From contig NC_092324.1 in assembly GCF_036785885.1 (NCBI RefSeq), positions 29,253,001 to 29,317,000 on the forward strand: a DNA stretch of 64,000 nt, given 5' to 3'. Of the stretch, positions 1-64,000 are shown one piece after another. Made by a program: the position numbers and the translations under genes. Position 1 is the stretch's first letter. Every line of letters starts with the position of its first letter. The notes beneath the pieces are model-generated. The model worked only from the letters and a program-made list of their open reading frames with translations. It did not search any database and was not told the DNA's origin. This DNA is from Coffea arabica (lineage: Eukaryota; Streptophyta; Magnoliopsida; Gentianales; Rubiaceae).

Positions 1-1247
1 GTACATGTTAAGTTCGTAGAAGATTATGGTGGTAGGATCCACTAGTGAGGTGTGTGCAGTAAATTTTTGAAGGTTAAGAGGAGTTTTGTGTAAAAGAATA
101 TTATTTTATAAGGTGTTAAAGGATAATTAGAAGTTGGATAGATATTTTAGTATTTGAAAGATCATTAGATGAGAATTAACCATTGGAAGCCATTTGTCAA
201 CCAAGCCATGGAGTTTTGACTTGGACCAAGATCTTACTTAGCCTTTAATAAAAAGAAAATTTGATCAAAAACCCTCATCTTTTTCCCCTCCTTTGGCCAA
301 CTCTCCTAGCAAGGAAAAGAGAGAAAAAACTCCATTTTTTCAACCTAGAACCTTGCTTGAATCCTTGAGATTTTCGCCATAAATTTGCAATCCAATCCAT
401 AGAAAGTAACTTTAAAGAATGAGGAAGACTTTGGGTGGGGGAATTTGGGGAAAAAAAGAAGCTTTGGTTGCTCTTCTTCATAGGATTAAAGGTAATCATG
501 GTTTGAAACCATTTCTTCGCTTTTAACTTGCATTTAAGTGGATTTAAGACTTGATTTTTGGTGGACTCTATGGAAAATTTCATAATTTGTGTGGTGGTTT
601 GGAGATTTCAGCTTTAATGGAGAAATTTCATCTTTGATATGTTGGTTTGAACTTGATTAGGATCTATTAGCTTTGTCATATGGATTTTCTAGTTTTTATA
701 TGTTATTTTGGCTTCATTATAGAAATTTTTAGCTTGTAGTGGCAATTTCCAGCTTTAAATAAGAAATTCCAGCTTTGAAGAGTTAATTTCAGCTTTGCTA
801 AGTCCTTGTTGTTTTGCCATGAGATTTTCTAGTATTGTAGGCACTTCATTATGTGAATTTCCAGTTTTGGTGCATAATCTAGCTAGTTTAGTTTGGAGCT
901 TTGAATATGTGAAATTTTGATGGGTTGTTTTGATCATCTAGAGTTAATCTTTCTAGTTGGTTTTGTAGGCGATTTCTTTGTTAGAAATTGACACCATATG
1001 CCTTATAACATGTTGGTTAGTTTAAGTTTTGAATTTGTGATAGAAACATGAAGGAAAGTTAGGAGTTTGGCTAAAGGAGATTTTGGAAAACATTCTTTTG
1101 CTTACTGAAAATTTCTGCAGGGAGCTCTGCACAGCTTTGGGAAAATGGCTATAACTTCGTATAGGAAAGTTCGAATTGAGTTCTGTTTGTTGCATTTGAA
1201 ACTAAACTCATAGTACTTCCTACAGTATAAAATTCAGAATTTGGTTC
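1..1247 (+). mobile_element. LTR-A, left piece (long gypsy-type LTR, split)
   Basis: This is the 5' part of a long LTR whose other part is 4087-6866. The first bases match the segment just inside the start of LTR-B (about 1318-1400), so the true start of LTR-A probably lies some tens of bases before the window. The text just before 1247 (a 'GCATTTGAAACTA' block and following bases) lines up with 2512-2580 inside LTR-B, and the alignment resumes at 4087. That shows LTR-B landed inside an older relative. No coding capacity is seen; short ORFs here are chance. Confidence 0.7.
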
Positions 1248-4081
1248 TGTGAGGACCCGAAAATTACTTTAAATTTTCTCTTGTTTTTGAAAAACTAATT
1301 TATATTTCCCTTTTATATTTAGTGTATGTTAAGTTTTGTAGATTATTAAGGTAATTTGACCGACTAGTGGGATGCGCGCGTTATATTTGGTGGATAAGAG
1401 CGGGTATTAAGAAACGGGAAGTATGTGATTAAAAGTGTTAAAAGTAAGTTAGTGAACCCATAAGTTCAAATAAAAGTACATGAGAGGCAAAGAAATAGGT
1501 TTGAACCGACTCGCGCCATTTGTTATCGGTCAAAAACACCAATTGACCAAGATTTTCTCTCCTTAATTCTTCTTATTTCTCTTTCATTTTTCCTTCCCTA
1601 AATTTTTTAGGGGTCTTGGCCGAAATTTTTTACCATAAAAAGAGAGGAACGGAAGGCAAAGCAAAGGAAAAAATGATGGAATGCCAAGTGTTGGCAATCA
1701 AGACATTCTTTGACTAAGACCATCTCTAGTCTTTATCATGCAAATTTCAGCAATAATCCTTCATTCTTCTATCTTCTTTGCCGAGAGAGGAAGACAAGAA
1801 AAGAGAGAAAAACTTCTTTAACTTTACCTTGATTCCAAGCTGGAACTAGTAGGAAATCAACCTCAAACCTTAAACCAATCCATAGAAGGGAGCAACGAGG
1901 AAGGAAGGGACTTTGCGTGGTGTGATTTTTGGGAAGAAAGTTGTAGGCTGCTAGTCTCCTTAGGAATTGCAGGTTTTCTTGGTAAGGAACCACTCTTCCT
2001 CTTTAATCTTGCATTTGGTTGGAAATATGACTTGATTGTAGTAGGTTGAGGGAAGATTCTTGTGGTTTTGTGTAGTAGGTTGCCATTTTCAGCCTTTGTT
2101 GATTATTTCCAGCTTTGATACATTATTTCCAGCTTTGTTATGGAGTTGTTAACCTGTCATAAAGATTTTCCAACTTATACATGCAATTTTGGTGTTACTT
2201 GAGGAATTTCCGGCCTTGTTTGTGAATTTCTAGGTGTGGTAGTGAATTTTCTAGCCTAGGGTTTAATTTTTTCAACTTGAGTGAGTGATAGTTATATGCT
2301 ATGTATATGCTTGATTTAGTGAGTTGGTGGCCTGGTATGTATATGCTTGATTTGAGGCTGTTTTGTGGTGAGAATGAAGCCTTGAAAATGGCTGGAAATT
2401 AGGGAAAAATAAGGGGAACTGTTGTTGAAAATTTTTTCCGCAGGAGATTTTGAGCAGTCTTGGGAAATCTATCATATCTTGGTGTAGAAAAATCGGAATT
2501 GAGTTCCCTTTATTACATTTGAAACTAGACTCATAGCTCTTTTAACCGTGTAAAAATTAGGGGTTGATTCAACTCCTATAAATACCAGCAAATTTACAAA
2601 ATTTCTTGAAAAATCATGACTATTCTGTTTTGCACATGAGATAGTAGTGATTTTAAACTGAAAATTTGACTAACCTATGAGTTGAATTTCATGAAGATGT
2701 CTTCTAAAGTCTATTAGTACTTTGAGTCTATTTTCTAATGGTGTAAGTTTTGTGATTTTTTGACCTACGGAACTCAAGTTATACTTTTTCAAAAAATGTC
2801 ACCAAAGCTAAAAAATTTTGTCAAATGAATTGAGTGAAACTTGGAAAACTTTGAGAAAACTTTTCTAGGTTTTAAACTTTAATTGATGTGATTTTGGATG
2901 GTTTTGTGGTCTTAAACAAGTGTACTTCATAGCCCTAGAATGCACTTGAACATTCTTCGATTGGCTTTCGAATTTATCTTTGACTTTTGTGTTTTGAGAG
3001 GCCGAATTTAGATAGGCGTATGGCTCATGATTAAGGCTAAAGTGAGCACCTTATTACCCTAAGTTTTGAATAATCGGACCATGACATCTTGTCTTGCTTA
3101 CTTTTAGGATTTAACGGTGGAAACGAGCACAACCCGGAGTCAAACGTTTAGCTTTGGTCTACTTTAAAAGGTGAGTGTTCCTTGCATATGTATGCTTTAA
3201 ATGACTATGTGAAATATTGTGAATGTTGCCAGAATGTTAAATGCTTTCCAATGATTGCTAAATGAATTTTCGATGGGCAAGTATGTACTTTATCGCACTC
3301 GACATAAGCAAAAGTGAATTTTCAATGATTGAATGCTACTTGTGCATGAATGTAAGCCTTTTGACTGAACTTCACCTTTGCCCTTCGTTGCCAGTCGACT
3401 CGAGCCAGAAGCGAACTCTGCCAGGCGGCTGGTGACCCTGGGACAATGTTTGGTATACTCGATCATTACCACGCAATCTGGTGGAGAACTGGCCAGTGAA
3501 TTCAATACAATGAAATCAATGAATGAATGACATGAACACTGAAGGAGTTTTAACTTGCAAATGTTTTCAAATGACGGAGGAATAAGGGAAATGGTCGGCG
3601 ACTGAATGACTGAATGAATGGCTACAAGTGAGCACGTATCCTTCCAATGAATGAATGTTTATTTCTTGAATGATTGTTTATTATTGTATAAAGTGTTCAA
3701 ACTGTTAAATGCCATACTTCCATGGTTTCTCTACCTGATTGCATGTTTGGGAACCTCACTGAACTTTTAGCTCATTCCGTTAGTTTGTTTTCCTTACAGG
3801 AGTGGAGGCCGGAGCAAGTAGGCATGAACTAGGGTGTATAAATTTCATGTACTTGTACTTTTGTAGATGAGACGTATTTGGAATCTTTGAAAATGTAATC
3901 CAATGCTTTACTTTCGGATTGTAAATTAAGTTTGAATTACTGGTTGGAAATGTAACTTTTATGTTAACTTCAAGACTTGAAAGGCTATTTCAAGAACATT
4001 AGTGAGTGAGTCCTGGGGAGAGTTGGGCAGGCGATCTGCCAAACCCTTGGGTACGCCCTAGGGGAAGGTGGGGTCGTCATA
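1248..4081 (+). mobile_element. LTR-B, solo LTR nested in LTR-A
   Basis: The element starts TGTGAGGACCC and ends GGGGTCGTCATA, the same termini as the other long LTRs in the window. The flanking pentamers are GGTTC (1243-1247) and AGTTC (4082-4086), a 4-of-5 match that fits an aged target duplication. No PBS, gag or pol follows, so this is a solo LTR left by LTR-LTR recombination. The conserved block GTACTTTATCGCACT is at 3285-3299. The terminal 60 bases (from about 4019) carry GGGCAGGCGATCTGCC. The two small hairpins found in the other LTRs were not recognised here. Confidence 0.8.
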
Positions 4082-6297
4082 AGTTCAATCTCTATAAATA
4101 TCAGGAAATCAGCAAAGTTGACTGAAAAGTCTGCCCTGCACTAGTAAAAACTGGAATGTTGTAGTAACTTGTGAGCCAATTTGGATCAATTTATGAACTT
4201 AATCTCTTTGAGATGTCTTCTAAAGATTGTTAAGGTTTCAAGTCTAGTTTTTAACGGGCCAAGTTGTATGAATTTTCAACATTTATAACTCAAGTTATGA
4301 TTTTTCAAAGAAATGATGCTCGCTGAAAACTTTCCGTTTCAAAGGTACTCGAGCGCTACAAATTTCAACTTTCCTAGCTAAAATTCATAATTTTTAAACT
4401 CACTACTTGTTGGATATGATATATTGTGTAACTGTGATGAAAAAAAGGATGTTTTACCATGAAATTAAGTTTTAAAATGTTGAGGAGAAACTTAAGGAAA
4501 CTAGGGGAGATTTGTTCTTTTTCTGTCTTGCTTGCTGGCTAATTAGGAAATAGCTTGGTTTCCTTTAATTTTAAGGTGATTTTGTCGTAAACTTGTCTAG
4601 GATGCTTGGTAAACCGTTAAACCTTCTTATGTGTTGAATTTTAGATGAAATGGAGGGTTTTCATTGGAAATTTTCTCTAATTTACTGGCTGCAAATTTTG
4701 CTTGTGGGTCAAGTGGATAGTGATGCACTTTACCTTGTTTTTCCTCAACCTTTTCATGATGAGTGTTGGCCAAATCTTGTTCCAAACACTGGTTATGACT
4801 CTTGTCTGTTGAACTTGGGTGAAAACCATGCATTTTGGTAGGTAAAAACCTCATGATTGAGCTTGTTTCATTGCTGGAAATTCTTGGAAGGCAGGGCAGC
4901 TTTATACCCTATTGTCTTTTAGCCGAAAGTCCTTTGATTTAGAGGTCTTTTGGACTCAATCTTGCTCATTTCACTTGCTAAAACCTTGAACTACAATGGA
5001 GGGTTGAATTGGAGCGAATATCATAACTTATAGAGGTGAACTACATTGTTTTTCTTCACTGTTTTGCTGCTAGAATTTTCCAGCCATGGATTGAAATAGG
5101 GAACTCTTTGGTTATTCATGTTACTTGGATCCAAATGCGCTCTTTTCACTCCAAAACTATACTTGAATCATTGCCCTAGTATCTACTTGGATTTTCCTTG
5201 ATTTGCATCTTCGAATTTGTTTTTGAACTTTGAGTTTTTGAAAGGCCAACTTGATAGGTGTATGGCTCATAGTTGAGTCTAAATGTGAACTTGGTTCACC
5301 TAACTTTTGGAGGATTGGTCCATAATATTTTATCTTGGTTGCTCTTAGGATTTAATGGTAAATACACAAATAACCTGGAGACGAACGTTTAACGTTACTC
5401 TGTTTGAACTAATGGGTGTTCCAACTGCGTGTTCCATGCTACTTGTTGCTAAAATTACTAGGCACTTGATTTGTTATTTCTTGGACAAGTGTGTACTTTA
5501 TCGCACTAGATCTAATTTGACTAAACTTTTGATATCTCATTTATACATGTACAAGTAACTTGATTTACATATATCATATATCTTGACTTGAAATACTTGA
5601 AATGCTTGAACAACGTGACATGTTGAGCCTACTTGTGACTTGGTCTCGATTAGGTGAGTGTGTCCTTACTGGCACTCGATCTTCGTGAAGTTGAAATACT
5701 TGATTTTGCATGCGGACTTGCATGTACATGTGCATGATTGTAAACCGACTGCATATTTTCTTACAGCGGTTGAACTAGACTTTTGGACCCTTATCCGAGA
5801 TGTCGGCTAAGTAGGAACTTGGGTTACTCATAGGTATACGTGAATGTTAGTCGGTAACGGCTGAACTAAGTCCTCGTTGGACCTCTTGCTTGAGACCAGC
5901 CTTAGAGTGGTTGGGTAAGTTGGGCAACCTTGGGTAAAGGACGAAATTCCTAATCTGTTTATTCCTGACTTGAATTCATGATTTGAACTCGTGACATGCC
6001 TGAATACGGAGCGTTAAGTGACAGCTAACGTCTCCAATTATTACCTGCGTGAGTGTTGTATAAAAGTAACGACTCCACTTTTGAATACTTGAATACTTGG
6101 GGTCCAGATCTTGAATACTTGAATACCTGGGGCTATAAGCCCAACCCAGGGCTAGTTGGTTGAATCGAGCCGGCAAGGGCTTAATTGATGAGATTGACGA
6201 ACCCTAAGTACTTGATTGGCGTTCGGGCCCGGTAGGAGGTTGATTAGTGGACAGAGATTGACGTTTAGTAGTGATCTATGGACATTATAATTCCATG

Positions 6298-6314
6298 GTT
6301 GACGGAGAGTCAAC
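6298..6314 (+). promoter_or_regulatory. Conserved LTR hairpin 1 (LTR-A copy)
   Basis: Six-base perfect stem GTTGAC/GTCAAC around a GGAGA loop. Equivalent hairpins occur at the same relative position in LTR-C, -D, -E and -F with paired base changes. Role unknown; being an RNA structure is inference. Confidence 0.45.
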
Positions 6315-6340
6315 GGACCCTGGACAAGCTACGGTGGAAC

Positions 6341-6356
6341 CTGCTCCTGAGAGCAG
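6341..6356 (+). promoter_or_regulatory. Conserved LTR hairpin 2 (LTR-A copy)
   Basis: Six-base perfect stem CTGCTC/GAGCAG with a CTGA loop, 26 bases after hairpin 1. In LTR-E the same place reads GGCTC-CTGA-GAGCC: the loop is kept and the stem is changed on both sides. Confidence 0.45.
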
Positions 6357-6866
6357 CCCATATTCTTTGTCATGAACGTGTTCTTTAACACTATTGCATG
6401 ATCTATATGGTTACCTGATTTATTATGCATTATGTCCTGCTCTATCCGGGTTTGACTTAATGGTATCATGGCTGTTGGTTTACTTGCCTGTTCTCTTGGA
6501 ACCTCATTGGGTTTCTAACTCATTCCATGAATTTTGTTTTCCTTACAAGGGTGAGAATGTGAGAGTGGGAGTGGAGAAGGCATAGTCTTTGTCTAAGATT
6601 TGGTTAGCCGCTCGTGTGAACAGTCCTTAACTCTCTAGCGGGATTGCTTGGTTTTATTTTGTAAGCTCGACTCATTGACTGTATTAAGAGATTGTTTGAA
6701 AATTTGATGTCCACGGTTACATATTTAAGGTTGTAATTATTAATACTCTTATTATTGAGGTTGTTATTTTGTAACTTTTATAGTGCGTGAATGAGTTTTG
6801 ATTAGAGTTGGGCAGGCGATCTGCCAAACCCTTGGGTACGCCTTAGGGGGAGGTAAGGCTATCACA

Positions 6867-9386
6867 TCCCCAATGTCATTGGTTAAGAAAAAGAACAACA
6901 CATGGCATTTTTGCGTGGACTATAGGCATCTCAATGACTTGACAATAAAGGATAGATATCCAATACCTAACATTGATGAGCTCTTGGATGAATTATATGG
7001 TGCTAGGTTCTTCGCTAAGATTGATATGAGGTCAAGGTATCATCAAATTAGGGTGAAGTTGGAAGATACACGTAAGACTGCCTTTCAAACTCATCAAGGC
7101 CATTATAAATTCCTGATGATGCCATTTGGGTTAACAAATGTACCTATAACATTTCAAGCACTAAGGAACCAAGTGATTGAGCCTTTTCTGAGGAAGTTTG
7201 TCTTGGTATTCTTTAATGATATTTTGATCTACAAAACCACCTTGGACCTTCATGAGAAACATCTAAGACGGGTATTGGAAGTACTCAAGCACAACCAGTT
7301 GTATGCCAAGCTTTCAAGGTGTTCTTTTGCTCAAAAGAAAGTAGAGTACTTGGGTCATGTAGTATCTAGTGAAGAAGTTAGCATGGATATGAGCAAAGTA
7401 GTATGCATCCTCTCATGGCCTATTCCTAAGTCTGTTAATGAGCTTAGGGGTTTTCTGGGGCTCATAGGGTACTACAGCCATTTCATATAAAGTTATGGAG
7501 GTTACCCAATTTTGATATTCCTTTTGTTGTAGGAACAGATGCCAGTGGCTAAGGCATTGCCAGTGGCTAAGGCATTGGAGCAGTATTATTACAAGAGAGT
7601 CATCCCATAGCATTCATCAGTAAAGCATTTTCCTCCAAGAGTATGGGATTATTTGTCTATGAAAAGGAGTTGATGACATTAGTTTTTGCAATAACAAAAT
7701 GGAAGCATTATTTACTAGGGAACCACTTTATCATTAGGACAGATCATAAGTCATTGAAATTCCTGCTAGAGTAAAGACTACTACTCAATACAAATGGCTA
7801 ACAAAGCTGCTGGGGTTGGATTATGAAATTCAGTACAAGAAGGGCTCAGAAAATACAGTAGCTAATGTCTTATCTAGAAGAAATGTTGCAAAACTTCAAC
7901 CTAAACAACAACAATTAATGGCAATGACAAATGTTCAACCTCTTTGGATGCAAGAATTACAAGACAATTACTTTGAGGATAAGCAGTGCCAAGAATCAAT
8001 GAGTTAGTTACTTTTGGATCTTGCAGCATAGAACTCTGATTTTCAGTTAAGCCAAGAGTTACTAAGGTATAAAGGGAAGCTGTATGTGGGAAATAGCCAA
8101 TGAATAACGCAGAAGATAATCAAGGCTACATGAATCCTCTATTGGGGACCATTCTGGACAGAGGGCATGTATACAAAGGATTAGTAGTATATTCTATTGG
8201 CCAAGGATGCAGAAGGAGATTATTCAGTTCATACAAGAGTGTGAAGTTTGCCAGAGAAATAAGAGTGAACATCTACCCTATCTAGGACTACTACAGCCTC
8301 TACCTATTCTCACTCAAGCATGGTCACACATTACCATGGATTTTATAGAAAAGTTGCCTTGTTCAAAGGGATTTGACACCATTCTAGTGGTTATAGATAG
8401 GCTGACCAAATTTGGTGATTTCATCCCCCTTACTCATCTATTCTCAACTGCTCAGGTGGCACAAGTATTCCTAAACAACATTTATAAACTCCATGGCTTA
8501 CTAGAGTCTATTGTAACTAATACAGATAAAATTTTCACCAGTAAATTCTGGCAAGAGTTGTTTAGGATGGCTGGAACTGAGTTGCACTACAGTTCCTCCT
8601 ATCATCCAGAAACTGATGAGCAAAGTGAATGACTGAATCAGTGTTTAGAAACCTATTTGAGGTGCATGACAAGTGAGGTTCCAACTCAATGGAGTCACTG
8701 GCTTAGCCTAGTAGAACTATGGTATAACACTTCATATCATACCAGCTTGGGAGTCTCCCTTTGTGAAGCCCTTTATGGTTATAAACCACTATCCTTACCT
8801 ATGGGGCCCTATCATGATACAGTAATACCAGCAGCCAGCAACATGTTACAGGTAAGAGCTCAGATGCTCCATAGAATCAAGGAACATTTGCACCAAGCAC
8901 AGAACAGAATGAAGACATTTGCTAATAAACATAAAACAAAGAGGCAGTTTGAGGTTCATGATTGGGTCTTTCTTAAGCTGCAGCCATATAGACAACAATC
9001 AATAGCTCTCAGAAAGAACTTAAAGTTGGCTGCTAAATTCTCTGGACCTTTTCAAGTTATAGAAAAAGATAAGTGTTGTGGCTTTAAGCTTCAACTTCCA
9101 GCAAAAGTAAAAATACACCTAGTCTTTCATGTCTTACTACCAAAACCAAAGTTGGGACCACACCAAACCACCACTTCAACATTGCCAGAATTTGACTGCC
9201 ATGATCAGTGCCTTTTACAGCCAACTGCAATTTTGAAGAAAAAAGTTATCATGAGGAATGTTGTTCCTGTCATTCAATATCTTATCAAATGGTATCAATT
9301 AGGAGAGGAGGAGTCCTCTTGGGAAGATCAATCTTTCATCAACAGCCAATTTCCAAACTTCCAGCCTTGAGGACAAGACTGCTCAA
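6867..9386 (+). pseudogene. Ty3/gypsy chromovirus pol remnant (RT, RNase H, integrase, chromodomain)
   Basis: This is the 3' part of a gypsy polyprotein in several frames. 6867-7490 is reverse transcriptase, with FCVDYRHLND, MPFGLTN and FLGLIGYYSHFI. The usual FxDD catalytic box reads FFNDIL, so one catalytic Asp is Asn. RNase H is degraded at 7500-8000 (DYEIQYKKGSENTVANVLSR is the end of the domain). 8207-8632 is the integrase zinc finger and core (WSHITMDFIEKLP, SSSYHPETDEQSE), then a TGA stop. 8657-9370 is the integrase C-terminus (VHDWVFLKLQPYRQ) followed by a chromodomain (QYLIKW, EEESSWED). Earlier gag, protease and RT are absent, cut by LTR-A. A tandem 22-base repeat at about 7540-7580 adds to the damage. 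It is not functional. Confidence 0.9.
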
Positions 9387-9389
9387 AAT

Positions 9390-9398
9390 CGAAGGGGA
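9390..9398 (+). promoter_or_regulatory. Polypurine tract of the chromovirus remnant
   Basis: A purine run (GAAGGGGA) directly after the chromodomain reading frame and just before the LTR start. This is where plus-strand DNA synthesis is primed in LTR elements. Confidence 0.55.
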
Positions 9399-9401
9399 TA
9401 T

Positions 9402-9749
9402 TGACGGACGAGGGGCTTAATTGAAAAAGGTAAAAGTTGCCAGGGGTCATTAGTGTAAATATCATAAGTAGCCAAAGTAGTTACTATCGTTGCAACAGAA
9501 ATGCAGAAAAGTTAGTTAGCTGTAGTGAAGTAGTTACTGGCAATTCATTCGATTGTATAAATTCTAGAATGTGTAGTGGATTTAAAAATAAGAAACAATA
9601 ACATATTTTCCTTGCTATTGATTCGGATTCTGATTTCTTCTCATTTTCCTCTCATCTTCTCTCAACTCGTCCCCTCTCTTAGCTCATGTCTCCTTCTCTT
9701 TCTTGCTGATTCTACTTACTAATTCACCTAAATCTTGAGAAGCCCGACA
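9402..9749 (+). mobile_element. 3' LTR of the chromovirus remnant
   Basis: It begins TGACGGACGAGG after the polypurine tract and ends CCCGACA, giving about 348 bp. A TATA-like TTGTATAAATTC lies near 9553. The partner 5' LTR is not in the window, so the ends are set only by the TG..CA rule and position. It is unrelated to the long LTR superfamily. Confidence 0.6.
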
Positions 9750-9868
9750 TTTTTTTTCGATTAAACCCAACCCGTCGGATTATCGATTGAGTTAATATTG
9801 GATTAGGTCATATTAGGTCAATTAAAACTTATGACTCATATATGACCCAACATATTATTTGATATATA

Positions 9869-11160
9869 GAAAATCATCAATTTAGTCCTTTAACTTTTTT
9901 ATTTAAGATGATTTCATCTTCGAGCATTTTTTTAGCTTAATTTAGTCCTTAAACTTTAATACTGTAGCTAATTTGGTCCTTCTGTGGTAGCACCACCAAT
10001 AAAAGTTTCTCCGACCAAAAAACAACCAGTCAACCAAAGATAATACAAGAATTACAAGCAAAATCATACTTAGATTATAAATAAAATATTAGACTATTAA
10101 TTAGGAGAGAAAAACTGAAATTGTCTATTAAAGTGGGAAGGAAAAAGAAATTGGCAACAAAATCCCAATTATCATCAACTTTCGTCCATCTAACCCAACT
10201 CAATCACCAACCTTCTCGTCCATAAAACTTCTCCCCAAAATCATCTTCAAATTCATAAAAATTTTCAAGCATCTGCACTATCATTACACTTTTTGGATCT
10301 CCGAAACTCTAAATTATCACCTAAACTCAAGGGGCTTTTCATATGAACTGCTCAAGTGTTGAAATTTGAGGAAAATAAATGAGGGACACCAAAACTGAAT
10401 GGAAAAGAAAAGTACAGTGGAGGCAAAGGCAATTCTTGTTTGCTTGAAACTCTGAAACTTTAAATGTTTGATTGTTATGTATTTATTTAGTAGTACTATG
10501 ATAAAATATGACCCAAAAAAAACACACATTGGTTAGGTGTATTTATGCCCTCAAACTGTTTGCGAGAATACCACAATGGAAAACTAATTAATTGTTGTAC
10601 TGTGTATGTGACATATGTCTGAGCAAGCAGGGGCTACAGAGGCCATAGCTAACTCTACTAGTGCTTCCGATGAAGATCTAAAGTAGCAAAAAGTTTTTTT
10701 CTAGATTTCATATTTCTTTATTGCTTTTGGTCTTCAGTGAACTTGTATGTGTGTATTAGCATGTTATGTAATGCCAGTGAGAGAGGAAAACTCTGGCAAA
10801 CAAACATTAGAGTGGCAATCAAGTGGAGAAGAAGAACAAACCATAACACTGGTTTTTATTTATGAATAAATTTACCAATTTTTATTTTCTTCCCCAATTT
10901 AATCGAAAATCTATTTTCTCCCCTATTTAATGAAAATTACTTCTTCACTTTACCATAAGACTTTGCTTGTAATACCTATGTTACCCTTGGTTGACTAGTT
11001 GTTTTTTTGTCAGAGAAACTTTTATTGGTGGTGCTACCGTAGAAGGACCAAATCAGTTGTAGTATTAAAGTTTAAGAACTAAATTAGACTAAAAAAAAAG
11101 TTCAAGGATTAAATCGACTTAAGTAAAAATGTTGAACGACCAAATTGGCGATATTTTTTC
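9869..11160. mobile_element. Non-autonomous TIR element, Mutator-like type
   Basis: The two ends are inverted repeats of roughly 150 bases: the left starts GAAAATCATCAATTTAGTCC, the right (read in reverse) GAAAAAATATCGCCAATTTGG. Both run through 'TTTAGT(C/T)CTTAAACTTTAATACT' and 'GTAGCACCACCAATAAAAG'. The 950-base interior has no transposase. The flanking bases (TGATATATA and TTTCATATA) match only partly, so no target duplication is claimed. The terminal vocabulary resembles the element at 26066-27493. Confidence 0.6.
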
Positions 11161-11347
11161 TTTCATATATTTTGATATATAATACTCTCTCACGCATATT
11201 TGCATACATAAAATGATTTTTTTCACACATATAAATACATTTTCACATGCATAACCATATTTTCATGCACTAAAACACTTTTACACGTGCCAATACACAC
11301 TTATTTCTTAAATTCATTGGATAGAAACACATCACTTTCTCATATAC

Positions 11348-11362
11348 AAACACGCTAAAATA
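11348..11362. repeat. Left target-site duplication of the SINE
   Basis: AAACACGCTAAAATA here recurs as AACACGCTAAAATA at 11511-11524, right after the poly(A) of the SINE. Confidence 0.8.
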
Positions 11363-11510
11363 GTCCCCCGTGGATAGTTCGGTTGGGACTGGTCGTTTGT
11401 AGTTACAGTAAGGTCTCAGGTTCGACCCTCACATGCTACCGTTGTTGGGTATCTTTGGGGTTAAAGCTCTGCCCAGTCTTGGGGAATTAGCCTCCAGACC
11501 TGAAAAAAAA
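11363..11510 (+). mobile_element. tRNA-derived SINE
   Basis: The 148-bp element has a pol III box A-like segment (TAGTTCGGTTGG, about 11375) and a box B (GGTTCGACCCT, about 11430), a short unique body, and a 3' poly(A) of ten. A 14-base perfect direct repeat flanks it, the signature of L1-type retrotransposition. It sits inside the CA-rich part of the hAT-like remnant, so it is younger than that remnant. Confidence 0.85.
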
Positions 11511-13047
11511 AACACGCTAAAATACACTCTAACATACCTTCACACATACACACACACGCAAACTAACTTTTTAAATTCTTGAATGGACATATTATTTTTC
11601 CAATACACACATTTTCACACACTTTCATTTGATGAAATATTTGTAAACTATTTCTAACACATTTTCTATCACTATCTCTCTATCTCACAAACACACTTTC
11701 ACTTTGAAAAATACTTACAAACTATTTGTTGCACATTTTCATGCTCAATTCACGCACATACCTGCTCACATTTCACTCTTCCTACACATTTTTACACACA
11801 CTTTCTAAACATACATACATTTCACTATTTCCACTAGGTATAAAATGACAAACTCCAAATGTCAAAGTAATATTATGGGTTAATATTCCCTTGAACTTTA
11901 CCTACATAATTTATATGTTATATACTCATATTGTTTGTTCAAAAGAAATATAAATAAAGCATATATTGTTTACTTGATTAAAGCTTCAATTTTCTAATGA
12001 TATATGTATGTGTGTGTATATTTAAATATGCATACATTGTGCTGGCAACTAATAACTACAATTAACAGTGATTTTGCAAATTGAATGCTAGAATTCAAAT
12101 AAATACTTTAAAAGAAAAATAATATGCTCTAGAATAGTTTAAAAATATGAAGGAAAATCAAGGTTCGCATACCATTAAACTATTACTATTATTTGTAAAG
12201 GGAAAATTCAAAAATTATATAAAAAACTAAATAATGGAAAAATATTTAGGAAAAAACCCAATCCACGCCGTTTTTAATTCAGTGGGTGTCAAAATAAAAA
12301 GTGCCATATAATTTTGAAAACTTCAAGAATAATAAGTCATTCGTCAAAATTGGCTAATGGTTTCTAAAATTATCCTTATATGATAAGTATCTAATTTTTG
12401 AAATTTCAAATACATTGGTTTGTTTTAGTCCTAAAGGTTGAACTTGATTCGTTTGTATTGCTCAAAATAAATTTTTGTAAAATTCCTAAAAAAGAAAATT
12501 AGAAGAAAACAAGTAAGGACATCACCAATTCTAAAATTTCATCTGCACATTCCTTATAACTAACCTCCAACCAATGCAAATTCTCCAGGGACAAGAAAGA
12601 AATCTAGTAGCTTTACTTTACACAGTTGCACAGGCACATCAATGTAGTTCGATCTTACAATATGAAGCACCAATTCATAAGGTAATAAAAAATATAGAGA
12701 TTTAGCAACTATGTTTGACGGAGAGATGTGAAATGATAGAAGTAATTAGCTAAAAATTCATAGCAAAAAAGAAAAAAGAGGAAAAAAAACAGAAGACTTC
12801 TACAGAAACTATAAAGACTTCCAACATTTGACTCTTTAGTTGACTTTAACTATAAAGACTTCCAACATTTAAACTGTATTTGGTTAATTTGGGTCAATAG
12901 ATGTCCAACTAAAAGTCCAATCCACCCAAGAAACATTTGAATTTTTGTCACCCAACTTAAAAGCGATCGATCATCTAATTGCTCCAACCCAACCTTTAAA
13001 ATTAGTGGACAAATTGGACGGATTCTTGAGTTTGGATTTAATTGCCA

Positions 13048-13326
13048 GTCTTAAACAACCTTATAACATTTAGAAAACTGAAACCCCCTCCACCCAACCC
13101 AACCCACAACATAAAGAAATCAATAGAAAAGAATGTGGTTTAGCACTTAGCCTTATGATTAACCATATAGACAAGGAAAACTACTACCACGTGGGTGTGG
13201 TTGTCTGCCTATATATCATTGATGTGGTTTGAGAGAATTGGTTGATGCTGAGGTGGTTATGGCAGTCTTCTTGATGAACCAACTTGTTGCTGACCTAAGG
13301 GAGTAGTTGATATATATTATTGTAGC
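13048..13326. other. Intergenic DNA
   Basis: AT-rich single-copy-looking sequence between the hAT-like remnant and the direct repeat at 13327. I see no gene, RNA or further repeat in it. Confidence 0.5.
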
Positions 13327-13527
13327 TATTGGGCTCGATATTGCGCGAAAATTATTATTTTGTCCAATTCTTTTCTTTGCATTTTCTTCCCGTCTTTTAT
13401 TGGTATAGTTGAGACTATTTCCAGACTTTATTCTTTTTTTGGGCTATATTTGTAGTATGAGAGTTGCCGCAACCTCTGCTTGATTTTACCAAAATTCAGC
13501 TTCTTTCTCGCAAAGATCAGCAGCATA
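13327..13527 (+). repeat. Direct repeat L flanking the hAT palindrome
   Basis: About 200 bases starting TATTGGGCTCGAT recur in the same orientation at 19497-19690, on the other side of the palindrome. By eye the two copies agree at roughly three quarters of positions, with shared words such as 'TAGTATGAGAGTTGCC' and 'TCGCAAAGAT'. Identity of the segment is unknown. Confidence 0.65.
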
Positions 13528-15317
13528 TCCCTTTTAACCATATAGACTAAGAGTGGAGAACCTTTTTCACAAGGGGGTTTGGTGTACACCTAGAAATTGG
13601 ACGGGTTGGGCGGGTTGATATTGGATTTTTACTTAAATGGGTTATACCCAACCCGCCCAACTTTAAATTTGGTTAATTTTGGGTTAGGTCATATTGGGTC
13701 TTCTCAAACCCAAGACCCAAATATGACCCAATATATTAATTAATAAATTTTGATATATAAATTCTCTCAAATATATTTTGCATACAAAAATTTTTTTTCA
13801 CACACATAAACACATTTTCACACACAAACAATTTTGGTCAAAGTTGGATATAGTATGAAAAAATGGTATACCATTATTAAACAAGATCCAATCACGCCTT
13901 AATTAAACTGAAATTTGATAAGAGAGATACAATTCTCAACCAATTAGTTAAAAAATCACTATCCAATTCATTTGAAAATTCTTCAAAAAATTAACGCAAC
14001 ATTAGAACAGGTCCAATGACAACACAACCATCCATCAGTCACCAATAAAGCACATTCTAATCCTTCAACAACTCACTGAGGAAAGATAAACAACTACTCA
14101 ACACCTCAAAAATGCTAGAATTCAATGCTGAAACTAATTTGCTTTGTGGAACTTGGGCAGCATTCAAACCTAGTGATATAACAAATGGACATATACGGGA
14201 ACATCTGCAGCAAAAATAAGATGGGAATTATTAGCAACCAACAAATACACAGAAGCAACGGAAGAATTGGACACACAAAAGATAACCACATTCTAAATAA
14301 ACACACAGAACTCATGTTACCACTTTCTATGTAACTAGAAAGCACAGCAATCATATGTAGATATCCACTTGAGAACACTTCAAAAGCGTACAAGTGAAAA
14401 CAACAAATTATCCTAAATCAAACTTCCAAACCAACTAGGCACTCCACAGAGGGTAGCACATTGTTAAGACTTCGCAGTCAACAGTTCATAGTGGAGCCAA
14501 AGATCATGCTATTATGAAAGTCAAATTAGTTGCTAATACCAATCTTAGATCATTGTATCATGTTTCACTAACAAGGAGGCTTTTGGCAGGTCAAAGAATC
14601 AACATCACAAAGGTAAAAAATGCCAATAAAGCTGACATATTGCTTGGAAAAAAGACATGCACTCTGAATCAGCTTTTGTAATGAATCATTAGTGATAATA
14701 CCCAAATAACATAAATTCTAACCAGCGAATGGCCATTCACCTTTGTACAACAAGATATATAAGATCATCTTATTAAGATGAGTTAAAAACAGAGTATCAC
14801 CTGTGCGAAATTCAAATATGTCATCCTCTGTGTAACAAAATCCTCCACGTGTTGTATAACAAAACCCGGTGGCAAGACAAAGAAGTATTCTAAGACAACA
14901 AAAGTGAAACTTGAAAAATCATGACATCCCATAACCATACCCATTATACACCAGGAGGACAAATCACAACTCTAACTAAAATAATAGTAGAAAGCAATAA
15001 CAAGTATTCTAAAATATCAAGTTCACATGACATACTTACTAAGTATCAACGTTTGAAGATGCATCTTGTTCAACAATTAATCTACTAATATCAATTCCAA
15101 GATCTTGCTCCTCGTCTTCTTGTTCAACTTCAAAATCTTTATCAGGACTCTCTAAAATTTAGCAGATTTAATCAACCAATGAAGAAAATAATTAAAGAGA
15201 TCCTAAGCTACTGAAAATTAACAGTCAATGCAACTAAATATCTAATTTACCTTTACTATTATACGACCAATCTCGAGAACACAGTAGTGCCTCCACATTA
15301 TCCGGCAACATAGAAGT

Positions 15318-16290
15318 TCAAAATTTTCCAAGAATTCTCCCACCATGACTAAAAGCAAACTCGGATGCTACTGTGGTAATAGGAATACTTAAGACATCTC
15401 GAGCCATAAGTGAAAGTTCAGGATATCTAATTCTACTCTCCTTCCAATAAGTCAAAACATTCAAATCTGGTTGTTGCTTACGATCGACTAGTCGCTTCTC
15501 AAGATACAACTCCAACTCAAATTTGTTACCACTTGCCCCTTGTTGAGATTGGTAACATCAAAACCCTGCAAATATCATAAATATTGAACGTTTAAGGTTA
15601 TATAAATTGAAACAAGATACAAAAACTTATGAATCAATTTTACTCACATCCATGAGATCTCTAGTTTGTCCATCATCACCATTAAAAGTGCTCTCCATTG
15701 GTGCAGCAGTAATACCAGTATTGGTCTTAGAGTACTCTTCGAACAAACGAAACAACTTTTGTTTAATACTAAGAATCTTTTCATCCCGTGATTGAGGATC
15801 CAACACAAAAAAACAATATTCCACAAACTTGAGTTTGTAACGAGGATCCAAGATAATGGCAAATGATAAGATAACACTATAGCAGTCCCAATACTTTTGA
15901 AATTTGGTCTTCATATTAGAAGCTATTTCACTAATCAAAAAATCTGGACTATTGGCCTCTTTATTTAAGAGACATTGAATCTTCCAAACATTAGGAAAGT
16001 ATAAGTTAGCTATGGGGTATTTACTTCCCGAGAACAAAATTGTCATATCATAGAAAGGCCTCAAAAACTCTGCAATCTTATCGACCCTCTGTGATTCCTC
16101 TTCTAAAGGACACAACTTGTAGTCATCATCCATATCTTGAAGTCGAGAAAATGCATGTCTAAAAAGTAAGGCCCTCTCAAGCATCAGATAGGTAGAATTT
16201 CATCTAGTTACTATATCCTGTCGCAATTTTTTATTTGTCTCCAATGACAGTTGTTTCACCAATTCGGCAAACTTTATGACCCTACTTTCA
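15318..16290 (-). pseudogene. hAT transposase 3' half, left arm
   Basis: Reading the - strand, 16184-15627 encodes a catalytic-domain segment (VTRWNSTYLMLER-type block at the break near 16190, then LFRHAFSRLQ and ILDPRYKLKFVEY). 15515-15318 encodes the C-terminal hAT dimerisation region (YWKESRIRYPELSLMARDVL, TVASEFAFSHGGRILGKF). An intron-like gap with GT and AG ends separates them. The BED finger and first catalytic part are missing, and TGA follows GGRILGKF exactly as in the right arm. It cannot encode a transposase. Confidence 0.85.
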
Positions 16291-17764
16291 GATCCTTTCA
16301 CATCTGAATCTAATGTGTTAAAGATTTATAGAAGAGAAAAAGAAAAGGTCAAAAAAGAGCTTCAACTTGTACAAGGCCGAATTTGTTTGACATATGATCT
16401 ATGGTCTTCTATTACTAGTGATGGATACATGTCACTTACAGTACATTATGTTGATCAGAATTGGAATTTATAGAAGGAATAGTTGTGTTTCGTCATGTAC
16501 CCCTTCCTCATAATGGTCCAAATTTATCCGAGAAGCTGATTAATTTTCTAAAAGAATGGGGAATTGATAAAAAAAATTTCACCATCACTCTGGATAATGC
16601 AAAAACAATGATAGAGTGACTAGATTATTGCAAACTTATTTTTTATTTAATGGTTCTTCTATTTGTGGAAGTGAATTTCTTCATGTTCGTTGTGGTGCAC
16701 ATGTGTTGAATTTAATAGTAAAGGCCAGATTGGATGTGATTGATGAAGCAATTTATAAAATTAGAGAAAGTGTAAAGTATGTGAAAGGATTTGAAAATAG
16801 GGTCATAAAGTTTGCCGAATTGGTGAAACAACTGTCATTGGAGACAAATAAGAAATTGCGACAGGATATAGTAACTAGATGGAATTCTACCTATCTGATG
16901 CTTGAGAGGGCCTTACTTTTTAGACATGCATTTTCTCGACTTCAAGATGTGGATGATGACTACAAGTTGTGTCCTTTAGAAGAGGAATGGCAGAGGGTCG
17001 AAAAGATTGCAGAGTTTTTGAGGCCTTTCTATGACATGACACTTTTGTTCTCGGGAAGTAAATACCCCACAGCTAACTTATACTTTCCCAATGTTTGGAA
17101 GATTCAATGTCTCTTAAATAAAGAGGCCAGTAGTCCAGATTTTTTGACTAGTGAAATGGCTTCTAATATGAAGACCAAATTTCAAAAGTATTGGGACTGC
17201 TATAGTGTTATCTTATCATTTGCCATTATCTTGGATCCTCGTTACAAACTCCAGTTTGTGGAATATTGTTTTTTTGTGTTGGATCCTCAATCACGGGATG
17301 AAAAGGTTCTTAGTATTAAACAAAAGTTGTTTTGTTTGTTCGAAGAGTACTCTAAGACCAATACTGGTATTACTGATGCACCAATGGAGAGTACTTTTGA
17401 TGGTGATGATGGACAAACAAGAGATCTCATAGATGTGAGTAAAATTGATTCATATGTTTTTGTATTTTGTTTCAATTTATATAACCTTAAACGTTCAATA
17501 TTTATGATATTTGCAGGGTTTTGATGTGTACCATCTCAACAAGGGGCAAGTGGTAACAAATCTGAGTTGGAGTTGTATCTTGAGAAGCGACTAGTCGATC
17601 GTAAGCAACAACCAGATTTGAATGTTTTGACTTATTGGAAGGAGAGTAGAATTAGATATCCTAGACTTTCACTTATGACTCGAGATATCTTAAGTATTCC
17701 TATTACCACTGTAGCATCCGAGTCTGCTTTTAGTCATGGTGGGAGAATTCTTGGAAAATTTTGA
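16276..17764 (+). pseudogene. hAT transposase (RICESLEEPER-like), right arm plus spacer
   Basis: The spacer encodes KIYRREKEKVKKELQ, RICLTYDLWSSITSDGYMSL and TVHYVDQNW, typical of the hAT catalytic region, then hits stops and frame changes around 16470-16615. The right arm resumes at 16616-17430 with FLHVRCGAHVLNLIVK, VTRWNSTYLMLERAL and ILDPRYKLQFVEY. A likely intron is 17435-17516 (GTGAGT...TTGCAG). The dimerisation region at 17567-17764 contains YWKESRIRYPRLSLMTRDIL and TVASESAFSHGGRILGKF, then TGA where family members usually have Arg. The N-terminal BED finger is absent. A short acidic C-terminal exon-like piece is near 17930-17975. Confidence 0.9.
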
Positions 17765-19479
17765 ACTTCTATATTGTCGGATAATGTGGAGGCACTACTG
17801 TGTACACGAGATTGGTTGTATAATAGTGAAGGTAAATTAGATATTTAGTTGCCTTGACTATTAATTTTCAGTAGCTTAGGATCTCTTTAAGTATTTTCTT
17901 CATTGGTTGATTAAATCTGCTAAATTTTAGAGAGTCCTGATAAAGATTTTGAAGTTGAACAAGAAGACGAGGAGTAAGATCTTGGAATTGATATTAGTAG
18001 ATTAATTGCTGAACAAGATGCATCTTCAAATGTTGATACTTAGTAAGTATGTCATGTGAACTTGATATTTTAGAATACTTGTTATTGCTTTCTACTGTTA
18101 TTTTAGTTAGAGTTGTGATTTGTGCTCCTGGTGTATAATGGATATGGTCATGGAATGTCATGATTTTTCAAGTTTCACTTTTGTTGTCTTAGAATACTTC
18201 TTTGTCTTGCCACCAGGTTTTGTTATACAGCACGTGGAGGATTTTGTTACATAGAGGATGACATATTTGAATTTCGCACAAGTGATACTCTGTTTTTAAC
18301 TCATCTTAATAAGATGATCTTATATATCTTGTTGTACAAAGGTGATTGGCCTTTCGCTGGTTAGAATTTATGTTGTTTGGGTATTATCACTAGTGATTCA
18401 CTACAAAAACTGATTCAGAGTGCATGTCTTTTTCCAGGCAATATGTCAGCTTTATTGGCATTTTTTACCTTTGTGATGTTGATTCTTTGACCTGCCAAAA
18501 GCCTTGTTAGTGAAACATGATGCAATGATCTAAGATTGGTATTATCAACTAATTTGACTTTCATAATAGCATGATCTTTGGCTCCACTATGAACTGCTGA
18601 CTGCGAAATCTTGACAATGTGCTACCCTTTGTGGAGTGCCTAGTTGGTTTGTAAGATTGATTTAGGATAATTTGTTGTTTTCACTTGTACGCATTTGAAG
18701 TGTTCTCAAGTGGATATCTGCATATGATTGCTGTGCTTTCTAGTTACACAGAAAGTGGTAACATGAGTTCTATGTGTTTATTTAGAATGTGGTTGTCTTT
18801 TTTGTGTCCAATTCTTTCGTTGCTTCTGCATATTTGTTGGTTGCTAATACTTCCCATCTTATTTTTACTGCAGATGTTCCAGTATATGTCCATTTGTTAT
18901 ATCACTGGGTTTGAATGCTGCCCAAGTTCCATAAAGCAAATTAGTTTTAGCTTTGAATTCTAACATTTTGGGGGTGTTGAGTAGTTGTTTATCTTTCCTC
19001 AGTGAGTTGTTGAAGGATTAGAATGTGCTTTATTGGTGACTGGTGGATGGTTGTGTTGTCATTGGACCTGTTCTAATGTTGCGTTAATTTTTTGAAGAAT
19101 TTTCAAATTGGATAGTGATATTTGAACTAATTGGTTGAGAATTGTATCTCTCTTATCAAATTTCAGTTTAATTAAGGCGTGATTGGATCTTGTTTAATAT
19201 TGGTATACCATTTTTTCATGCTATATCCAACTTGAACCAAAATTGTTTTAGTGTGTGAAAAAAATTTTTTGTATGCAAAAATATATTTAAGAGAATTTAT
19301 GCATCAAAATTTATTAATTAATATATTTGGTCATATTTGGGTCTTTGGTTTGAAAAGACCCAATATGACCCGATCCAAAATTAACCTAATTTAAAGTTGG
19401 GCGGGTTGGGTAAAACCCATTTAAGTAAAAACCCAATATCAACCCGCTCAAAATCCGTCAAACCCGCCCAATTGCCAGG
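17765..19479 (+). mobile_element. Non-coding end of the right hAT arm
   Basis: Sub-terminal sequence downstream of the transposase fragment, mirrored by 13589-15310 in the left arm. It includes the repeated hAT terminal words 'GGTCATATTTGGGTC' and 'AACCCGCCC'. ORFs here are mirrored by chance and show no protein character. Confidence 0.75.
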
Positions 19480-19496
19480 TGTATGTAGTACCATAG

Positions 19497-19690
19497 TTGT
19501 TGGGCTCGATAATTTGTGAAAATTACCATTTTGTCCAGTTCTTATCTTCGAATTTTCTGCATGTCTTTTGTTGGTATAATTGGAACTATTTTCAAACTTT
19601 ATTCTTTTTTAGTTATATTCGTAGTATGAGAGTTGCCTCCTCTGGTCGATTTTACCGGAAATTTTCTTCATCGCAAAGATTGACAGCGTC
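19497..19690 (+). repeat. Direct repeat R flanking the hAT palindrome
   Basis: Partner of 13327-13527, 18 bases after the palindrome end, starting TTGTTGGGCTCGATAA. It is noticeably more diverged from its partner than the palindrome arms are from each other. Confidence 0.65.
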
Positions 19691-20287
19691 CACTTTTGCT
19701 TGAATCATCCGACGTATTTGGGGTGATCTTGAAATTGTTTGAAGTTTCTTTTGCTTGAATTGTTGCAATGTGTGGAATGAATATGGATTCTTTGGATCCC
19801 AATCCTTTTGAAAAGAGTAGTTGTCAAACGTTCAAACACTTATATTTATGCTATTATATTCGATCATAACTTTGAGCTCAGGGCAATGTCACACGTCCTC
19901 TAAGACAAAATATTCTGGCAGAGTATTAAAAGTAGTACTTGATAGTCAATTTGATATTTCAATGCTAAACAAGTTAATTTATCAAGTACCAGTGCACCAA
20001 TACAGATAAAAGTTGTTATGTTTTTCTTTTTGATAATTCTTTGAAAGAACTGGGAGTGTGGGATATTTTGAATTCATGATTGGCAGTAAAAGGATTGATA
20101 AATTTGTATTCGTGGTACTGATACAATATTGTCGGAAATAGTTTGGCTACCTAAAATTTAATTGTAGCATATTCCTTAAATTATGTAATTTTCAAAGAAA
20201 ATCCCATATCTTAGTGGACGTGACACAGTCACCAGCGCCACGACATATCACACTTGGCCACCATTTTTGGTGGGGCTTTTCTATCAC

Positions 20288-20329
20288 TGCGCCTCGTAAT
20301 ATTATGAATGCGCCTCGTAATATTATGAA
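20288..20329. repeat. Two-copy 21-bp tandem repeat
   Basis: TGCGCCTCGTAATATTATGA(A) occurs twice in immediate succession with no mismatch. Confidence 0.85.
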
Positions 20330-20597
20330 TCTGACAACGAAATGACTTGAACAGATGATAGAGGGACGATTGTGGCCAATACCATAGCCACTCCACCATA
20401 GACCACCTGCAAAAATATGTTCAAATCCAACAAATTTTACACAAAAATATTGAGCTTAAAAAGTAGATTGCTTATCTAGTATCTATTTGCAAAAACAGCC
20501 GAAGCGCCACCAATCATGCAAAAACCCGAGGAACTACCACCGCATTTTCGCTTGCAAAACACATCCTAAACCTTTAATATTTTATGCCCAAATCCTC

Positions 20598-21040
20598 GTC
20601 TTAGATAGTAGATGAAGGATCTTCCATTGTTTTTGTATGGAAATGGCTAGAGAGCTATCATTTGGGTGCAAAATTTCTTTTTCTTTTGCATTTTTTTTAG
20701 TAAGAGTTAGGGTCGTTCTCGTAAATTAGACTCATAGATGATAATCAAAATAATAGATGATTAGTTGTAAACTATTCAATTACAAATTTACTAAAACTTA
20801 TTACATATGAATTTCCCCGTCTTAGATAGTAGATGGAGGATCTTCCATTGTTTTCGTATGGAAATGGCTAGGGAGCTATCAATTGGGTGCAAAATTTCTT
20901 TTTCTTTTTTATTTTTCTGAGTAAGAGTTAGGGTTGTTCTCGTAAATTAGGCTTTTAGATGATAATCAAAATAATAGATGATTAGTTGTAAATTCTTCAA
21001 TTACAAATTTACTAAAACTTATTACATACTTATGAATTCT
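20598..21040. repeat. 221-bp tandem duplication
   Basis: Unit 1 is 20598-20818 and unit 2 is 20819-21040, both starting GTCTTAGATAGTAGATG and ending near CTAAAACTTATTACATA. A few substitutions and a small indel separate them. No coding content. Confidence 0.85.
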
Positions 21041-23571
21041 CAATCTTCTGATTAGTACATTCCTAATTTTTGTCATATAAGAACTTTTACGTGTTTAACA
21101 TTTTCGAAATACAGTGATCTTTATTAGTTTTTATGATTGCCAAACAATAGTATCAATCCACATTTTTAACTAACTTTTAGAGAGTTAAAGATAATATCTT
21201 TTTTTCTATCTCTTTCCTTGTAGAAATCTGGATAAAATTAAGTGATAATTTCATAAACCTCTTCTGAGGCTTATGACACTTAGCATCCATCTTGCTTTGA
21301 ATATTATACTTATATCCCCTATTTTTGTTTTTTTGAGTAGGAAAGCCTTATAAATAATACAGATTTTAAATAAAAATCTAAAACTATTTGCTTAGAAAAA
21401 AAAAAAGAGAAGAAGAAAAGAAACTACTACAATGTTGATAATTAAAGTGTTAGAACTAATACTGCCACTAACAACAGAATACCACTACTCTCATTCTTAT
21501 CACTCCCACAATAATCACCAACTAGCAGCCAAAAAACAAGAACAAAACGTAATAAATAACTAAATAAATTGCTGACATACTTTTTTCTTAGAAGTAAAAA
21601 TTACATTTTTCATTGATTAGGAAAAAGATTTAAATAAGAACATAGAATGCTTGAAAGTACATCAAAAAGCCTAAACCAAGCCCAAAATAAGCAAAAAAGA
21701 AACAAAATGATCCCTAAAAAACGGCATGAAAAAAGATTATAAACTAAAAGCCTGAAAAGAAGGTAACTTGTGCTTCATTTCCTTTTTCTGTAGTTCTTGT
21801 TTATTTGATATTGGAATTAAGTTTAAGTGAAAGTAGAACTAGTATGAGTATTTTGTATTGACAAGGGAGGTAAATCTAATACTCCTTTTTTCTTTTCTTT
21901 TTTTGAACTGCCTATCTTTCTTCACAGCCTTTTTGTTCTTAACTATCAGATTTAATATTCGATTCCTAAATTTTGTAACGGAATAACTCTAAGAACTGTC
22001 TTGGCTTAGCCCTAATGATTAAGTCTAATACTCAAAACAAGAGGGGGCTAGGTGAAATTATCGAAATCTCTAGAGAGGTTTATGAAACATTTCCTAAACT
22101 TAAAACATCGTACGACGGTTGCGGTAGCGATTGTTAAATTTGCAAATGTGCCAACTGAATTGCGTCTAGGTGCATTGTATCTGTTTCATTTATTTTTTAT
22201 ATGCCGGTTCAATATTAAGACTCAGACCGGTCAAGTCACGCGAGAAGTGCTTTGAATGCTACGCGAAATTAACATGCGCGAGTGCTGGAAGTTGACTTAA
22301 ATTTCCGAGTGAGAAACCGTCCAAGTTCAATGAACCTGGATTCGGTGCACTCGCCTCCAGCGTCGGCATATCATAAATGGTCATGAACATGCATCTGTTT
22401 GGAAATCATGCACCGAACAAAACACGAACACGCGTTGACATAATTTTAGCATAATTTTAAAACGTTATTCACAAGTATGATGTCCTTTATGTTATGATGT
22501 ATTAGTAATTCCCAATATATGATTTTTTCCCGCATTGTTTTCATTTGTTTTAGATTTTACATAATTTAATTATGAAAAATGGTTAAATAAAATAACCAAA
22601 ATTAGAAAAAAAAACAATTTTTGATAAAATATAAATTTTAATTTTTAACTGTTAAAAAGTTCTATATTTTGAATTTAGAATTATACGAGCATACCAAAAT
22701 ATTGGTTATTTAAAATAAAAGTCTATAATTAGTGAAAATAATTAATCAAGAGCAAGCCATTCATGTAGTACTTAATATTATTAATCTAATATTTCTCAAA
22801 TTAAATGAAATAGTATTGGTCTTTTTACTTTTGAATTTTACTTCAAATTACAAACACTACAAGAGATAAGGGAAAATATAGACTTTAAAAATTAGATTAA
22901 TAATTTCATAGTCTCTTAGCATAATCCCATAAAATAAATTAGATGAATTTAGTCAAGGTTACATAATAGTGTAAAAATAGTAGTAATTATTGGCCACCTA
23001 ATTTTGGCAAAGTGTAGAATGGTAGAGGGCAACGTTTTATTTAACTTATTTACCAATTAGTATACATTCTTGATAGGCAATTAATTTTATATGTAAACGA
23101 AGTCAATGAATGCAAAAATAACCATTTTTTAGTTATTGTCCATGAATTCCCCCGATTTGAACGTGGGTTGTAAATTGTAATTGTATGCAATCATGTATGG
23201 TGTACATAAAACACGGCATGGTACATGAATCCATGCGTCATTACATATCACATACATTATCATCACCTTTTTTTTCCTTTTCTTTTTTCTTTTTCTCTTT
23301 GTGGCCTTTTACCGGATCCACCGATTATAAGATTGCCTTCTCTGGCCTGGCGATACCCTCTCTCGAAAACCATAGAGAGAACGAGAGACAGCGGGAGAAA
23401 AAAGACTCAGCGATTCGAAGAGAAAATCATAAAAGCTCTCTCGTTCTCTAGGGTTTTCCTTTCCTGAAACCTTCGATTTCGCCTTTTTTTCCCTCTATCG
23501 GCTGATTGATTGATTGGTTGGTTAATTGATTGATTTCCGAATCCGGAATCCAAAATCGAAGTTTGAAGGGC

Positions 23572-23579
23572 TATATAAG
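23572..23579 (+). promoter_or_regulatory. TATA box of the GGCT2-like gene
   Basis: TATATAAG lies about 70 bases upstream of the proposed 5'-UTR splice donor at 23646, so transcription may start near 23600. The CT/GA-rich stretch at 23330-23480 upstream is typical of plant core-promoter neighbourhoods. No experimental start site is available. Confidence 0.5.
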
Positions 23580-23645
23580 ACTGTGAAATTCTTCAACACT
23601 GATTTCGTTGGCATTACTACCTTGGTACCTTCAATTCGTTGTTAG

Positions 23646-23922
23646 GTAAGCCTGTCTTTGTATTGAAGTCCCGCTCTTGGGACTGCAACGATGTCGTTTT
23701 TCTGTTTGGAAGAATTTCCGGTTGAGCAAAAATTTGGTCATTCCGTTGATTTTTGTTTTCCTGGAGTTTCGAATCACAAATTGCTGTACAACGAATGAAT
23801 TGTTTTTACACTTTTTAGGTGGCATTTCTCCGTTTCTGTGTTGGAATACCTGATTAAGATTTGAATTTTTTTTTGGTACCGGTGTATGCTAATATTACAA
23901 AATGGCGTGCAATTTGCTGCAG
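23646..23922 (+). other. Probable 5'-UTR intron of the GGCT2-like gene
   Basis: The donor GTAAGC is at 23646 and a pyrimidine-led acceptor TTTGCTGCAG ends at 23922, 17 bases before the start codon. Splicing would remove upstream ATGs such as 23886. This is a prediction from splice signals only. Confidence 0.5.
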
Positions 23923-23939
23923 CCGATAATTTAGAGAAG

Positions 23940-25404
23940 ATGGTGTTCTGGCTGTTTGGATATGGCTCATTGGTTTGGAATCCCGGTTTCGAATATGAAG
24001 AGAAAATAATAGGTTTCATCAAGGATTATCGCCGGGTTTTCGATCTTGGTAAGCAATTCTTCATATTCCTAATTTTTGCAAGACATATTTTGTCATTTTA
24101 TTAGTATTATCCTTAACTTTTTTTTTTTTGTCTTTTTGGGCAGCTTGCATTGACCATAGGGGCACTCCTGAGCGACCGGCAAGAACTTGCACCTTGGAAC
24201 AGATACAAGGGGCAGTTTGCGTAAGTGGGCTTTCTGTTTAATTCTTCTAGTATTGAGTGGTTTTTGATAATGGGAAAAAGCGATTGCTTGTGGAAGGGTA
24301 AAATTGAACAAGAAATGCTATAAACTGTTTGTCTGATTACTAAAATTATAAATGTTCATTGATTAATCACATATAAGGTTTGGATAAGTCAATGGTTTAT
24401 TATTTATGTTGATTTCTGTTTAAGATGAAATTCGTCAGTCAAATGAATTGAATTTAAATCACATTGTTCAGTTGCCATCTTTTTGACGTCATTTGTATTC
24501 TTTCTTGTAGTGGGGTGCTGCATATTGCTTCGGAGGAGGACCGGAGAAGGAAAAAGCAGCAATGGAGGTATGTGTTTATGATTTGGTTTTATTATTTCTT
24601 TTATCACGGAAATGCAGTGGATTTTTCTGCTCATGCTGCTTCAACTTGTGTAGTATTTACAACGAAGAGAATGCGAGTATGATCAGAAGACTCTTGTGGA
24701 CTTTTATAAGGTGAGCGTTCTGAAGAAGTATAGCTTGTAATTAATCGCACCAAATCAAGGGCATTGTGATTTGGATTTTATTTTCTCAAAATTTATTGAT
24801 TTATTTTTTAAATTCAGGAAGGAGACACTGAGGAACCAGCCCTAACTGGTGTGATAGTGTAAGTTTTAGCTGCTTTCATTTTGTCCATCATACCATTTAC
24901 TTATGTATCCCACACCTCAACCAACCACTCATGCACGAATGTGTATCTGTTTGAAGTTCTTATCTTGAGTTGTCTGGGTTTTTGTAGTTTTACATCCACC
25001 CCTGACCCTGTCTCAAATAAGTACTACCTAGGCCCTGCCCCTTTGGAAGACATGGCAAGGTGACGATCATGTAGTTTTTGCTCTGTTTATTTTACTTTTA
25101 ACACTTGCAGTGTCATTTTTTAATTACATTAATTTGTCTCATTAGGCAAATTGCAACGGCCTTTGGTCCCTGTGGCAATAACAGAGACTACCTCTTTTTA
25201 TTGGAGAAAGCCATGTTTGATATTGGCCATGAAGATGACTATGTAATAGAATTGGCAAATGAGGTGAGGAAAGTTTTGGGAGTTCTGGGCATTTGTATAC
25301 CAAAGGAGAAGAGATTGCTTGGACCTTCCCACATCCCACTCAAATCGCTAGTCTCACCAATCAATTTACGGCGGTTGCCGGAAGCTGTTGCTATGGATTC
25401 TTGA
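23940..25404 (+). CDS. GGCT2: Gamma-glutamylcyclotransferase, ChaC/GGCT2 type (7 coding exons)
   Basis: Cytosolic enzyme family that cleaves the gamma-glutamyl bond of glutathione to give 5-oxoproline and Cys-Gly, used in glutathione turnover. Exons: 23940-24048, 24144-24220, 24511-24567, 24654-24710, 24818-24858, 24988-25059, 25146-25404. All introns are GT-AG and the joined frame is open for 223 codons, close to the usual 200-227. Seen: [12 protein letters not shown] (residues 6-17, with the YGSL substrate loop), [20 protein letters not shown] (37-56), [11 protein letters not shown] (63-73), the YLxxRE block whose Glu (about 87) is the family's catalytic residue, and [16 protein letters not shown]. 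The tail after VRKVLG is variable and ends LPEAVAMDS. The start was chosen because family members begin at this Met directly before the YGSL strand. It appears intact. The exact paralogue (GGCT2;1, 2;2 or 2;3) cannot be fixed by eye. Confidence 0.93.
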
Positions 25405-26056
25405 AGTGGAAAAAAGGCGGAATTCTTTTTAACAAAATCGAGGCTGACATTTTATTGCGGAACCTCTCTAAATTATACCACTTTATTTTGAAGTTGTTGG
25501 ATCTTTTTCTAGAACTAGACTTTCTTCTGTGACTTTTAAGCGGTTGGATTGATGGATTCAAATCTGACTTAGTATTTAGAATTTTATAGTATGCGGCTTT
25601 AGAACCTAAGTACTGAATAATTGACTGGCACGTCTTGACTGTAGCTCCCGGCCAATGGAATTAATGCTGTATTTCTATTTTTCTTCCTTGCCGTTTCTTT
25701 TTCTTATGTCACACAAATCTCTATTGAAAATTTCCCATAACTTTGCTTATGAATTGATCAGGTTGTAAGTTTTTGGTGCTTCTGAAAGAAATGTTCGAAT
25801 GTTTCCTTTTAACTCATTTGGCAACTCTGGAAAAGAAATATATGAAACTCAATATTCTCTTATGTTAATGTAAAGTCAAGTACTCTCTCTCTGCTGTTAT
25901 AGCCCCCAAACTAGGTTTTGGGAGATTCCAGCATACTTGCAGGAATTGTTTAGCGACAGAACTGTGGAATTGTGCTATCCTGTTAGAAGTTTATGATTTC
26001 TTTCGTATTGACGAATGCATGGGAAGAATCAATCCTGCTAGGGGCAAGGTATACTA
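25405..26056 (+). other. 3' UTR and downstream flank of the GGCT2-like gene
   Basis: AT-rich sequence after the stop codon. Possible near-upstream polyadenylation words such as AATAAT occur around 25613. I see no other gene before the Mutator-like element. Confidence 0.4.
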
Positions 26057-26065
26057 ACTGTTTTA
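26057..26065. repeat. Left 9-bp target-site duplication of the Mutator-like element
   Basis: ACTGTTTTA, repeated exactly at 27494-27502. Confidence 0.9.
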
Positions 26066-26589
26066 GGGAAAATGATCATTTTCATCCCTAAACTTTTTTT
26101 TCCCGTCGATTTAGTCCCTAACTTTTATTTTTGGCCAATTTAATACATGAAGTTAATTTTTGGATCTAATTAAGTCATTCTACGGCGGCGCTACCACCTT
26201 TAGCTCCTAATTTAATATTAAATAAGGGCATTTTGGGAAATGCAAATTATCTCTTCTTTGCTACCAATCTCTGCCACCAACAACCCATCTCCTCCTCCTT
26301 CTCTTCTCATTCTCTTTCCATCCACCTTTGAGTTTACATTATAATTGAGAAAGTAGAAGAGGAAATCTGCAAATGTAGGTGAATGGTTCCCCAATATTTC
26401 AGCCCTTAAAGGTCTAGCTTTTTTATTTCTCTGGAGCATGACCTTGTCGCTTTAGGTCTCAACCATGCTGCTTTTTTGAAAAGGGGTTTGCAAACGTGGC
26501 TAAAATCTGCAAAGCAAATGATAATAAGTATATTACACGCAAATTACTTCAGACCAATAAGAATAAACAGCTCTGAGTAACAGGAAAGC

Positions 26590-26720
26590 AACTTTTAACA
26601 TCTTCGCTCTCCAAAAGCTTTACAACAAGGTGGCCTCTAGGCAGCAGAATACCACGATGCTCTGGATCAGAACTAGAGCCATCTGATTGTTCCTTTTGTT
26701 CAACACTATCATCAGATTGC
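26590..26720 (-). pseudogene. Captured exon-like fragment 1 in the Mutator-like element
   Basis: On the - strand an open segment reads SDDSVEQKEQSDGSSSDPEH followed by RGILLPRGHLVVKLLESEDV. It has the composition of a real protein but I do not recognise the parent gene. It could be a fortuitous ORF. Confidence 0.4.
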
Positions 26721-26834
26721 ACGAAGGAATTTTCTTATATATTCGGGTCAAATGCATCAAAGAGAACAAATTCAGCTTTGAGAGAGAGTCACTCACAATT
26801 TTGAGATTTCAAAGAGGGTTCAGCGGCAGCGGCG

Positions 26835-26939
26835 ATGCCGATTACTTTGGAAGATGGTTCAGCTGAGATTCATCTTTGGAAGTTCGCTCAAGGAAAGATG
26901 GCTTTACACGAGATGAACATCCGGCATTACACGAGGTGA
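26835..26939 (+). pseudogene. Captured exon-like fragment 2 in the Mutator-like element
   Basis: A + strand segment from ATG at 26835 reads MPITLEDGSAEIHLWKFAQG before ending at TGA. It is protein-like and of unknown parent. It overlaps the beginning of the minus-strand fragment 3. Confidence 0.35.
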
Positions 26940-27137
26940 AATTGGATTTCTAGGCATATGGTTGTTCAAACCACGCACATCCCATGAACTATTTGGTGGA
27001 AAATTAAGAGGTCGGAGATAAGGCGCTTGAACTGGTAGTGGTGGTGCAATAGAAGGCCCAACAGTTGGTGCAGATATACGTGGAATGCTTCGTGGTCCAG
27101 AATGCAGCTCTGCTTCTAGCTTTCTGTACATCCACAT
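26904..27137 (-). pseudogene. Captured exon-like fragment 3 in the Mutator-like element
   Basis: A 77-codon - strand frame beginning MWMYRKLEAELHSGPRS, then a proline-rich stretch (TVGPSIAPPLPVQAPYLRPL, NFPPNSSWDVRGLNNHMPRN). The low-complexity Pro-rich style suggests part of a plant nuclear or RNA-binding protein, but I cannot name the family. No splice context is claimed. Confidence 0.45.
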
Positions 27138-27736
27138 CTGTTCAGCAGAACTTGAAACAACATGACCCCCTGAGCATGAACAAAATGGCCATTTTCCCAG
27201 TAAAATATTTTAGTGTTTATGTTTTACTGGTGTTGCTGGTATTCCAAAATTGCCGATCATGAAGGAGGAGATGGGTTGTTGGTGGCATAGGTTGGTAACA
27301 GAGAAGAGATAATTTGCATTTCCCAAAATGCCCTTGTTTAATGTTAAATTAGGAGCTAAAGGCGGTGGCACCACCGTAGAAGGATTTAATTGGATCCGAA
27401 AATTAAATTCATGTATTAAATTGGCCAAGAATAAAAGTTAGGAACTAAATCGACGGAAAAAAAAAATTTAGGGATGAAAATGGCCATTTTCCCACTGTTT
27501 TATTCGGAGGAATGATTCCTTCTTTCATTCTTCTATCCATCGTTGTTGAATACGTGATTATCATGTGACTTTTTCAGTAACAATTTGAGAAAAACCATCA
27601 AGATACTAAATATGTTCAAAAGTTGAAAGTTGGGTATCAAATTTATTTTTGTCCAAAGTTTGGAGATTAAAACCACTCATATGTTTTGGATACCAAAACT
27701 GTATTTTTCTCTATAAAAAAAATTTGGATCAATGGC

Positions 27737-27742
<6 letters not shown>

Positions 27743-27770
<28 letters not shown>

Positions 27771-27931
27771 GTCGACGGAGTGGGGTGTCCGGGTCAAGTC
27801 CGTAAAGGCGGCCCGACTAATCCCCACTCCGGCCCGGCCCAGCGCCCCAACCAGACCTAGCACGTTAAATGCACGGCGAACTGATGTTGCTGCGGAGGTT
27901 CGACCCCAAGACCTAACAGTCCCGAGGAAGA
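27743..27931 (-). mobile_element. SINE, reverse strand
   Basis: Read on the - strand it has a GC-rich head with a box B-like GGGGTCGAACC, a body with GGGGATTAGTCGGGCC and CCCGGACACCCCACTCC, and ends in poly(A), seen on + as a T run at about 27753-27769. The flanking 9-base repeat GGCTTTATA is at 27734-27742 and 27932-27940. It sits against a TA microsatellite. The GC content contrasts strongly with the surroundings. Confidence 0.75.
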
Positions 27932-28217
27932 GGCTTTATAGCTGTTGAATTTATAGCTGTTGGATATGATAGAACCTTCTATAAATACCCCCTCTTTGGA
28001 ATGAACAACTCGCACCAACCCATTTCTGGGACATACTTTACCCTTTCTCCATATCTCTCCATTTCAATCCTCTCCCTTTCCCTGCTTCCATATCCCTATT
28101 TCCCCCAATCTACATCCCAGCTCCCACTATTACATCTTTCTCCACACAGTGTGTTCTTGTTCGGGTATGTCTTCGTTACTATAACTACCCTCGTACCCGC
28201 GTTTGGCTCTTCCTCAG

Positions 28218-28470
28218 GTGTGCCACAGACACGACTCTGTCCCTGTTATCAGAGTGATGATAGTTTTGATCATATCCACAATTTCTTGGGTTCCTCGATG
28301 GGTGATCACATGTTTTGCAGCTGGTCGATTACTCTATTTCTAATGCGGATCAGGACTCTACTTCTGCCGATCATTGCGGAATAGGATGCTACTTTTGTCG
28401 ATCATGCCTACCCCAAATGTGGGAAGACTCCTGTGATGGATCCGTTAGCACATGAGGAAGAACAGTTGCA
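28218..28470 (+). repeat. 257-bp direct repeat, copy 1
   Basis: It starts GTGCCACAGACACGACTCTG and recurs at 28871-29128 with about 95% agreement by eye. Copy 1 is preceded by a promoter-like stretch (CTATAAATACC near 27978, then a pyrimidine-rich tract). It continues into an open, protein-like segment to about 28590 (PRRFERLQVLQNFPHRRIHW in one frame). The identity is unknown; it may be a small LTR-type or gene-derived element. Confidence 0.7.
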
Positions 28471-28599
28471 ACCAAGGAGGTTCGAGCGGTTACAGGTTCT
28501 GCAAAATTTTCCACATAGGAGGATACATTGGAGTTGTGACTGCCTTACCAATCTACGGGATAGAGGCAAGGTGCATTTTGATGGAATGACAGAGTTTTT

Positions 28600-28865
28600 T
28601 TTTTTCAAGTAAAACTTCCCTAACTTCTGTTATTAAATTTTCTCACTTCCAATTTCATGATACTTTAAGACGATTTTCAATTTTATTTTATGAATTTATG
28701 TGGACATTAACTACTTAACTAGACTTTTATTGCTCTTTACAATTTTTAGATCAAAAAAATTTTGCAAGGATTTTCATTAATTATGTTCATTAATTAATCT
28801 CTACAATTACATAATCTGCACAATTTGTTTTTTTTTTTTTCAAATTCATCATTATAAAAAAAAAA
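28600..28865. other. AT-rich spacer between the two direct-repeat copies
   Basis: Bounded by T-runs at 28595-28606 and 28828-28841 and an A-run at 28856-28865, with no coding content. It may itself be an inserted element, but no terminal repeats were identified. Confidence 0.35.
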
Positions 28866-28870
28866 ATTAA

Positions 28871-29128
28871 TGTGCCACAGACACGACTCTGTCCCTATTA
28901 TCAGAGTGATGATAGTTTTGATCATATCCACAATTTCTTGGGTTCCTCGATGGGTTTATCACATGTTTTGCAGCTGGTCGATTACTCTACTTCTAATGCG
29001 GATCAGGACTCTACTTTTGCCAATCATTGCGGAATAGGATGCTACTTTTGTCGATCAGCCCTACTCCAAATGTGGGAAGACTCCTGTGATGGATCCCTTA
29101 GTACATGAGGATGAACAGTTGCAACCAT
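28871..29128 (+). repeat. 257-bp direct repeat, copy 2
   Basis: Second copy of 28218-28470. It ends at CAGTTGCAACCA, where the sequence turns into AT-rich stem-loop DNA. Confidence 0.7.
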
Positions 29129-29133
29129 ATAAA

Positions 29134-29600
29134 AATTAAGTATTTCATATATAATTCATATACTTCATATAAAGAATTTAAGTATTTCACATTTGTATTA
29201 ACAATTTCTTACCATATATTTATTGTTAGCTAAATGCCATGATATATTATTTTTAATAATGCAAAAATTACATAACATATTCAATGAAATATAAACATTT
29301 TAATTTGTATGATAGTTAAGAATTTTACATAACAAACTATTTATTTAGGGCTAAAATGAAATTGCTACTCACCCCTTATTGATATTTCTTTTTAGACATA
29401 TATATTTTCATTATGTAAAATATTTAATTATCATAAATTATTATAAAAATTAAGAAGTATATAAATTCTGTTAAATAAGTTTTGTAAGTTTTTATATATT
29501 CCAAAAAATTAATGTATCATGACCTTTAGCTAACAAATAATGCATAATAAAAAGTGATAATACAAATGTGAAATACCTAAATTTCTTATATAATTTTTAC
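29134..29600. repeat. Stem-loop (MITE-like) repeat
   Basis: The segment around 29166-29260 (AGTATTTCACATTTGTATTA, then TTAGCTAAATGCCATGATA) is mirrored in reverse complement at about 29515-29600. This makes a long imperfect hairpin of about 0.45 kb. Very AT-rich, no coding capacity. The ends and target duplication are not resolved. Confidence 0.5.
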
Positions 29601-29639
29601 CTTCTTATGATAAGTTATGATGATTAAATTGTTATGATA

Positions 29640-30423
29640 AGTTATGGTGATGTGGAAATCTGGTTTTGCAATGGATGCTATAAGGAATGCAAACCAATTT
29701 ATACATTTAGCATCTCCCATGAATCCTAGAATTTTGTTTTTTTTTTGTTCCTTCATATATGCTAAGTGTTCGCATATCGAACGAAGGACTTTATGGTCAG
29801 ATTTGGTGTCTATTTTTGGAAGCTTAGATGCCAAACCATGGCTAATAAGTGGAGACTTTAACATAGTCACGTCTGTTGACGAGTATTTGGGGCGAGCTCC
29901 ACAAGACTTGAATGCAATAGCAGATTTTGCTGAATATGTATTTCAATATGTGGTTTGAAGCATGTCACATCGCCGGGGAGTTGATACACTTGGACTGGTA
30001 TTTGCCAAGGTAGACATGTATGGAAAAGGTTGGATAGGGTTCTTATGAATTCGGATTGGCAGTGTCTCTTTCCTAGATGCAGTGTGCAGCATCTTAATAG
30101 AACAGCCTCAGATCATACTCCTATGTTGTTGTAGCTTCAGACAAGCTCAAACTCGGGTCCATGGTCGTTACGATTTCAACATATGTGGCTTAATAGCTCT
30201 AGTTTTATGGAAGTAGCGTCCAGACTGCTTCGGGTTATGAAATGAGACGGTTTGTCACGAAATTGAAGAGGCTAAAAGAAGCTTTTGCATGAATGGAACA
30301 AAGAAGTTTTTGGGAACATTTTTGATAATGTCGCTTGAGCTGAGGAAAAGGTTAGACAAAAAGAGATACAATTGGAGGAGAAGGGCACGGATGAAGCAAG
30401 GGTGCAGTGGAGTCAGGCATAGG
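29640..30423 (+). pseudogene. LINE (L1-like) endonuclease part, 5' truncated
   Basis: Apurinic endonuclease-like domain of a plant non-LTR retrotransposon. Seen: the strand with AKCSHIERRTLWSDL, then LISGDFNIVTSVDEYLGRAP with the catalytic GDFN motif, and further on, across frameshifts, RLDRVLMNSDW-type and SDHTP-type blocks that end the domain. It then enters the linker, ending at 30423. The same frame resumes at 37543 after the solo LTR is removed, apart from one TAG codon at the junction. The 5' end of the element is missing. Confidence 0.85.
30419..30423. repeat. Left target-site duplication of LTR-C
   Basis: ATAGG, repeated at 37538-37542. Confidence 0.85.
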
Positions 30424-31231
30424 TGTGACGCCCCCACCTCACCCTAGGGCGAACCCTAAAGTATCAGCGGGATGCCTGCCTAACTTTCGTCAGAACTCAC
30501 GCATTCGTTCACGCTTAATGTAGAGCCACGAAACATCCAACGACTAAATAAGAAGTACATCGAATATACAAGCCATAACTTCAAAACTAAAAGTTACGAT
30601 TACAATCCACCAACCAACAATAACAAAATTACACTTAAAGAGCCAACAAAAGTTCATACAAAAGGTATACTAGCACCCACCAAGTCGCTAGTCTAGAACC
30701 TTCAATCCACCTCCAAAACCTGTTCAGGAAAATAACTTAAAGGGGTGAGCGAACGCTCAGTGAGGCCAAGAAAACAAACAAGCAAGCACATAACACCAAT
30801 CAATCAAATAACTTGTTTAAAAGCAACTTTAAACGTGATATTTCATTTAAGTGCACAAGTAGGAATTTAACACACAAGGAGGATACATGAGCTCTCAGGA
30901 GTTATCTCCACGTCTCGATCAGTTTGCCATCGGGGTTGATCCTTTGTCAACCCAAGTAGTAACATGACCGTAGTGCTCCACTTACTTCCTCCATCCACCT
31001 AACACCCACACGGATCCGGATTAAAACATGTATGAAGTGGCGATACTATTCGGTATGTCTAGCGAGATCTCAAAAGATCAACATATAATATTTTCCAAGA
31101 TTCACCAAACTTCTCGACCAAACTCTTGCTGGCTCGAGTTATGAGGGTAGCCAATGGGTTGGGGTGTCCCCTAGAAGTATAAGTGGTCGATGAGATATCG
31201 CTCCGATCGACTTAGAATTGTTTATGGTTCT

Positions 31232-31459
31232 GAGTCGGTATGAGAGGCACCTCCCACCCCAACAGGGTGTGGTACATGCTTTCGTTTAGAGAATCGATCA
31301 TAGCACTGAGTCGGTATGAGAGGCACCTTCCACTCCAACAGGGTGTGGTACATGCTTCCGCTCAGAAAATTGATCATAGCACTGAATCGGTATGAAAGGC
31401 ACCTCCCACTCCAATAGAGTGTGGTGCATGCTTCCGCTCGATGCTCACGAGTTAAACAT
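31232..31459 (-). repeat. Three-copy 76-bp tandem repeat in LTR-C
   Basis: Units begin at about 31232, 31308 and 31384 (GAGTCGGTATGAGAGGCACC and variants). Each contains a segment homologous to the single-copy block GTGTACCACACCTTAGGGTG found at 48055 in LTR-E. Confidence 0.85.
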
Positions 31460-32339
31460 GTTCATGTACAAGTACAAGTCACATATATTTATTTAACAAG
31501 TATTATGTAATCAGGAGAGAGAGAGGATGAGGGCGATAAAGTATACTCTCGTCTCGACAAGTTCACGTATCATGTATAGTACTTGTACACATATCATTTC
31601 AAACATATAAGCATTTAACATGCACTTGACACTCACAACAAGTCAAGGGCAAAACAAGAGTGAAGCGAGAAGTCAAACTAGCTCTTTGGCGTCTTTGCGA
31701 CCACCTGAGACATGTACAATCACAATTACCTAGGTGCTCGACCAAGGCTAAGAAGAAAAACATTTTCTCGCTATCCACTTTTAAGGTCACAAGTTCGAGT
31801 CAAGTTAAAAAAGCTTTTCTAGCTAAAACGTTGGAATAATGCTCAAGAGAGCTCAAAAGTCATTTTTGATTCAAGTCGTGGTAAGTAAATCTCAATCCAA
31901 GTGAAAGTACCATTTTCACTTTCGACACGAAAATTGAGAAAAAAGGGGTAGATGGTTTTCATCTCCCAAAAGTTCAAATCTCACGTCTAAACTTTAGAAT
32001 ACATAGAGCGTTCATATATTTTTTTCCAAACTAATGGAGTCAAACATATCCAAGACTCCACTTATTTTTCTAGTAAAAGTCAAAGCTAAGGTTCTAAGGT
32101 TCAAGTATAAAACTAGTGCAATTAACCAAGAACTACTCTAGTCAAAACGCTCCCTTTTTGGAGTTCAAACTCACGGAAATCGAGGCCATAAGAATAGGGT
32201 TGAAGTCCCTAATTCGGTTATGAAGAGAAGTATCATTAATCAAGGGAGTTACATGACCAAGAAAACGCATCAAGAGAGGTTTAACCTTCGAAAATCAAGA
32301 TTTAAATGAAAGTTTAAAATTCCAAAGGAACCGTGTATT

Positions 32340-32344
32340 CAATC
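32340..32344. repeat. Left target-site duplication of LTR-D
   Basis: CAATC, repeated exactly at 35592-35596. Confidence 0.85.
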
Positions 32345-35300
32345 TATGACAGCCCCACCTTCCCCTAAGGCGAACCAAAGGGGTTAGCGGACTGCCTGCC
32401 CAACTCTCGCCAGGACTAACGGTTTGGTATAGAGCGAGCTAATACGTTCCGAAACTTACAAACGCGTGAAAACAAGTCAAAATGTCAAAATAAAAAAAAA
32501 AACCGGAGTCGACTATGAATAGTAACCGACCCGTCAGAACCCAACCAAATATCAAGCAAACATTCACATCTTGAAATTTAGCATTTACAAGCCAAAGTGG
32601 CATACAAAAGTATTCAAAAGTGGATACATGTATGGTTTGCCAAAACAAAAGAGAAATGGACCCAAAAGTACATTTAGGGTTTCAATAAATGAGCTATACA
32701 AAAGATATGTCCAACTAACTCAATTCGGCAACCAAACATCAATTGCAGTCCAAAAGTATTTATTTTCCTGTAAGGAAAACAAAAGAAATAGAGTGAGCTA
32801 ATTGCCCAGTGAGATAATACTACTCAAGCAACCAAGTTCATAGATGCATCAAACTTTTCAGTCCAATTCATCAAAAGTAAATAAAGACACACATCAATAA
32901 TGATGATAAAAGGATACGGGCGGCTCTCAAGAGCCCTTTTCCTCGTTTGCATTCTTGATCGGATCTCATTGACTCTCCGTCAATATTTAAAAGTAACCAA
33001 CCGTAGACTTCACTTTACTTCCATTCCTTCCACCTAACATTCCCCTACCGGGCCCGAACTCCAAACACTTGCACTGTAGTATTACTCGAGTATACCGGAA
33101 TCGAGAGTCTCTCATACTACAAGATTCCATATAACATTTTTCCCAAGGCTCATTAATTGTCACGACCAAGCCCTCGCCGGCTCGATTCAATCAACTACCA
33201 ATAGGGTTGAGCTCAATGATAACAATCATGGTCGTTGGATACTCGTCCAAACGACACCAAGTCATGTACTTTCATTTCATGTAACATTCCAATAACATGA
33301 GAAATAAGTGAGAGTGATAAAGTACACCCTCACTTCAATCAATATCAATGGTGCAATAACATTTAACTCATCAAGTTCAAGTGTCAAAGCCATATAGTAA
33401 CACACAAGTGAGTAGTACACTCACCAAGTTCGAAAGTGATATTTCATGCAATTCCGTCAAAGGAACGTCGTGAACCACCGTCACGCCCTAAAACACGCAA
33501 ACAAGTACAATGAGACTCGATAACGAGTCATAAACCAATGCCAAATATTCCCAAAATAGGGTTCCATAAGCACACACAAGCAATAGAGGAAACCAGAAAA
33601 ATCCGGAAATGGAGTAAGTGTTAACCCGGAAAAAAATAGTTTTTGACATCATTTTACGGTATTGGCACCAAAGGTACTACGATTATCGGATGAAGGTCCA
33701 AGACCCATCGTTTCGAAGTTAAGAGATAGGGCTACAATATTACAGAAGGTCACTCAACCCAGTTTCGAGTGTAACCAGGTCAAAAATGCAATCTACTACA
33801 CCAGAACCGCAAAAACAGATTCACAGAACGCTTTCTAGTGCAAACATCATAAATCAGCCTACCTAAGTCCAAATCCAGAAATTCCAAAGCCATCTGAAAG
33901 CTAAGAAACATGGTTACATTTCATCAGAAGACCTCAACAACCAATTCGAAAGCATTCCTGACCAAAATAATCAATTACAGAAGCAAGTCCCAAATTCGGG
34001 TAAAACCAGGGCAGCAAGGGTAATTCCATCTTTTCTCAAGCTACGCTACTCTGATTGACCTGAAATTTTGAAGGCACCTCTAAAATATCATTCCCTACAA
34101 CTTTTATGTTTTAATCCAAGGCCAATTCGGCCTCTAACTATGAGTTATAAAACCGGGCAGAATGTAGAACATTAAAACCCTAACTTTTCAATTTTCTTCC
34201 AAAACAGAAATTGCTTGCAATTAACCACTTTTTCCACCTTCTAGCTTCCTTAAATACCATTTCCAATCATCATACACAATCACATAATAATATTCATATG
34301 AAAACAGAAAAATCCCCAATAATTACAAAAGTTCACCAATTCAACCAAAAATCAAGATATAAACCATAAAATTGCATCTTATACTACCACTAATCATGGA
34401 TTAAACATCATTAGAGGGAGGAGAGGGGTCCTTCTCAACTTACCTTAACAAGACAAGAAAGAGAGCAACTAGTCCTCTTAGCTTTTCAAGTAACTCCACA
34501 AAACAACTCACAAACACTCCCTTAATGTTTTCTATGGAACAAAAACAAGAGTAGATGGTTGATTTGGTAGATTGGAGCAAGATTGAAGCCAAAATCTTGA
34601 AGAGTTTTCTTTCTTTTGTTGCTTGAGGAGGTCGGCCAAGATGAAGGAGAAAATGGTGAATTTTTGGTATTTTTTTGATTTATTTGGTCAATTGGTAAGA
34701 AAATGAATAGTGGTCATACAAGTCAAGCCAACTAAATGGTGACACTTGTCACCCTATTTTATGCAAGTCTATCACTTTGTTTCCTCTCACACTAATCCAA
34801 ATTGCAACCTCTACTTATCTCTTAACCCCAATAATTACAAAAGTTCACCAATTCAACCAAAAATCAAGATATAAACCATAAAATTGCATCTTATACTACC
34901 ACTAATCATGGATTAAACATCATTAGAGGGAGGAGAGGGGTCCTTCTCAACTTACCTTAACAAGACAAGAAAGAGAGCAACTAGTCCTCTTAGCTTTTCA
35001 AGTAACTCCACAAAACAACTCACAAACACTCCCTTAATGTTTTCTATGGAACAAAAACAAGAGTAGATGGTTGATTTGGTAGATTGGAGCAAGATTGAAG
35101 CCAAAAACTTGAAGAGTTTTCTTTCTTTTGTTGCTTGAGGAGGTCGGCCAAGATGAAGGAGAAAATGGTGAATTTTTGGTATTTTTTTGATTTATTTGGT
35201 CAATTGGTAAGAAAATGAATAGTGGTCATACAAGTCAAGCCAACTAAATGGTGACACTTGTCACCCTATTTTATGCAAGTCTATCACTTTGTTTCCTCTC

Positions 35301-35591
35301 ACACTAATCCAAATTGCAACCTCTACTTATCTCTTAACATCCGATAAATTAATTCCAGTATCCAAAACTTAACCTAGTTGGCCGAATTTTTCCGAACTTT
35401 TCGTCCTAGTGGGTCCCACGTCCGGTATACGCTCTTAATTTCTCAAAACCTATTCGATACTAGAAAAATCATCAAAAAACTATATCTGCTCCTTAAAAGT
35501 ATCTAGACTTTTTCCTAATCACGAAAATGCAGAAAACAAGCCATGAAAGATAATAAAACCTAGAAAATGGAAAAAATTACGGGTTCTCACA
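32345..35591 (-). mobile_element. LTR-D, solo long LTR nested in LTR-C
   Basis: In + coordinates it runs from TATGACAGCCCCACC to GGGTTCTCACA, 3247 bp, with perfect CAATC flanks. It is closely related to LTR-F at 61596. Both carry the hairpins GGCTC-TCAA-GAGCC (32922-32935) and ATTGAC-TCTCC-GTCAAT (32968-32984). The length includes a 512-bp internal duplication. No internal region is present, so it is a solo LTR. Confidence 0.9.
34314..35338 (-). repeat. 512-bp tandem duplication inside LTR-D
   Basis: Unit 1 is 34314-34825 and unit 2 is 34826-35338, both starting CCCCAATAATTACAAAAG and ending ACTTATCTCTTAAC. Almost no differences were noticed between them, so the duplication is recent. LTR-F contains the start of the same segment. 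Confidence 0.9.
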
Positions 35592-37537
35592 CAATCATGA
35601 AATTACACCTAAAACAATCGAATAATCGCAAAGGAAGGTGAAAAGTTCTTTAAAAGTGTATTTGTTTGAAAATCAGAAATTCTCAGCTCAAAGTGACACT
35701 ACTTGGAAAAATCGTATCTCGAGTTTCGTAAGTCCAAAAATTGAAAACTTTATACCGTTGGAAACTAGACTTAAAGCACCAAAACTTTCTAGAAGATACT
35801 TTTCTCAAACTCCAATTCAAAATCATTCAAATTTTAGCTCAAAGTCACTGTTCTAGACAGGACAGAGCAAAACAGGCTTGCAAATTCAGTGAAGTTTGGA
35901 AATTCGGAAAAATTCGTAGAAATGGAATCAGCCCTTGAAATTTATATCACAATTAAAACTCCAAACTTAGTTTCAAACGCAATAAACAAAACTCAATTCA
36001 GACCTTTCTATACCAAGATATGATAGTTCTAAGAAAACTGAAGTTTGGAACCTGTTTTACAAAATTCCAGTTTTGACGTACTAGATAGAGTTTCAAAATC
36101 TGATCATAACTAGAGCTACACAACTCAAAATTTAGTGTGGTTTGTGGCGTTAAAAACTAGATTCAAAATACTAAAATTCACTAGAAGGAACTGTCATAAA
36201 ATTTGTTTTGCAAGATAGGCAAAATTGAGCTACAAACTGCAGCTAGAATTGTTTCTCGGATGCAAGCGGAGAGGAATTTCAGTCATCTTGGCTTGTTCAC
36301 TACGGCTCATAGGAAACGAGTTAGGGGGTGCATTTTATACCAACAGAAAGCTCTCGGAGTCTAGTTTCAGATGCCACAAACGACACTTGATTTCAACTCT
36401 CAGATAGAGAGTTATGACCAAAAAGTGAACACTGGTTGGAGTAATCTGATCAGAAATTTTCCAGAATTCAACCTCATTTTAACCCTACTTAAACACAACC
36501 AAATGGAAAGCTTTTTGGAAGGTAATTCATACACATAACCACCAATATGTATCAAGCATTATTGCACCAAAATAATATCAAAATTTCGAAATTAACAAGA
36601 GAGGAACAACCAGAAATTTTCGGCCAGCATACAACTCTCATTCCTCTAGCTTTCTTTTCAACTTTGCAACTAGAACTAAACCATATCTCATCAAAGCAAG
36701 TAACAAACAAGCAATTACATACACAAAATCCTCAAAGTCTCTACCTATCAAGCCACCTCAAGTCCACTACCTAATGTCAAGGTTCCTGAGAACCCATCAA
36801 CAGCCCAACAACTATCTTGTTATCACTAACTAACTACTAACTTACTACTATGAATTGAAGAGGAAAAGTTGAGGGTTTCATGGAGGTTTACCCTGCTGCC
36901 CAAAATGAAGAGTAAACACTAGGGATTTGAGCTTCTAAATCACAAAGTTTCTTCCTTGATCAAGTCCTCTTCCAAGCTTGTATGAAAACCCAAGACAAGA
37001 AGCAAGTGTGGAGAGCTTTCTTGGAGCAACAATGGAAGAATGAAGCTGAAATTTTTTGTTGAGAAGTGGGAGGGGGATGGCCGGCCAAAGAGGGAAGAGG
37101 GAAAAGGGTTTGTGGCTTTTGGTTGATGTGATTTGATGAGAAAGGTGCCATGACAGAAAGTTCTCTTGGGTATAAAAAGTCAACACTTGAATAGTGGACT
37201 ATTAGTGCTCCAAATTGAGTTTAATTTAACTCACTCACATCTAATCCCTCAATTAGTTTTCTTAGTCTACTAATGATCATCATAATTCTCCAAGATTATT
37301 GCACTCTCGGATTGAATTTACCTCAAAAAATGTGCATGCACTATTTCTAGCTAAACGAGTCGCAGAAAAATTAAATTCGCTAACGAAACATTTTAAAAAT
37401 ATAAAAGAGACATGATTCCATGCAAATGGATTTAAAATGGGTGAAATAAATTATTCGGAGTAAACGGATAAATAAATAATTAAATAAGACAATAAAATGA
37501 AATAAAAGTAAGTAAAATAAAAATTCGGATCCTCACA

Positions 37538-40500
37538 ATAGGCCTTTTTGCTAAAACACTTGGCCGATGAAGAAGCATTTTGGAAACAGAAAGCAGCGAG
37601 AGTTAAATGGCTAACGGAAGGTGACTCTAATACAAGATATTTTCATTCTTCCCTTCAGGATAAACGAGCTCAGCTTACCATTCAAAGAATAAAGAATTCG
37701 GAGGGAGTCTACATTGAGGGAGAGGATAACATTGGAGTAGTGGCTATAGACTTCTTTAAGTCTTTATTGACAGAATCTTCGGCGGTGGACAACCAAGCAA
37801 TTTTGAAACTTTTCAATAATATTTCGAGTTTGGTTACTCCGCAACAAAATGAGCAGCTTATAAGGGAGGTCACTAAAGACGAAGTTAAGAATGCATTATT
37901 TGACCTAGATGGGCACAGTGCAACTAGGTGTGATGGCTTTGGGTGTAGGTTATATACTTATTGTTGGGAGGTTATTTCAGATGATGTTTTTCAAGCTACT
38001 CGGGAATTCATGAGTGGGGTTCCAATACCAAAGGGTATTGCGAGTACTATGGTGGTCCTTATTCCTAAAAAGGACCCACCTATGTCTTTTGCAGATTTTA
38101 GGCCAATTAGTCTTTGTACTTTTATAAATAAAGTGTTCACCAAAATCCTAAGCTCTCGATTGAAAGCTGTGCTTCCTGTCTTATCTCATCCGAGCAATCT
38201 ACTTTTGTTAGTGGTAGAGAAATCTCTGATAACATCTTGCTTGCGCAGGAGCTGGTTAGTTCAATTGATAAGGGGGCTAGGGGGCATAATGTCATCCTCA
38301 AGCTTGATATCATGAAGGCATTTGATCGAGTTGCTTGGGATTTTTTGTCACGGTTGCTAGCTCAATTTGGTTTTCATTCTTGGTTTATCTCTTGGATAAT
38401 GAATAACTTGGCCTCAGCTTGGTTTTCTATACTCGTCAATGGGAAACCATGTGGTTTTTTCCAAGCAAAGCGTGGTTTGAAACAAAGGGATCCACTGTCT
38501 CCTTTTTCTTTTCATATTGGTGTTGGAGACTTTGAGCTGAGGATTGAAGAATTTGATTTCATTAAGGAAATTGCAACCATTTGCAATAGGCCGAGGGTGT
38601 ATCCCAATTTTGCACTTAGCATTTGCGGATAACATTATCATTTTTACAAGAGAAGACCGACGTTCAGTGAAAGGCCTCATGGATTTTTTGGAGCTATATC
38701 AAAATGGTTCAAGTGGAAAGCTTAATAAAGACAAGAGCTTTTGTGTGGTGTCTTCCAAATGTTCGGCAGCTAAGCAATAACTGATTGCTCGTTGGACTAG
38801 TTTTCAGCAGAAAACACTTCCCTTTGTTTATTTGGACTGGAAACTTTTTAAAGGGAAGAGCAAAAAAGAACATTTTCAGCACATAATTTATAAGTTGCGG
38901 ATGAAATTAGCTGGTTGGAAAAATAGTTACTCTCTGCTGGAGGCCGTCTAATACTTATAAAACATGTTTTGGTTGCTATACCATTGTACACCTTTGCTGT
39001 TTTAAAGCCTCCTAGAAGTGTATTGAATTAGCTAAAGAAGATAAAGTCTTCTTTCTTTTGGGGGGAGGTTGACAGGAGGGACAAAAGGCATTGGATGAAA
39101 TGGAGCAAGCTGTGCAAGCCAATACAAGAGAATGGATTGGGGTTGAATTAGTTGCAAAACATCCTAAAAGTTGTTGGGCGCAAATTATGGTGAAAAATGT
39201 GCTCGACTGATATGCTATGGTCCCAGTTTAAGCACTCAAAATATGCAACTGCTGCTCAACATTTGAATATAGCAACCCTTAGGACGTCAAGTTCGGGTTG
39301 CTGGAGGTGAATGCTTGGTGGAGGAAATTTTGTAGTTGCTGTTAAGGAATGGCAGCTCCTAATTTTGGTATGATAATTGGTTAGGTTTTGGTCCTATGGA
39401 GCTCAAAAGCTGCAAGTACCGTTGTCTAACGTTTGTATTCGAGATTTATTGAGTAATGGAATTTGGAATTTGGAATTTGGAGACGGTAAAGGTTGGCCTC
39501 ACATATGAAGAAAAGACGCGAATTTTGCGATCACATATTCAGCTTTCTAAGGGCATGGATTTGATGGCATGGTATCCAACAATGAGTGGCAACTTTCAAA
39601 TATCCTCTGTGCTGGATAAACTTCGGCAACCCTCCAATTCAATGGTGTCCAGGAAACTAATTTGGAGTAAGTGGGCTCCGTTAAAGGTGTCGATATTTAT
39701 ATGGAAATTACTTAACCTTATACTTCCCTTTCCAGATGTATTGCTGCATTTTGGGTTCAATCTTTCCTCTAAATGTCCGTTTTGTCACAATGAAGATAGT
39801 ATACACCACGAGTTCGTAAAGTGCCAATTGGCGGATCAGGTATGGCAGAAAATGGAACAAAACCTGGGTGTATATACATTGCCGTTGGATAATATCATGG
39901 TCAAGTTGCATAGTTGGTGGACACATTACTCTGGGAAGTCAATAATGACTGAGTTGGCTCAGACAGTTCCTCTATTCATTTGTTGGTAGCTGTGGAAGGC
40001 AAGGAATAGAGCAATTTTTTAGGATTTCAACATGACGGCGGATCATATTTTCGCTCAGGTGCTTCGGTTGTTGCATTCTATTGCTTTATCTCATCCTTTT
40101 ATTGTGAGGAATGATGGTGACAAGAGTCTTTTGCATACGGGAATTTTGTGTTTCTTTAAACGTTCCAGGCCCATAAAATGTCTTAACTCTGGCTTAGTCT
40201 CTGCCAGTACCTCCTTATGCAAAGCTGAATGTTGATGGGTCTTCAGTTGAGAATCCAGGATACTCGGGAGAGGGGGAGGGGTGGAGGCTTTGTTAGGGAT
40301 TCACACGGCTGGGTTCTAACAGCATTCTCTTCATTTTATGGATTCCAAACTAATATGAAGGCTAAAGCTATGACATTGTTGGAGGGGCTACAATTATGCT
40401 TATCTTTGGGCCTTCACAATGTTATTGAGAAATTGATTCCCAAGCTTTGCTTACCTCTGTTAAAGGGTTGGAAAGGTGTCCTTGGCGAATTGATGGGGAC

Positions 40501-40704
40501 ATCATACATATATGCAGTTTATTAATTAAGGCTAAGTTCATTCTAACACATTGCTATAGAGAGGTCAATTTCGCTACGGATGGTCTTGCAAAACTAGCGC
40601 TACGGACTTGGGCTTTGACAGTCTTTGATTCTACTACGTTGCCGTCGTTACTCACTGCAATTATATGTTTAGATGCTAAGCAATTTCCTTATGTGAGGGA
40701 GTAG
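37538..40704 (+). pseudogene. LINE (L1-like) reverse transcriptase, zinc-knuckle and RNase H part
   Basis: Continuation of the LINE at 29640. 37548-38315 is the pre-RT and RT start (AFWKQKAARVKWLTEGDSNT, RYFHSSLQDKRAQL, FRPISLCTFINKVFTKIL). After a frameshift, 38237-38632 has DIMKAFDRVAWDFL and KRGLKQRDPLSPFSF. The FADD-type catalytic box near 38620 reads as HLAFADNIIIF, with the second Asp changed. 39456-39989 matches the zf-RVT region (SKWAPLKVSIFIWKLLN, CPFCHNEDSIHHEFVKC). 40229-40704 holds pieces of a C-terminal RNase H (KLNVDGSS-type start in one frame, REVNFATDGLAKLALR near the end). Multiple frameshifts and stops make it dead. The 3' poly(A) was not identified. Confidence 0.88.
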
Positions 40705-41029
40705 TACTCCTGTTTTCCTTTAAACTAGGAGGTATAAACCGCGCCCTGCGCAGTGGCGATAAAAATGTGTATGCCCAATGTAGTATAAATAACCATGAAG
40801 TACAATATTAAAGATACACCTATATATACAAGAACATTACTATTATATGAAAGACAAAGAAACTGGAGTAAAAAAATGTAACACAAGACCAAAAGAATCA
40901 AGAGATTACTGCTTGCGCACTTAGCTAACAATCTGCCAGCAATTAAAGTTTATAAAAGAAAAGAACCAATGTCTCGAAGAACAGGTTTAATCAAAATTCC
41001 CAAAAAAAAAAGCTCATGAATTGAAGTGG
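40705..41029. other. Unassigned spacer
   Basis: It starts with a short GC-rich stretch (CCGCGCCCTGCGCAGTGGCG at about 40740) after the LINE and then becomes AT-rich. No gene seen. Confidence 0.35.
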
Positions 41030-41995
41030 TTGCCTCTCCGGCAGGCAACTTTGAATCTCATCCAACAACCCTTTAACATAAGCAATTAAAATGAAAGAAT
41101 CCATTGATATCCCGAAATCTTTTCCTTGTTTTCCAGGAATATCTCTTCTGGAAATGACTTCAGTCCCAGTAGACACATCACGAGGTCGAATCTCAATCCT
41201 TAGAGGTACTCCCTGCAGAAAAGCTAGGTAAATTTCAAAGCACAATCGTATTACATTCAACTGTAAAATAATATTTCTTGAGATCCACACACATAACTTC
41301 TTAATATGGAATTATTAATAGCAACAGCAGACGTTTCAAAATTGAAACTTCATTCCCTCTCAGAAAACAAAGCCAACAACAGTAAGTTGGCCTTCAATAG
41401 ATATCACTTGACTTGTTAATTATTCAAGCCAGTCTTCAAAAAGTTTTGGTTGAGCAAATCGCAATTGGAACCTAACCACTCAGTTTTTTTTTTTCAAACT
41501 AATTTTAAACAATAACTCTAAATGCTCAAGTGAAGTGAAGTAAGGTGACAAGTCTTCAAAGTAACCAAGCTTGGTGAGATATATTAGAATTAACCTTTAG
41601 GAATCTTAAAGCTCCAAGGAAGTTAGTTTAGATGTAGTCCCGTGCTCGTTAACATTCTAAGAAAAAAAATCATTTGAAATGCTTGTGGCCATGCATTTGG
41701 GATTTTCCTCTCCCTAAATTTCTCTTATTCTCACTCATGCTTTGGCGGGAGAAGTCCAATGGCAAGATAGATATTGGGCAAGATACAGAACATCTACAGA
41801 AGCAGGCAAACCTTCCATCTCCTAAAAGTTATATTTCCATCCAGGTGTTCTCTGATCAGAGTCATCAACCTTGACCTTTATTCCAGCTGCTTGCAGAGTT
41901 TCTTTCACTGATGATGTAGCATTAAGAACTCCAGTTCTATCACCTATTTTTTTTCCATATTGGGACAATCACAATTCGAAAGCAGTCAATAATAG
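41030..41995 (-). pseudogene. Prolyl-tRNA synthetase fragment, two exons
   Basis: On the - strand, 41995-41829 encodes IVIVPIWKK, RTGVLNATSSVKETLQAAGI, KVKVDDSDQRTPGWKYNF, and 41217-41030 encodes GVPLRIEIRPRDVSTGTEVI, SRRDIPGKQGKDFGISMDSF, IAYVKGLLDEIQSCL. These correspond to the anticodon-binding region of eukaryotic-type cytosolic prolyl-tRNA synthetase, which charges tRNA-Pro. An acceptor CTGCAG precedes the second exon. In the first exon the Trp of the expected NFWEMK block is a TAG stop, and one extra base precedes the donor. No catalytic-domain exons are visible upstream. It is a broken gene copy. Confidence 0.85.
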
Positions 41996-43434
41996 GAGCT
42001 ATTCCATCTCAAGAAAGACAATTTTTAATGCACATAGCCAGAAAAATGGAAGCGCTACAAAAGCAGAGAGCTCTTACTTTACTGCATTGATGAGTCCAAT
42101 TTCGGGACCAAAATCAAAACAAAAGTTGCAAAACTAATGTAAAATGCTAGAAATACAAACCTGCACACGTTTAGGAAACCAAATAATGATTTAAAAAAAT
42201 CAGCTTTGCAAAAATTAATCAGCCCGTTGAGTGCAAAACACAACATCCATCCCCAGCCCCCATTCACTCTATCTTTTGAGCAGACCCATTAGCAAATATA
42301 GTCAGTATAACAACCAAAAACATGCAATAGGCTCAGAAACAATTAATCAGTCTCTGTTAGAAGAAGATTCTCCTCTCCATGCATGAGGGCTCATAAAACT
42401 CTTCTGCATGAGTTTTATGAGTTCAGAACAAAGCACAAAAGAGTTTTATTTTTTTTGGGCAGCCTTTTTTTTGGGAGAACAAGACAAATATCAAAGGGCG
42501 GGGGACAAGAAAGAAGAAAAAAAATGCAGTAATTATGGTAGTTTAAAATAAGGCTCAGGTTTGTTAGTAAAAGTCAGGCAGAGATGAGAGTACCGCCATG
42601 GCTGCAAACCCAATTGCATTTGAAGGGAAGAATGAACCTCAAATGCAATCAGGGTTGCCTCGCCAAGATACGGCAATCAATTTAAAGCCTGAAATACATC
42701 TAATGAAACCAAAACCATATCATCATAGCCTAACTGAGAACAAAATAAATTAGCCTGTTTACAACTTTCATCTGCCGTAATACTCCAGCCAGAGAGCTAC
42801 ACCCTTTTCCAAAAAAATCACCATCCATCTTTGTAAAAACCTAACAAGAAACAAAAGGAAACATGAAGAAATATTCAAATCCAAGGAAAAATGAAGAGAA
42901 AATTGCTCATGAATAGACACATTTATTCACAAACATCTATAATGTACTTCTAAAAGTAGTTTACAAGTTCTACAATCATCAATCTAACTAAAACAGCGCT
43001 CAAGGAATTAAAAAGATAAGAATACATACATAAAAAAAATTAGCAAACTTACTCAGTGAAGGAGAACGTAGCACAACAAAAGCACCAAAAATTTCTTAAA
43101 AAGAAAAACACACGTATTAAAAACAAGCAAATTAAACAATAAGCATAATATCAATCTAAATATTCCACAAGAAGAGAAAAATCACGCGATTCAAAAACTG
43201 TAAAAATTGCTCACTGTAAGAATTGACAACAATATGGAGAATAGCATAGATAAAACAGAAATAGATGATTTTAGTTGTATCAAGTCTAATAAAAAGAAAG
43301 AAAAAAAATGTTGACGGTAGAAAGTGCTGAAAAAATAAGAAAATTTTGAACAGATCTGCAATGTATCTGGAAAGAAAAGATGATTGCTTGAAACCAGCAC
43401 CAACAGAACTCGATAATGTTATTTTCTTGACAGT
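41996..43434. other. Non-coding DNA between the synthetase fragment and local duplications
   Basis: A/T-rich sequence with many A-runs and no recognisable exon. It includes a short inverted-looking AACTCTTCTGCATGAG segment near 42390 and the first copy of the duplication described at 42422. Confidence 0.4.
42422..42525 (+). repeat. Dispersed duplication, copy 1
   Basis: About 105 bases (AACAAAGCACAAAAGAGTTT, ..., ACAAGACAAATATCAAAGGGC) recur at 44001-44107 with a few changes. Confidence 0.8.
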
Positions 43435-43878
43435 CATAGTCCATCCAGACAGAAAGCATATGAAAAAAGAAAATTTTTGCTCCATGGCCAGCTAAAAAAA
43501 TAAAAAAGGAAGACAGACTCAGAAGCGTGGGAAAAGTCAATGCCCCAAGCGTCATTAAGAGCTTTAGAGGCCGAATGCATAACACGAAAAAAATAAAAGT
43601 GAAATGCTTTGGAATGAACAAAAGAGGAGCAACGCAAAAAAAAAGGCATGCAAAACATAGTCCATCCAGACAGAAAGCATATGAAAAAAGAAAATTTTTG
43701 CTCCATGGCCAGCTAAAAAAATAAAAAAGGAAGACAGACTCAGAAGCGTGGGAAAAGTCAATGCCCCAAGCGTCATTAAGAGCTTTAGAGGCCGAATGCA
43801 TAACACGAAAAAAATAAAAGTGAAATGCTTTGGAATGAACAAAAGAGGAGCAACGCAAAAAAAAAAGGCATGCAAAAC
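43435..43878 (+). repeat. 221-bp tandem duplication
   Basis: Unit 1 is 43435-43655 and unit 2 is 43656-43878, starting CATAGTCCATCCAGACAG and ending GGCATGCAAAA. They are identical apart from A-run length, so the duplication is recent. It lies upstream of the CRK exon. The long reverse-strand reading frames here are products of the A-rich repeat. Confidence 0.9.
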
Positions 43879-44000
43879 ATAATACCTAGAGATAGGCAAA
43901 AAAAAAAAAACAAATTAAATGCATGAGTCAAAAATTATCTAAAGAAGCAGATCCCTAGGTTTAAGGATTGGACTAAACGACAACATAACAAGAACAGAGA

Positions 44001-44107
44001 ACAAGAACAAAGCACAAAAGAGTTTATTTTTTTTCTGGGACAGCCTTTTTTTTAGGGAAAACAAGACAAATATCAAAGGGCGAGGGACAAGAAGGAAGAA
44101 AAAAAAC
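44001..44107 (+). repeat. Dispersed duplication, copy 2
   Basis: Partner of 42422-42525. Confidence 0.8.
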
Positions 44108-44652
44108 CGAAACAGGCTAGAGACCAAAAAACACCACATGACAAAACGTACAACTATGCATGATGTACATGTTTTCGAGTTTGAAAGGGAGAACAACTGG
44201 AGCTTCCCGGAATGCAGACCAAAATCAAACCCATGTAGACTCAGACACCGGAACAACCAAACATAAAGCAACACAGCGTGAAGAGAAACAAAAAAAAAAA
44301 CAACGAAAAAAGGGCAAGATCGTACCACACCCGATAGCGACAAAAGTGTAACATCGTCGATCGTGGTTTCTTTTTTATCAACTTCTGCTCTGAACCCGCT
44401 CGCAGATCCCTCTTTTTTCTCGCTTTATTAGCACTCTGCAGCAGAGACAAAGTTCAAAGCTTTCCCCCTCCAAAACCCCAAAAAATAAGGAAAAAAGAAA
44501 TTATAGCTTCAATTCAATCTTGAATTGGCAATGGTTTCAGCTCTGAGCTAAGGATTTTTCGTTCTAGATAGGGTTGTGTTTGGGGAGGGGGGGAGCTCAA
44601 ACAGTAAAAAATTCCAAATAACGAAGAGGAAAGAGCACCCGAAGTCCTGAAA

Positions 44653-45014
44653 ATGGGCATTTGCACTTCCAAACCCTCCCCGGAACCCAATCTTCATCAA
44701 GATTCCAAGCAAAACCCTATTCCAACCAAGGATAAAAATAACCCAGCACAGGTCAAGGATAAAGGTGGAAACTCCAGCAATCAGCAATCAGCAAGAAAGC
44801 AAGAAATCAGATGCAGAATCCGCTAAAAAATCTCCGCTTTTCCCCTTCTACAGCCCTAGTCCAGCGCATTATTTGATCTGTAAGAAGTCTCCGGCGAGAT
44901 CTTCCGCGAATTCCATGTCCAAAAGGTTTTTTAAGCGACCGTTCCCTCCTCCGTCTCCGGCGAAGCACAGTAAGGCGGTGTTAGCTAAGAGACACGGGTC
45001 TGTGAAGCCGAACG
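44653..45014 (+). pseudogene. CRK: CDPK-related kinase (CRK) exon 1, 5' part
   Basis: CRKs are membrane-associated Ser/Thr kinases related to Ca2+-dependent protein kinases. ATG at 44653 gives MGICTSKPSPEPN, with Gly2 for myristoylation and Cys4 for likely palmitoylation. After a one-base frame change around 44770 the second frame gives KKSPLFPFYSPSPAHYLICK, KSPARSSANSMSKRFFKRPF, PPPSPAKHSKAVLAKRHGSV. This is the diagnostic CRK N-terminal domain before the kinase. The text breaks at 45014 and continues in frame at 57851 after the retrotransposon. The frame change plus the insertion make it a pseudogene, unless the frame change is a sequence error. Confidence 0.9.
45010..45014. repeat. Left target-site duplication of the full-length element
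   Basis: GAACG, repeated exactly at 57846-57850. Confidence 0.95.
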
Positions 45015-45030
45015 TGTGAGAACCTTGAAC

Positions 45031-45061
<31 letters not shown>

Positions 45062-48000
45062 TATGCATATTGCATTTGCATTTTAGACTCTTAATAACCG
45101 TTACTATTGTTGGTTTTTAAATAAGTATGTGACCATAATTTTTATATATAAATAAGTTAATTATGCAAATATTAAGTTACTTGAATCTTGCTAAGTTAAA
45201 TTAATATTTCATGATGTAGAGTATTTTATTGCTTTAATATTAATTCCTTGAATTTCAATAGCTAATTTTAAGTGTTAATAACGTTAGGTGTTAATAGAAA
45301 CCAGAATTAAGACCAAATTAGCCCTCCTCCATTTCAAATTAACCATGCAGCCATGGAACCTCCTAGAACAAGCTCCAAATACAAACATTTCCAGCATGCC
45401 GGTCTCATTCTTTACACTTAGAATTTCCATTCTAGCCGGTCCGATTTCCTTTTATCTACTCCACCATTCCACCAACCATAATGCCGGCTCACACCCTACT
45501 ATCATACTCCACTATATCAACTGCATACCACCACAACAACACTCCAATTCTATTCCTTCCTCCTGCCGTGAGCCGAGAGTGGAGTGAGAGAGAGAGGGAG
45601 CCGAGTCCTTCATTTTCCTTTCTTCCTGTCCGCAAGCTATAAAAAAAAAAGAGACCTGTTGTTCTGAATTCCTTCCATCCGTGAGCTGGTGAGGAGATTG
45701 AGTGCCAAACCTCCTCCATTCTAGTCGCAAGCTTGACCAAGGGAGAGGGAGAGCTAGCGGGCTGCATGTTGGACTGTCGAGAGAAGAGAAACATTTCAGC
45801 TGCTAGTTGCGTGAGTTGAGCTTCCAGTTGAGGTAATTTCTGGACCTAGACTAGTTGATTAGAGGTAGATGATGTTGATTATAAGCATGCGTGTGACAGT
45901 TGTGCGGTTGGATGAAGAATTAGGACTTAGGAAATCTGATTTTGAAGAAATTGGAACTGTCCGAGAGTGTGAGCTGGAAATTTCAGCTTTTGTTTGATTA
46001 ATTTGTGGTAATCTGAGTTTAAACATGTGTTTAGCTAACTAAAATCTGGATGATTAAGCTTTGCATGAGGTTAATTAGCTTTGATTAAGCAAGAAAATTG
46101 AAGCAAACAAAATCTGCTTGCATGCAAGCCAACCGAGAGCCGACTTGGATGAATTTCTGGTTGGTTAGTGATTTTGATGTTGTCCGACCTTGGTTTTGGA
46201 TTAAAACTGATAGATAGTTGTTTATTTGGTCATGCATGTAGCTGATGAACTGTGGTAAGAAAAAAAAATCTAAAGTCCTAGAGTTATTTTGCTGGAATTT
46301 TTTTTCCAGGTTGTCCGTATGAAGGAAATGGTGAAGTTTCCAGCTATCTTTATGAATTTTGGTTTTGAAGCTCTATGTCAAACTATAATCCATATCATAT
46401 ATTGTCTTGATCTGAACATGCAAGAAAGATTTGAAGATAAATTAAAGATGTTTTGGAGGAAAATGTGTGTTTGGCTGACTGATGTGTGAAAACTGGAAAA
46501 AAAAAAATGGCCGAGAGAAGGGGCTTGAGCACTTGACTAGTTTTCCTTTGAATTTTAGCTAAGATGCTTATACTAGATATTTAAGATTGGTTTGTAACTT
46601 GCTAATCACCTTTTGCATGTCAAGTTGAAAAAAATAAAAAAATTGGAGAAAATTATGGACAAGGCTCTATAAGTTAATTGGTTACATTACTGGAAATTAA
46701 ATGGTGTGTTATTTATTTTGGTTTTGGTTGGACAGATTATGAGCTATGTTTCTAGTGTTTCAAGTAAGTAAAAGATGGAGGTTTAATGGACGTTTTGAAT
46801 TGTCATTGCTGGAATTTTTCTTGGTTGTCAAAACAAGGGGGAAAAAATCTGAATTTTTAGAATTTTGGGAGTTAAGTTGGCCGTGGCCTTCTTTTTTTTT
46901 TTTTTTGGATTGAAATTCTGATTGAATTGTGGTTGGAAGTGATTGTTTGTTGTCAAGAGCTAATTATTGATGAAGCTCTTGGCCATTTGAGCAATTTTTG
47001 CAAGAGTTTAATTCGTGGTGGAATTGTTTAAACGGTTTGGCCGAAATGTACTTGGAAGGCCATGAATTGTGGTTTGGAATCGTTTGATATCTTGGACTTC
47101 CTTTGTTTAATTTCGATTAGAATTGATTCTGTTGAGACCTAGGGCTAATGATTGATGAAGTCCTAGTGAAATTGATGTTTGGATTGTGATTTTACTACAT
47201 TGGTGACGTGGAATATAATGTATGAGTAATTTGGAGTCGTGAAGTCCGTTTTGGTCCTTTGAATTCGAGTATTTTTTATCAAGCCTTATTGAAATATTTT
47301 GTCCTAGTATCGAGCTTTAGCAATTGAGTATAGTACGTTAATGCTCAAACTCGAGTGTTGGAACTTTTAAAACCTCGCTAACTAGTTAATTCTTTTCTTT
47401 GCTTAAACTAGTTTTACTTCTTCTAGAAAATAATTGCATTAACTTTCAAACTTTAAGTTTTTGTAAAGTTATCCCTAGCTAGTTGTTTTAGAGGAAAATT
47501 GTTAAAAACATTAGATTTGAATAATTTCAAATAAAAGGCATGGAAAACTTGTTCGGCAAGAAAACTTGTTTGAATAAATTTGACTCTAGTTTGGCCCTCT
47601 AGAAGGGAAATACCTTTAAAGAAACCATACGAAATATTTTATTCCTTTGCTAGCCTTAATTCTAAGAGATGTATTGATTTATTTTGAGGAAATGAACTAG
47701 TTATATACCAAATAATCTTATATATATATAAACTAAGAGGTTGTATAGTAAAACTTATAGTTTTAAAACTTGGTTTTCTAGGGTTTAGCGAAGACGTGGA
47801 CTTCGATTCCCAGCTTGACTTTTGAGCTTGACTTTTGGTGAGTGTCCGTGCTTGTTCTATGACTAAAGTGTTAAAGTGCTTTCTTGACTTGTTATGTGAT
47901 AATTGGAAAGTGGTTTTCCTGAACCATCGAAGTGGCAGTGTGTACTTTATCGCACTAACCTTTCGAGTGGTGACTTGCTTGAAATGTTTTCTCGAATATC

Positions 48001-48109
48001 TTGCAATTGTTGACTGGAGCGTGGACTCGTCAACTAATCTACCAAGCAAGGGAGTGTACCACACCTTAGGGTGGGAGGGCCTCTTATCCTGACTTGGTAA
48101 AAAACGTGT

Positions 48110-48224
48110 TGTGACGTCGTTGGGTGAATCCCTTGACTAGTTTATAATTGTGACGTCGTTGGATGAATCCCTCGACTAGTTTATAATGTGACGTCGTTGG
48201 GTGAATCCCTCGACTAGTTTACAA
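48110..48224 (+). repeat. Three-copy 38/39-bp tandem repeat in LTR-E
   Basis: TGTGACGTCGTTGGGTGAAT(...)GACTAGTTTATAAT is repeated at 48110, 48149 and 48187. The 3' LTR has the same array at about 56968-57082, so it predates the insertion. Confidence 0.88.
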
Positions 48225-48342
48225 AAAGGTATACTCGAGTAATACCAAACTCTCTCGTGAGAAGAACGGGTCCGGTGGGAGTAAGTTGGTTGGAGCGTGT
48301 TAAGGAAAAATAATGAATCTACATGGACCTTAGATAGTGAGA

Positions 48343-48405
48343 GTTGACGGAGGGTCAACTACGATTAATTTTGATCAAGCTTGTGGAAAATGGCTCCTGA
48401 GAGCC
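48343..48405 (+). promoter_or_regulatory. Paired hairpins in LTR-E 5' LTR
   Basis: Hairpin 1 is GTTGAC-GGAGG-GTCAAC at 48343-48359 and hairpin 2 is GGCTC-CTGA-GAGCC at 48392-48405. The 3' LTR has the same pair at 57201-57217 and 57250-57263. Compared with LTR-A, -D and -F, the stems differ by paired substitutions while loop bases are largely kept. Confidence 0.5.
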
Positions 48406-48607
48406 CTGTATCCTACCCTGTGCTGTTATACGCTTTTCTACTTGCTGAATTTAAGCTTGAAGTTATGATTTACTATTTGTGTTATATGATTGCATGTTTT
48501 GGGGCACCACTGAGCTTTAGCTCATCACACGATATTTGTTTTCCTTAACAGGTTTTGGCATTCGAGAGATTTGAAGTCTGCTTTGATCTTTTGTAAATGT
48601 TGTTTCG

Positions 48608-48865
48608 AAGACGAGCGTCGTCGAGAGGGCTAGGTCAGAGGCTGCTCGTGAGGAGTTAGGGAGACAGAGGTCTCGATTGACTCGAGTAGCTGAGGAGGTA
48701 CGAGATAGGAGTGCCGGTATTAGGGCCGACGCTACTATGATGATAGACGAGATCATGGGGATCATTCAGGGTACAGCTCAGGTAGGGGTTGAGGAGGATC
48801 CGGAGGAGAATTCGGAGGAGGATCCTGAGGAGAACGTTGCTCCTGGCAGCCCTGCTGAGGGTTAG
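48608..48865 (+). CDS. Extra ORF between LTR and gag in LTR-E (partial)
   Basis: An 86-codon open frame continues from the deletion junction. Its codons read RARSEAAREELGRQRSRLTR, VAEEVRDRSAGIRADATMMI, DEIMGIIQGTAQVG, then an acidic tail (EEDPEENSEEDPEENVAPGS) and a stop. The first part is rich in Arg, Glu and Ala and predicted helical or coiled-coil; the tail is Asp/Glu/Pro-rich. It is not gag and I do not recognise a named domain. Its start is lost in the deletion. Confidence 0.5.
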   Translation, partial: KTSVVERARSEAAREELGRQRSRLTRVAEEVRDRSAGIRADATMMIDEIMGIIQGTAQVGVEEDPEENSEEDPEENVAPGSPAEG

Positions 48866-49236
48866 ACTAGGCTTGCTTTGCTTGTAAATAGGTATCCAGG
48901 GTTAGTTAGGGTGACACTAGTATAGGTCATAGCATTTTGTCTAGCTAGATGGCCTACTTTTGAGGCACTATGTCCCTATTTTTGGTTTAAGGAATTGTTT
49001 GTACATATTCGTTCAACTTGTGTGCCATACTTTTGGAAGGCACCCTAAACTGTTATTTGTATGAACTTTGGAATGTGAATACATGCGTTAAGTGTTTTAT
49101 TTTCCTTTCCTTGATATTCGTGTTAATTTTACTTACAAAAGAAAATATATATATAATAATAATAATAGTAATAAGTAAGTAAATAACAATATCTTCGCTT
49201 AATGACTTCATTTATATCGATAGGCATAACTAGGCT
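48866..49236 (+). other. Untranslated leader between the extra ORF and gag
   Basis: T-rich, with a TA microsatellite and AAT/AAG repeats near 49150-49190. No coding content and no tRNA-type primer-binding site seen. Confidence 0.5.
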
Positions 49237-50340
49237 ATGGATCGACGAGTTAGAGGTAGAGAACGTGGGAGATCAACTAGACAACACCCCGAGGGTGGTG
49301 GTGATAGGGAACCTGAGGTCAATCAAGACCATGGTCAGGGAAACGTGGCCAGAGACCCAGTGGCCACCGCAATCAATAGAATAACCGATGTTCTAGAGCG
49401 CATGACTGAGCACTAAGCCCCGGGGGCAGTGCATCATCAAGGAGGCCCCATCGATACCGAGGATCGAGCATTAGAGAGATTCTTGAAGTTTGGATCTTCT
49501 AAGTTCTATGGAGGCCCAGAACTTGAGGTAGCAGAAGGTTGGTGGGAGAGGATCTCTGACATTTTTGCAGCTTTAAATTATACGGAGGAGAGACAAGTGA
49601 CTTTTGTAGCATTCCAGTTTGAGGGAGCTGCTCGTTCCTGGTAGAACCTAATTAGGGTCAATTGGGATAGGAACCATATTCCTAGGACCTGGGCGAACTT
49701 CACTCGGGAGTTCAATGCCAAGTTTTTACCCCCTCTCATCCAAGAAAAAAGAGAGGATGATTTTATCAAGTGTAGGCAGGGGGCGGTGAGTGTCGCCGAA
49801 TATGAGATCCAATTCACGAAATTGTCCCGTTTTGCTCCTGAATTGGTAGCCACGGAACAAAGGCGTGTAAGGAGCTTTGTGCAGGGACTAAACGTGGAAA
49901 TCCAAGAGGGATTAGCTGCTGTTCGGATAGACACGTTTGCTGATGCTGTTGAGAGAGCTCAGAGGGTTGAAGTTGCTAGAGCTCAAGTAAAATCCTTCCA
50001 GGCCAAGAAAAGATTTGGCCCTAGCAGCAGTCGGGAGCCGATTTATGCAAATGCTCCACCGGCTAAAGTGGGTCGATGAACGGGTGGAGTAAATAGTCCT
50101 GGAGCACCACGAGGCGCTCTAGCGAGAGGAACTGGGGCAAGAGGTGCAGGGGGAAGAGATATCGGAGCTAGAGGAGGACCAAGTGGAAGGAGTCAAACTA
50201 GGAACGCCCCGCAAGGAGGTCGTGTGACCACCCCTCAGGGAACTTGTGGGTATTGCAGGAGGGTTGGCCATACTGAGGACAGATGCTGGAGGAAAGAAGG
50301 AAAGTACTTGAAGTGCGGAAGCTGTGAGCACCAGATATCC
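49237..50340 (+). pseudogene. gag of LTR-E
   Basis: A gag polyprotein reading frame starts at ATG 49237 (MDRRVRGRERGRSTRQHPEG). It includes the retrotransposon gag domain (LERFLKFGSSKFYGGPELEV, WERISDIFAALNYTEERQV, TREFNAKFLPPLIQEKREDD, VAEYEIQFTKLSRFAPELV) and a basic Gly/Arg linker. A CX2CX4HX4C knuckle follows (CGYCRRVGHTEDRC); a second knuckle near 50325 has lost its first Cys. In-frame stops occur near 49414, 49642 and 50077 in an otherwise single frame continuing into protease. The product would form the particle, but this copy cannot make it whole. Confidence 0.9.
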
Positions 50341-53300
50341 GGTTGTCCAAAAATACAAGAAGGTGGTACTCCGAGTGCTAGGCAAGCCACTTCTGGAGGA
50401 AATAGGACCAAAGTTCCGGCCAGGGTGTACGCTATAGACGATCAACCTGTACCTGATTCCTCGGAGGTCGTGGAAGGTACTCTTCCAATCTTTCATCGAT
50501 TAGCTAGAGTACTAATTGATCCTGGCGCAACTCACTCGTTTGTGAATCCAATTTTTATGTCCGAAATTAATGTACAACCTGTTAAATTACCCTTCGATCT
50601 TGAAGTTAGGACACCTATGGGTAATAGGAGTATAATCACTAGCCTGGCCTATAAGAACTGCGAATTCTGGGTTGGAGAGCGTAAGATGCTAGTAGACCTA
50701 GTCAGTTTGGACATAAAAGGGTATGATGTTATCATAGGAATGGATTTCCTAGCTCATTACCATGCTAAGCTTGATTGTAGAGCAAAAGTGGTAGAATTTT
50801 GGATTCCTGGGAAAGCAACCCTGAAATTGGATGTGAAAGGTAGGTTAGCATCATCTGCCATGATTTCGGGAGTTCGGGCAAGAAAAATGTTGTATAAAGG
50901 AGCGCAAGGTTTCCTAACTTTCCTAATTAACGCTCCCAGTGACCAAGTAAAGTTGAAGGATGTACCAGTGGTAAGGGAATTTCCAGATATGTTTCTCGAA
51001 GAATTAAAAACATTACCTCCGGAGAGGGAAATGGAGTTTAAGATTGAACTAGTGCCGGGAATGGCCCCGATTTCTAAGACTCCGTACCGAATAACTCCCG
51101 CAGAACTAAAAGAATTGAAAATACAATTACAGGATCTATTGGAGAGAGGTTTTGTTAGAGAAAGTGATTCGTCATGGGGCGCACCTGTTCTATTTGTTAA
51201 GAAAGTAGGATGGAAGTTTGAGGTTGTGTATTGATTATCGAGGATTAAATGAGGGTACAATTAAAAATAAATACCCTCTACCATTGATTGACAGCTTATT
51301 TGATCAGCTGCAAGGATCAGTAGTTTTCTCCAAACTGGACTTGAGGCAAGGATATTATCAGTTGAAAATTAAGAAGGAAGACATACCTAAAACTGCTTTC
51401 AATACAAGATATGGACATTTTGAGTTCGCGGTCATGCCATTTGGGTTAACCAATGCACCAGCTGCCTTCATGGACTTAATGCAGAGAATCTTTAAAAAGT
51501 ACTTGAATCAGTTCGTAGTAATCTTTATTGATGATATCCTAGTATATTCTATAACACAAGCGGAACATGCTAAACACTTGGAGATAGTTCTGCAGATCTT
51601 AAGAGAGCATAAATTGTATGCTAAATTTAGCAAGTGTGAGTTTTGGCTGGATGAAATTTCTTTTCTAGGGCATAAAGTTTCTAAAGATGGGATTGCCGTG
51701 GATCCGGCAAAAGTTGAGGCGGTCACAATGTGGAAACAGCCAGAAACTCCAACAGAGGTTAGAAGTTTCTTGGGTCTAGCAGGTTATTACACGCGATTCA
51801 TCAAGGACTTTTCAAGGATTGCTGGACCTATGACAGAGCTGAGAAAGAAAAATAATAAGTTCATCTGGACTCCAAAGTGCGAGTCAAGCTTTCAAGAGTT
51901 AAAGAAGTGCTTAACATCAGCTCCTGTTTTGGCGTTGCCTGACGGAGTAGAAGGTTATGTCGTATACTCTGATGCCTCTAGGGAAGGTCTAGGATGCGTA
52001 CTAATGCAAAAGGGTAAAGTGGTTGCCTATGCCTCTAGAAAATTAAAGCCTCATGAACAAAATTACCCAACGCATGACCTAGAACTGGCCACAGTGGTTT
52101 TTGCCTTAAAGAAATGGAGACATTACTTGTACGGTGTGACCTTTGAAGTTTATACGGACCACAAAAGCCTTAAGTACTTGTTTTTCCAAAAGGAATTGAA
52201 TTTGAGACAGAGGCGATGGGTAGAATTTTTGGAGGATTATGATTGTTCAATAAACTACCACCCAGGAAAAGCCAACGTGGTGGCAGACGCTCTAAGTAGA
52301 AAGGCCCATGGAGCAGGGTTAATGGTAAAAGAATGGGATATGTTAGAAGAGGTTAGTATTTGGAACCCTCGTTTGGAGAGATTGAAGATTTTATTTGGGA
52401 ACCTGACGTTGAAATCACCGTTGATGGAGCGTATTAGAGGTACAGAAAACAAACCCCACGATCCAGAAAAGGTTGGAGAAAGTGCAAAACGGAGAAAACC
52501 TAGATTTTAAACTAGGGTCTAAAGGAGAGTTAAGGTTTCAAGATCGAATTACGGTTCCAGTTGATGAAGAATTAAGGAAAGAAATTCTAGAAGAATCACA
52601 TCGATCGAGGTATGCTATACACCCAGGAGTGAACAAAATGTATCATGATGTGAAGGAATCATACTGGTGGGACGGTTTGAAAAAGGACGTGGCAAGGTTT
52701 GTACAAAAATGTCTGATATGCCAATAAGTAAAAGCTGAACATCAGAAACCCTCTGGTCTATTGCAGCCACTAGAAATCCCTGAATGGAAGTGGGACCACA
52801 TAACCATGGATTTTGTAACGGGGTTGCCTCGAAATCAAAAAGGATTTGATGCGGTTTGGGTAGTAGTTGACAGGCTTACCAAGTCCGCACATTTTCTACC
52901 TGTGAGTATGAGCTTTCCTTTGGAAAAATTGGCCAAGTTGTACATAGAAGAGATCATGAGATTGCATGGTGTTCCTATAAGCATTGTGTCCGATCGTGAT
53001 CCAAGGTTTGTCTCGCGTTTTTTGGCAGAAATTTCAAGAGACATTAGGGACCAAGTTGAAGTTTAGTACCGCTTATCATCCCCAAATAGACGGGCAGTCG
53101 GAAAGGACAATTCAGACTTTGGAGGATATGCTGAGGTCGTGTATATTGGATTTTGGAGGTAAATGGAGCCAGTATATGGCCTTAGTAGAATTTACCTATA
53201 ATAATAGCTATCATGAGTCAATTCAAATGGCACCTTATGAGGCATTGTATAGGAGAAGGTGTCGATCTCCGATTCATTGGAATGAAGTAGGAGAGAAGAA

Positions 53301-53840
53301 AATTTTGGATCCAATGGTTATACCTTGGATGGAAGAAGCTCATGAGAAAGTGAAAGTAATTAGGGAAAGGCTTCAAACTACCCAGAGTCGACAAAAGAGC
53401 TACGCCGACACAAGGAGGAAAGATCTGGAATTTGAAGTAGGAGACAAAGTTTTCCTAAGAGTTAAACCCGTGAAGGGCGGAGTAGTGTCCAAAAAGGGTA
53501 AAAAGCTAAAGCCGAGGTATATTGGACCTTTTGAAATTTTGAAACAAATCGGTAAAGTAGCATATCAGTTGAGGCTGCCTACAAGCATGGTCAAGATTCA
53601 CAATGTATTTCATATTTCTATGCTCAAGAAATATCACCCCGACCCAAGCCATGTGTTGCAATTGGAAGGAATTGAAGTGGGTGAGTCGTTAACTTATGAG
53701 GAAGGACCAGTTAGGATTTTGGAAAGAGAAGTAAGAAAATTCCTTTGGTGAAGATTCTATGCAAAAATCATGGAATAGAGGAAGCAACTTGGGAACTGGA
53801 AGAAGATATGCAGAAGAAATATCCTGAACTATTTTATTAG
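50341..53840 (+). pseudogene. pol of LTR-E (protease, RT, RNase H, integrase, chromodomain)
   Basis: Protease: VLIDPGATHSFVNP near 50510. RT: from about 50990, with [34 protein letters not shown] and an intact FIDDILVY box near 51525. RNase [21 protein letters not shown] and [15 protein letters not shown], ending [10 protein letters not shown] near 52295. Integrase: zinc finger (H.. then CLICQ near 52720), core with WDHITMDFVTGLPRN, SIVSDRDPRF-type Asp in one frame and TAYHPQIDGQSERTIQTLED in another, then the GPF module (PRYIGPFEILKQIGKVAYQL). The C-terminal chromodomain (PLVKILCKNHGIEEATWELE) is in a third frame near 53730-53827. Frame changes occur near 51213, 52490, 53040 and 53745, plus a TAA near 52726. 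Confidence 0.92.
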
Positions 53841-53871
53841 AAGGTGAGAATTTTGAGGACAAAATTCATTT

Positions 53872-53884
53872 AAGGGGGGGAGGA
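53872..53884 (+). promoter_or_regulatory. Polypurine tract of LTR-E
   Basis: AAGGGGGGGAGGA directly before the TGTGAG start of the 3' LTR, in the canonical place for plus-strand priming. Confidence 0.9.
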
Positions 53885-56800
53885 TGTGAGAACCTTGAAC
53901 AAAAAATATATATATATATATATATATATACATATTGCATTTGCATTTTAGACTCTTAATAATCGTTACTATTGTTGGTTTTTAAATAAGTATGTGACCA
54001 TAATTTTTATATATAAATAAGTTAATTATGCAAATATTAAGTTACTTGAATCTTGCTAAGTTAAATTAATATTTCATGATGTAGAGTATTTTATTGCTTT
54101 AATATTAATTCCTTGAATTTCAATAGCTAATTTTAAGTGTTAATAACGTTAGGTGTTAATAGAAACCAGAATTAAGACCAAATTAGCCCTCCTCCATTTC
54201 AAATTAACCATGCAGCCATGGAACCTCCTAGAACAAGCTCCAAATACAAACATTTCCAGCATGCCGGTCTCATTCTTTACACTTAACATTTCCATTCTAG
54301 CCGGTCCCATTTCCTTTTATCTACTCCACCATGCCACCAACCATAATGCCGGCTCACACCCCACTATCATACTCCACTATATCAACTGCATTCCACCACA
54401 ACAACACTCCAATTCTATTCCTTCCTCCTGCTGTGAGCTGAGAGTGGAGTGAGAGGGAGAGGGAGCCGAGTCCTTCATTTTCCTTTCTTCCTGTCTGCAA
54501 GCTATAAAAAAAAAAGAGACCTGCTGTTCTGAATTCCTTCCATCCTTGAGCTGCTGAGGAGATTGAGTGCCAAACCTCCTCCATTCTAGTCGCAAGCTTG
54601 AGCAAGGGAGAGGGAGAGCTAGCGGGCTGCATGTTGGACTGCCGAGAGAAGAGAAACATTTCAGCTGCTAGTTGCTTGAGTTGAGCTTCCAGTTGAGGTA
54701 ATTTCTGGACCTAGACTAGTTGATTAGAGGTAGATGATGTTGATTATAAGCATGCGTGTGACAGTTGTGCGGTTGGATGAAGAATTAGGACTTAGGAAAT
54801 CTGATTTTGAAGAAATTGGAACTGTCCGAGAGTGTGAGCTGGAAATTTCAGCTTTTGTTTGATTAATTTGTGGTAATCTGAGTTTAAACATGTGTTTAGC
54901 TAACTAAAATCTGGATGATTAAGCTTTGCATGAGGTTAATTAGCTTTGATTAAGCAAGAAAATTGAAGGAAACAAAATCTGCTTGCATGCAAGCCAACCG
55001 AGAGCCGACTTGGATGAATTTCTGGTTGGTTAGTGATTTTGATGTTGTCCGACCTTGGTTTTGGATTAAAACTGATAGATAGTTGTTTATTTGGTCATGC
55101 ATGTAGCTGATGAACTGTGATAAGAAAAAAAAAATCTAAAGTCCTAGAGTTATTTTGCTGGAATTTTTTTTCCAGGTTGTCCGTATGAAGGAAATGGTGA
55201 AGTTTCCAGCTATCTTTATGAATTTTGGTTTTGAAGCTCTATGTCAAACTATAATCCATATTATATATTGTCTTGATCTGAACATGCGCGAAAGATTTGA
55301 AGATAAATTAAAGATGTTTTGGAGGAAAATGTGTGTTTGGCTGACTGATGTGTGAAAACTGGAAAAAAAAAATTGGCCGAGAGAAGGGGCTTGAGCACTT
55401 GACTAGTTTTCCTTTGAATTTTAGCTAAGATGCTTATACTAGATATTTAAGATTAGTTTGTAGCTTGCTAATCACCTTTTGCATGTCAAGTTGAAAAAAA
55501 AAAATTGGAGAAAATTATGGACAAGGCTCTATAAGTTAATTGGTTACATTGCTGGAAATTAAATGGTGTGTTATTTATTTTGGTTTTGGTTGGACAGATT
55601 ATGAGCTATGTTTCTAGTGTTTCAAGTAAGTAAAAGATGGAGGTTTAATGGACGTTTTGAATTGTCATTGCTGGAATTTTTCTTGGTTGTCAAAACAAGG
55701 GGAAAAAAATCTGAATTTTTAGAATTTTGGGAGTTAAGTTGGCCGTGGCTTTCTTTTTGTTTTGGATTGAAATTCTGAATGAATTGTGGTTGGAAGTGAT
55801 TGTTTGTTGTCAAAGAGCTAATGATTGATGAAGCTCTTGGCCATTTGAGCAATTTTTGCAAGAGTTTAATTCGTGGTGGAATTGTTTAAACGGTTTGGCC
55901 GAAATGTACTTGGAAGGCCATGAATTGTGGTTTGGAATCGTTTGATATCTTGGACTTCCTTTGTTTAATTTCGATTAGAATTGATTCTGTTGAGACCTGG
56001 GGCTAATGATTGATGAAGCCCTAGTGAAATTGATGTTTGGATTGTGATTTTACTACATTGGTGACTTGGAATATAATGTATGAGTAATTTGGAGTCGTGA
56101 AGTCCGTTTTGGTCCTTTGAATTCGAGTATTTTTTATCAAGCCTTATTGAAATATTTTGTCCTAGTATCGAGCTTTAACAATTGAGTATAGTACGTTAAT
56201 GCTCAAACTCGAGTGTTGGAACTTTTAAAACCTCGCTAACTAGTTAATTCTTATCTTTGCTTAAACTAGTTTTACTACTTCTAGAAAATAATTGCATTAA
56301 CTTTCAAACTTTAAGTTTTTGTAAAATTATCCCTGGCTAGTTGTTTTAGAGGAAAATTGTTAAAAACATTAGATTTGAATAATTTCAAATAAAAGGCATG
56401 GAAAACTTGTTCGGCAAGAAAACTTGTTTGAATAAATTTGGTTCTAGTTTGGCCCTCTAGAAGGGAAATACCTTTAAAGAAACCATACGAAATATTTTAT
56501 TCCTTTGCTAGCCTTAATTCTAAGAGATGTATTGATTTATTTTGAGGAAATGAACTAGTTATATACCAAATAATCTTATATATATATAAACTAAGAGGTT
56601 GTATAGTAAAACTTATAGTTTTAAAACTTGGTTTTCTAGGGTTTAGCGAAGACGTGGACTTCGATTCCCAGCTTGACTTTTGAGCTTGACTTTTGGTGAG
56701 TGTCCGTGCTTGTTCTATGACTAAAGTGTTAAAGTGCTTTCTTGACTTGTTATGTGATAATTGGAAAGTGGTTTTCCTGAACCATCGAAGTGGCAGTGTG

Positions 56801-57845
56801 TACTTTATCGCACTAACCTTTCGAGTGGTGACTTGCTTGAAATGTTTTCTCGAATATCTTGCAATTGTTGACTGGAGCGTGGACTCGTCAACTAATCTAC
56901 CAGGCAGGGGAGTGTACCACACCTTAGGGTGGGAGGGCCTCTTATCCTGACTTGGTAAAAAACATGTTGTGACATCGTTGGGTGAATCCCTCGACTAGTT
57001 TATAATTGTGACGTCGTTGGGTGAATCCCTCGACTAGTTTATAATGTGATGTCGTTGGGTGAATCCCTCGACTAGTTTACAAAAATGTATACTCGAGTAA
57101 TACCAAACTCTCTCGTGAGAAGAACGGGTCCGGTGGGAGTAAGTTGGTTGGAGCGTGTTAAGGAAAAATAACGAATCTACATGGACCTTAGATAGTGAGA
57201 GTTGACGGAGGGTCAACTACGATTAATTTTGATCAAGCTTGTGGAAAATGGCTCCTGAGAGCCCTGTATCCTACCCTGTGCTGTTATACGCTTTTCTACT
57301 TGCTGAATTTAAGTTTGAAGTTATGATTTACTATTTATGTTATATGATTGCATGTTTTGGGGCACCACTGAGCTTTAACTCACCACACGATATTTGTTTT
57401 CCTTAACAGGTTTTGGCATTCGAGAGATTTGAAGTCTGCTTTGAGCTTTTGTAAATGTTGTTTCGAATCGTCTGTGTATCTTTTGTTTTGGGTTGCCATT
57501 TGAAGCTGGAAAAGTGCAAACCCTAAGTTTTGGCTTGTATAAATTTATTTGAACTTTACGAATTCACCGTGTGGTTTATAATATATTTTTGTAGTTATGT
57601 GTTGAGCTGGTTGGAGATGTGTTTAAGAGTGAACGTTCAGATGTCCAATGGCCATGTTATCTCTGAAGTTAATGTGTTCTTAGTATTCTGGTTGTAAAGG
57701 TTTGGCTTGTTCAGGAGACGTATGGTGTTTTGGTTTAAGTTATACGTGGAAAATTAGTCGGTTTGCTTGCGTGAGTCCTGGCGAGAACTAGGCAGGTGAC
57801 CCACCAACCCTCTGGTTCGCCTTAGGGTGAAGTGGGGCCACCACA
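53885..57845 (+). mobile_element. 3' LTR of LTR-E, complete
   Basis: 3961 bp, TGTGAGAACC to GGGGCCACCACA, followed by the GAACG duplication. It contains all conserved superfamily features: GTACTTTATCGCACT at 56800-56814, the tandem array at about 56968-57082, hairpins at 57201-57217 and 57250-57263, and a terminal block from about 57770 (TGGCGAGAACTAGGCAGGTG). Small ORFs inside it are matched in the 5' LTR simply because the LTRs are copies. Confidence 0.93.
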
Positions 57846-57850
57846 GAACG

Positions 57851-58012
57851 ATGCGTCTGTACTGGAGGGGAATGAATCCGAAATGGTGGCGGCTTTGGAT
57901 AAAAACTTTGGATTTTCTAAGCATTTTGGAAATAAGTATGAGCTGGGAGAAGAAGTGGGAAGAGGGCATTTTGGGTATACTTGTAAAGCTAAGTTTAAGG
58001 AAGGGGAGTAGC
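57851..58012 (+). pseudogene. CRK: CDPK-related kinase (CRK) exon 1, 3' part
   Basis: It continues the frame broken at 45014. It encodes the acidic link and kinase start: [51 protein letters not shown], then TAG at about 58010. [13 protein letters not shown] is the ATP-binding glycine loop of kinase subdomain I. The family normally goes on with the invariant Lys region, but similarity stops at the TAG and no later kinase or EF-hand-like exons appear before the window end. The gene is therefore also truncated on its 3' side, or its remaining exons were moved. Confidence 0.88.
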
Positions 58013-59650
58013 AAAGGATGAAAATATCAACGGTAGGCTATAACATACAGAGAAAAGTCACAACAAAGCATGTTCCTCAGCGAAAAGGAAGCTGAAAACG
58101 TACCATGAAAAAGGAAGGTGAAACGTACCATGAACAAGGAGGAGGCGAACCAAATGGATGGCAAGATCGTACCTCTCCAGAGATCAAAATAGGAGATACT
58201 TGAAAAGGGAAACAAAGGAAAAGGACAAATAAAAAATGTAGAGGGGAAACTAACAGCGAAGACCGCACCTCACCTTAAAGGAAGAACAAGGAAACTTACA
58301 ACGAAGGAGGAGGAGGAGAACCAAACTGATGGCAGCTGATCTGGAACATTGAAACCCAGAGAACGCGAGGGACAGAGGTTCAATGGTCGTTGCGTGGCTC
58401 AAGAAGGGAAACAAAGAACAAAGAAAAAAAAAATCAATTTCAGGCTAAAGATCACACAGAAAACCAACAGCAAAGTCTGCAGCTCACCGGAAAGGAAGAA
58501 AAGGAAGAAAAAGAAAACTCACAACGGAGGAAGAGGAACAAAACCAAACGTCTGGACCACTGCGTGGTGAGGATGAGAACGCGAGGGACCGAGGCTCGAT
58601 GTCTCAATAGGTTAATGTACCAGGGCTTTAAACATCCGGATAAGCAAGAGAGCAACATTGCCCAAGGGAAGGAGAGAGAGAGAGAGGACGGGGAAGAAGG
58701 GGCATGTGATATTGCTAGATAGAGGCAGACAACGCAGCAAGAGGCACATGGGATGCTGACAGAGGAGAAGATGATAACCCGGCGCGCGAGGCGCGAACGA
58801 CATAAAGCTCTCAATCACATGCGCGACACGTGAGAGGACGACGAAAACCATCCAGGTCATCAGAGCTCTTCGCTCTTTATCTACTTATGTTGAAAAATAG
58901 CTTTTCCAATAAAAAAGGTTATATTTATATAATGTAGGCAAAATTTTAAGGTTAAAAAAAAGATGATTAAATTGTTTTAGTAAGAAACTAATAGCTTGTA
59001 TTTAACCATAAAAGAAAATTCTTTAGCACATTATTTTCAAAATTTGTTTGCAGTAATAGGAATAAATAGGGAGGAAAAGGAAATATAAACATAAAAATTA
59101 AAAGGAGGAGTAGAAAGATAAAATGAAAAGCCAGTCATGAGACAATTTTCCTACAATAAGGGTATTATTGTCTTTTACTATCCCATAAATTTGGCTTTTG
59201 ATCATCGGGGGGGGGGTGATTTGTCAGTTTCATGAATACGTGGTGTAATTTGTTGCTATACCATAATTTAAGGGGATCAATTTGTATTTAAGCCAATTGT
59301 TTATTAAAATGAATTTGATTTTGACTGTTAGGTGTTAGCCATAAATTTTGTCAATTGTCCTACTTTAGGTCAAATAAGAATTGCTTCAATGCAAACATTA
59401 AGGATCAATGTTTGATTAAAATAAGGATATATGCATTTCTTTGAAAATTATATATGCATTGCATACATTGACTGTAACATAAGAATTAGTTTGTTTTTTG
59501 TCTTTTTTGTAAGAATTGACTTTTTTCAAGATGACATGAAGTAATTGCCTTGTGATTTGGAAAGTGATGCCAATCTGGATGCCAATCTTTGCGCTCTCAA
59601 GGGTTTCAAACCGCATGTTCGACCAAGTTACTCAAAAGGACCTTTAAATA
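58013..59650. other. Unassigned purine-rich and AT-rich region
   Basis: 58030-58600 is purine-rich, with loosely repeated phrases (ACGTACCATGAA at 58098 and 58128; GAACGCGAGGGAC at 58361 and 58578), suggesting two or three decayed tandem units. A GC-rich patch (CCGGCGCGCGAGGCGCGAAC) is near 58779. 58860-59650 is AT-rich with nothing recognisable. No gene supported. Confidence 0.35.
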
Positions 59651-60418
59651 TGTGTAAGGCCTCAATTTGAGTTTTGATTCATGATGTTTAAGATCAATTT
59701 GGACCTTACAAACACATGAAAGGAGTTGGAATAGTGTGGAAAGAGCTTGGCGTGTTTAATCAAGCAGAGAAAAATGACTCGTGATGGATTGGCGACCGGA
59801 TTTGTTCGCTAATTGTGTCACGCATTTGATTCAATGCTTCGTCTCGCATTCATTTTCATAGTTCAGCATTCTATCTCGAATCCGCGATTGATCCACCAAT
59901 GAACACAGTTTCTGTGCGTATTAATTTTTAGGGTTTTCTTATTTTCGCATAATTTGTGAAGCTTTTGCTTAATTACTTAATTGTTAATTATTAAGAATAA
60001 ATGGCAAGTTAAATTAGCTATTTGTGCCATTAGACTAGTAGTTTAAAGGGATAAGTGTTCTAATCCATATTTGACTTGGATTTGGACTAGTTTTAAGACT
60101 TTGGCTATAAATAGCCGAACTGTTTACTTTGATTATTAGACAATAGAGAACCAATTTTCCAGCATTAGACACATGTGTGTTTTTCTCGTGGTTTCTTTGT
60201 GAGCTATCCTTGAGCATCTTAGAATGGTCCTAATGTTTAATCGACTTATCAATCTAGAAACGCACTAGATTGCAGTGTTGTTCTACCAATTCAATTCATA
60301 CTCGAGCTGTCCTTGTGTGATTTGAGTTTCTGCTACATAAACCTTGTGATACACTATTCTAGATCCTGTGGCTTGTCATGTTACGGGTTACATCTGCAAT
60401 AGGGCATAGTATATATCA
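59651..60418 (+). mobile_element. 5' LTR of a second LTR retrotransposon
   Basis: It starts TGTGTAAGGCCTC and ends ATATATCA, 768 bp. Two bases later a primer-binding site follows, which fixes the end. The partner LTR is outside the window, so the start is inferred from TG and position. Short LTR length and a Met-tRNA primer site fit Ty1/copia or some gypsy lineages; no coding sequence remains in the window to decide. Confidence 0.6.
60106..60113 (+). promoter_or_regulatory. TATA box in the 5' LTR
   Basis: TATAAATA within GGCTATAAATAGCC, about 300 bases before the LTR end. Typical LTR promoter arrangement. Confidence 0.6.
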
Positions 60419-60420
60419 GC

Positions 60421-60433
60421 TGGTATCAGAGCT
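60421..60433 (+). promoter_or_regulatory. Primer-binding site for initiator Met-tRNA
   Basis: TGGTATCAGAGCT, the classic complement to the 3' end of plant initiator methionine tRNA, used to prime reverse transcription. Confidence 0.9.
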
Positions 60434-61595
60434 AGTTGAAAGTATCAACATTATATCCCTTTTTTTGTTTCTTGTTCATGTCTTTGTCGTTATTGTTCTC
60501 TAGAGTTTTTAGGGTTTTGTGTCGTGTCTCTTTTTGTTTTGTGTTTCGTGCCAAAAAAAATTTCGTTATTGTTCACCCCGTCACTGTTCATCATTATTTT
60601 TCACACTGTTACTGTTGGTTACTATTCATCTGAAAACAATTCCTGTTTGCGTTTTATCTTTCTTGTGTTTTGTGTCTAGTTCAATTGAAAAAAATTTTGT
60701 CCGTTTTTGTTCTTGAAGAAATCCGAATTCTATTAAGGTTTCTTTAGTGATTTGTGCTGTGTGTTAAGTAAGTGGGCTGTCCGTACCTTTTCCTTGAAAT
60801 TTGTGAGTCAAATTTGTTCACCCCGTCACTGTTCATCATTATTGTTCACACTGTTACTGTTCATCTATGGTTACTATTCATCTGAAAAAAATTCCTGTTT
60901 GTGTTTTATCTTTCTTGTGTTTTGTGTCTAGTTCAATTGAAAAAAATTTTGTCCGTTTTTGTTCTTGAAGAAATCCTAATTCTATTAAGGTTTCTTTAGT
61001 GATTTGTGCTGTGTGTTAAGTAAGTGGGCTATTCGTACCTTTTCCTTGAAATTTGTGAGTCAAATCATGGATTTCTTGAAGTTCTTGATTGCCAACATAT
61101 CAATCTTGAAGTTCTTGAAAACCCTAGTTGAAGTTCTTTAAAAAATCTTGAAATCTTGGGACCGTTTAGCATATTTCTTGAAAACCTCTCTTGATTTCTT
61201 GGATTCTTGATTGGGTTCTTGAAGTTCTTGAAAGAACTTGAAGGGTTGTTACTGTTTCTTGAGTAAAACAGCAAAACAAAACAAGTTTCCAAATTCTATT
61301 CTCGTAAAGCCCTGGCTGGCCAAATTGTAGTTCTTGGCTGTTGCAAAAAAAAAAAAAAAACAATAGCAGCCACAAATTTGATTCTTAAAACAATCCAAAG
61401 CAAGTGTTAATTGTGTTTTTGGAAGCTTAAAACTCGGCTGGGCAAGAATTAAAAGGCCGCCATTGCTAGGTTCCTAAGCACAATTGGATTCCGATTCCAG
61501 CTTTCCAATTCCGATTCTTGTTGGCCTAAACCCTTTTGGAAACAGCCATTTAGGGGGTTTTAAATCCTTGTTCAACTAGGAAAACGGTATATTTC
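60434..61595 (+). mobile_element. Leader region of the second LTR retrotransposon
   Basis: Non-coding leader with a T-rich 5' part, a tandem duplication (listed separately) and a run of TTCTTGAAGTTCTTGA-like repeats at 61070-61260. It ends where LTR-F inserted, leaving ATTTC at 61591-61595 as the expected left copy of the target duplication. gag and pol are not in the window. Confidence 0.6.
60571..61065 (+). repeat. 245-bp tandem duplication in the leader
   Basis: Unit 1 is 60571-60815 and unit 2 is 60816-61065, starting GTTCACCCCGTCACTGTTCA and ending GTGAGTCAAAT. They are nearly identical. Confidence 0.9.
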
Positions 61596-64000
61596 TGTGA
61601 CAGCCCCACCTTCCCCTAAGGCGAACCAAAGGGGTTAGCGGACTGCCTGCCCAACTCTCGCCAGGACTAACGGTTCAGTTTAGAGCGATCTAATACGTTC
61701 CGGAACTTACAAACGCGCGTAAACAAGTCAAAATGTCAAAATAAAAAAAAATAAAATCGGAGTCGGCCATGAATAGTAACCGACCCGTCGAAACCCCAAC
61801 CAAACATCAAGCAAATATTTACATGTTGAAATTTAGCAGATACAATCCAAAGTGGCATACCAAAGTGATTCAAAAGTGGATACAAGTACGGTTTGCCAAA
61901 TCAAAAGAGAAACGGTCCCAAAAATACATTTAGGGTTTCAATAAATGAACTATACAAAAGATATGTCCAACTAGCTCAATTCGGCAACCAATTATCAATT
62001 GCAGTCCAAAAGTATTTATTTTCCTGTAAGGAAAACAAAAGGAATAGGGTGAGCTAATTGCCCAGTGAGATAATACTACTCAAGCAACCAAGTTCATAGG
62101 TACATCAAGCTTTTCAGTCCAATTCATCAAAAGTAAATAAAGACACACATCAATAATGATGATAAAAGGATACGGGCGGCTCTCAAGAGCCCTTTTCCTC
62201 GTTTGCATTCTTGATCGGATCTCATTGACTCTCCGTCAATGTTTAAAAGTAACCAACCGTAGACTTCACTTTACTTCCATTCCTTCCACCTAACATTCCC
62301 CTACCGGGCCCGAACTCCAAACACTTGCACTGTGGTATTACTCGAGTATACCGGAATCGAGAGTCTCGCATACTACAAGATTCCATATAACTTTCCCCAA
62401 GGCTCATTAATTGTCACGACCAAGCCCTCGCCAGCTCGATTCAATCAACTACCAATGGAGTTGAGCTCAATGGTAACAATCATGGTCGTTGGATACTCGT
62501 CCAAACGACACCAAGTCAAGTACGTTTCATTTCATGTAACATTCCATGTAACATTCCAATAACATGAGAAATAAGTGAGAGTGATAAAGTACACCCTCAC
62601 TTCAATCAATATCGATGGTGCAATAAGCATTTAACTCATCCAGTTCAAGTATCAAAGCCATATAGTAACACACAAAAGAGTAGTACACTCACCAAACTTG
62701 CAAATGATATTTCATGCAACCCCGTCAAAGGAGCGTCGTGAACCACCGTCACGCCCTAAAACATGCAAACAAGTACAATGACACTCGATAACGAGTCATA
62801 AACCAATGCCAAGTATTACCAAAATAAGGTTCCACAAGCATACATAAGCATTAGAGGAAACCAGAAAAATCCGGAAATGGAACTAGCTTTAACCCTGAAA
62901 AAAATAGTTTTTGACGTCATTTTTCGGTTTTGGTACCAATTTCACTATGATTATTGGATGAAGGTACAAGATACACCGTTTCGAAGCTAAGAGATAGGGC
63001 TACAATATTTCAGAAGGTCACTCAGCCCAGTTTTGACTGTAACCAGGTCAAAAATGCAATCTACTACACCAGAACCGGAAAAACAGACTCACAGAACGTA
63101 TTCTGGTTCAAACATCATAAGTCAGCCTACCTAACTCCAAATCCAGAAATTCCAAAGCCATACAAAATCTAAGGAACAGGGATAAATTTCATCAGAAGAT
63201 CTCAACAACCAATTCAGAAGCATTCTCAACCAAATTAACCAATTACAGCCGCAACTATCAAATTCGGGTAAAACCAGGGCAGCAAGGGTAATTCCATCGT
63301 TTCTCAAACTACGCTGCTCCGATTGACCTGAAATTTTGTAGGCACCTCTAAAATATCATTACCTACAAATTTCATGTTTTAACCCAAGGCCAATTCAGCC
63401 TCTAATTATGAGCTACAAAACCGGGCAGAATGTAATTTAAAGAACCCTAACTTTCCAATTTTTCTTCCAAAACAGAAATTGCTTGCAATTTACCACTTTT
63501 TCCACCTTCTAGCTTCCTTAAATATCATTTCCAATCATCATACATGACCACATAATCATATTCATATGAAAACAGAAAAATCCCCAATAATTACAAAACT
63601 TCATCAATTCAACCACAAATCAAGATATAATCCATAAAATTGCATCTTATACTACCACTAATCATGGATTAAACATCATTAGAGGGAGGAGAGGGGTCCT
63701 TCTCAACTTACCTTAGCAAGACAAGAAAGAGAGCAACTAGTCCTCTTAGCTTTCCAAGTAACTCCACAAAACAACTCACAAACACTCCCTTAAGGTTTTC
63801 TATGGAACAAAAGCAAGAGTAAATGGTTGAGTGATTGGATTTGAGCAAGAGGGAATCAAGAAATTGAAGAGGTTTTCTTTCTTTCCTTCCTTGAGAGAGC
63901 CGGCCACTTGAGCTAGGAAATGGAGCAATTTTTGGTAAATTTTTAGTTTATTAAGTCAAATGGTAAGACATGGAATAGTAGTCAAAAGTTTCTACCAACC
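61596..64000 (-). mobile_element. LTR-F, long LTR, cut by the window end
   Basis: It begins TGTGACAGCCCCACCTTCCC and aligns along its length with LTR-D (32345 onward), including TTCGGCAACC, the hairpins at 62178-62191 and 62224-62240, and the AACATCATTAGAGGGAGGAG block near 63670. It becomes less similar after about 63830. 2405 bp are visible; whether it is solo or the end of a full element lies outside the window. Confidence 0.88.

Follow-up and report, generated by a model that had tools for sequence, protein, structure and literature searches.

The locus lies in a window of 64,000 nucleotides of Coffea arabica DNA (the whole stretch analysed, whose coordinates are used throughout) and consists of two inverted arms of about 2.7 kb each around a single-copy spacer of 475 bases (16304-16778). 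The left arm (13585..16303, minus strand) derives from the 3' portion of a hAT element in inverted orientation, comprising part of the RNase-H region, the hATC region, the 3' untranslated part and the terminus TACACCTAG at 13585, and the right arm (16779..19483, plus strand), with the terminus CCAGGTGTA, is the 3' part of the same truncated element as the spacer. Both were delimited by alignments and by the termini of family copies. Pfam profiles identified a transposase remnant with the PF14372 RNase-H stretch (15627..16184, minus strand, E 4.9e-30) and a hATC dimerisation remnant (PF05699; 15321..15557, minus strand, E 7.8e-20) in the left arm. On the plus strand, an open frame of 308 codons (16598..17524) carries the PF14372 stretch (E 8.1e-30 for 16616-17521), and the hATC remnant of the right arm (PF05699, E 2.9e-20) lies at 17525..17761. 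According to its translation and its colinearity with ordinary copies, the spacer is frame-broken transposase coding sequence on the plus strand, 5' of the right arm. It contains, in two different frames, the stretches LTYDLWSS and ITLDNA, which we take to include the first and the second catalytic aspartate of hAT transposases; a Pfam scan of the spacer pieces gave no match. The original prediction had assigned the catalytic and dimerisation region to each arm. The RNase-H stretch of PF14372 and the hATC domain are indeed present in both, but neither arm has the whole catalytic region, because LTYDLWSS and ITLDNA sit in the spacer.

The flanking DNA, outside the element, contains a direct repeat, with copy 1 at 13311..13517 (plus strand, about 80% identical to 19482-19680) and copy 2 at 19484..19680 (plus strand), beginning at the right terminus. 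A candidate match of the left flank to the start of copy 2 was dropped, as 858 of 5000 random windows scored as high.

BLAST of the window located the arms at 13606-16303 and 16779-19451 with 94.9% identity, and global alignment extended them to 13589-16303 and 16779-19479, with 2572 of 2689 aligned bases identical (95.6%) and the differences made up of 117 substitutions and six indels of 1, 3, 4, 18, 1 and 11 bases. A chance origin of the inverted arms is out of the question. The two alignments and a second palindrome with the same junction on contig 16, described below, confirm the inverted hAT palindrome as real; its predicted extent of 13589..19479 was corrected at both ends, to 13585 and 19483, equivalent to 29266585-29272483 of contig 15, on the basis of the termini of family copies. 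From the spacer outward, in steps of 250 columns, the arms diverge by 3.2-4.8% in the first eight steps and by 6.0, 3.9 and 7.9% thereafter. The K2P distance between the window arms is 0.045. At the commonly used plant substitution rates of 6.5e-9 to 1.3e-8 per site per year, the arm split would be roughly 2-3.5 million years old, or younger if methylated cytosines inflate the count.

For comparison with the family, the spacer and right arm were searched against the window's own genome (1.198 Gb in 131 contigs, with the window on contig 15). The original prediction had suggested looking for intact related hAT copies, and related copies were found: the search returned at least 66 match rows, corresponding to at least 36 places (15-kb clusters; 40 of 592 candidates scored). 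Among the matches listed, both orientations at one place occurred only on contigs 15 and 16, and other palindromes may exist. Twenty of the 36 places, including the contig-16 palindrome, were examined; a 3' end of TTGCCAGGTNTA or near was present at 13 of them, one being the contig-16 palindrome. The ordinary copies have distinct ends, TAGACCTGGCAATTATA or close at the 5' side and CCCGCCCAATTGCCAGGTNTA or close at the 3' side, which have their first 14 bases in common (14-bp TIRs) and then differ. Both long and short 3' ends occur among them. Twelve ordinary loci were defined by a 3' end found by pattern; the octamer after this end recurs before the 5' end, with at most one mismatch, in seven, and in the other five no 5' end with a matching octamer was found. 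The one ordinary copy scanned with Pfam, L011, measures about 4.7 kb from end to end and has a 543-codon frame in which a BED finger and PF14372 were recognised; the palindrome lacks the BED portion of the gene. The family can be described as a hAT element of the BED/RNase-H/hATC type, about 4.7 kb long, with TIRs of 14 bp and target duplications of 8 bp. Both arms belong to the hAT superfamily by their PF05699 and PF14372 domains and by the BED finger and 8-bp duplications of the family, and over 1.3 kb in common L011, L012 and L013 match the window arms at 95.3-96.4% identity. Searches of viral contigs and of bacterial and archaeal contigs, sets that may both exclude the window's own genome, found no relatives, a PDB sequence search up to E 1 gave no match, and neither an Rfam family at gathering score nor a tRNA was found.

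The palindrome shares the type of 3' terminus with the ordinary copies. Whereas they have one 5' and one 3' end, flanked by an 8-bp target duplication where the two could be located, the palindrome has a 3' end on both sides and lacks the 5' end and the BED domain. Its flanking octamers differ, reading GTTTGGTG on the left and TGTAGTAC (window) or TATAGTAC (contig-16 copy) on the right. A single transposed hAT unit would have one end of each type and matching octamers, and the palindrome has neither; with 3'-type ends on both sides and no target duplication, it therefore did not arrive as one ordinary-ended unit, unless the duplication was lost. A candidate 8-bp duplication, GTGTACAC/GTGTATGT, noted in the window alone, was dropped after the family termini had placed the element start at TACACC. 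The spacer and right arm together keep the order seen in ordinary copies (query positions 2-1907 align to L011 as one piece) and thus represent one 5'-truncated element, with the left arm as its inverted partner. The junction at which the inverted arm is fused to the truncated element (16298..16312) falls within the coding region, shows microhomology of at most about 3 nt as judged by eye, and is identical in the contig-15 and contig-16 loci except for single-base changes.

The outer flanks of the contig-16 palindrome match those of the window on both sides (302 of 313 aligned columns identical on the left, 864 of 911 on the right), so that the second palindrome represents the same locus duplicated. 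On the right, the homology between the contigs continues, with inserts, to about 28.2 kb of the window; on the left, it ends at 13277 within the contig-16 stretch compared. A search with the right flank yielded matches only at the contig-15 and contig-16 loci, including the flanking repeats in each. In the site patterns of the four arms, 43 positions unite the two left arms and likewise the two right arms, against 6 that group by locus and 3 that cross. The palindrome therefore predates the locus duplication, and the arms have since drifted apart without homogenisation. Over the same 1.3 kb, the left arms of the two contigs differ by 3.4% and the right arms by 3.5%, and two pairs of ordinary insertions with common octamers (L016/L019 and L017/L020) differ by 2.8 and 3.3%, a similarity which suggests, without proving, that the locus duplication was part of a whole-genome duplication. 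The stretch 20376-26065 diverges less between the contigs (97.8 and 98.6% identity), which would be unexpected if the entire stretch had one date, unless the element mutates faster. The window arms have 35 and 29 private changes, and the contig-16 arms, which thus change faster, have 49 and 48.

In phylogenetic trees the four arms form one clade, with support of 85/81 for the coding part (16 rows) and of 98/94 (10 rows) and 98/95 (8 rows) for the full arms. Both limits were present in 16 rows, of which 10 were used in the first full-arm tree and 8 in the repeat; L016 to L021 were left out of the full-arm trees because their 3' part aligns only piecewise. In AU tests on the full arms, moving the left or the right arms to L011/L012 was rejected (p-AU 0.011 and 0.013), whereas on the coding part alone the same moves were not (p 0.19 and 0.20). 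The AU tests were repeated without L013 and L014, and two tests that paired arms with L013, both rejecting the grouping, were set aside because the 3' part of L013 aligns piecewise. Only five positions separate the four arms from all six co-aligned copies, and in two of these positions three rows are gapped. A TGA stop codon shared by the window arms was considered as a trace of copying from a dead element and dropped; the left arm on contig 16 has CGA and L011 has TGA at this position, which means that the same CG site mutated more than once.

Cytosine changes were compared by sequence context. Between the window arms, without polarisation, 22 of 115 CHG cytosines have changed versus 47 of 763 CHH cytosines (p 1.8e-5); among comparison repeats in the window, the CHG trend is weaker in an LTR pair (p 0.07) and not seen in a 2.4-kb direct repeat (p 0.76). 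With C-to-T changes polarised by the majority of the four arms, the pooled rates per majority cytosine are 12/54 (0.222) for CG, 21/91 (0.231) for CHG and 37/687 (0.054) for CHH. Private C-to-T versus T-to-C changes number 16 versus 8 in the left and 6 versus 13 in the right window arm, and 24 versus 5 and 28 versus 7 in the contig-16 arms; the C-to-T excess is thus uneven, and absent in the right window arm. Measured against the family majority, which includes the four arms and so biases their rates down somewhat, the arms do not differ from the 12 ordinary copies at CG (p 0.87) or CHG (p 0.18) and are lower at CHH (Fisher p 0.012). The palindrome thus bears the scars of ordinary methylated transposons, with no sign of an excess such as self-directed RNA methylation might produce.

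We consider the palindrome to be, with fair probability, an inert 3'-to-3' composite hAT relic, formed from two sister copies in opposite orientation that were fused by a deletion. In the course of events that we infer, two very closely related hAT copies came to be close neighbours of opposite orientation, their 5' halves inward, an arrangement that would be the expected product of local transposition. Frequent transposition to closely linked sites is described for Ac in the pertinent part of one source (PMC8225341). A deletion inside the transposase gene would then have joined both copies, with loss of the 5' ends, the BED domains and the intervening DNA, leaving two outward 3' ends, no matching target duplication, a long inverted repeat and a short unique spacer. 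The locus would subsequently have been copied to a second chromosome, perhaps by whole-genome duplication, and both copies would have decayed, functionless, in methylated chromatin; a read-through transcript crossing the palindrome, if ever made, would be a Dicer substrate. Two facing sister insertions followed by a deletion are preferred because they explain the two exact 3' ends, the missing target duplication, the single junction and the kinship of the arms. The DNA between the supposed insertions, being deleted, is invisible, and the sisterhood of the arms fits self-copying of one element as well. Judged by its sequence decay, the palindrome is most likely inert: the missing homogenisation of the arms, and methylation-type mutations no stronger than in the 12 ordinary copies, point to neutral decay. 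As a relic it would be a clear example of a 3'-3' composite hAT for which reference copies of the family, a defined junction and a relative age are available, and it may serve as a negative control for hairpin-locus scans, having a perfect-looking architecture without evolutionary signs of function.

A less probable but still serious origin is inverted self-duplication in place. A single hAT copy, once broken, would have copied its own 3' half by fold-back or template switching during repair, or an aberrant (alternative) transposition would have produced an inverted duplication; either way the 5' half would have been replaced, and the outcome would be equally inert. The arms are sisters among the sampled copies, as such copying would make them, and the relevant portions of three sources describe related processes: microhomology-guided gap filling inside TIR elements, hAT included, in animals (PMC8277862), an inverted repeat that arose beside a Ds in Arabidopsis (PMC1978519), and inverted duplications and composite insertions resulting from sister-chromatid transposition of Ac (PMC8225341). 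However, the copying would have to halt exactly at the 3' terminus and then join different flanking DNA, and gap filling between intact ends should have retained the 5' TIR and the target duplication, both of which are absent. Furthermore, the outermost 18 bases of the arms differ at 3 positions (P 0.039 versus the arm average), and an 11-bp indel lies just inside them, which together with the end differences hints at separate 3' ends.

As to function, the original prediction that a transcript crossing the locus would fold into a very long double-stranded RNA agrees with the predicted fold of the plus strand, in which 2617 of 2753 pairs connect arm to arm and 37 helices reach at least 21 bp, the longest 191 bp. 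The arms have 976 perfectly paired 21-mers in common, and between 8 (L027) and 588 (L011, the best match) of these are found unchanged in each of the 19 other examined family loci, so that sequence targets exist. These properties, and the presence of the palindrome at two duplicated loci, are what would be expected of a functional hairpin silencer, that is, of a transcribed palindrome whose siRNAs act in trans to silence active relatives, the role proposed for Mu killer towards MuDR. Silencing of Ac/Ds is reportedly begun by alternative transposition, with rearranged copies linked to small RNAs (so Wang et al. 2020), and suggests that the principle exists for hAT elements; it concerns the same superfamily but an active system, the comparison being drawn from the title alone. 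Against a silencer stand the independent drift of the arms, mutation scars that equal those of ordinary copies and at CHH are if anything lower, and the confinement of the arms to the 3' half of the element. The surroundings argue in the same direction: Pfam scans of 8 of the 14 ORFs of at least 160 codons outside the palindrome recognised no host gene, seven matching retroelement domains above the curated cut-off and the eighth showing a weak, sub-threshold match to reverse transcriptase. For Mu killer itself, the part of PMC3440606 concerned with transcript origin rejects the idea that the silencing transcripts arise by read-through from neighbouring genes and leaves a long hairpin as a possible contributor. 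A functional silencer of this kind is improbable at the present locus, and a Mu-killer-like role is possible but unsupported. It is likewise improbable that the palindrome, as a hAT hairpin locus fixed before the locus (perhaps whole-genome) duplication, is to this day a source of siRNAs on two chromosomes that act against its own family, with the 3' half of the transposase mRNA and not the promoter as their target. If siRNAs were made, the locus would be a long-lived natural silencer of fixed age relative to the duplication, with the duplicated sister locus as a built-in replicate.

The proposed parallel with maize Mu killer is accurate in part. As described in passages of PMC3440606, Mu killer has two TIRA ends, each half reaching 1.298 kb into mudrA; carriers in which it silenced produced antisense transcripts from a promoter inside the locus, and it arose newly in a maize line, between amy4 and acm1, with silencing proven genetically. 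To judge from these passages, both loci present the same DNA-transposon end outward twice, with a partial transposase gene inverted and a long hairpin RNA possible. They differ in derivation, Mu killer stemming from MuDR (Mutator) and the palindrome from hAT, and in age and standing, Mu killer being a newly arisen, proven silencer and the palindrome an old locus known from sequence alone. The parallel fails at the element end involved: the Mu killer halves include the promoter side of the transposase, and the palindrome arms are 3' halves without the promoter (5') end. Since the ends of Mu killer are TIRA, by the start of mudrA, the analogy differs precisely where promoter-directed silencing would act. 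Natural plant inverted repeats able to act are described, in the sections of PMC13213937 considered here, for the VIM4-VIM2 and PAI4-PAI1 palindromes of Arabidopsis Cvi-0, where read-through transcription gives rise to siRNAs that act in cis and trans; these palindromes are, however, built from host genes and backed by siRNA and methylation data. A literature search, chiefly by title, retrieved no description of a 3'-3' hAT palindrome, and absence from print is not claimed.

Long-read assemblies are known to produce palindromes in error, but the probability that a false inverted duplication was introduced by fold-back during assembly is practically negligible, because the arms are separated by 117 substitutions and six indels and a further contig carries this palindrome too, joined at the same point and set in homologous flanks.

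Changes private to one of the four arms were more numerous in the duplicated second copy of the palindrome on contig 16 (L009), where the two arms carry 49 and 48, than in the window, where they carry 35 and 29, so that the contig-16 arms hold about 1.5 times the number of private changes of the window arms. Compared with the window arms, the contig-16 arms also contain most of the C-to-T excess. In the contig-16 palindrome, the spacer and the start of one arm are present in four head-to-tail copies (L009 3596-5852), with a repeat unit of 565 bp and an identity of about 99%, a recent expansion of the loop of this sister palindrome.

The two loci further differ by a 1.4-kb element in the window (26066-27493), which has inverted ends of 231 bp that are 91% identical, and which looks MULE-like. 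Contig 16 lacks it at the corresponding position, and the matches to its left and right flanks overlap there by 9 bases. Contig 16 thus appears to show the unoccupied site, with a target duplication of 9 bp, which would place the insertion of the element after the duplication of the locus.

To the left of the palindrome, the window contains another hAT 3'-end fragment (9761-11261) of the same or a related family, which is older and matches window 13642-13835 at an identity of about 76-78%. The fragment is interrupted by a MULE-like element of ~1.3 kb, with terminal inverted repeats of roughly 300 bp that are 76% identical. Close to it, a SINE-like stretch (11367-11480) with tRNA-like box motifs was recognized by eye; a tRNA search made no call at this stretch.

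Elsewhere in the window, a Ty3-type LTR element (45015-57467) is bounded by 3.6-kb LTRs with 97.9% identity to each other, and encodes domains of a protease, a reverse transcriptase and a Tf2-type integrase end. Several segments of 215-513 bp are duplicated in tandem, in two copies with 93-99.8% identity, at 34314-35338, 43435-43881, 20593-21028 and 60569-61065, and a direct repeat of 2.4 kb lies at 32329-34716 and 61583-63984, with 91% identity.
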